Source: Anaerolineaceae bacterium (GTDB taxonomy: Bacteria > Chloroflexota > Anaerolineae > Anaerolineales > Anaerolineaceae). From it: a DNA stretch of 32,865 nucleotides. A program made the translations under genes and the position numbers. Below the pieces are notes generated by a model that did no database searches, was not told where the DNA came from, and saw only the letters and a program-made list of their open reading frames with translations. The stretch is taken from the NCBI GenBank assembly GCA_017417055.1, contig JAFPZX010000123.1, positions 1-32,865 on the forward strand, in the 5' to 3' direction. This document shows positions 1 through 32,865 of the stretch, one piece after another (the stretch's first letter is position 1; every line of letters begins with the position of its first letter).

Positions 1-1
1 C

Positions 2-3000
2 GTCGGTTATGAAGTGGAAATTGCAGCCCGTTTCTGTGAAACATACGGTTACAGGCTGGAGATCGTTGATATGGCCTTTTCCGCTATCCTTCCATCGGTC
101 ATCAGCGGAAAAGCTGATTTTTCGTCCAGCGCTATCACCATCACCCCGGAACGGGCTGAAAGTGTTCTTTTCAGCGAGCCGCTTTACCATGGAGGAATCG
201 CTTTGGCGATCAAGGGCGACCCAAATGAAGCAGCAAAGAATGATGCAGATTCCGGCATTTCCGATCAAATTTTAGCTATGGACGGAAAGCGAATTGCGAT
301 TTTAACCGGATCGATCAGTAACCAGGCGGTTCAAGATGTGCTTCCATCGGCGAAACTCTCTTATTATGACAACGTCACAGACATGTTGACCGCCCTGAAG
401 GCAAACAAAGTTGATTCAATGGTCTGGGATGACTCTATCATCAGATATATGATGACTGAAGGAGAACCCATCAGAATGCTGGATGGATATTTGCACAGGA
501 TTGACAACGCAGCTGTTTTTGCAAAAAATGAAAAAGGCAAAGCGCTCGAAGCTCAATTCAGTGAATATGTGAAAAAACTTTGGGACAATGGAACCATAGC
601 TGAATTAGACGCGAAATGGTACAACACTGACGACAGCATAAAGACAGTTATTGATTACGAAAAGCTGCCCGGCCCCAATGGTACGCTTATTATGGCAGCA
701 GATCCCTCTTTGGCGCCTTTTTCTTATGTGAAGGATGGTCAGGTCGTTGGCTATGAAATTGAAATTGCGGCCAGGTTCTGCGAGGAATATGGTTACAGGC
801 TGGAAGTTCAGACGATGTCTTTCGCCTCCATGATCCCCGCAGTCGTGAGCGGAAAAGCAGACTTTGCCTCGAGCTGCATCACCATCACGCCGGAACGGGC
901 GGAAAGCGTGCTGTTCTCCGAACCGATTTACCGCGGTGGAGAGGTTTTTGCAGTGTTGGCTGAAAATGCTTCCGATCCGGCGGGTACCCTTTCACTTTCA
1001 TCATTGAAAGGCAAACGTATCGGTGTACAGACCGGGCAGACCTTTGACAAGATGGTTCTGGAAGTGCTCCCGGATGCGGAAATCGTTTATGTGAACAGCA
1101 AAGCAGATCTCATCAACTCTCTGCTGACAAAGAAGATAGACAGTTACGCGGTTGATGAACCTGTTATCAAGACACAGATGCGGGAAAATGATAAGATCAG
1201 TTATATCCCAGAGTATCTTTCAACTTTTGAATTTGGCTACGTATTCCCGAAAACAGATGAAGGGGAGAAATTGCGCACTCAATTCAGTGAATTTATCCGG
1301 AGGATTAGGACAGACGGGACAATAGATGAAATTGAGGATAAATGGATGAACCCGGATCAAAGCCAATGGACACTTCCGGATTATGCATCCTTCCCAGCAC
1401 CAAACGGAAAGCTGACCATGGCTACCGAAGCACTCTATGCGCCGTTCACTTTTATTTACAATAATGAAATTGTCGGGTACGACATTGATATCGCTGCCAG
1501 ATTCTGTGAAGCTTATGGCTATGGTCTCAAAATCAAGGATATGGATTTTTCAGGAATTATTCCATCCGTACAAAGCGAAAAGAGTGATTTCGGAGGAGCC
1601 GGTATCACCATCACCGCGGAACGTGCGGAATCCGTTCTTTTCTCTGAGCCGAATTACTCCGGTGGTACTGTTCTGGCAATTTTGAAAGAGAATACGGAAA
1701 AGACTTATGACTCAAAGCAGGAAAATCCGGAAATCAGGAATGGTGTTTATAAATCCTTCAGTGAGCTTTCCGGCAAAAAAATCGGTGTCCAGACAGGGGC
1801 CGGTTTTGATAAAACCGTGCTGGACGTGATTCCTGATGCAAAAATCGTCTATTTGAACAACAAAGCGGACCTGGTGAACAGTCTGCTTGCTTTCAAGATC
1901 GACGGATTTGTTGTAGATGAACCGGTTGCGGAAATAATTGCCGGCGAAAATAGCAATCTGACTTACATTCCCGATTATTTGGAGGCCTTTGATTTCGGTT
2001 ATGTTTTCCCCAAGAATGATGATGGGGAGGACCTTTGTGACGAGTTCAGTGAATTCCTGGAAGATATCAAAGAGGACGGAACGCTTGAGGAAATTGAAAA
2101 GCGCTGGTTCAGTGATGATGAAAGTGGAAAAAGCATCTCGGATTATAAATCTTTCCCCGCACCGAACGGCACGCTTCGTTTGGCTGTTGAAGCGCTCTAC
2201 GAGCCATTCTGTTACATCGCAAACAATCAAATTGTCGGTTACGACATCGACATCGCCGTCCGATTTTGTGAAGCCAATGGCTATGGACTGGAAATCCATG
2301 ATATGAGTTTTGACGCGGTGCTGCCGGCAGTCCAGACCGGTAAAGCGGATTTCGGAGGCTCCGGTATCAACATCACTCCGGAACGGGCCGAGTCAGTTCT
2401 ATTCTCTGAACCAAACTATTCAGGCGGTACGGTGATGGTTGTCCTGCGGGAAGAAGAAGCAGATGAAGATGAAATGCCTGAATTCACGACATTTTCAGAG
2501 CTGAACGGGAAGACGGTTTCCATGCTCAATGGTGCCCCGTTCGAAGAAATGCTCCACAGTAAAGGAACAGAAGCCGGACAATTCACTTACTACAATAACA
2601 TGCCGGATGTTATTCTGGCATTGATCTCCGGAAAAACGGATGCTTTCATTACAAACAGTGCTGTAGCCAAACTCCTTGCGAACCGCAATGAGGAATTAGC
2701 TCAATTCCCGGAGAACCTGGAAGAAACGATGTTTGGTTTTGCTTTCGCAAAGGGCAGCCCGGAAAGAGAAATCTGGCAGGCTGCCTATGACACGATTCCG
2801 GAAAAAACAAAACTGGACCTCTGGAAAAAATGGACAGGTTCTGATGAGAGTAAAAAAGTATTGCCAAACCAGGACTGGCCGGGTGCAAACGGAACCGTAA
2901 CAGTCGCAGCTTGTGACACGCTGGAACCGATGAGTTACAAAGGCAAAGACGGTGAACTGATCGGCTTTGATGAGGAAATTATCCTGCTGATGGCAAAGGA

Positions 3001-3185
3001 ATTGGATGTTCATGTAAACTTCATCGGTATGGAATTTTCTGTAATTCTGAGTAGTGTTCAGTCAGGGAAGGCTCTGTTTGGAACGGGTTCTATAATGATA
3101 ACAAAAGAACGGGCTGAATCGGTCGATTTTCTGCCATATTATCCTGCAGCGTTTGTATTATTGGTACGAACCGCTGAATTTGCGG
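2..3185 (+). repeat. Tandem substrate-binding domain repeat array (about 240 codons per unit)
   Basis: Unit junctions are marked by a PNG or ANG turn: GPNGTL near 673, PAPNGKL near 1396, PAPNGTL near 2155 and PGANGTV near 2878. N-lobes of A and B resemble each other (GYEVEIAARFCE, GYEIEIAARFCE), as do those of C and D (GYDIDIAARFCE, GYDIDIAVRFCE). The C-lobes pair differently: B matches C (GVQTG, VDEPV), while A and D are divergent. The DNA is much less conserved than the protein, so the duplications are not recent copies. Confidence 0.85.
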
Positions 3186-3961
3186 AAAAAATCAATACGC
3201 CAACAGTATCAAAGTTAGATACGGACAAGTCAGGTTTCTCAGAGGCCTGGGAATCGATCAAATCCAGCTTTGAGAAGACCTTCATCCGGGAGGATCGCTG
3301 GAAGCTTTTTCTGGAAGGGATCAGAAACACGCTGATTATAACAGTACTTTCCGTCATCTTCGGGACAATACTGGGATTCATACTGTTCATGCTATGCCGT
3401 AATGGCAATCCTCTGGCCAACAGAATTACGGGGATCTGTACATGGATCGTACAAGGAATGCCGGGTGTCGTCCTGCTGATGATTCTCTTCTATGTGATTT
3501 TCGGCTCGGTCGCCATTGATGGGATTGTCGTGGCGGTGATCGGCTTTACACTCACTTTTGGGGCATCCGTCTTCGGTTTACTGAAGATCGGGGTAGGCGC
3601 GATAGACACCGGCCAGTATGAGGCAGCTTATGCACTGGGCTATTCCAACACGCGGACCTTCTTCCGCATCATCCTGCCCCAGGCTATTCCCCATGTGATG
3701 GGAGCTTACAAGGGAGAAATTGTTGGACTCCTCAAGGCAACGGCCATCGTCGGCTATATCGCCGTTCAGGACCTGACCAAGATGGGTGATATTGTCCGAT
3801 CCAGAACCTATGAAGCCTTCTTCCCGCTGATCGCTGTCACCATCATCTACTTTATATTGGAGATGATCCTCGGAACAATTATCCAAGGGATCAACATAAA
3901 TATTGACCCGAAACGACGCAAACGCTCAGACATTCTGAAAGGAGTGAAGACCAATGATTAA
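2..3961 (+). CDS. Amino-acid ABC importer: tandem SBP_bac_3 modules fused to permease, 5'-truncated
   Basis: The frame is open to the left edge, so the true start lies outside; the residue numbers here count from the GTG at 14. It encodes repeated periplasmic substrate-binding modules of the polar amino-acid type, then a HisM/GlnP-type permease. Module A (1-220) lacks only the first strands of its N-lobe. Modules B (221-461), C (462-714) and D (715-955) are complete. Module E (956-1055) is only an N-lobe. Modules A-D share the ligand-site signature ERAESVLFSEP; E has ERAESVDF. The permease part (about 1090-1315) has several membrane helices and the EAA-loop sequence GQYEAAYALG with LPQA, which contacts the ATPase. 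The last 8 bases overlap the ATPase gene. Fusion of one to three SBPs to a permease is known (GlnPQ of lactococci); four or more is unusual. Substrate specificity cannot be read from sequence. Confidence 0.93.
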   Translation, partial: VGYEVEIAARFCETYGYRLEIVDMAFSAILPSVISGKADFSSSAITITPERAESVLFSEPLYHGGIALAIKGDPNEAAKNDADSGISDQILAMDGKRIAILTGSISNQAVQDVLPSAKLSYYDNVTDMLTALKANKVDSMVWDDSIIRYMMTEGEPIRMLDGYLHRIDNAAVFAKNEKGKALEAQFSEYVKKLWDNGTIAELDAKWYNTDDSIKTVIDYEKLPGPNGTLIMAADPSLAPFSYVKDGQVVGYEIEIAARFCEEYGYRLEVQTMSFASMIPAVVSGKADFASSCITITPERAESVLFSEPIYRGGEVFAVLAENASDPAGTLSLSSLKGKRIGVQTGQTFDKMVLEVLPDAEIVYVNSKADLINSLLTKKIDSYAVDEPVIKTQMRENDKISYIPEYLSTFEFGYVFPKTDEGEKLRTQFSEFIRRIRTDGTIDEIEDKWMNPDQSQWTLPDYASFPAPNGKLTMATEALYAPFTFIYNNEIVGYDIDIAARFCEAYGYGLKIKDMDFSGIIPSVQSEKSDFGGAGITITAERAESVLFSEPNYSGGTVLAILKENTEKTYDSKQENPEIRNGVYKSFSELSGKKIGVQTGAGFDKTVLDVIPDAKIVYLNNKADLVNSLLAFKIDGFVVDEPVAEIIAGENSNLTYIPDYLEAFDFGYVFPKNDDGEDLCDEFSEFLEDIKEDGTLEEIEKRWFSDDESGKSISDYKSFPAPNGTLRLAVEALYEPFCYIANNQIVGYDIDIAVRFCEANGYGLEIHDMSFDAVLPAVQTGKADFGGSGINITPERAESVLFSEPNYSGGTVMVVLREEEADEDEMPEFTTFSELNGKTVSMLNGAPFEEMLHSKGTEAGQFTYYNNMPDVILALISGKTDAFITNSAVAKLLANRNEELAQFPENLEETMFGFAFAKGSPEREIWQAAYDTIPEKTKLDLWKKWTGSDESKKVLPNQDWPGANGTVTVAACDTLEPMSYKGKDGELIGFDEEIILLMAKELDVHVNFIGMEFSVILSSVQSGKALFGTGSIMITKERAESVDFLPYYPAAFVLLVRTAEFAEKINTPTVSKLDTDKSGFSEAWESIKSSFEKTFIREDRWKLFLEGIRNTLIITVLSVIFGTILGFILFMLCRNGNPLANRITGICTWIVQGMPGVVLLMILFYVIFGSVAIDGIVVAVIGFTLTFGASVFGLLKIGVGAIDTGQYEAAYALGYSNTRTFFRIILPQAIPHVMGAYKGEIVGLLKATAIVGYIAVQDLTKMGDIVRSRTYEAFFPLIAVTIIYFILEMILGTIIQGININIDPKRRKRSDILKGVKTND

Positions 3962-5045
3962 AATCGAACATCTGAAGAAGGTATACCCAAACGTCACTCC
4001 GCTGAAGGATGTAAGCGTTGAAATCAACGATGGCGACGTGATTGCCATCATTGGTCCCTCCGGAACAGGGAAAAGCACGCTGATGCGCTGCATCAACCAG
4101 CTGGAGAAACCGACTGCCGGACACGTTTGGATCGATGATGTGGAAATCACGGATCCGAAATGCGACCTCAACAAGATCCGACAGAAAATGGGCATGGTGT
4201 TCCAATCCTTCAACCTTTTTGGACATTTGACCGTGATTGAAAATATCATGCTGGCGCCAATGGACCTGCAGCACAAATCCAAACAGGAGGCATATGACAA
4301 GGGAATGGAGCTGCTGCGTACGGTAGGTCTCGCGGAAAAAGCGCTGAACTACCCGGATGAACTTTCCGGCGGACAGAAGCAGCGTATCGCTATTGCCCGG
4401 ACACTGGCCATGGATCCGGAAATCATCTTTTTTGATGAGCCAACCAGCGCGCTCGACCCGACAATGGTTGGCGAGGTACAGGCTGTAATTCGCGACCTTG
4501 CGAAGACCGGGAAAACACTGATGATCGTCACCCACGAGATGGGATTTGCCCGAGCTATCTCCAACCGTGTTTTTTATATGGATGAGGGTGGTATTTATGA
4601 GGATGGCACACCGGAACAGATCTTTGATGATCCGCAGCGGGAAAACACGCGCCGATTTGTCCGAAAGCTGAAGGTACTGGAACTGAACATCGAAAACCGT
4701 GACTACGATTTTCTCGGCATGGTCAGTGAAATTGAACAATATTGCCATAAGAATCAGGTCAGTTACAGAACTGCCCAGCACATTCAGCTTACATTTGAAG
4801 AAACCATCCAGAACCTGCTGCTGCCTGTTCTTAAAGCTCCGAAGATCCATGCTGTTGTGGAATACTCCGCCGCGGATGAAAGTACCGTCATGACGCTGTA
4901 CTATAACGGTGATCCTTATGATGTGACCAGACAAGGGGACAAGCTGGCACTTGCTGTTCTGAACTCAGCTGTTGCTGAAATGAGCTGGAGCGAAGTGGAA
5001 GATAAAGAGCTCCGCAATAGATTTGAAATTAAGATAAAACCATAA
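3954..5045 (+). CDS. Amino-acid ABC transporter ATPase (GlnQ/HisP type) with extra C-terminal domain
   Basis: This is the ATP-hydrolysing subunit of the importer encoded just upstream. The nucleotide-binding domain covers about residues 1-240. It has Walker [10 protein letters not shown] (about 33-41), signature LSGGQKQR (about 137), Walker [13 protein letters not shown] (about 157-168) and the H-loop VTHEM (about 192). GlnQ proteins normally end near residue 245; this one runs to 363. The extra segment contains an EETIQN stretch and an NGDPYD stretch spaced like the N-box and G1-box of GHKL ATPases of the SpoIIAB/RsbW kind, but the glycines are degraded. That fold assignment is inference. 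GGAG at 3941-3944 sets the start, and the gene overlaps the permease gene by 8 bases, implying translational coupling. Confidence 0.93.
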   Translation: MIKIEHLKKVYPNVTPLKDVSVEINDGDVIAIIGPSGTGKSTLMRCINQLEKPTAGHVWIDDVEITDPKCDLNKIRQKMGMVFQSFNLFGHLTVIENIMLAPMDLQHKSKQEAYDKGMELLRTVGLAEKALNYPDELSGGQKQRIAIARTLAMDPEIIFFDEPTSALDPTMVGEVQAVIRDLAKTGKTLMIVTHEMGFARAISNRVFYMDEGGIYEDGTPEQIFDDPQRENTRRFVRKLKVLELNIENRDYDFLGMVSEIEQYCHKNQVSYRTAQHIQLTFEETIQNLLLPVLKAPKIHAVVEYSAADESTVMTLYYNGDPYDVTRQGDKLALAVLNSAVAEMSWSEVEDKELRNRFEIKIKP

Positions 5046-5055
5046 AGGAAACAGC

Positions 5056-6324
5056 ATGAAAATTCCTGTAACGCTTGGCGATGCAATGTATGTCTACGGC
5101 AGTTTTGGTCTGAATTTAGACTATAATGTCCGTCTTTTTCTTCAGCTGAAGGATACTATCGACAGTAAGATCCTTTCCGAAGCGCTGGTCAAAACACAGC
5201 AGCGCTATCCTTATCTTTCTCTGCGTCTGCGGAAGGATGAGAAGGAATATTATTTCGAAGAAAATCCCGCTCCGGTGACACTGCACCATACAGATGAGAA
5301 GATCCGTCTGAATGCCGAGGAAACCAATTACCACATCTGGGCAGTTTGTTACAATGAGGATCGGCTTTATCTGGATATCTACCATGGAGCACTGGACGGA
5401 ACCGGAATGTACAAGGTTCTTTCAACCCTTTTATTTTATTATTGCGCGGATCGTTATGGCGTAACAGACCATACCGGCATCAACACATTGGAAGACCCGA
5501 TCTTGCCGGAAGAATCTCTGGATCCGGCAGATGCCATGCCCCCCGCAGATCCGGCTTTGCTTCAAAATTCTGTGCATGATGAAGCCTTTTCCCTTATAAA
5601 AGACGGTGGATCAAAACCTTCCGCACAATCAATTACGGATATAAAGATCCCGGAATCCGCATTTGTGAAATTCAGTTCGGCACACGACGCCAGCCCGGGC
5701 ACTATGGTTTGCATACTGATGTCCCGTGCGATCGACGATCTTTACCCGGAGCGGACAAAGGACTTGATAAGCTCCTACGTAATCAACGCCAGACCAATGC
5801 TGAACGCTCCTCATACTCATCACAATTGTGTTCAAACTGTCTTCTTTAATTACACAGACCGCATCAAAGCTATGCCTTTTGACCGGCAGTGTACGGTCCA
5901 TCGCGGCACGACTTTTATCCAGAGCGATGCGGACCTTATCAAAATGAAAATGCAGGTCAACGCGAACAGGATGAAAATGGTTCTCGACAGGATGCCGACA
6001 ATCGAAATGAAAAAACAGACCTTTGCCCAGATGCTTTCTGGTGGAAAACTCTATTTTACATATATGGTCAGCTATGTCGGAAAATGGAAATTCAAACAAC
6101 TTGAACCGTATATTCTTGAATTTTGGACACATGTTCCTATCGCCAATGATCTGCTGACAGAAATCGCCTCGATCAACGGGAACATCTGCCTTTCGATCCA
6201 CCAGGATTTTGAAGAGAACTCTGTTGTGAATGCGTTTCTGGAGGAGCTTGAGAAAAACAATATTCCCTATGAGGTAAAAAAATCCGCTGTCAGTGATGTT
6301 TCTTTTTTCGCGGATGCTGAATAG
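5056..6324 (+). CDS. CoA-dependent acyltransferase / condensation-domain-like protein
   Basis: The 422-residue product looks like a member of the condensation-domain / alcohol acetyltransferase superfamily. The N-terminal part has the usual opening that pairs substrates (residues 1-60), and YHGALDGTG near residue 115 fits the catalytic HxxxDG motif. The C-terminal half lacks obvious membrane segments or a signal peptide, so a cytoplasmic enzyme is expected. It starts 10 bases after the ATPase stop with AAAGGAAA in front, so it is probably in the transporter operon. Substrates are unknown. In other genomes such proteins acylate alcohols, peptides or glycolipids. It might modify a compound made from or related to the imported solute, but nothing in the sequence proves that. 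Confidence 0.7.
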   Translation: MKIPVTLGDAMYVYGSFGLNLDYNVRLFLQLKDTIDSKILSEALVKTQQRYPYLSLRLRKDEKEYYFEENPAPVTLHHTDEKIRLNAEETNYHIWAVCYNEDRLYLDIYHGALDGTGMYKVLSTLLFYYCADRYGVTDHTGINTLEDPILPEESLDPADAMPPADPALLQNSVHDEAFSLIKDGGSKPSAQSITDIKIPESAFVKFSSAHDASPGTMVCILMSRAIDDLYPERTKDLISSYVINARPMLNAPHTHHNCVQTVFFNYTDRIKAMPFDRQCTVHRGTTFIQSDADLIKMKMQVNANRMKMVLDRMPTIEMKKQTFAQMLSGGKLYFTYMVSYVGKWKFKQLEPYILEFWTHVPIANDLLTEIASINGNICLSIHQDFEENSVVNAFLEELEKNNIPYEVKKSAVSDVSFFADAE

Positions 6325-6346
6325 AAAATACTCAGTAATCACTTAA

Positions 6347-6449
6347 GAGGACCGGCACGCTTGTGTAATCTTTACGACACGTTACTGCTCACGGAGCACA
6401 TGGCGGCTACCTCTTGAACAGTAACTGCGACACAAACATACCGGTTCTC
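6347..6449. repeat. Imperfect 20-bp inverted repeat element between operons
   Basis: The outer arms (6347-6366 and 6430-6449) are complementary at 16 of 20 positions, and most mismatches are C/T changes that would still pair as G-U in RNA. Inside are a second arm pair, GTTACTG at 6381-6387 and CAGTAAC at 6419-6425, and a small GCTC-ACG-GAGC hairpin. It lies between the stop of the acyltransferase-like gene and the next promoter, so it may act as terminator. It shares core words with other intergenic elements in this window (see 18986, 26547 and 31680). Confidence 0.6.
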
Positions 6450-6482
6450 ATGTATTCCGTGTCAAATTATAAGCAGTTAAAG

Positions 6483-6491
6483 TGATATAAT
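6483..6491 (+). promoter_or_regulatory. Extended -10 promoter (TGATATAAT) of the AI-2E family gene
   Basis: TGATATAAT is a consensus extended -10 box 24 bases before the start codon. There is no good -35 hexamer at 16-18 bases; TGTCAA at 6460-6465 is the nearest candidate, 20 bases upstream. The ribosome site AAAGGAG follows at 6504-6510. Confidence 0.6.
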
Positions 6492-6515
6492 ACTGACAGG
6501 CTGAAAGGAGACCTT

Positions 6516-7616
6516 ATGTCAAAGCTAAAACAGTATCTGGATCCAAAATACACGAAAATATCAGTTTATGTAATCATAACCGCAATCATAACCTTTGTTT
6601 TATGCATTATATTGTCACTGTCAGGTGGCTTTTTCAAAAAATTCTTCAGCGTCATCGGACTGGTGCTGAAACCTATCATTGCGGGCGGCGTCATTGCCTA
6701 TCTGATAGAACCGCTGGTTCAATGGATTCAAAAGAAGCTCAAATTTTCCCGTCCTATCGCTGTTATCGGAACATTTGTGGTTATCGTTCTCCTGATCCTT
6801 GCCATGCTGGTTATGGCCGGATTGTTTTTAGGCAAGCAGATCAATGCAATCAATTTTAATGAAATCGGAAATTTGATTGGGTCTTTTTCAGACCAGCTGA
6901 AAGATATCGGAGAGCGTGTCACACAGTGGTTTGCCAGTCACAGTATTGATATCAAAGCCATTACCGGAGGTGTCGGCAATGTGGTTACCGGCATCACCGG
7001 AGCAGCTTCCGACATATTTTTTGCTTCAATCTTTGCGATATATTTTCTTCTCGATTCTGACAGAATCCAGAAGTATTGGGACCGGGTTCGGAAACTGTTT
7101 GTCAAACCACAGACACAGGCAAAAATTCACGAAATTCTTGTGGATGCCGACAAATGTTTTTCAGGTTATATCCGAGGACAATTCTTAGACGCGATTCTGG
7201 TCGGCGTTGTCACTTTCATTGCAATGACGATTTGTCAGGTACCCTATCCCTTCGTTATTGGGCTTTTGACCGGTGCGGGCAACCTGATCCCGTATGTCGG
7301 TCCGGTTATCGGTTTCGCCACGCTGCTGATTGTTTGTCTGATCGAAAATGCCTGGAGCAAACTGCTGATCGGAGGGATCATCCTCGCTGTCCTCCTGTTT
7401 GTGGACGGAAACATCATCAATCCCAAGCTCCTGAGCTCCAGCATTGAGATCCATCCGCTGCTGGTTTTTGCCGCAATGATCGCCGGTTCCGCCGTTGGCG
7501 GTCTGCTCGGAATGTTAGTTGCTGTACCGCTCGCTGCACTGCTGAAGATCCAATTCGACAAATTTATTGACAGGAAAGAAGCAGAGAAAAGGGCAGAAAG
7601 CAGGAAGAAACAATAA
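6516..7616 (+). CDS. AI-2E family transporter (PerM/YdiK-like)
   Basis: This 366-residue integral membrane protein has the AI-2E/PerM layout. A hydrophobic pair comes first (about residues 15-85), then a soluble or amphipathic stretch (about 105-150), and then several helices including the conserved segment LIPYVGPVIG near 263. The family is named for proposed autoinducer-2 export, but members also act as sodium/proton antiporters or general exporters, so the substrate is open. The ATG at 6516 is backed by AAAGGAG five bases upstream. The tail is strongly charged (KEAEKRAESRKK), as is usual for a cytoplasmic C-terminus. The gene appears monocistronic, with its own promoter in front and a convergent gene beyond. 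Confidence 0.85.
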   Translation: MSKLKQYLDPKYTKISVYVIITAIITFVLCIILSLSGGFFKKFFSVIGLVLKPIIAGGVIAYLIEPLVQWIQKKLKFSRPIAVIGTFVVIVLLILAMLVMAGLFLGKQINAINFNEIGNLIGSFSDQLKDIGERVTQWFASHSIDIKAITGGVGNVVTGITGAASDIFFASIFAIYFLLDSDRIQKYWDRVRKLFVKPQTQAKIHEILVDADKCFSGYIRGQFLDAILVGVVTFIAMTICQVPYPFVIGLLTGAGNLIPYVGPVIGFATLLIVCLIENAWSKLLIGGIILAVLLFVDGNIINPKLLSSSIEIHPLLVFAAMIAGSAVGGLLGMLVAVPLAALLKIQFDKFIDRKEAEKRAESRKKQ

Positions 7617-7671
7617 AAGCAACCAATTCCGGTACAGTTCAAATCGAAATAAGGCAGGTACAATGATTGTT

Positions 7672-7850
7672 TTCAGGCAATAGAAATAGGCAATCAGATT
7701 TAGGCAATAGGCAATTGTGAAAATCATTTCTCCGAAGCATAATTGCCAACATTTCCTAATACTTAATGCCTAATGCCTATTTCTATTGTCTATTGCCTAA
7801 TACCTAAAATCTGACACCTAATACCTAAAACCTGAAACCTATTGTTCTTT
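7672..7850. repeat. Degenerate heptamer array with inverted arms (AGGCAAT type)
   Basis: The left arm (about 7674-7716) is made of units such as AGGCAAT, AGGCAAT and CAGATTT. The right arm (about 7755-7848), read on the minus strand, is made of AGGTTTC, AGGTTTT, AGGTATT, AGGCAAT and AGGCATT. Most units are seven bases; one unit in each arm (AGAAAT) is six. Bases 7675-7693 and 7773-7791 are complementary at 17 of 19 positions. TAG occurs at nearly every unit junction. The minus-strand gene at 7839 ends inside the array: its TAG stop is part of a CAATAGG unit. The array fills the gap between convergent genes. Confidence 0.85.
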
Positions 7851-8396
7851 TTTCCTCTGTTTTATTTCTTTCAAAACCCTGACTGTCTTTTCATGACGGT
7901 CATGAACACGTTTTCTGATTCTTCCTCTTATGCGGTCTGGATGGTCCTCCGCTTTCTTGTCTTCAGATTCAGAATCGTCAGTTTTCATCTTTTTTTTTTC
8001 GGTTTGATCTGAGACTTTATCAAGCCTGTACGTTTTCCAAACTTGCGCATCAAATATATAAATATATTGAACCTCTTCCTTCATCATGATGGACAATGTA
8101 GGGAAAAAGCCATTCAATCCGCCGGAAATCACCGTATTTTTTCCATCGTCATATTTTACATACAATCCATTAGATAACCTTGTATAAGATCCGGAAATAA
8201 TTTTATTTTTATCATCAGCCGGGTCTTTAAATATACCAAGAATACTCTTATATGAGATCAGCTCCTCAACCATATCATCTGTAGTGAAATTCGTCCGCAG
8301 AATATCACCGATATTTTCAGGATCACCATTGATCCAACACCAGGAAGTAAAAAAACCGTTTTCAATACACCGTGCAATAATCGCTCTTGATGACAT
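7839..8396 (-). CDS. Hypothetical protein, GYPE-like N-terminal family with charged tail
   Basis: The 185-residue product has no signal peptide. Its first 55 residues (SSRAIIARC..., WCWINGDPENIG..., ILRTNFTTDDMVEELI) recall a family of small proteins common in phages, plasmids and clostridial genomes. Their typical opening is a TRS/SRS start, a YCHWDGYPE-type block, then LxxxYTxxxKVxxLI. The match is by eye and no function is established for that family. Residues about 130-185 are dominated by K, E, D and R and are probably disordered. The region is clearly more AT-rich than its neighbours, which would fit acquisition by transfer. The start at 8396 has AGAGAG about five bases upstream. The stop lies in the heptamer array. 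Confidence 0.7.
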   Translation of the reverse strand: MSSRAIIARCIENGFFTSWCWINGDPENIGDILRTNFTTDDMVEELISYKSILGIFKDPADDKNKIISGSYTRLSNGLYVKYDDGKNTVISGGLNGFFPTLSIMMKEEVQYIYIFDAQVWKTYRLDKVSDQTEKKKMKTDDSESEDKKAEDHPDRIRGRIRKRVHDRHEKTVRVLKEIKQRKKEQ

Positions 8397-8525
8397 GATG
8401 TTCTCTCTTTTCTTTTCTATATAGTTTTAACACCATAGTCTATTTTACCCTAAAATTTATCTTTTTACCATATTCAGAAAGTCACCTTCATTTTTTTGAA
8501 TTACGGCCAACAAAAATCATTCAGG

Positions 8526-8548
8526 TGATATAATTATTATAATTGAGG
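8526..8548 (+). promoter_or_regulatory. Promoter and ribosome site of the GDPD-like gene
   Basis: TGATATAAT at 8526-8534 is an extended -10, and a second TATAAT sits at 8538-8543. GAGG at 8545-8548 is nine bases before the ATG at 8558. This selects that ATG over the in-frame TTG at 8543, which lies inside the promoter. Confidence 0.6.
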
Positions 8549-8557
8549 CAAGTAAAG

Positions 8558-9406
8558 ATGAACAATCCGATGATAACAGCTCATTCCGGATGTGAAGGAA
8601 CCGGCATTGACACTATGGAATCCATCGAAAAAGCGCTGACTTTCAATGCGGATGCGGTTGAAATCGATATCCGAATGGATCCGTTCGGAGTGCTGCGAAT
8701 TTCTCACGACCCATTGTCTATTGAAGATTATTTCAAAAAGAATCCGCTCTCCGATGTGTTTGACCGAATCCTGCCGACTTCCATGATGATCAATTTTGAT
8801 ATTAAGGAACAAGCTGCTTTATACAAAACGATCAATGCCGCCCATGAGTTTGGTTTTCCAACGGAACGCCTGATTTTCACCGGATGCACAACGCCGGAAC
8901 TATTGATAAAAGATCCCGAACTTGCTCACAAAGCAAAGTTTTTCCTGAACCTTGAACGAGTTGTGAAATATGTAGTTTCCCATCGGAAAGGCGAATTCAG
9001 CCTCGATATATTTAACATTTTGATGGAAGACCCTTTTCTTCTCTTCATCGACAGGAAAAGCGCCATCATATCTGACAATTATCTTTCCAAAGCCTCAAGG
9101 ATACAGCAGAAACTTTACGAGATATCAAAAACACTAATGGGAAAAATTCTGGAAGATACCGTCCGCATCTATCAGGAAACACATGCAGCAGCGGCAAATC
9201 TCTCAAAGATCTTGCTGTGGACATCTTTTGATGACGAGCTGAAAGCCAATAATATACAGCTTTCTTTCTGGACAGTGAATGAAGCGGATTTTGTTCATCG
9301 ATGCCTTGAAATCGGAGCATACAATATTACCACCCGAAATATCCAATTAACCAGGCGCATCGTCTCTCAAAACAAGATGGCGTCTACTTCTGAACATCTC
9401 GCGTAA
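8558..9406 (+). CDS. Glycerophosphodiester phosphodiesterase family protein
   Basis: The 282-residue product has the GDPD TIM-barrel pattern. AHSG at residues 8-11 stands where the family has AHRG. EIDIR at 35-39 gives the metal-binding Glu and Asp, HDP at 50-52 the second catalytic His, and SFWTVNE near 234 the usual late strand. A closing GAYNITTRNI matches the usual end. GDPDs hydrolyse glycerophosphodiesters to glycerol-3-phosphate and an alcohol. The Arg of AHRG, which normally helps bind phosphate, is replaced by Ser, so activity or substrate may differ. No signal peptide is seen, so it should be cytoplasmic. It is followed by a structured intergenic region and a terminator. Confidence 0.8.
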   Translation: MNNPMITAHSGCEGTGIDTMESIEKALTFNADAVEIDIRMDPFGVLRISHDPLSIEDYFKKNPLSDVFDRILPTSMMINFDIKEQAALYKTINAAHEFGFPTERLIFTGCTTPELLIKDPELAHKAKFFLNLERVVKYVVSHRKGEFSLDIFNILMEDPFLLFIDRKSAIISDNYLSKASRIQQKLYEISKTLMGKILEDTVRIYQETHAAAANLSKILLWTSFDDELKANNIQLSFWTVNEADFVHRCLEIGAYNITTRNIQLTRRIVSQNKMASTSEHLA

Positions 9407-9436
9407 CAACCTGAAGCAAGGCTTGAAAATGCCTAA

Positions 9437-9514
9437 GGGAAACGATGAGTAATTACCGAGAAAGCGGGAGGACAGTTCTGCGCTTCGCGCAAAGCCGTCC
9501 CCGCACCTCATCCC
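9437..9514 (+). ncRNA. Strong nested hairpin, possible small RNA or REP-like element
   Basis: GATGAG (9444-9449) pairs with CTCATC (9507-9512), extended by GGG (9437-9439) with CCC (9512-9514) across a bulge. Inside, GCGG/CCGC, GGAC/GTCC and GCGC-TTC-GCGC stack into a second GC-rich hairpin. It sits between the GDPD-like gene and a terminator, so it could be a 3' UTR element, a processed small RNA or a repeat relic. No known RNA family was recognised. Confidence 0.4.
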
Positions 9515-9533
9515 TAACAGTAAAGCGTAAACG

Positions 9534-9567
9534 AAAACAGGCATGACTTGAGCCATGCCTGTTTTTT
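9534..9567 (+). terminator. Bidirectional Rho-independent terminator
   Basis: A perfect 12-bp stem (AAAACAGGCATG at 9534-9545, CATGCCTGTTTT at 9554-9565) with an 8-base loop is followed by a T run. The A-rich 5' side gives a T-rich tail on the other strand too. It lies between two convergent genes and can serve both. Confidence 0.9.
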
Positions 9568-9588
9568 ATTATTTGATTCCGAATCGGA

Positions 9589-11238
9589 TTATTTGACGGT
9601 AATGCGTCCCTGCGGTTCCTTGTAGGCGCTTAGATCGCCCTTAAGACTGGTAATGTAATTGACAACGACCTGGTAATCCATGATACCGGGATCCAAGACC
9701 ACGGGATCTTCCTGGAACATGGTGGTACCATCGCCGCCTTCTGCCAACAGGTAGTTGTGGGAAGCGACCAGGTATTCAGCGTTCGGGTCAATCGGAGTCC
9801 AATTGCCGTCTTTTTCAACTTCCACATCAACGACACGGCGCGGAGCGTCTTCGATGAAGCCGAAGAACATACCCTTTTCATCTTCGATAGCCGGAGATTC
9901 GACGGATGTGTCGATGGTATAGCGGAGACCGGCAACCTGGAGGAAGCCGCCGAGTTCACCGGTGGCATTGCCGTCAGAAGTCTTGTATTCAGCCTGGGTT
10001 TTGCGGGCTGTCCATTCAAGAGCATCAAGGACCTGCTGGCCGGTAGCTTTGACTGCGTAAAGCTGGTTGCCAAACGGATGGCAGGCTTTGATACCAGCAA
10101 AGGTCAGATCGCCGGCAGAGATGTTGGCGCGGATACCGCCGCCATTGGCGAAGGCAATATCAGCATTGGTAGCATGACGATACGCATCAGCAACGAGATC
10201 ACCGAGGTTGGTTTCGCGGGAACGGACCATGCGGATGCCATCTTCATCAGTGATCCACAAATCAACATTGGAAGAGGCCACGACTTCATTGATCATATCA
10301 TCATAATCAGCAGTAATCCCTGCTTCGATCAAATCAAAACCAACACTGCGCGGCAGTGAACCGTTGACGATGGTGGTGGTAATCAGGCCTTCTTCGGTGA
10401 TGGTCAGGAGACCAATGTACTGGAGTTTTGTACCGGTGGAAGCGAGCGGAATGAGGTCGCCGTCTTCATTCGGAACCATCATGGACGCGATCACACTGTG
10501 GGAGTGTCCATCCAGAACGGCATCAATACCGGTAGTATTTTCAATAACATCGACAGAGCGATAGGGTTCTGTATCTTCTTTCATGCCCAGATGGGAAAGA
10601 AGAATGACATAATCTGCGCCTTCCAGACGGGCGGAATCAACAGCATCCTGAATCATACCGTACATGATCTCGCCATTCATGCCATAACCGAAATCATAGA
10701 CATATTCTCCATCTTCCTGGAAATAGGACGGAGTAGAAGTCGCGATGCTCAGCGGGGTGGAAGCACCAACAAAAGCGACTTTGACGTCTTCGAATTCATG
10801 AATTACATAGGGCTTTACGGCTTTCAGTCTGTTGATCTTGTTACCGGTATAGGTGATGTTGGCACTGACATACTGGAAATCAGCCTTATCGATCAGCACT
10901 TCAAGCTGTTCCATGCCATAGTCGAATTCATGGTTGCCAAGAGTAGCATAATCGTAGCCGGCAGCATTCATGAAATCAATGATGTATTCACCCTTGGAAA
11001 CAGCACCGATCACATCACCCTGGATAGCGTCACCATTGTCGACAAGCAGCACATTCGGCGTGAGGGTCTCATAGAAATCCTTCAGCTCAGCCACAGCACT
11101 GTAGGTGAGGTTATCTTCATAACCGCAGTGTACATCGTTAGTGAAAAGGATTACGATATCTTCTGCATCCGCATAAACACCGCAGAAGGAGGCAAGCATA
11201 AGCACTGCCATGACAATACAGATCAAACTTTTCTTCAT
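9589..11238 (-). CDS. Secreted 5'-nucleotidase / UshA-family metallophosphoesterase
   Basis: The product has 549 residues. An N-terminal signal peptide (about 1-24, hydrophobic core ICIVMAVLMLASFCG, likely cut after VYADA) exports it. The metallophosphoesterase domain has NDVH at 34-37, DNGD at 67-70, GNHEFDYG at 101-108, a later LSHLG and DGHSHS, which supply the two-metal ligands. The 5'-nucleotidase C-terminal domain begins near residue 345 (DLVADAYRHAT, FANGGGIRA) and binds the nucleoside. Family members dephosphorylate nucleotides or UDP-sugars outside the membrane to scavenge phosphate and nucleosides. There is no LPXTG or obvious anchor, so it may be free or lipid-independent. GGAG stands ahead of the ATG, with an extended -10 at 11266-11274. 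Confidence 0.92.
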   Translation of the reverse strand: MKKSLICIVMAVLMLASFCGVYADAEDIVILFTNDVHCGYEDNLTYSAVAELKDFYETLTPNVLLVDNGDAIQGDVIGAVSKGEYIIDFMNAAGYDYATLGNHEFDYGMEQLEVLIDKADFQYVSANITYTGNKINRLKAVKPYVIHEFEDVKVAFVGASTPLSIATSTPSYFQEDGEYVYDFGYGMNGEIMYGMIQDAVDSARLEGADYVILLSHLGMKEDTEPYRSVDVIENTTGIDAVLDGHSHSVIASMMVPNEDGDLIPLASTGTKLQYIGLLTITEEGLITTTIVNGSLPRSVGFDLIEAGITADYDDMINEVVASSNVDLWITDEDGIRMVRSRETNLGDLVADAYRHATNADIAFANGGGIRANISAGDLTFAGIKACHPFGNQLYAVKATGQQVLDALEWTARKTQAEYKTSDGNATGELGGFLQVAGLRYTIDTSVESPAIEDEKGMFFGFIEDAPRRVVDVEVEKDGNWTPIDPNAEYLVASHNYLLAEGGDGTTMFQEDPVVLDPGIMDYQVVVNYITSLKGDLSAYKEPQGRITVK

Positions 11239-11265
11239 AAATACTCCTTTCGGTTTTGTTGATTA

Positions 11266-11274
11266 ATTATAACA
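11266..11274 (-). promoter_or_regulatory. Extended -10 promoter (TGTTATAAT) of the 5'-nucleotidase gene
   Basis: On the minus strand TGTTATAAT stands 27 bases before the start codon. It is followed by the ribosome site AAAGGAG, and there is no clear -35 box at standard spacing. Confidence 0.55.
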
Positions 11275-11359
11275 AAAAAATCATAAATGGAAAAGTTTAA
11301 TTTCAAGAATTTTGAATTGAAATTATTTAAAAACGGAAACATTGCGCATAACGACATAT

Positions 11360-11391
11360 TTTTACCTTATCCGCATATTTTAAGGTAAAAT
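11360..11391 (+). promoter_or_regulatory. Palindromic operator candidate over the epimerase promoter
   Basis: TTTTACCTTA (11360-11369) and TAAGGTAAAA (11381-11390) are perfect inverted halves around an 11-base spacer. They cover a plausible -35 (TTTACC, 11361-11366) and -10 (TAAAAT, 11386-11391) for the plus-strand gene at 11427. A dimeric repressor binding here would block the promoter. The regulator is unknown. Confidence 0.45.
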
Positions 11392-11426
11392 AAACTCACT
11401 TTTGATAACTATATCGGAGGAAAGTC

Positions 11427-12389
11427 ATGCGGGTATTGATCACTGGAGCAGCCGGATTTCTCGGATCTCACTTATGCGAATTATTTCTGAGTAAAGGCCA
11501 TCAGGTTATCGGGATGGACAATTTTATCACCGGACATGCCAGAAACCTGGCACATCTGGCCGGCAATCCGGATTTCACCTTTATCCGGCATGATGTTTCC
11601 GATTTTATTTTTGTTCCCGGACATGTTGACGCGGTACTGCACTTCGCCTCACCGGCCAGTCCCAATCCGGCTTCGCCTTATGGATACACGAACCTGCCGA
11701 TCCAGACCATGAAAGCCGGCGCTTTGGGAACCCATAACGCTTTAGGTGTGGCACGTGCAAACAAAGCCCGCTTTTTATTAGCCTCCACCAGTGAAATTTA
11801 CGGTGACCCGCAGGTTCATCCGCAGCGGGAAGACTACTGGGGACATGTGGACCCAAACGGAGAGCGCTCTGTTTACGATGAAGCGAAACGCTTTGCCGAA
11901 GCATTGACCATGGCCTATCACCGTTTCCATGGCGTAGAAACGCGGATCGTTCGCATTTTCAACACCTACGGTCCCAGGATGGATCTCAATGACGGACGTG
12001 TAGTGCCCAACTTTTTGAAGCAGGCTATTGAGAAAAAACCGCTGACCGTTTACGGCGACGGACAGCAGACACGTTCTTTTTGCTACGTCAGTGACCTGAT
12101 CGACGGCATATACCGGCTGCTGCTTTCCGATGAACACAACCCGGTGAATATTGGGAACCCGACGGAAAATACGGTGATGGAATTAGCAGAAGAAATCAAC
12201 CGCATTACAGAAAATCCGGCAGGAATCATCGTCAAAAAGGAGCTCCGGCTCGGACATGATCCGCAGCGAAGACGTCCTGATATCACCCGGGCAAAAACGA
12301 TTCTCGGATGGGAACCGAAAGTCAGCCTTGCGGAAGGAATTCAAAAGACGATCCCTTATTTCAAAGAAAGAATGTCCCAGGATGATTGA
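11427..12389 (+). CDS. NAD-dependent SDR, UDP-glucuronate decarboxylase-like (UDP-xylose synthase)
   Basis: This 320-residue extended short-chain dehydrogenase has the NAD motif GAAGFLGS at 7-14. The catalytic set is Thr/Ser and Glu in STSEIYGDP (120-128) and YDEAK (Tyr150, Lys154). The HFASPASP block and the [14 protein letters not shown] stretch match UDP-glucuronate decarboxylases better than 4-epimerases or dehydratases. That enzyme turns UDP-glucuronate into UDP-xylose through a 4-keto intermediate. GGAGG precedes the ATG. The gene overlaps the GtrA gene by 8 bases. With the glycosyltransferases nearby, this suggests sugar supply for a surface glycan. The exact product sugar is not certain. 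Confidence 0.82.
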
Positions 12390-12840
12390 TTTCATCAAAA
12401 ACCCGGCAGAACGGACCCGTTTTCTAAAATTCTGTGTTGTCGGTGTAATTGGTTTCGTTGTTGACTTCGGAATCATGAACCTGCTGCTGCACTTCACCGG
12501 CAACGCGCGGCTGGCTTCCACCATCTCATTCATCGCCGCGGTCATCAGCAACTTTATCTGGAACCGTTATTGGACTTATCCGGATTCCAGGAAAAAGCCA
12601 CTGATGCAGCAGCTTGGTCAATTTTTTTTGATCAATGTTATCGGACTCGGGATCCGCTATCTGCTGTTTTTGACCATCGACAAACCGATTACCGCACTTG
12701 CGGAACGGATCCTGCCGGCAGATTTTTTCATCAGTCCAAGCGTCGTCGGGCATAACATCACCATGGTCATCGCGGTCTTTATCGTGATGATGTGGAACTT
12801 CTTCGCCAACCGTCTTTGGACGTATAATGATGTGAAGTAG
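12382..12840 (+). CDS. GtrA family membrane protein
   Basis: This 152-residue protein has four hydrophobic helices (about 14-36, 42-62, 77-99 and 113-135). Two [10 protein letters not shown] / [10 protein letters not shown]-type blocks end helices 2 and 4, the hallmark of GtrA. GtrA proteins are thought to move or present polyprenyl-phosphate-linked sugars across the membrane for O-antigen or wall modification. The ATG at 12382 overlaps the upstream SDR stop by 8 bases, so the two genes are coupled. A longer upstream reading is possible but would extend the protein with residues translated from the SDR gene and lose the normal GtrA start. A polyprenyl-phosphate GT2, the usual partner, is nearby on the other strand. 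Confidence 0.88.
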
Positions 12841-12856
12841 CACTGAAAGGACAATT

Positions 12857-13432
12857 ATGGCAAATCCAAGGATCATTGCAGGAAGCAGAAAAGGAATGCG
12901 GCTGAATGCCGTCCCGGGAGACAGTACCCGGCCGGTTACAGACCGTGTCAAAGAGGCTGTATTTAACATTATCGGAGCAGACATTGTGGAAGCCTCGATG
13001 TTTGACCTTTTCGGCGGTACCGGATCCATAGGCCTGGAAGCACTGAGCCGCGGTGCGTCTTACGTTCGCTTCAGTGACGCAAACCGCAGCGCTTATAACA
13101 CACTGGTCTCTAACATCAAGCTAACCCGCTTCGAGAAACAAGCGAAGGCCTATTTCGGAGACGTTTTCAACATTCTGCGCGGGATCCCGGACCGGGAATT
13201 TGAGTATATCTATGTCGCACCGCCTCAATATAAGGAGATGTGGAAGCACATCATGGAAGTTCTGGATAAAAACGACGGCTGGCTGACAGATGACGGATGG
13301 ATCATTGTCCAGATCCACCCGATTGAACGGGAAGATCTGGAACTGGAATGTTATGAATTATTCGATGAGCGGAAATACGGCTCCACCACACTCCTGTTCT
13401 ATTGCAGAAAAGAAGTAGTTGGTAGTTGGTAG
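12857..13432 (+). CDS. rsmD: 16S rRNA (guanine(966)-N2)-methyltransferase RsmD
   Basis: The 191-residue product matches RsmD. It opens with RIIAGSRKG, followed by the TRPVTDRVKEAVFNII block (24-39). The SAM-binding motif I is DLFGGTGSIGLEAL (50-63) and SDAN at 73-76 ends strand 2. RsmD methylates G966 of 16S rRNA. Motif IV, usually DPPY, reads APPQ at 121-124; the acidic residue that normally contacts the target amino group is missing (see findings). The start has GAAAGGAC upstream. The last residues (VVGSW) and the stop are encoded by the first heptamers of the downstream repeat array, so the original C-terminus may have been altered. Confidence 0.88.
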   Translation: MANPRIIAGSRKGMRLNAVPGDSTRPVTDRVKEAVFNIIGADIVEASMFDLFGGTGSIGLEALSRGASYVRFSDANRSAYNTLVSNIKLTRFEKQAKAYFGDVFNILRGIPDREFEYIYVAPPQYKEMWKHIMEVLDKNDGWLTDDGWIIVQIHPIEREDLELECYELFDERKYGSTTLLFYCRKEVVGSW

Positions 13433-13634
13433 TTAGTAGTCAGTGACCAGTTGTCAGTGTCCAGTAGTCAGAGGACAATATCAAATATCCGGTGATCATT
13501 TGTTAATAGAAAAGGCAGTGTCCAGTGAAAAGTTGATAATTGTTCAGAGTATAATTCCAACTCTCCAAATTAAATCTTAACCGCACTCTTCACTCTGCAC
13601 ACTTCACACTCAAAACACTCCTAACTCCTAACTA
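13414..13634. repeat. Degenerate heptamer array with inverted arms (GTAGTTG / TTAGGAG type)
   Basis: The plus-strand arm from 13414 reads in sevens: GTAGTTG, GTAGTTG, GTAGTTA, GTAGTCA, GTGACCA, GTTGTCA, GTGTCCA, GTAGTCA, GAGGACA. From the other end, the minus strand reads TTAGGAG, TTAGGAG, TGTTTTG, AGTGTGA, AGTGTGC, AGAGTGA, AGAGTGC. About 100 bases between the arms hold a few more similar words (near 13514-13550) and no gene. The stop codons of rsmD (+) and of the methyltransferase (-) lie at or in the arms. Confidence 0.85.
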
Positions 13635-14264
13635 ATCGTACTCCTTACGGACGAGGATCGTGAAGTCCCAGATTTTGTAGTCGTGAAGCAGAGCAACATT
13701 ACGGGAAAAATGGCGCCGGCAATAATCAAAAATCCGGCAGGGATCGGCATAGTATAAATCAGGCCGTTCAGCCATGCGGTCCGCATCGGAATAGGAAGTC
13801 AGAAAATTCACAGAAAACCCACGGGACGTTTTTTCATTAAATATCTTCAGTGAATCAATGACATAAGACGTCCATTCCTCATAATCCGCATCCATTTTGA
13901 TGTTAAAAACCCCCGAACAGACAAGGTAATCACACACAGGGATCTCTTCCAGCGTTGAATGGAATGTGACCGCCGGATCCAACTCATATTTTTTTCGTCC
14001 GGCAGCGAGAGATTTTTCAACGATATCATACCCGTAATAATGAGAAAAGTTCAGACCTTCCCGCCGAAACCATTCCGCCATGGCTCCATACCCACAGCCA
14101 AAATCAAGCACCGTAAACGGATTCTGCGGAAGAATCACTTTCGCGATCTGCTCGAACCGGGTTTCCTGCGCGTACGCGGAATTCCAATCCACACCTGTGG
14201 CATCTTCCCCATGCTGTTCAAAACGCATCTGGAAATAATCTTTGATGGGAGTCAAATCGTTCAT
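13632..14264 (-). CDS. Class I SAM-dependent methyltransferase
   Basis: This 210-residue protein has SAM motif I VLDFGCGYG at 52-60 and a following YGYDIVEKSL strand-loop that supplies the acidic residue for the ribose. The target cannot be named from sequence. The gene is last in a minus-strand operon after a GT-C-like membrane protein and a GT2. Its ATG overlaps the GT2 stop as ATGA, so it most likely modifies a glycan or its lipid-linked precursor. GGAG stands about eight bases before the start. The TAG stop opens the heptamer array. Confidence 0.82.
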   Translation of the reverse strand: MNDLTPIKDYFQMRFEQHGEDATGVDWNSAYAQETRFEQIAKVILPQNPFTVLDFGCGYGAMAEWFRREGLNFSHYYGYDIVEKSLAAGRKKYELDPAVTFHSTLEEIPVCDYLVCSGVFNIKMDADYEEWTSYVIDSLKIFNEKTSRGFSVNFLTSYSDADRMAERPDLYYADPCRIFDYCRRHFSRNVALLHDYKIWDFTILVRKEYD

Positions 14265-15223
14265 TTATCAGTCTCCTTTTCATAATTATCAGCAGTTTCC
14301 CGGATCACATAGGGCGGACGGTCGCTTGAGCGGTCATAGACACGGGCAAGATATTCGCCGATAATTCCAAGCGTAAACAGCTGCACCCCGGCAAAAATCG
14401 ATATGATCGAAGCCAAAAAGGGAAATCCCGGCGTTGAACCTTGAGAAAACTTAACGATCAGAACATAAATCAATATCGCTAATCCGAATAACATAAAGAT
14501 AAAGCCCAGCATACTCGCGAACCGCAGCGGAGCGGTGCTGTACCCCGTCAGGATCAAAAGACTGGCTTTCACCAGTTTCGCAAAAGAGTAATTGGATTCA
14601 CCGATTTCGCGCTTGTCTTCTTCCACATAAACATGGCTGAAGTTTTTTGTTCCCCAGGCCAGCAGAGGGTCGATATAAACCTCCGGACTGCGATAATTCG
14701 CGAAAGCATTCCGCAAATCTGTACGGAACACACGGAATGCCCCGATTTCACGGATCGGAATTCCCATGATTTTTCCAAGAACGATCTTCGTCATCTTCGA
14801 CCCAAGATTACGCCACCAGGAATGGGGCATCTTTTTCGGGACCGCATAAACGACGTCATATCCTTTTTCATATTCGTTTAACAACAGCGGCAGCTGTTCC
14901 GGTGGGTGCTGAAGGTCATCATCCATCGTGATGCAGATCTCATAACGTGCTGCCCGGATTCCGCATAAAGTTGCATTATGCTGACCGTAATTTCTGGCAA
15001 GATGAATGACACGGACTGTTTCCGGATTGGCTGACTGTAAAGATTTGATTACATTCCAGCTGTTATCGGGGCTGCAGTCATCCACAAGAATAATTTCATA
15101 GCAGTCAAAAAGGTCCGGCAAAACTTTCAAAAGTCTTTCCGTCAGCTGGGGGATCGTATCTTCCCCATTATAAACAGGGATAATCACGCTTGCGTTAGGT
15201 TTACAATCTTTTTTATCCAACAT
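14261..15223 (-). CDS. Family 2 glycosyltransferase (polyprenyl-phosphate sugar synthase, DPM1/GtrB-like)
   Basis: The 320-residue product has a GT-A domain with VIIPVYNGE at 13-21, VDDCSPDNSW at 47-56, LARNYGQHNA and the metal-binding MDDDLQHP at 100-107. Two membrane helices follow (about 235-255 and 268-290). This layout matches GtrB/DPM-type enzymes that move a sugar from a nucleotide carrier to undecaprenyl phosphate on the inner membrane face. I chose the ATG at 15223 because GGGAG sits eight bases ahead. An in-frame ATG 33 bases upstream has no ribosome site and would overlap the preceding gene by 32 bases. Together with GtrA across the strand it could form a flip-and-transfer pathway. 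Confidence 0.88.
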   Translation of the reverse strand: MLDKKDCKPNASVIIPVYNGEDTIPQLTERLLKVLPDLFDCYEIILVDDCSPDNSWNVIKSLQSANPETVRVIHLARNYGQHNATLCGIRAARYEICITMDDDLQHPPEQLPLLLNEYEKGYDVVYAVPKKMPHSWWRNLGSKMTKIVLGKIMGIPIREIGAFRVFRTDLRNAFANYRSPEVYIDPLLAWGTKNFSHVYVEEDKREIGESNYSFAKLVKASLLILTGYSTAPLRFASMLGFIFMLFGLAILIYVLIVKFSQGSTPGFPFLASIISIFAGVQLFTLGIIGEYLARVYDRSSDRPPYVIRETADNYEKETDK

Positions 15224-15224
15224 A

Positions 15225-17306
15225 TTAATACTCCCTGGACATTGAACATCCAACATTATTCATAGCTGTAATCAGAGGAAGAATTATTTCAGGATCCTCC
15301 GGTTGATGGTTCCCAACCCATCGATGAATATAGCCGCACAGCACCTGATCCAATCCTTTCTCTTCAGCATGAACCCGCTCGAAAAGATCAAAAGCTTTTT
15401 CCCATTGGTCCAGGTTGATATAAGCCTCAGCAAAAATAAAGTACTCAGAAGCTTCTCCCGCCTTCATTGTATCCAACACTTCATCACCAATAGCCGCGAT
15501 TGTCTCCCAATCTTCAGTCTGCCGGGCAAGGTCAGCTTTTTCAAAATAGTAACACCAGTTCTTTTCAATCGGTATATTAAAGACGTCTGTAAAGATAAAA
15601 GTCGGCGCTGTGCCATTCGGGTTGATCCGCTCTTTCGGCTTGGAAAGATCCATAAAATAAGAATACGTTTCCGGAAAGATCGTCAGCAGCTCGTGCTGTT
15701 CTGTTTCAAGAACACGCAGGCAGCCGGGCGGCGAATAATGATAGGCTACGATCTGATCATTCGGTGCCCAGAAAAGGGATCCCCGAAAATCAAAATATAC
15801 ATCTTTACTCGCTTCCAATTCGTCAATTGAACCGAATCTTGAAGAAAAATGCATCACACTGTAAGGCAATTCATTATCTTCCGGTTCCGGTTTCAGCGCC
15901 AGATTAACCAGGCCTGTTAAAGAATTATCGGATTCATATTGAAACGGACTGTCATCTGTCAGGAGGATCGTATGTTTTTCCAATTCCGGGATTCTTGTCA
16001 CAAGCTGGGATGCAAAATCCAATTGCATCGCCCAGTCTTTCCGATAACTGTTGGCATTCAGAATGTTGCCGCCAATTGCCATAGCGGTAAGAATCGAAAA
16101 TACAATGGTCTTCTGCCACTGCGTTCTCAGAAAAAAAGATATCAACCCGACCATAAAAATTGAGCTGCCGAACATAAAGGCAACCAGAAACCGGTCGTAA
16201 GGATAATACAAATGGATTGGCAGTGTTGTGACCCAATAAGGCAGCCCGGGACAGATCACCATAAACAAACCAAGTCCAATTGCCACCAGGCACCAGATCC
16301 AATAAGCTTTTTTCTCTTCTTTGTTTTCCTTTTGCCGGGAATCATCTGATTTAAAGAAATGACCGATAAACAAAGCCGCCATCAAACTGATCGTCACCGG
16401 GATCCAGAACAATTTTCCCGCCTCAACTTCAAAGTCCACATGGTTCGGAAACCGAACGAATTCGGTCCAGGCGCCCCATGTCGCCGTATAGGCATCTTCC
16501 ACAATCCGAATAATCAGATTCGCAATGGCTTTGATCGGATTGGCAGCCATCTGATCCAGTAAAACCGGTTTATAACTTGGGAATTGAAAGATAAAAACCC
16601 GCCAGAACATAAAAACGCCGATCACACCGATATAAGGCAGCCATTCCCGGATGATGCGGAGAATCTTTTTCCAAAAAAACAGATCCCGAAAACCGGCATC
16701 ACGAGCCAAAAAAATCCAGATAATAAGGCCGCGCGCAATTTCGAGACCGGTGTAATATTCCGTAGATATCGTACAAAAGGTGAATAAGAATACAGAGGGA
16801 ACCGTCCACAGGATCCACCCTTTTTTACTCCCGCTTTTAATTGCTTTCAGCATCATGCCGTAGGACAAAATGTAGGCTAAAAGCATAATGAAAGCGTTCA
16901 TCCAAATGTAAACAATCGGCATTTGTTTGAAACCGGGATAGACCGCAAGCAGCAGACTGATCCAGAATACTTCTCGTTTCCGTTCCGGCCATAATTGACG
17001 GATCATCCACCAGAAGGCAAATGTCACTGTCCAACGGAAAATTACAGTAAGGATCTGCCATGCTAACGGATTGTTTCCTAAATGAGCTGTGAGCTGATAC
17101 AAATAACCGAGAAATGGACGATCGGATTCAAAAGCAGTCGCAAATCCCTCCGCCCCTTTGGTAACTTTGAACCATAACATCGGCCAATCGTCCCAATAAA
17201 AACCCAACTGGCTCACCAATGGGATATACGCAATTATTGTAAATAACAATAAAATGAAGGGAACCGATTTTTCTGTAAAATAAAAAGCTTTTCTTTTCTC
17301 TTTCAT
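15225..17306 (-). CDS. Polytopic membrane protein, GT-C glycosyltransferase-like with C-terminal TPR-like part
   Basis: The 693-residue product has about ten or more membrane helices in its first 420 residues. A WDDW acidic motif lies in the first outside loop (near residue 38), followed by DRPFLGYLY, typical of GT-C enzymes that take sugars from polyprenyl-phosphate donors. Residues about 430-580 are a soluble extracytoplasmic region. About 585-690 has helical pairs such as ADLARQTEDW and AEAYINLDQWEKAFDLF that look like TPR repeats. It is first in the operon with the GT2 and methyltransferase, ending one base before the GT2 start. No strong ribosome site precedes the ATG at 17306, so the start is less certain. 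The glycan target is unknown. Confidence 0.75.
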   Translation of the reverse strand: MKEKRKAFYFTEKSVPFILLLFTIIAYIPLVSQLGFYWDDWPMLWFKVTKGAEGFATAFESDRPFLGYLYQLTAHLGNNPLAWQILTVIFRWTVTFAFWWMIRQLWPERKREVFWISLLLAVYPGFKQMPIVYIWMNAFIMLLAYILSYGMMLKAIKSGSKKGWILWTVPSVFLFTFCTISTEYYTGLEIARGLIIWIFLARDAGFRDLFFWKKILRIIREWLPYIGVIGVFMFWRVFIFQFPSYKPVLLDQMAANPIKAIANLIIRIVEDAYTATWGAWTEFVRFPNHVDFEVEAGKLFWIPVTISLMAALFIGHFFKSDDSRQKENKEEKKAYWIWCLVAIGLGLFMVICPGLPYWVTTLPIHLYYPYDRFLVAFMFGSSIFMVGLISFFLRTQWQKTIVFSILTAMAIGGNILNANSYRKDWAMQLDFASQLVTRIPELEKHTILLTDDSPFQYESDNSLTGLVNLALKPEPEDNELPYSVMHFSSRFGSIDELEASKDVYFDFRGSLFWAPNDQIVAYHYSPPGCLRVLETEQHELLTIFPETYSYFMDLSKPKERINPNGTAPTFIFTDVFNIPIEKNWCYYFEKADLARQTEDWETIAAIGDEVLDTMKAGEASEYFIFAEAYINLDQWEKAFDLFERVHAEEKGLDQVLCGYIHRWVGNHQPEDPEIILPLITAMNNVGCSMSREY

Positions 17307-17511
17307 ACAATCTTTTTAATATACTCTTCGTTTCTAATCGTTCAGGGCATACACAGCTGCTCACATAGAAGCGGTCACAGTTCTTTCGATTTCACTGTAA
17401 AAATGATATTCTGCGTGTGCTCAGATTTAGATGAAAACAAAAGCGCACAGACATATCCTGATTGTAATTATAATAGACGTATGAAAAAGACTGAAAAAAA
17501 CATTACCCGAT

Positions 17512-18813
17512 TCAGGTACTGTCAATAACAGCCAGCACCTTTCGATAAGATGCGGATAATCTTGGAAGGAATACCCGAAAATCAGGATCTGCTGCGTTCA
17601 TCCGCAATCGGAAAAGATAGTCAGGATATTTTCTCGCGTCCGAAAGTATCATTTTTTCCGGTTCCGTCAAATCATCTTCTGCCGGAATATCGGAGTCTGC
17701 TCCGGTATGTTCTATATCCGTGCCGTCCGCTGCATTCTCCTCCGTGTCACGATTCTGTGTATCAGGAACTGTTTCCGGCTTTTCCGTTTTCGGAAAATCA
17801 GTGACTATTTCCTTTGTCCCGCTGATTTCTTTCTGCATATTTTCTTTTTCGGAGGTCCTGACTTCGGCTTCAGTTTTTACGTTTTTGCCGGGCTGATTTT
17901 CCTGTTCCCGATCCGTTTTTTCAGACCGCACTGTTTCAGGAAGTCCGGATTCATTCCCGTTTAACAGAGTTTCATCATTGCTACTCTTTTTTGAACGATC
18001 AAAAACAGCTGCGTTTTCTTTTTTATCACCGGCAGCGTTCAGCTCGCGGGAAGATTTCTTCGAGTTTGAATCTTGATGATCAAATGAAGTGAAAGCGCGG
18101 ATCACATTATAGGCTCCAGGTGCTGCAAAGGAACCCGGTTCCCGCAATGCGGAAACGCCCTGATCTGCTTTTTTGGCGGTCATTGTCAAAACAGCGCTTT
18201 CCGGTCTTTCATTCAATTGACCGGTTGTTTTTGTCTCTTCTATTGCCGCATTTTCCTGATGATTTTCCGGCAGCTGCGTCTCTGAACACTGCGGAATGGC
18301 AATATCAACTCCTTTTTCCAGCTTTTCTTTTGTCTTATACAGCCGCATCAGCGTATTGCACCATCCCAACTGGTTGAGCAGCAGCCGTTCGCTGATTTCC
18401 GGTTTGGATTTTGCTGTCTGGATCACGCCCAGGTAACTCTTGCGGAAATGGTAAGAACTCAGGCTGATCAAATCTCCGATGGACATCGGTGCGGTGCTCA
18501 GATCCTCTCCGCGGCCATGCATCGTGACCAGTCCGCGAGCCATTGTTGTCGTCCCGTTCATGATCATCCTGCTGAGCGTCACAAAGTGTTTGCTGAAATA
18601 ATCTGCTTTTTTGGCCTCTTCGATCCAAACCACCATCGCTGAATAGGTCAGGTTCATGGTGTTAGCAGGATCCACATCCTGCGAGGCATAGGGATCAACG
18701 ATGTTGGAAGGCAGCGGAGAATAAGAAAGAACTTCCCGATCGATCGCGCTTACAACACCAGCGTAAAGATTTGTCAGTGTATCCTGATACATTGTGCTGA
18801 TCATAGACGACAT
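17512..18813 (-). CDS. Hypothetical protein with low-complexity linker, three-part layout
   Basis: I do not recognise a family. The 433-residue product has a conserved-looking helical N-terminal part (about 1-170, including MNLTYSAMVVWIEEAKKADYF and a GTTTMARGL stretch). A long polar linker (about 175-375) is rich in E, K, T, N and S and is probably disordered. A short C-terminal helix block (about 380-433) ends in SYRKVLAVIDST. No signal peptide or membrane segment is seen. A very strong ribosome site (AAAGGAGGAG) and a TTGACA promoter at 18891-18918 suggest it is well expressed. It stands alone on its strand. A scaffold or structural role would suit the layout, but this is a guess. Confidence 0.75.
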   Translation of the reverse strand: MSSMISTMYQDTLTNLYAGVVSAIDREVLSYSPLPSNIVDPYASQDVDPANTMNLTYSAMVVWIEEAKKADYFSKHFVTLSRMIMNGTTTMARGLVTMHGRGEDLSTAPMSIGDLISLSSYHFRKSYLGVIQTAKSKPEISERLLLNQLGWCNTLMRLYKTKEKLEKGVDIAIPQCSETQLPENHQENAAIEETKTTGQLNERPESAVLTMTAKKADQGVSALREPGSFAAPGAYNVIRAFTSFDHQDSNSKKSSRELNAAGDKKENAAVFDRSKKSSNDETLLNGNESGLPETVRSEKTDREQENQPGKNVKTEAEVRTSEKENMQKEISGTKEIVTDFPKTEKPETVPDTQNRDTEENAADGTDIEHTGADSDIPAEDDLTEPEKMILSDARKYPDYLFRLRMNAADPDFRVFLPRLSASYRKVLAVIDST

Positions 18814-18890
18814 AGTATTTTCTCCTCCTTTCCGCCTTTCAGGTTTTTTTATTCGATAATTGTTTTCTTCTTTATTTACTTTTAGAATTT

Positions 18891-18918
18891 ATTTTATATA
18901 TTTTTCTATATCTGTCAA
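18891..18918 (-). promoter_or_regulatory. Sigma-70 type promoter of the 433-residue hypothetical gene
   Basis: On the minus strand a perfect TTGACA (18918-18913), a 16-base spacer and TAAAAT (18896-18891) stand about 80 bases before the start codon. This is the best -35/-10 pair in the window. Confidence 0.7.
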
Positions 18919-18985
18919 GAGTAGAACGCATAAATTTCAGGAAAAGTGACAAACATCATATAAAAAATAAATTTAAGGCAGGTCT

Positions 18986-19137
18986 GGGCAGTCGTTTTTT
19001 CATCCGCAAAGCTAACATAACGTCGAAAGCTACTATTCACACCGCATCCACGGGACAGGCACAAATGACTGCCCCATTGTGAAGCACATGAAAGCGATTT
19101 TACAGTAATACCGGCAACTCCATGAATAGTAACCGCG
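18986..19137. repeat. Degraded inverted-repeat element in the 18814-19205 intergenic region
   Basis: The gap of about 390 bases has no gene. It holds the promoter at 18891-18918 and this nested inverted element. GGGCAGTC (18986-18993) pairs with GACTGCCC (19067-19074). CTACTATTCA (19030-19039) pairs with TGAATAGTAA (19123-19132) at 9 of 10. A short GGGACAG/CTGCCCC hairpin lies at 19052-19075. The right arm read on minus, CGCGGTTACTATTCA, matches the 6347 element word CGCAGTTACTGTTCA at 13 of 15. Confidence 0.5.
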
Positions 19138-19190
19138 AAATGAAACCTCGTCAGAGATTGCACCGAAGAATTCGTTTTTTCCAACAAAAA

Positions 19191-19199
19191 TGTTATAAT
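19191..19199 (+). promoter_or_regulatory. Extended -10 promoter placed for a leaderless transcript
   Basis: TGTTATAAT ends six bases before the ATG of the DNA methyltransferase. A normal start point, about seven bases after the -10, would fall on the ATG itself. No ribosome site exists in between. Confidence 0.6.
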
Positions 19200-19205
19200 G
19201 ACACC

Positions 19206-20048
19206 ATGATTGACATTCGTTTTGGAGACAATCTTGAACTATTGAAGCAGATCGACTCTGAATCTATTGATTTGATCTATATCGATCCGCCCTTTAATAC
19301 AGGAAGAACACAAAAGAGAACGACGACCCGGACTGTCCAGTCGGAAGAAGGTGAACGTGTCGGTTTTCTTGGAAAACATTACAAAACCGAAACGCTCGGA
19401 GAAAAAAGCTACAACGATACATTCGATAACCTTCCCGAGTTTTTGGAGCCCCGGATAAGAGAAGCCTACCGTGTATTAAAACCACATGGAGCGCTTTATT
19501 TCCATATTGACTACCGCGAAGTCCATTACTGCAAAATCATGCTGGACAAGATTTTCGGAAGAAATTCTTTTCTCAACGAAATTATCTGGGCTTATGACTA
19601 TGGTGCACGAACGACAAAAAAGTGGCCGGCCAAACACGACAATATTCTTTATTACGCAAAAGACCCGGAGCATTACACCTTCAATTATGAAGCCATTGAC
19701 CGCATTCCGTATATGGCTCCGGGGTTAGTCGGGCCGGAAAAGGCTGCTAAAGGAAAGACACCGACAGACACCTGGTGGCATACGATCGTTTCTCCGACCG
19801 GCAAAGAAAAGACCGGTTACCCGACACAAAAACCGGAGGGGATCCTGCGCCGCATCATCTCCGCATCTTCCAACCAGGGAGATCTTGTGCTGGATTTTTT
19901 TGCCGGAAGCGGAACAACCGGCGCCGTCTGTCAGGAATTAGGCCGGGACTGCATCTTGATTGACAACAACCCGCAAGCCATTGAAGTTATGAAAAAGAGG
20001 TTACAGGACAAATGTTATATCTGGTCGCAACCCCAATTGGAAATTTAG
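19206..20048 (+). CDS. Site-specific DNA methyltransferase, beta class (probable N6-adenine)
   Basis: The 280-residue product has motif IV DPPFNT at 27-32 ahead of motif [10 protein letters not shown] near 230. This is the order of beta-class amino methyltransferases, and DPPF favours N6-adenine over N4-cytosine. The region between (about 40-200) should hold target recognition; [12 protein letters not shown] is the usual lead into the SAM domain. No restriction endonuclease lies beside it, so it looks like an orphan methylase with a regulatory or protective role. I chose the ATG at 19206. An earlier in-frame start at 19122 would add residues coded by a repeat element and run through the promoter. 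The 3' end overlaps rsmI by 37 bases. Confidence 0.88.
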
Positions 20049-20734
20049 GTGACATCAGCCTGAGGGCATTGGATACCCTTCGGGAAGTTGATATCGTCGT
20101 AAGCGAAGATACACGAAAAACCGGCATGCTGCTGCACCACTATGAGATCAAAAAACCTTTGCTGTCTTTCCGGGAAGACAATGAAACACGTGCATTGCCA
20201 AAAGTCATGGAACATCTGCTCGCCGGCGAAAATGTCGCCATCGTGACCGATGCCGGGTCTCCATCCATATCCGACCCGGGATTCATTCTGGTTCGGGAAG
20301 CACTGGCAAATCACATTGAAATCACCGCTGTTCCCGGGCCAACCGCTTTGATAACAGCGCTCACACTCTCCGGCCTGCCGGTCCATTCATTTACCTTCCG
20401 CGGTTTCGCTCCCCGAAAATCCGGGCAGCGTCAGCATTTTTTTGAAATTGACAAAGACTCACCGCATACACTGATTTTTTACGAAAGTCCTCACCGTCTG
20501 CTTGCATTTCTCAAAGATGCCCTTGTCGTTTACGGGGACCGATCTATTGCTGTGTGCAACGATCTCACAAAGAAATTTGAACTCATTGACCGCGGGCGAA
20601 TATCGGACATGATTCTGAAATTCTCTAATGAAGATCCCCGGGGTGAATATTGCATCGTCATCAATGCGGAAAACAGCAAAGTCGAATTCGAACCGCTTTC
20701 CGGGGATGCTGCTCCGGAGGATGATTCCGAATGA
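20012..20734 (+). CDS. rsmI: 16S rRNA (cytidine(1402)-2'-O)-methyltransferase RsmI
   Basis: The 240-residue tetrapyrrole-methylase-fold protein begins [16 protein letters not shown], the classic RsmI opening. It also has SEDTRKT near 31-37, [12 protein letters not shown] near 79-90 and [11 protein letters not shown] near 109-119. RsmI adds the 2'-O-methyl group to C1402 in the ribosomal decoding centre. It starts inside the DNA methyltransferase gene (37-base overlap) and ends in an ATGA overlap with rsmE, so the three are likely co-translated. The acidic C-terminal tail ([10 protein letters not shown]) is short and unremarkable. Confidence 0.95.
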
Positions 20735-21465
20735 ACCGCTTCTTTGTGCCGCCGGAGGCAATTGACGGTGCATCTGTCAGCATACCGGAAGATGTTTCCG
20801 GGCAGATCCGCAAGGTACTGCGCCTGAAAGACGGTACTGTGGTTCAGTTCCTGGATAATCAGGGTTGGCTTTATGAAAGCCGGATCCATTATCTTGATCA
20901 AAAACATCTCACAGCCGAAATCATTCAAAAACGTCCGGCTGAAGGTGAACCTGCCTGCCGCATATCCCTTTACATCGGGCTTACCCAGCGTGAGAAATTT
21001 GAATGGATCCTGCAAAAATGCACCGAAGCCGGTGTTGGGCAAATCATTCCGGTCATCACGGAGCGTTCGCTGATCCGGAAAGCTTCAGATGTCAGCAGCA
21101 AACAGGAACGTTGGGAAAAGATTCTCAAAGAAGCTGCCGAACAATGCGGACGAGGACGTATTCCGGAACTGCTCCCCGCAATAAATTTCGACCAGGCAGT
21201 TCGATTTGGTTCACAAGCGGAAAAGGCGCTGTTTTGCTGGGAAAACGAGAAACAAACATCTCTCCGATCCATATTAGCTCCTCTTCGCGGTATAGCCCGG
21301 GAAATCTCACTGATGATCGGACCGGAAGGCGGCTTTTCGGAAGAAGAAGCCGCTGCTGCGCAATCAGCCGGATGGGTCCCGATAAGCCTTGGCAAACGAA
21401 TTTATCGTATGGAAACAGCCGCGCTTGCGTCTGTCATTTTAACACTATACGAAATCGAACAATAA
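20731..21465 (+). CDS. rsmE: 16S rRNA (uracil(1498)-N3)-methyltransferase RsmE
   Basis: The 244-residue SPOUT-class enzyme has an N-terminal PUA-like part ([13 protein letters not shown]..., [14 protein letters not shown]) and a C-terminal trefoil-knot domain. The latter carries [13 protein letters not shown] (93-105), [11 protein letters not shown] near 196 and [14 protein letters not shown] near 219-232, all RsmE signatures. It methylates U1498 of 16S rRNA. Translation starts in the ATGA overlap with rsmI. The downstream GNAT gene is 32 bases away and probably in the same unit. Confidence 0.95.
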
Positions 21466-21497
21466 AAAAAATTTCTTTCTGACACAAAAGAGGAAGT

Positions 21498-21971
21498 ATG
21501 AAAATCAGAACCGCACAGGAAAAAGATATCGATAAAATTTTAGAGCTCCTTTCACAGGTATTGGAAGTGCATGCAGCCATTCGTCCGGACTTATTTGTCC
21601 ATGGAACAACAAAGTATTCTCATGACGAACTAAAAGCAATGTTCAACGATGAAAACAGGAGAATCTATGTGGCGGTTGATGACAAAGACGAAGTTCTCGG
21701 TTACGCTTTCTGCGAGCTGCGCAGTCAGAAAAAAAGAGACAACCTGGTTCCCTTTACATCGATTTATATTCATGATCTCTGTGTAGATGAGGCAATCCGC
21801 GGGCAGCATATTGGGAAATCATTGTTCGAACACGTCCGCAAAGAAGCTTCCGCTATGGGATGTTACGAGATCTCACTCAATGTTTGGGAAGGCAACGACA
21901 CAGCCCGAAGATTCTACGACAGCATGGGTTTCAAACCAAAATCCACCACGATGGAATACATTTTGGAGTAA
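21498..21971 (+). CDS. GNAT family N-acetyltransferase
   Basis: The 157-residue product has a complete GNAT fold: an opening MKIRTAQEKDIDKILELL, the strand-4 segment IYIHDLCVDEAIRGQHIGKSL with the acetyl-CoA pyrophosphate loop RGQHIG, and the late NVWEGNDTARRFYDSMGF block. The acceptor cannot be told; protein N-termini, amines and antibiotics are all possible. GAGG lies seven bases before the ATG. The TAA stop (21969-21971) is inside the perfect arm of the heptamer repeat, so the repeat defines the end of this gene. Confidence 0.88.
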   Translation: MKIRTAQEKDIDKILELLSQVLEVHAAIRPDLFVHGTTKYSHDELKAMFNDENRRIYVAVDDKDEVLGYAFCELRSQKKRDNLVPFTSIYIHDLCVDEAIRGQHIGKSLFEHVRKEASAMGCYEISLNVWEGNDTARRFYDSMGFKPKSTTMEYILE

Positions 21972-22044
21972 GAAGTAAGAAGTAAGAAGTAAGTAGTAAG
22001 TAGTAAGTAGTGATGTAATTACTTCTTACTTCTTACTTCTTACT
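21967..22044. repeat. Heptamer array (AGTAAGA) with a perfect 24-bp inverted repeat
   Basis: AGTAAGA is repeated three times and then drifts to AGTAAGT (21967-22010). Bases 21967-21990 and 22021-22044 are exact reverse complements (24 of 24) around a 30-base loop. The stop codons of the GNAT gene (21969-21971) and of smc (22040-22042) both lie in the paired arms. It should act as a strong bidirectional hairpin, although it is AT-rich and has no classic T tail. Confidence 0.95.
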
Positions 22045-25000
22045 TCAGTATGTCCCCTTTGATCTCGTCCAGCTTCAGGGAAACGACCTGAGAGGTTGAA
22101 TCGGCGGACATGGTAATGCCATAGATCACGTTCGAAGCTTCCACTGTATTTCGGTTATGTGTGATCACGAGGAACTGTGTATCTTTACTCAGTTCTTTCA
22201 GTAAATCGCAAAACCGGCCCACATTTGCTTCATCCAGCGCCGCGTCAACCTCATCCATCACACAAAACGGAGTCGGACTGACCCGCAGCAGGGAAAATAT
22301 CAGAGCCACAGATGTAAGGCTGCGCTCGCCGCCGGAAAGCAGTGACAATTCCTGTTCGCGGTGTCCGGGGAGTTTCGCTTCGATTTCGATTCCGGATGAA
22401 TTCACATCATTTGGATCCGTCAGCGCCAGGCGCGCACTTCCTCCGCCGAACAAACGGACAAACATCTGCTTGAATTCCGCCTGGACTTTATCAAAAGTAG
22501 CCAGAAAGGCATTTTCCATCATGCGGTCCAATTCAGCAATTACCTGACGCAGATCGGCATCAGCCTTTTTCAGGTCAGCCATTTGGGTTTTCAAAAACTC
22601 ATAACGCTCTGAGGATTCAGCAAATTCCGTGATAGATTCCGGATTCACAGCACCCATACGCCGAAGATGATTTTTCAGCCGCTGCATCTGCTCTTCAAGG
22701 TTCTCACTCAGGATCTCAACCTGCGGCAGTTCGGAAACCATCTCACCCAAAGGCAAAGTTTTTTGGCCCTCGATTTTTTCGTCATACATAAAATTAACCA
22801 TACCGAGATCGTCTTCGATACGTTTTTTGAGTGCCTCCAGCCGGTCATCCTGCCGGGTGACTTCAACCTGAGCCTGAGCCAGCATCCTTTCCGCTGAAAC
22901 AACGAGCTGTTGCTTTTCCTGAAAAGCTTTTTGATCGATATTCAGCTGTTCTTCGCCCCGTTTCAGTTCTGCTTCCACCGGCGTTGTTTTTTCGATGATT
23001 TCCGCAGAAAATTGATTTTCTTCGTTGATTTTTTCTTTCAGTTTCGCGATCTGCTCATCCAACGCTTTTGAACTTTGTTCTCCGCTCACGATCCGTTCTG
23101 CCAGTTGATTTTTCTTTTTCTGATTTTTCTCAGCCTCTGCTTTATTCTCCCGAATACGGGTTTCAGCTTCGGAAATGGATTTTTTCAGAACCGCGCAGTT
23201 CACATTCCAGTGCTGAACCTGGTCCTGAAGCTCATTGAGCTGAATTTTATTGATCTGATCCTGCATTCCGCGGATTTCAGCGCGAAAACCTTCTCTGCCT
23301 TTTTCCAACTCTGTTATTTGCGCAGCAATTTCTTCAATTTGTTGATTGTTTCCTTCAATTTGCGTAACAGCATCATTCAGACGCTGCCGCTGAAAAGCAG
23401 CTGCCTGGGTTTGTTTTTCCTTTTCCACTGCCAGCTGGTTCAGTTTTCGCTGAAGCTCCAACCCGGAAGACTGTAATTTTGTACGTTCAGCCTGTCGAGA
23501 CTTTACCGCTTCACGCAATTGACGAATTGTAGTTTCAGCATCAGAAATCTGTTTTGCCAACGCAGATGACTGTTCTTCTATTTTTTGCTTCTCTTCTGTA
23601 AGTTCGCGAATCTCACGCGTCCGGGAAAGCAGCTTCTGCCGGCCTTCACTGCCCGAAACAACAGACCCGTCACTGCGGAACAAGTCCCCTTCCTTTGTTA
23701 CGATCCGCTCACCGGGTTTGAGAAGATTCCGCAAAGTCATCGCTTTTTCCCGTGATTCCGCGAGCCATGTTCCGGCAAGCACACGCTCCATGACCGGACG
23801 TACTTCTTCTGTACAATTCAATACAGAAAGCAGCGGTTTTGTTCCTTCATACGCATCGAAAGGAACTGTGGATTTCTCCCTGCTTTCCGCTGCATCCGGC
23901 AGCAAAACAGCCCTGCCGCTCTGAGCCTGATTCAGCAGATCCATTGCCCGGGTCCATTCATCCATATTCATCAATACAGCATCCAGTTCATCGCCAAGCG
24001 CAGCCGCTGCAGCTGTTTCATACTCGGGTGGAACATCCAACATACTTTGGAATGATTGGATTTGGCTTTGAATCAGCCCTTTTTCCGCGCTTTGCGCTAT
24101 ATATTGAGCCCCGCGGTTCATTCCGCTGAAATGTTTTTCTGCATCAACCAGAACATCCAGCCTTGCACTGACTTTAGAAAGAGCGGAATCGACTTTATTC
24201 TTTTCACTGCGGGCATCCCGAAGTTCGGACTCTTGGCCGCCCAACTGCTTTTCCATATCCGTAATTTCATTGTTCAAAGCAGCCAGTTTTTCTTCATTTT
24301 GTTGTTGAGCATCGTAAAACTTTTGATTGTCCCGCTGGAAAGTACGCAGTCCGGTTTCCAGGCGTTCCAGTGTGATCCGCAAACCGTTCAGGGATTCTTC
24401 CAGTTTCGAAGTCCGTTCATCCAGGTCATCATGTCTCGCCTTCAGCCGGATCAGTTTTGATTCCAGTTTATCCTGTTCATCCCGCTTTGCCCGCAGCGCC
24501 GCACGCATCTCATTCAGCTCTGCCATGCGTTTATTCAGCTCTGCCGTATAAGAAGCCTTTTGCTCTGCAGCTTCTTTTTCATCCGACTGTAACGAAACAA
24601 GCGATGATTCCAGTTCTTTTCCGCGTTCTTCAATGAGCTTCTGTTCTTCATCTAAAAGGGCAGATTCATCCTGCCGGGAGCGAACCTGAGCTAAAGCCGC
24701 GTTTTTTCGTTCATCAAGTATGGCATTTTCCCGTGTCAGTTGTTCAATTCGTTTATGAATCTCCGCAGCCTGATTATGCAATTCAGAAATTTTCAAACGA
24801 AGCTCACGAATATCATCACGTTTTTTACGCAGCCCTTCGTCCAGCATTTCAAATTGCGCGCGGACCTGGTTTGTCCGCTTTTCCTGCTGCGTAAATCGTT
24901 CCCGGACAACAAGCAGGTCCTGCTGCGTATGGTGCCAGTGATATCCATACCACTCACGAAGTAAAAGTTTCAGTTCATCCGTCACATGCGCATATTCCGC

Positions 25001-25642
25001 AGCCCGCTTTGCCTGACGTTCCAATGAATGAACACGCGGCTCCAACTCGCTCAAAATATCATTGACACGTTCCAGGTTTCTGGCAGTCTCTTTGAGCCGG
25101 ATCAATGCCTCCTCGCGTCGGCTGCGGAACAGACCAATTCCGGCTGCTTCCTCGAAAAAGCGTCTGCGGTCTTCAGGAGATGCGGAAAGAGCATTATCGA
25201 TCAGGCCCTGTCCGATGATCGTATAAGTTCGCTCGGAAAGTCCGGACTGGGCTAACAATTCGTTGACATCTTTCAGACGAACCTTCTGTCCATTGATCAA
25301 ATATTCGTTCTGTCCGTCCCGATACGCCCGGCGTGTGATCGCGACCTCCACGTAATCCATAGGAAGCCAATGATCAGTATTGTCAAAGGTGATCGTCGCA
25401 GAAGCCATGGACGCACGGGCTTTTTTGTCAGACCCGGAAAAAATCATATCCATGGTTTTTCGTCCGCGTAAAACCGTATAGGATTGTTCTCCCAGCACCC
25501 AGCGTATCGCGTCGGAGATATTTGATTTTCCAGAACCGTTCGGACCAACGATAGCGGTAATTGGCAGCGGGAACTCAAAAAAGACCTTGTTCGCAAAGGT
25601 CTTATATCCCTGCAGCTCGATAGATTTCATCCTCGGAGGCAC
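22040..25642 (-). CDS. smc: Chromosome segregation protein SMC
   Basis: The 1200-residue protein is a full-length SMC: an N-terminal ATPase half with Walker A VGPNGSGKSN (about 31-40), then a long coiled coil to about 500. The hinge (about 500-680) includes GLIQSQIQSF and LGDELDAVLMN. A second coiled coil follows, then the C-terminal half with signature LLSGGERSLT (about 1100) and Walker B FCVMDEVDAALDE (about 1130-1142). It organises and helps separate chromosomes with ScpA and ScpB. I chose the GTG at 25642, which has AGGTGA before it; the ATG four codons later has GAGG far too close. It is 26 bases after rnc in the same operon. Its last codon and stop are in the heptamer arm. Confidence 0.97.
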   Translation of the reverse strand: MPPRMKSIELQGYKTFANKVFFEFPLPITAIVGPNGSGKSNISDAIRWVLGEQSYTVLRGRKTMDMIFSGSDKKARASMASATITFDNTDHWLPMDYVEVAITRRAYRDGQNEYLINGQKVRLKDVNELLAQSGLSERTYTIIGQGLIDNALSASPEDRRRFFEEAAGIGLFRSRREEALIRLKETARNLERVNDILSELEPRVHSLERQAKRAAEYAHVTDELKLLLREWYGYHWHHTQQDLLVVRERFTQQEKRTNQVRAQFEMLDEGLRKKRDDIRELRLKISELHNQAAEIHKRIEQLTRENAILDERKNAALAQVRSRQDESALLDEEQKLIEERGKELESSLVSLQSDEKEAAEQKASYTAELNKRMAELNEMRAALRAKRDEQDKLESKLIRLKARHDDLDERTSKLEESLNGLRITLERLETGLRTFQRDNQKFYDAQQQNEEKLAALNNEITDMEKQLGGQESELRDARSEKNKVDSALSKVSARLDVLVDAEKHFSGMNRGAQYIAQSAEKGLIQSQIQSFQSMLDVPPEYETAAAAALGDELDAVLMNMDEWTRAMDLLNQAQSGRAVLLPDAAESREKSTVPFDAYEGTKPLLSVLNCTEEVRPVMERVLAGTWLAESREKAMTLRNLLKPGERIVTKEGDLFRSDGSVVSGSEGRQKLLSRTREIRELTEEKQKIEEQSSALAKQISDAETTIRQLREAVKSRQAERTKLQSSGLELQRKLNQLAVEKEKQTQAAAFQRQRLNDAVTQIEGNNQQIEEIAAQITELEKGREGFRAEIRGMQDQINKIQLNELQDQVQHWNVNCAVLKKSISEAETRIRENKAEAEKNQKKKNQLAERIVSGEQSSKALDEQIAKLKEKINEENQFSAEIIEKTTPVEAELKRGEEQLNIDQKAFQEKQQLVVSAERMLAQAQVEVTRQDDRLEALKKRIEDDLGMVNFMYDEKIEGQKTLPLGEMVSELPQVEILSENLEEQMQRLKNHLRRMGAVNPESITEFAESSERYEFLKTQMADLKKADADLRQVIAELDRMMENAFLATFDKVQAEFKQMFVRLFGGGSARLALTDPNDVNSSGIEIEAKLPGHREQELSLLSGGERSLTSVALIFSLLRVSPTPFCVMDEVDAALDEANVGRFCDLLKELSKDTQFLVITHNRNTVEASNVIYGITMSADSTSQVVSLKLDEIKGDILK

Positions 25643-25668
25643 AGCTTCACCTGTCTACGTAATTTGTT

Positions 25669-26406
25669 TTATTGATTATCGGAAGCAGCAGCGCCGTATA
25701 CACCATAGCCAAGATTTTCCAGCGCATTTTGAGCAGCCTGTTTCGCAGCATTTTGTTTACTGGAACCCTGTCCGATACCGAGAGATTTGTCCCCGATACG
25801 AACCTCTATTTCATAAATTTTGGAATGATCCGGCCCCAGCTCCCGCACAACTTCGTAATGCGGAACCGGCATGTTTTTCGACTGAAGGATCTCCTGCAAA
25901 CGGCTCTTGGCATCATCGTCTTTGTGATTCAGGATAATATCGTCAATAGCTCCTTCCATAAAAGGCATCACAAAGGTTTTCACAGCCTCAAGGCCCTGAT
26001 CCAGATATAACGCCCCGACCAATGCCTCAAACGCGTCACAAAGCAACGCTGTTTTTGATTTTCCACTGGCAAGATACTCCCCGCGTCCCAACCGCAGTGC
26101 CTGTCCCAAATCAATAGAGCGGGCAAATTCAGCCAATGTCGTTGTCTGAACCAATGCGGATCGATATTTGGAGAGATGTCCTTCTTTCATTTCCGGGAAT
26201 TTATTGTAAAGCCAGGCCCCGATCATGAAATCCAGAACCGCATCTCCCAAAAATTCCAAACGCTCGTTATCTTCGATGGCATCCGGGTGTTCATTCAAAA
26301 AAGAGCTGTGAGTCAACGCACGGCACAGCAGCATATAATCATTAAATTTTAAACCGATACGGTGCGCAAAATGCTCCGGCATTTCATAATTGGGACTCGC
26401 TGTCAT
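25669..26406 (-). CDS. rnc: Ribonuclease III
   Basis: The 245-residue product has the RNase III signature NERLEFLGDAVLD at 47-59 with the catalytic acids, the second acidic site DAFEALVGALYLD at 124-136 (Glu127) and a dsRNA-binding domain at about 165-235 ending QNAAKQAAQNALENLG. It cuts double-stranded RNA in rRNA processing and in mRNA control. It is first in the rnc-smc operon, an arrangement seen in many bacteria. The leader of about 100 bases holds a 9-bp hairpin (26451-26485) that could be a self-cleavage site as known for E. coli rnc. GAGG precedes the ATG. Confidence 0.96.
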   Translation of the reverse strand: MTASPNYEMPEHFAHRIGLKFNDYMLLCRALTHSSFLNEHPDAIEDNERLEFLGDAVLDFMIGAWLYNKFPEMKEGHLSKYRSALVQTTTLAEFARSIDLGQALRLGRGEYLASGKSKTALLCDAFEALVGALYLDQGLEAVKTFVMPFMEGAIDDIILNHKDDDAKSRLQEILQSKNMPVPHYEVVRELGPDHSKIYEIEVRIGDKSLGIGQGSSKQNAAKQAAQNALENLGYGVYGAAASDNQ

Positions 26407-26450
26407 TGAAAAGCCTCATTAAAAAGAGTTAAGACCGGGAAATTTATTAG

Positions 26451-26485
26451 CTCAGGAATCTCTTCCGGATAAAAAATATTCCTGA
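26451..26485 (-). promoter_or_regulatory. Stem-loop in the rnc leader
   Basis: CAGGAAT (26453-26459) and ATTCCTG (26478-26484) pair, and the stem grows to about nine base pairs in the minus-strand RNA with a U-A and a U-G pair. The loop is 18 bases. It lies inside the predicted leader, between the promoter at 26512-26520 and the rnc start. Confidence 0.45.
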
Positions 26486-26511
26486 ACCAACAGAAGTCTT
26501 ACCTGAATCTC

Positions 26512-26520
26512 ATTATATCA
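26512..26520 (-). promoter_or_regulatory. Extended -10 promoter (TGATATAAT) of the rnc-smc operon
   Basis: TGATATAAT on the minus strand gives a predicted start near 26505 and a leader of about 100 bases before the rnc ATG. Confidence 0.55.
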
Positions 26521-26730
26521 TAAAACAGACGAGGACAAATGCAAGCCGCAATTACTGTGAATTTAAATCACACCGAGGTCTGCCTTTATGTTGTCGTGCA
26601 TCTGACACAAAAAGACTGCACTTCGTGTGCGAGCTCCTAAATTCATTTATCGCGGCACCTGTGATGGCATGTTGGATTAATCAGCGTGTCATTAATTATT
26701 ATTTTGCAATTTACTCTTGGAAAATAGCTT
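26521..26730. other. Non-coding gap with repeat-like and operator-like words
   Basis: The rnc-to-PNPOx gap (26407-26776, about 370 bases) has no gene. Besides the rnc promoter and leader it holds CGCAATTACTGTGAA (26547-26561), 12 of 15 identical to the core of the intergenic repeat at 6415-6429. It also has an inverted pair TGTGA-N7-TCACA (26556-26572) and a GCAC-TTC-GTG mini hairpin near 26617. The PNPOx promoter is probably TATAAT at 26731-26736. Confidence 0.4.
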
Positions 26731-26776
26731 TATAATTTTGCTATATTTGTCAATTTCAACAATCAGGAGCAACATA

Positions 26777-27253
26777 ATGTTCAGGAAAGTTACACGCATT
26801 AAGCAGATACTTCCGGAGGAAGAATGTATTTCGATTTTAACCGAAGAACCGAGAGGCATTTTATCCGTCAACGGCGATAACGGCTATCCCTATGGAATGC
26901 CAATGAACCATTATTACAACAAAGAAGATGGAAAACTCTATTTCCACAGCGGAATGCACGGACACAAAATAGAATCCATCAAACGCGATGCAAAAGTCTC
27001 CTACTGCGTTTACGACAAGGGCATCCATGAAAACGGAAACTGGTACCTCACCATCCGCAGCGTTATCATCTTCGGAAAAATCGAGATCATCGAAGACAGA
27101 GAAAAGATCTATGACATTGCACGAAAACTCAGCTATAAATTCACAAACGACAACGAATACATTGAAAATGAAATCACTCACTCAGGTCCTAAAACCCTGA
27201 TGTTCGCGCTCGTCCCGGAACACATGACCGGGAAATGGGTGACGGAAAGATAG
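26777..27253 (+). CDS. Pyridoxamine 5'-phosphate oxidase family protein (NimA-like flavin-binding)
   Basis: The 158-residue product is a small split-barrel flavin-binding protein. It opens [21 protein letters not shown], then [21 protein letters not shown] and [24 protein letters not shown], the usual strand order of NimA-type proteins. Members bind FMN or F420 and reduce small molecules such as nitroimidazoles, or serve as heme or flavin reductases; the true substrate here is unknown. I chose the ATG at 26777 because AGGAG lies seven bases upstream. An earlier ATG at 26717 would put the promoter inside the gene. The ABC importer starts two bases after its stop, so the two are in one operon. 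Confidence 0.85.
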
Positions 27254-27255
27254 TT

Positions 27256-30015
27256 ATGAAAAAATTATTGAAACGGAAAAACAGTGCAATTTATGAAATT
27301 TTTTTATTACTTCTGATCCTTGTCAGCATTCTTCTGCCTCAGCTCATCGGAACCACAATGGTCACTGATGACTCTGCCGGTGTTGATGAAAACGGTTTAC
27401 CGATAGCAACAAAAAATTTCACGGAACTTGAAGCGCCGGGCACAAAATTCGGTACCCTTACCGTCCGGGAATGGGAGCTGGAGATCCGCAAACGCTTTCC
27501 GGAAGGTGAGGTACAGCAATATAACAATTCAGCAAATATGTATGCCGCATTAGATGCCGGCATGATCGACGCTGCTTTTGGGTTCATTGATGAAAGACCG
27601 ACGATTGCAGGCACTCACCCGGATCTCGCATTTATTACAGAACCTTTTGCCTCCGTCGATTTCGGTTTTGGAACCCAGAAGGGCGAGAAGGGCCTGGTTA
27701 TTCTCAGAGAGCTGAATCTTTATCTTTCAGAACTGAAGCAAAGCGGCGAATATGACAAGCTGCGTCAAAAGTGGGAAGATCCAGACCGAAAGGGAGATGT
27801 GATGGGAGCGTACACCTTTACCGGAGAAAAGGGGACGCTCAAGGTCGCCACGGGAGGATTGTGGACACCGATGACTTATTATGAAGGAGAAACACTCACT
27901 GGCGAATTTGTAGAAATCATTAAAGGGTTCTGCGCTTCAACAGGTTACATTCCGCAATTTGAGGTTGTAAGTTTTTCTGCAGAGCTTGCCGGATTGGCAG
28001 CAGGTACATATGACATTGTGGCAGATTCGATCACAATCACAGAGGAAAGGCTGGAAAGTATCAACATCACAGATCCGCTGATGAAGGATGAATTTTATCT
28101 GCTCGTCAGAAGAGATCCTGTTTTGAAAGAAGTCCCCAAAGCATCGCTGTTTATTAAAAATATGAAAGACAGCATCCGGCGCAACTTTATCACTGAGGAC
28201 CGATATAAGATTTTACTATCCGGGCTGGGCGTGACGCTTTCCCTTTCTCTTGCCGCAGGCGTTTTCGGGACCATATTGGGGGCATTCATTTGTTTCCTGC
28301 ATATGCGGAAAAATCCGTTCATCCGGGCCTTTGCCGCTCTTTATATCCGCATTTTCCGTGCGCTGCCCGTGGTTGTGCTGCTGCTTGTATTTTATTACAT
28401 CGTTTTTCGAAACAGCGGGTTCAGTGCTTTCAAGATTTGTGTAATCACTTTTTCCATTGAATTTTCAGCCTATTGCGCGGAGATTTTCCGCAGCGGAATC
28501 AACACGGTACCGGACGGACAGTATAAAGCGGCTGCCGCGCTCGGTTTCGGAAAACTGCGATCTTTCCGCAAGATCATCTGGCCTCAGGCAATGGTACATA
28601 TTCTGCCGGTCTACAGCGGCCAGTTCATCTCCACTGTAAAAATGACGGCTGTTGCGGGATATATCTCCGTGGTGGATCTCACAAAGGCCTCGGATATCAT
28701 CCTCGCAAGGACTTACGATGCCTTCTTTCCGCTGTTTTTCACGGCTTTTGTTTATTTCCTGATATGCTGGCTCCTTGTGAACATGCTCCGGTTTCTGGGA
28801 ACAAAGATCGATCCCTCTGCGAGGTCTGTGAGCAGGGAAATTCTTGGCGTCGTCAATGCTTTTGATCCGGAACACGCAGAGGAGTACAATATCCAAAACA
28901 ATTACCGGACAGATAAGGATAATTCACCGTTGATCCGGGTGGAACACCTCAGAAAAAGTTTCGAGAACGTGACTCCTGTCAAAGATGTGTCTTTTGATAT
29001 TTCCAGGGGAGATATAATCTCTATTATCGGTCCTTCAGGAACGGGGAAAAGCACCCTTTTATATTTGCTCAACCATCTGTTGGAACCGGATGACGGGAAG
29101 ATTCTCTTTGAAGGAAAGGATACGCTTGCGAAAGGTTATGATTTCAACCGGATGCGTGAGCAGATTGGGATGGTATTCCAATCCTTCAATCTTTTCCCTC
29201 ACCTGACGATCATTGAAAACCTGATGCTTGCCCAGACAGAACTCCTGAAGAGAAGCCGCAGGGAAGCCTGCGAAAGGAGCATGAAATTGCTGAATATGGT
29301 TGGCTTGACAGACAAGGCACTCAGCTTACCTTCCCAGCTGTCAGGAGGTCAGCAGCAGCGGGTCGCCATCATCCGCGCTGTCGCAATGGATCCGAAAATC
29401 ATCCTTTTTGATGAACCAACCTCAGCATTGGATCCGACCATGGTCGGAGAAGTTCTCGCGGCGATCCGAAAGCTTGTCAAGGGTGGCATGACCATGGTGA
29501 TCGTAACCCATGAAATGCACTTTGCCAAAGATGTCTCAAACCGTGTTTTCTTCATTGATGAAGGCGTCATATATGAAGAAGGGACACCGGATGAGATCTT
29601 TAATTATCCGAAACGGCACAAGACCCGCCAGTTCATCAACCGGCTGAAAGCGTTCGAGATAAAGATACCGAAATCCGGATTTGACCTTCTGAACCTTATT
29701 ACCAGGATTGAACAGTTTGGATTCCGTAACATGATCAGCCGTCAGCTTGTCTATCGAATGGTGACCATCGCAGAGGAATTCTGCGTTCAGACGATTCTGC
29801 CCGAACTGAATAAAGATGAGAAGATCGATCTGGTTTTTGAATACAATGAGGAAAATGGGACCGGCATATCCATGGAAGTGACTTATCCGTCAAAGGACCG
29901 GGATCCCCTTGAAAGAGCCGATCCGCTTTCCCGGAAGCTGATCGAAAATGCCTGCCATGACTTGTCCTTTCAGTATAGCGGCGGTTGCTGCACAGTAAAA
30001 GGCAAGATCGAATAA
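27256..30015 (+). CDS. Single-chain amino-acid ABC importer: permuted SBP, permease, ATPase and extra domain
   Basis: The 919-residue chain has, in order: a signal anchor (about 12-33); an SBP C-lobe (about 55-180, ending in a helix of the LRQKWED type); an SBP N-lobe (about 190-290, with [16 protein letters not shown]); a permease (about 310-530, [10 protein letters not shown] plus PQA); and an ATPase (about 555-805). The ATPase has [27 protein letters not shown] and VTHEM. A C-terminal domain of about 110 residues matches the one on the separate ATPase at 3954. The binding lobes are in reverse order, so the ligand site would be circularly permuted. I used the ATG at 27256, after GGAAAG and two bases past the PNPOx stop; an in-frame ATG at 27235 overlaps that gene. 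It is paralogous to the 2-5045 system. Confidence 0.92.
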
Positions 30016-30033
30016 TTCAGAGGATTAACTTAC

Positions 30034-31212
30034 ATGACAACACAAAAGAACTATCAGAGGACAAAACTGGCCTGTTACCTTGGTTTTGTCACTCAGGCGA
30101 TTTCAGCAAACTTCGTTCCGCTGCTATTTCTTACGTTTTACAGAACCTATGGCATTTCCTTCGCTGATCTCGCGCTCATCCCGCTGACATTCTTTCTCAC
30201 CCAGCTGATCGTGGATTTTTTCTGCGCAAAATTTGTAGACAGGATCGGTTACAGAAAATCTATCGTCATTTCACAGATCCTTTCAGGAGCAGGTCTGATC
30301 ATGCTGGCTTTTGTTCCTGACCTTTGTCCGCGTCCCTTTATAGGTATTCTGGCTTGTGTGATCATTTATGCCATCGGCAGCGGCCTGATCGAAGTTCTCT
30401 GCAGTCCAATCATTGAAGCCTGTCCGTTTGAAGGCAAGGCTGCTATGATGAGCCTGCTGCACTCCTTTTATTGTTGGGGAGCTGTAGGTACGATTCTTGG
30501 CTCAACCATCTTTTTTCTTTTATTCGGCACAGAAAACTGGCGCATCCTCGCCTGCATTTGGGCAGCGGTCCCGTTGTATAATATTTTCAATTTTGCCACC
30601 TGCCCAATTGAACCAATCGTCAATGAAGGGGAAAGCATGACCATCAGCCAGCTGCTGAAAACCAAAGAATTTTGGATTTTTATCGTACTCATGGTCTGTG
30701 CAGGGGCATCTGAACTGTCCATGGCGCAATGGGCATCTGCTTTTGCGGAATCAGCACTGGGGGTGTCAAAAACCACAGGCGATTTGCTTGGTGCCTGCTC
30801 CTTTGCGGTATTTATGGGGCTCAGCCGGATTTGGTACGGAAAATACGGAGAAAAAGTGGAATTATCCGGCTTTATGATTGCCTCCGGTATCCTGTGTCTG
30901 ATCAGTTATCTGCTGGCCGCGTTTGCCAAATGGCCGGTCATGGGTCTGGTTGGCTGCATGTTGTGCGGATTTTCGGTAGGCATTATGTGGCCCGGCTCCA
31001 TCAGCATTTCATCAGCCCGTTTACCCAAAGGAGGAACAGCCTTGTTTGCGCTGCTGGCCTTAGCAGGGGATTTAGGCGGAGCAGCCGGTCCTGCTCTTGT
31101 AGGGAAAGTCTCGAACCTGGCTGGAGAAAACATCCAGGCAGGGCTCCTCGCGGGTATTTTCTTCCCAATCGTTTTGGTGCTGAGCGTAATGATGGTGAAA
31201 AACAGAGGCTAA
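30034..31212 (+). CDS. Major facilitator superfamily transporter
   Basis: The 392-residue protein has about twelve membrane helices in two halves. The loop between helices 2 and 3 reads VDRIGYRKS, which fits MFS motif A. The helix-4 region (SGLIEVLCSPIIEACP) and the layout recall the FucP/FHS type of sugar-proton symporters, but the substrate cannot be told. It begins 18 bases after the importer stop with AGAGGA upstream. It is thus likely in the PNPOx-importer operon. No regulator gene lies nearby. Its partner role to the amino-acid importer could be export of a product or uptake of a second solute. Confidence 0.9.
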   Translation: MTTQKNYQRTKLACYLGFVTQAISANFVPLLFLTFYRTYGISFADLALIPLTFFLTQLIVDFFCAKFVDRIGYRKSIVISQILSGAGLIMLAFVPDLCPRPFIGILACVIIYAIGSGLIEVLCSPIIEACPFEGKAAMMSLLHSFYCWGAVGTILGSTIFFLLFGTENWRILACIWAAVPLYNIFNFATCPIEPIVNEGESMTISQLLKTKEFWIFIVLMVCAGASELSMAQWASAFAESALGVSKTTGDLLGACSFAVFMGLSRIWYGKYGEKVELSGFMIASGILCLISYLLAAFAKWPVMGLVGCMLCGFSVGIMWPGSISISSARLPKGGTALFALLALAGDLGGAAGPALVGKVSNLAGENIQAGLLAGIFFPIVLVLSVMMVKNRG

Positions 31213-31373
31213 GGGAACGCTGACTATGCTAAATCTGAATTACAAAGAAACATATGGGACAAAAACTATTTTCTATCCTCTACAAGTTCTGATTTTAGAA
31301 GAAAATAATTATTAGTATCGTCTCTAAACTATCTTTTTTTGTTTATAATTAAATTGCATGGAGGCAAATGATC

Positions 31374-31604
31374 ATGGAAAATTCAAAGATTATTTATTGG
31401 GCAGAGAATCAGATCGAGGCTGATTTGATCTGTGGTTTGATGAAGGAGTGCAATATTCCCTGCACACAGCTCAAGGAATCACTCGGGAAGTCCCTTGGTC
31501 TTCAATTCGGCATTCTCGGCCAAATCGCTTTGTCTGTACCGGAAGACCGTGCTGCAGAAGCAGAAGCAGTCATTTTGGATATGGATGTTCCCGCCGGGAA
31601 TTGA
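31374..31604 (+). CDS. DUF2007 domain protein
   Basis: The 76-residue product matches the small DUF2007 family, described as putative signal-transducing proteins. WAENQIEADLICGLMKECNIP is the usual opening with an alternating helix, and a late VPEDRAAEAEAVI helix follows. No catalytic residues are evident, and the role is unknown. The ATG at 31374 is chosen because GGAGG at 31360-31364 is nine bases away; the ATG at 31368 would leave only three. A TATAAT at 31344-31349 may be its -10. A strong terminator follows. Confidence 0.8.
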   Translation: MENSKIIYWAENQIEADLICGLMKECNIPCTQLKESLGKSLGLQFGILGQIALSVPEDRAAEAEAVILDMDVPAGN

Positions 31605-31630
31605 ATAGTTATAAATCATCATATTTAAAC

Positions 31631-31666
31631 AAAAAAACAGCGGTGATTTTTTCCGCTGTTTTTTTT
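31631..31666 (+). terminator. Bidirectional Rho-independent terminator
   Basis: AAACAGCGG (31635-31643) pairs with CCGCTGTTT (31653-31661), extended by A-T pairs to about 13 bp, with a 9-base loop and a T run. The A-rich left side makes it work on the other strand too, for the convergent gene at 31848. Confidence 0.92.
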
Positions 31667-31679
31667 GATGAAAATCATC

Positions 31680-31810
31680 CGTTACTGCTCATTACCCTTT
31701 AGGATCAACACACAGAACAGTTTTCTTGTGCAGGCTTCAACGACCAGGGAACCGCAGCCGTGAGAGCGTAAAAGCTCTGAGAATCATTGTGACCGTACGG
31801 AAAGTAACAG
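31680..31810. repeat. Degraded intergenic repeat relic sharing the CGTTACTGCTCA word
   Basis: CGTTACTGCTCA at 31680-31691 is identical to 6380-6391. An AGAGC-GTAAAA-GCTCT hairpin lies at 31763-31778, and GTAAC recurs near 31804, giving a loose inverted layout. No gene was found between 31605 and 31847. Confidence 0.35.
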
Positions 31811-31847
31811 AGGACAAGACAAACGATCAATCCAAAATGAGTTTCAT

Positions 31848-32603
31848 TCATTCGAATTTCTTGTGAGACTCAGCATGCCTTTGTTTCATAAGAACATAAC
31901 CCTCGAACAAATCGAGATCTTCTTTTCTTGTGATTTTAATATTATTCTGGCTGCCGTAAGAGAAATAAATCTTTTCACCCATTGCATACATCAGTGTAGT
32001 TGTATGCGGTTCAACAGTATGGATCACTCCGGTCTGAATTGCCTTTTTATATAAGTCCGAAATATAACCATATTGGAAAGCATGAGGGGAATTCATTACA
32101 GCTATGGTATCTCTGTCTATATATTCATCAGTATAATTTTCAGGGTCAGAAACTGATGAAGTATTTTTCTTTCTGCCTGATAATAACAAATAATCAGTCG
32201 TTGAAATTGCATTTGTTCCTTTCTCTTTGCAGACTCTTATCACATCTGTAATGATTTCAGATGTCACAAATGGCGATGCTGCAAAATGGAACAAAATGGT
32301 ATCATCCGTTTTTACTTTATCGGAAAGGTAATTCACCCCATTTAGCATGGATTCCTGAAATGTAGAACCACCTTCTGTAACCCAGGCTAATTTTTCGAAT
32401 CCATATTTTTCTTTTAATTCCCATATATAATCCATATATGGTTTTACACAAACAATCAGAATAGCATTGATATCAGGATGTGAATTGAACGCCTCGATCG
32501 TATAAGCAATAACCGATTTTTCCAGAACTTCAATGAATTGTTTCGGGATACCGGCCCCGACTCTGCTCCCTACACCACCTGCCAAAATAACAGCGATATT
32601 CAT
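31848..32603 (-). CDS. IspD/TarI-like cytidylyltransferase with altered motifs
   Basis: The 251-residue protein has the CTP-binding loop ILAGGVGSRVGAGIPKQF (6-23), typical of IspD, TarI and phosphonate cytidylyltransferases. The second site, GGSTFQESMLNG (78-89), lacks the Arg usually present in GGxxRxxSVxNG. FHFAASPFV (105-113) replaces the usual DAARPF, losing the Asp and Arg. So it may activate a different phosphorylated alcohol than methylerythritol phosphate, such as a glycan or phosphonate headgroup; that is inference. The gene is AT-rich next to its neighbours. GAGGAAAG precedes the ATG, and it follows the broken nucleotidyltransferase by 14 bases, so the two once formed an operon. Confidence 0.8.
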   Translation of the reverse strand: MNIAVILAGGVGSRVGAGIPKQFIEVLEKSVIAYTIEAFNSHPDINAILIVCVKPYMDYIWELKEKYGFEKLAWVTEGGSTFQESMLNGVNYLSDKVKTDDTILFHFAASPFVTSEIITDVIRVCKEKGTNAISTTDYLLLSGRKKNTSSVSDPENYTDEYIDRDTIAVMNSPHAFQYGYISDLYKKAIQTGVIHTVEPHTTTLMYAMGEKIYFSYGSQNNIKITRKEDLDLFEGYVLMKQRHAESHKKFE

Positions 32604-32617
32604 TATCTTTCCTCAAA

Positions 32618-32710
32618 TTACGAAAACTGCTTTTTATGAACTTCTCTTACTTTGATCAAATCATCTACATTGTCAATCTCTGCCCAGGAATATCCTTTTA
32701 TATCCTTAAC
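32618..32710 (-). pseudogene. C-terminal fragment of a second nucleotidyltransferase, cut by insertion
   Basis: Only the last 30 codons and stop are present. They read VKDIKGYSWAEIDNVDD and then LIKVREVHKKQFS. The WAEID block followed by an acidic DDL segment is the usual C-terminus of sugar- or choline-phosphate nucleotidyltransferases. In the same frame a stop appears at 32711-32713, and the sequence beyond looks unrelated. The main part of the gene should lie to the right of the insertion, outside the window. Confidence 0.65.
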
Positions 32711-32865
32711 TTAAACTTGACAGCTAAAACTACGAGATAAAACTCGTAAAAACAAAGAACCTTGACAATTGAATAGAAATGAGCCAAAGGGAAGAAAAAG
32801 AAGCTCTTTTGTGAGATAATTATTTTAGCTTAACAAAATCAACAAAGGAGCTTCTATGAAAGACA
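32711..32865 (+). mobile_element. Left end of a probable insertion sequence (runs off the window)
   Basis: The sequence interrupts a minus-strand gene at about 32710. It contains a perfect hairpin TACGAG-ATAAAA-CTCGTA (32731-32748), two TTGACA boxes (32717-32722, 32762-32767) and a good ribosome site before a new ORF at 32856. No transposase sequence is visible, so family and ends cannot be set. Confidence 0.45.
32856..32865 (+). CDS. Start of a truncated ORF, possible transposase
   Basis: ATG at 32856 has AAAGGAG (32844-32850) five bases before it. Only MKD can be read before the window ends. It would be the transposase if the flanking sequence is an insertion sequence, but the protein is not visible. 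Confidence 0.4.

Follow-up and report, generated by a model that had tools for sequence, protein, structure and literature searches.

The closest described counterparts of the arrays considered here are the heptamers of Xanthomonas and Nostoc (Rehm et al. 2015, PMC4692102), with the G-quadruplex words GGGAATC and GGGGA(C/T)T. As far as the accessible parts of that paper go, they share with the present arrays the period of 7, a mostly intergenic location, sense-strand placement over a stop codon or within 50 bp of it, antisense placement upstream of starts and scarcity between divergent genes; inverted pairs are common in Xanthomonas and few in Nostoc. In contrast to those fixed words, the arrays here carry many drifting words, and the words found in the window, that is, the entire stretch of 32,865 nucleotides analyzed (AGGCAAT, TAGTTGG, AGTAAGA and their variants), contain no GGG. 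In the accessible text of MacGregor 2015 (PMC4679880), the TAACTGA repeats likewise form tandem heptamer arrays, with mixed words in some cyanobacteria, and some close relatives lack them at the corresponding site, but the word is fixed and, in the main species, lies mostly just upstream of starts; the same source cites Mrazek's proposal that 7 is a polymerase footprint. The REP/BIME/REPIN elements associated with RAYT resemble the arrays in their 3'-end seat, inverted dimers and preference for co-directional and convergent genes, and REPs supply TAG stops to their neighbors (Di Nocera et al. 2013, PMC3733652, in the part available); these elements, however, consist of tagged palindromic units accompanied by a Y1 transposase, whereas here the units are tandem heptamers and the called Y1 genes are not flanked by arrays.

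A different kind of counterpart is the intervening sequence of the Coxiella 23S rRNA (Warrier et al. 2016, PMC4990558), which spans 428 nt and contains an S23 ORF and a 28-bp terminal stem. Similarly to the loci described below, the S23 ORF lies between terminal inverted repeats, with tandem heptamers (GACAGAT) just upstream; unlike those loci, the element is part of an rRNA, from which RNase III excises it. The accessible portion of that article calls the intervening sequence selfish, cites the proposal of ORF mobility by Ralph and McClelland (1993), describes the function of S23 and of the 23S intervening sequences as unclear after 25 years, and contains no tie to intergenic heptamer arrays or stop codons. 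The S23 family (PF05635) is compared with Avd in PMC10053308, to judge from the available part. 'Expanding the catalog of cas genes with metagenomes' (PMC3936711) lists 23S_rRNA_IVP as a CRISPR-Cas-associated function, with 18 such genes in cas loci; its accessible text uses none of the terms 'inverted repeat', 'heptamer' and 'tandem', whereas the S23 genes in plasmid cas loci reported here have repeat arms.

The first-pass annotation of this DNA took the array form for undescribed, but its geometry, with stop overlap and inverted pairs, is already known from Rehm et al. What is new here is the link of heptamer arrays to S23, which comes from DNA outside the window. No such link was found in the available parts of Rehm et al., and a literature search that left most subscription journals outside its range turned up no paper tying intergenic heptamer arrays to S23.

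Heptamer arrays in the window and among its relatives

A lag scan of the window confirmed the three arrays of period 7 that had been reported, each with its G-rich arm first and its C-rich arm second, in inverted orientation (Table 1). At scores of 16-18, the window contains four lag-7 segments, and among the other lags from 3 to 15 just two, both at lag 14. As also reported, five of the six flanking stop codons are located at or inside an array, the exception being that of the AI-2E family transporter gene. The two arms carry a common word in array 1 (match 6.59 of 7) and matched words in array 3 (6.53), and their match is weak in array 2 (5.21). The arrays are intergenic, not inside 23S rRNA; window positions 7000-23000 gave no Rfam match at the gathering score, and no S23 motif was found in the six frames of the window.

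Table 1. Arms of the three arrays and their flanking genes, in window coordinates
Feature	Coordinates	Strand	Remarks
AI-2E family transporter gene	6516..7616	+	TAA 7614-7616, 58 nt before array 1
Array 1, G-rich arm	7675..7717	+	AGGCAAT/AGAAATA/AGATTTA units
Array 1, C-rich arm	7757..7841	-	AGGTTTC, AGGTATT, AGGCAAT on - strand; extends to TAG 7839-7841 (-)
ORF, 185 aa	7839..8396	-	No Pfam match; TAG stop at array 1 end
RsmD-like methyltransferase (PF03602) gene	12857..13432	+	
Array 2, G-rich arm	13414..13472	+	TAGTTGG, TAGTTAG, TAGTCAG; gives rsmD stop TAG 13430-13432
Array 2, C-rich arm	13584..13634	-	AGTTAGG, AGTGTGA, AGAGTGA on - strand; holds methyltransferase gene stop TAG 13632-13634 (-)
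Methyltransferase-domain gene	13632..14264	-	
GNAT acetyltransferase gene	21498..21971	+	
Array 3, G-rich arm	21965..22010	+	AGTAAGA/AGTAAGT; holds GNAT gene stop TAA 21969-21971
Array 3, C-rich arm	22018..22046	-	GAAGTAA units on - strand; holds smc stop TAA 22040-22042
smc gene	22040..25642	-	

In 832,865 bases of the 4.4-Mb genome to which the window belongs (G000; the window and 40 further stretches), we detected 98 lag-7 segments at score 16, with 0-2 segments at each of lags 4-6, 8-11 and 13, seven at lag 12 and 62 at the harmonic lag 14; Markov copies (400 kb) gave none at lags 6-8. The score thresholds vary among the analyses, from 10 to 16. Similarity between units is 0.763 for neighbors and drops to 0.455 for units eight apart. 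The words differ between sites, as the first-pass annotation held, and also along a single array; the constancy of the period that it proposed does not extend to relatives, where octamers occur.

The arrays belong to the 3' ends of genes and avoid divergent promoters. Within 433 kb of G000, the 44 array sites include 32 between co-directional genes (207 intergenic regions), six between convergent genes (40) and one between divergent genes (34), along with five that are not clearly intergenic. The 130 arms in the 832,865 bases are distributed similarly, with 93 in co-directional, 16 in convergent and four in divergent regions, eight within genes and nine with one flank lacking a gene; intergenic regions of at least 20 nt number 289 (74.4 kb), 72 (20.8 kb) and 68 (28.4 kb) for the three orientations, respectively. 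Given these counts, with arrays common between co-directional and rare between divergent genes, the arrays are not a feature of convergent genes: the comparison by which the first-pass annotation proposed to check this restriction shows an array frequency just as high at co-directional pairs. Genes were predicted with a simple caller that missed S23 genes in stretches of G000, G006 and G012 (apparent 'intergenic' regions of 482-521 nt).

Among 113 arms, 86 are nearest to a 3' end and 27 to a 5' end. On the outgoing strand, the 3'-end arms are G-rich in 69 cases, C-rich in 14 and neither in three; the respective numbers for the 5'-end arms are 22, four and one. Where free room of 30 nt or more is available (75 arms), the arm starts no more than 7 nt from a stop codon in 54 cases; uniform placement predicts 9.9. 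The coincidence of array ends with stop codons, first seen in the window, thus holds genome-wide, with 55 of the 86 3'-end arms starting no later than the last base of the stop. Neighboring arms less than 300 nt apart in G000 (41 pairs) are arranged as G-C in 29 cases, G-G in six, C-C in five and C-G in one, and the arms of the sole C-G pair (L168) flank a called gene boundary. Across 76 sites of at least 50 bp in G000 and its congeners, 40 switch from G to C, none from C to G, and 36 show no clear switch; this order of the gene-less arrays was tested within the genus, and 74 loci from other Anaerolineae yielded four neighboring lag-7 arm pairs (GG 2, GC 1, CC 1). At gene-less sites (29 pairs), own arms match only weakly (5.25 versus 5.02), in contrast to those of S23 cassettes. 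Array matches are also found less than about 600 bp from the starts of G000 contigs C30, C32, C74, C148, C160 and C173, as if the assembly breaks there.

The SMC protein of G000 is 88% identical to that of the MAG RUG13159 (G013) and about 80% identical to those of three more MAGs, one of which is labeled Flexilinea sp.; the host MAG itself is a Flexilinea-like Chloroflexota. The RUG MAGs are presumably from rumen, and the record of G005 names goat jejunum. Arrays are present in the genus members G000, G005, G006, G012 and G013, which are each other's closest relatives by SMC identity, and none were found in 100 kb of Flexilinea flocculi (G009) or in samples of 24-80 kb each from G001, G002, G004, G008 and G010 (G003, G007 and G011, with 3-7 kb sampled, are left out of this comparison).

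Orthologous sites are about 100 bp longer where an array is present. Among 59 pairwise comparisons of orthologous intergenic regions (28 from G000, against four congeners), arrays are present in both genomes in 14, in G000 only in 16, in the relative only in six and in neither in 23, with median length differences (G000 minus relative) of 16.5, 109.5, 92.5 and -1, respectively, where the value of 92.5 is no guide to added length because three of the six comparisons involve one long array-free region of G000. The words at a given site differ between congeners; at L178, three different array words follow an apparently conserved intrinsic terminator in G000, G006 and G013. At the smc end, G013 has an AT-rich spacer and no array in place of array 3, with CTGAAGTAAGAAATA corresponding to CTGAAGTAAGAAGTAAG in G000. 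Further short stretches that match G005, G006 or G013 many times were noticed at L178:9413-9539, L178:18685-18812, L193:14213-14375 and L193:14823-14930.

Other Anaerolineae harbor octamer arrays (GTAAACAG, GTAGACAG, GTCTGATA and others; L079, L088, L096, L106, L114, L116, L120 and L137), and one array in L120 shifts its period from 7 to 8. In 10 of the 74 loci from other Anaerolineae (L072, L074, L079, L091, L096, L110, L113, L119, L127 and L131), a heptamer array immediately precedes smc, in some cases with the word AAATCGT.

S23 genes between inverted arms

At the orthologous site L193, three of five species carry, between the two arms, an additional ORF that encodes an S23 protein. It was identified by PF05635 in the genome search and as TIGR02436 ('four helix bundle protein'), with a weak, below-cutoff match to Avd; structures of relatives have been solved (2gsc, X. 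campestris XCC0516, and 2rld). Across 41 genomes, PF05635 gave 118 matches, distributed over 25 of them, and G000 contains five S23 genes in its 4.4 Mb. We examined the flanks of 70 of these 118 matches from the 25 genomes (30 loci from the search and 40 fetched) for lag-7 and lag-8 arrays within 220 nt and found arrays on both sides of 43 S23 genes, on one side of 17 and on neither side of 10. In the S23 sense, the 43 two-sided loci are arranged as G-then-C in 29 cases and as C-then-G in none (CC 4, G0 3, C0 2, 00 2, GG 2, 0C 1).

The two arms of an S23 gene closely resemble each other. Their match is 6.03 of 7, compared to 4.19 for arms paired across different loci, and in 28 of the 43 loci no other arm matches better than the own partner. 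As a control, 1,002 called genes from nine genomes, a set that happens to lack the S23 genes missed by the caller, include 21 with two-sided arrays and none with matched arms (at least 6 of 7). Of 28 S23 genes from the five array-rich members of the genus, 20 are two-sided, 15 of them with matched arms. The upstream arm usually starts at the stop codon of the preceding co-directional gene, and in 17 of 20 S23 loci of the genus it is located within 14 nt of that stop, although these loci include orthologous sites, so that the counts are not all independent. Within ortholog groups, the match between the two arms of one element (6.49; 13 elements) exceeds that between equivalent arms of sister species (5.34; 10 pairs). 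Three of these 10 pairs retain almost the same word, and both arms have changed in most of the others. The dN/dS ratio of S23 is 0.35, 0.12 and 0.08 in three of 11 pairs, dS being saturated in the remaining ones.

Across 23 genomes, the number of S23 genes correlates with array density (Spearman 0.70, kinship ignored): arrays were found in none of the eight genomes without S23 (420 kb), in one of five with 1-4 S23 genes and in eight of 10 with at least five. G020 and G023 have seven and six S23 genes, respectively, and no lag-7 arms in the 40 and 60 kb sampled, so the presence of S23 is not in itself enough to fill a genome with arrays. Furthermore, given that the array-rich members of the genus are closest kin, the co-occurrence of S23 and arrays in the genus may represent a single event.

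Plasmid and viral S23 loci and sites without the cassette

A protein search of plasmids identified S23 in 32 records, mostly cyanobacterial. Of the 22 of these plasmid S23 loci that were examined, scanned together with the viral ones at lags 6-9, 17 have arrays on both sides (10 matched), four on one side and one (L372) on neither, and the latter shows low-complexity inverted arms by eye. Among 15 viral contigs with S23, arrays are found on both sides in six (five matched), on one side in six and on neither in three. Thus, 15 of the 23 two-sided plasmid and viral loci have matched arms and eight have unmatched ones; the control genes are those of the nine genomes above, and the counts here include near-duplicate loci (L365/L366, L381/L382, L390-L392/L400, L394/L395 and L393/L396). 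The hosts include Azospirillum (L380, matched) and Gemmatirosa (L377, two-sided octamers, unmatched). A search of named phage genomes with a single S23 protein gave no match.

The cassette occurs between nrdB and nrdA (L364), cas6 and cas4 (L368, L370), and cas10 and cmr3 (L373). Arms are present on both sides of S23 in the cas loci L368 and L370, and in L373 on one side by score and on both by eye. Because S23 in cas and cmr operons has repeat arms, its association with CRISPR-Cas may be hitchhiking; more generally, wherever an S23 gene lies inside an operon (nrd, cas, cmr, tra), it may have hitchhiked there rather than being a partner of that system. As in the genus, the upstream arm is typically adjacent to a stop codon, within 14 nt in 12 of the 15 plasmid loci with a detected arm (17 examined).

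Loci from Aulosira (L376), Nostoc (L378) and Trichormus/Scytonema (L381/L382) have 411-427 nt in common at 78-82% identity. The limits of this homology fall at the arms, 32-49 nt ahead of S23 and 12-14 nt beyond it, and blastn detected no further DNA common to these loci. The best delimited cassette is about 0.42 kb long.

Several sites were found both with and without the cassette. At site C, the empty loci L407 and L408 read ...TCTAG-ATT-ATG or ...TCTAG-GTT-ATG between two genes, and the filled loci L378 and L406 read ...TCTAA-ATCAGGAGTCAG...S23...GATTCTA-GTTATG or similar; from this comparison of empty and filled sequences, the site C cassette starts at the upstream stop codon. At site B, L403 and L405 lack the cassette, L367 and L402 carry it about 6 nt past the stop, and L404 has inverted GGGAAC/GTTCCC arms around a 260-nt gap too short for S23. 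L404 is thus a gene-less copy, the only one seen at a filled site. At site A, an arm abuts the nrdA stop in L364, and L401 lacks the cassette. Taken alone, such pairs are compatible with both insertion and loss, of which we infer insertion; no instance of movement was observed in the species of the window. GATTCTA is present on both sides at site C, which hints at a target-site duplication, but we do not claim one, as the right copy may equally be an arm unit.

Gene-less arrays and their possible origins

In a full cassette, an S23 gene would be preceded by an arm of tandem heptamers or octamers, whose sense strand is usually G-rich, and followed by an inverted arm with the same word. The arrays in the window share with the cassettes the seat, the G-then-C order, the unit length and the kind of word, and on these grounds we consider them to be, probably, gene-less members of a small mobile S23 cassette family, the common geometry reflecting, under this reading, a common element. 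They would have descended from cassettes by loss of S23 or would have been mobilized in trans; the arms would then have been remodeled by 7-nt slippage and local copying, yielding the drifting words, with selection keeping arrays out of coding and promoter DNA. By analogy with the kindred Avd, a DGR protein, and with the 23S rRNA intervening sequences, S23 would, on the likeliest reading, act by binding the hairpin-forming nucleic acid of the arms. Against the gene-less-member reading, the genome contains about 10 array sites per 100 kb and only five S23 genes. These numbers, along with the poor matching of arms at most gene-less sites, argue against a recent common origin of each array.

A broader proposition, to which we assign slightly less than an even chance, is that the stop-seated arrays, the scattered S23 genes and the S23-containing intervening sequences of 23S rRNA form one family of mobile elements, with paired complementary arms of tandem heptamers or octamers, a stop codon or an expendable rRNA helix as the target, S23 as the only protein and the gene-less arrays as non-autonomous copies. 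If true, this would give one account both of the dominance of heptamers among long bacterial repeats and of the nature of S23 and the 23S intervening sequences; a mobile-element reading with the stop codon as target makes both puzzles testable.

The alternative that fares best is that the arrays are simple-sequence repeats generated by 7-nt replication slippage, the period reflecting the polymerase footprint as Mrazek proposed, with the S23 genes being passengers that landed in them. The dominance of lag 7 and the turnover of words between congeners at one site fit this scenario, as does the drop of unit similarity with distance, which is expected of local copying; array 3 itself may have grown from the smc end. 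Slippage leaves unexplained, however, the matched arms of S23 genes with none in the control set, the G-then-C order (40 sites to none) and the stop seat, as well as the presence of the cassette in several contexts with the homology ending at the arms. We regard it as unlikely.

Selection for RNA elements, in which the G and C arms would pair to form bidirectional terminators or 3'-end protectors, appears considerably less probable still. In its favor, terminator-like hairpins are found at two of 74 gene ends in array-bearing intergenic regions, compared to 52 of 320 in array-free ones; array 3 folds at -42.6 kcal/mol (z -8.6), array 1 has z -5.0, and the rsmD site of G012, by eye, has an intrinsic terminator in place of the G000 array. 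However, array 2 has z of just -1.6, the complementarity of own arms is not clearly higher than that of swapped arms (30 sites, p 0.067), the L178 arrays follow what appears to be a conserved intrinsic terminator, and none of the 26 terminator-like sites (stem and U-run) found in positions 7000-23000 is at any of the three arrays. A fold-back at the arm junction was also considered and rejected: the mean stem at 39 unique G-to-C switch points is 5.0, versus 4.5 for swapped halves, but 253 array-free intergenic centers give 5.2.

REP/BIME-like elements moved by a RAYT-type Y1 transposase are a very improbable source of the arrays, even though REPs have the same seat and orientation (PMC3733652, in its accessible part) and Y1_Tnp genes are present in all five array-rich genus members (2-7 each) and in none of G004, G009 and G010. 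No array lies within 350 nt on either side of any of the 14 called Y1 genes (six more loci have no gene call), G017, G020 and G023 have Y1 genes and no lag-7 arms in the samples, and the units are degenerate heptamers rather than tagged palindromes. The Y1_Tnp (PF01797) family seen in L241-L260 consists of proteins of about 230-256 aa, with several divergent copies per array-bearing genome. A reverse transcriptase was rejected as the maker of arrays, RVT_1 being without a match in the array-bearing G006 and G013.

The original proposal of a stop cassette, with period 7 kept to stop all frames at the ends of convergent genes, retains hardly any probability given the equal abundance of arrays between co-directional genes and the stop content of the arms. 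All three frames are indeed stopped within 30 nt at 26% of the 68 gene ends in contact with an array, compared to 7% of 320 array-free ends. However, when the seven columns of each array were permuted, preserving the period and composition, the first 21 nt of the 70 3'-end G arms stopped 1.80 frames as observed and 1.86 as permuted; stops in all frames are not confirmed as a kept property. As for the orientation bias predicted for stop triplets, frames are not enriched in these arms, and single triplets are slightly in excess (0.1086 versus 0.0995, p 0.024). The 16 3'-end C arms exceed the null more clearly, in triplets (0.0915 versus 0.0489) and in frames (1.50 versus 0.98, p 0.008), but words in the C orientation are rich in TAA and TGA and show an equal excess in the reverse reading direction and next to start codons. 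The stops apparently arise incidentally from words of the TAAG, TTAG and TGAG kind, with selection not supported. The claim that arrays supply stops nevertheless holds in some cases: as read from the sequences, the tails of RsmD differ among four species, CRKEVVGSW in G000, CRKEA in G013, CRKELEV in G006 and CRKELDSEQ in G012, and an array can therefore provide the stop codon of the adjoining gene.
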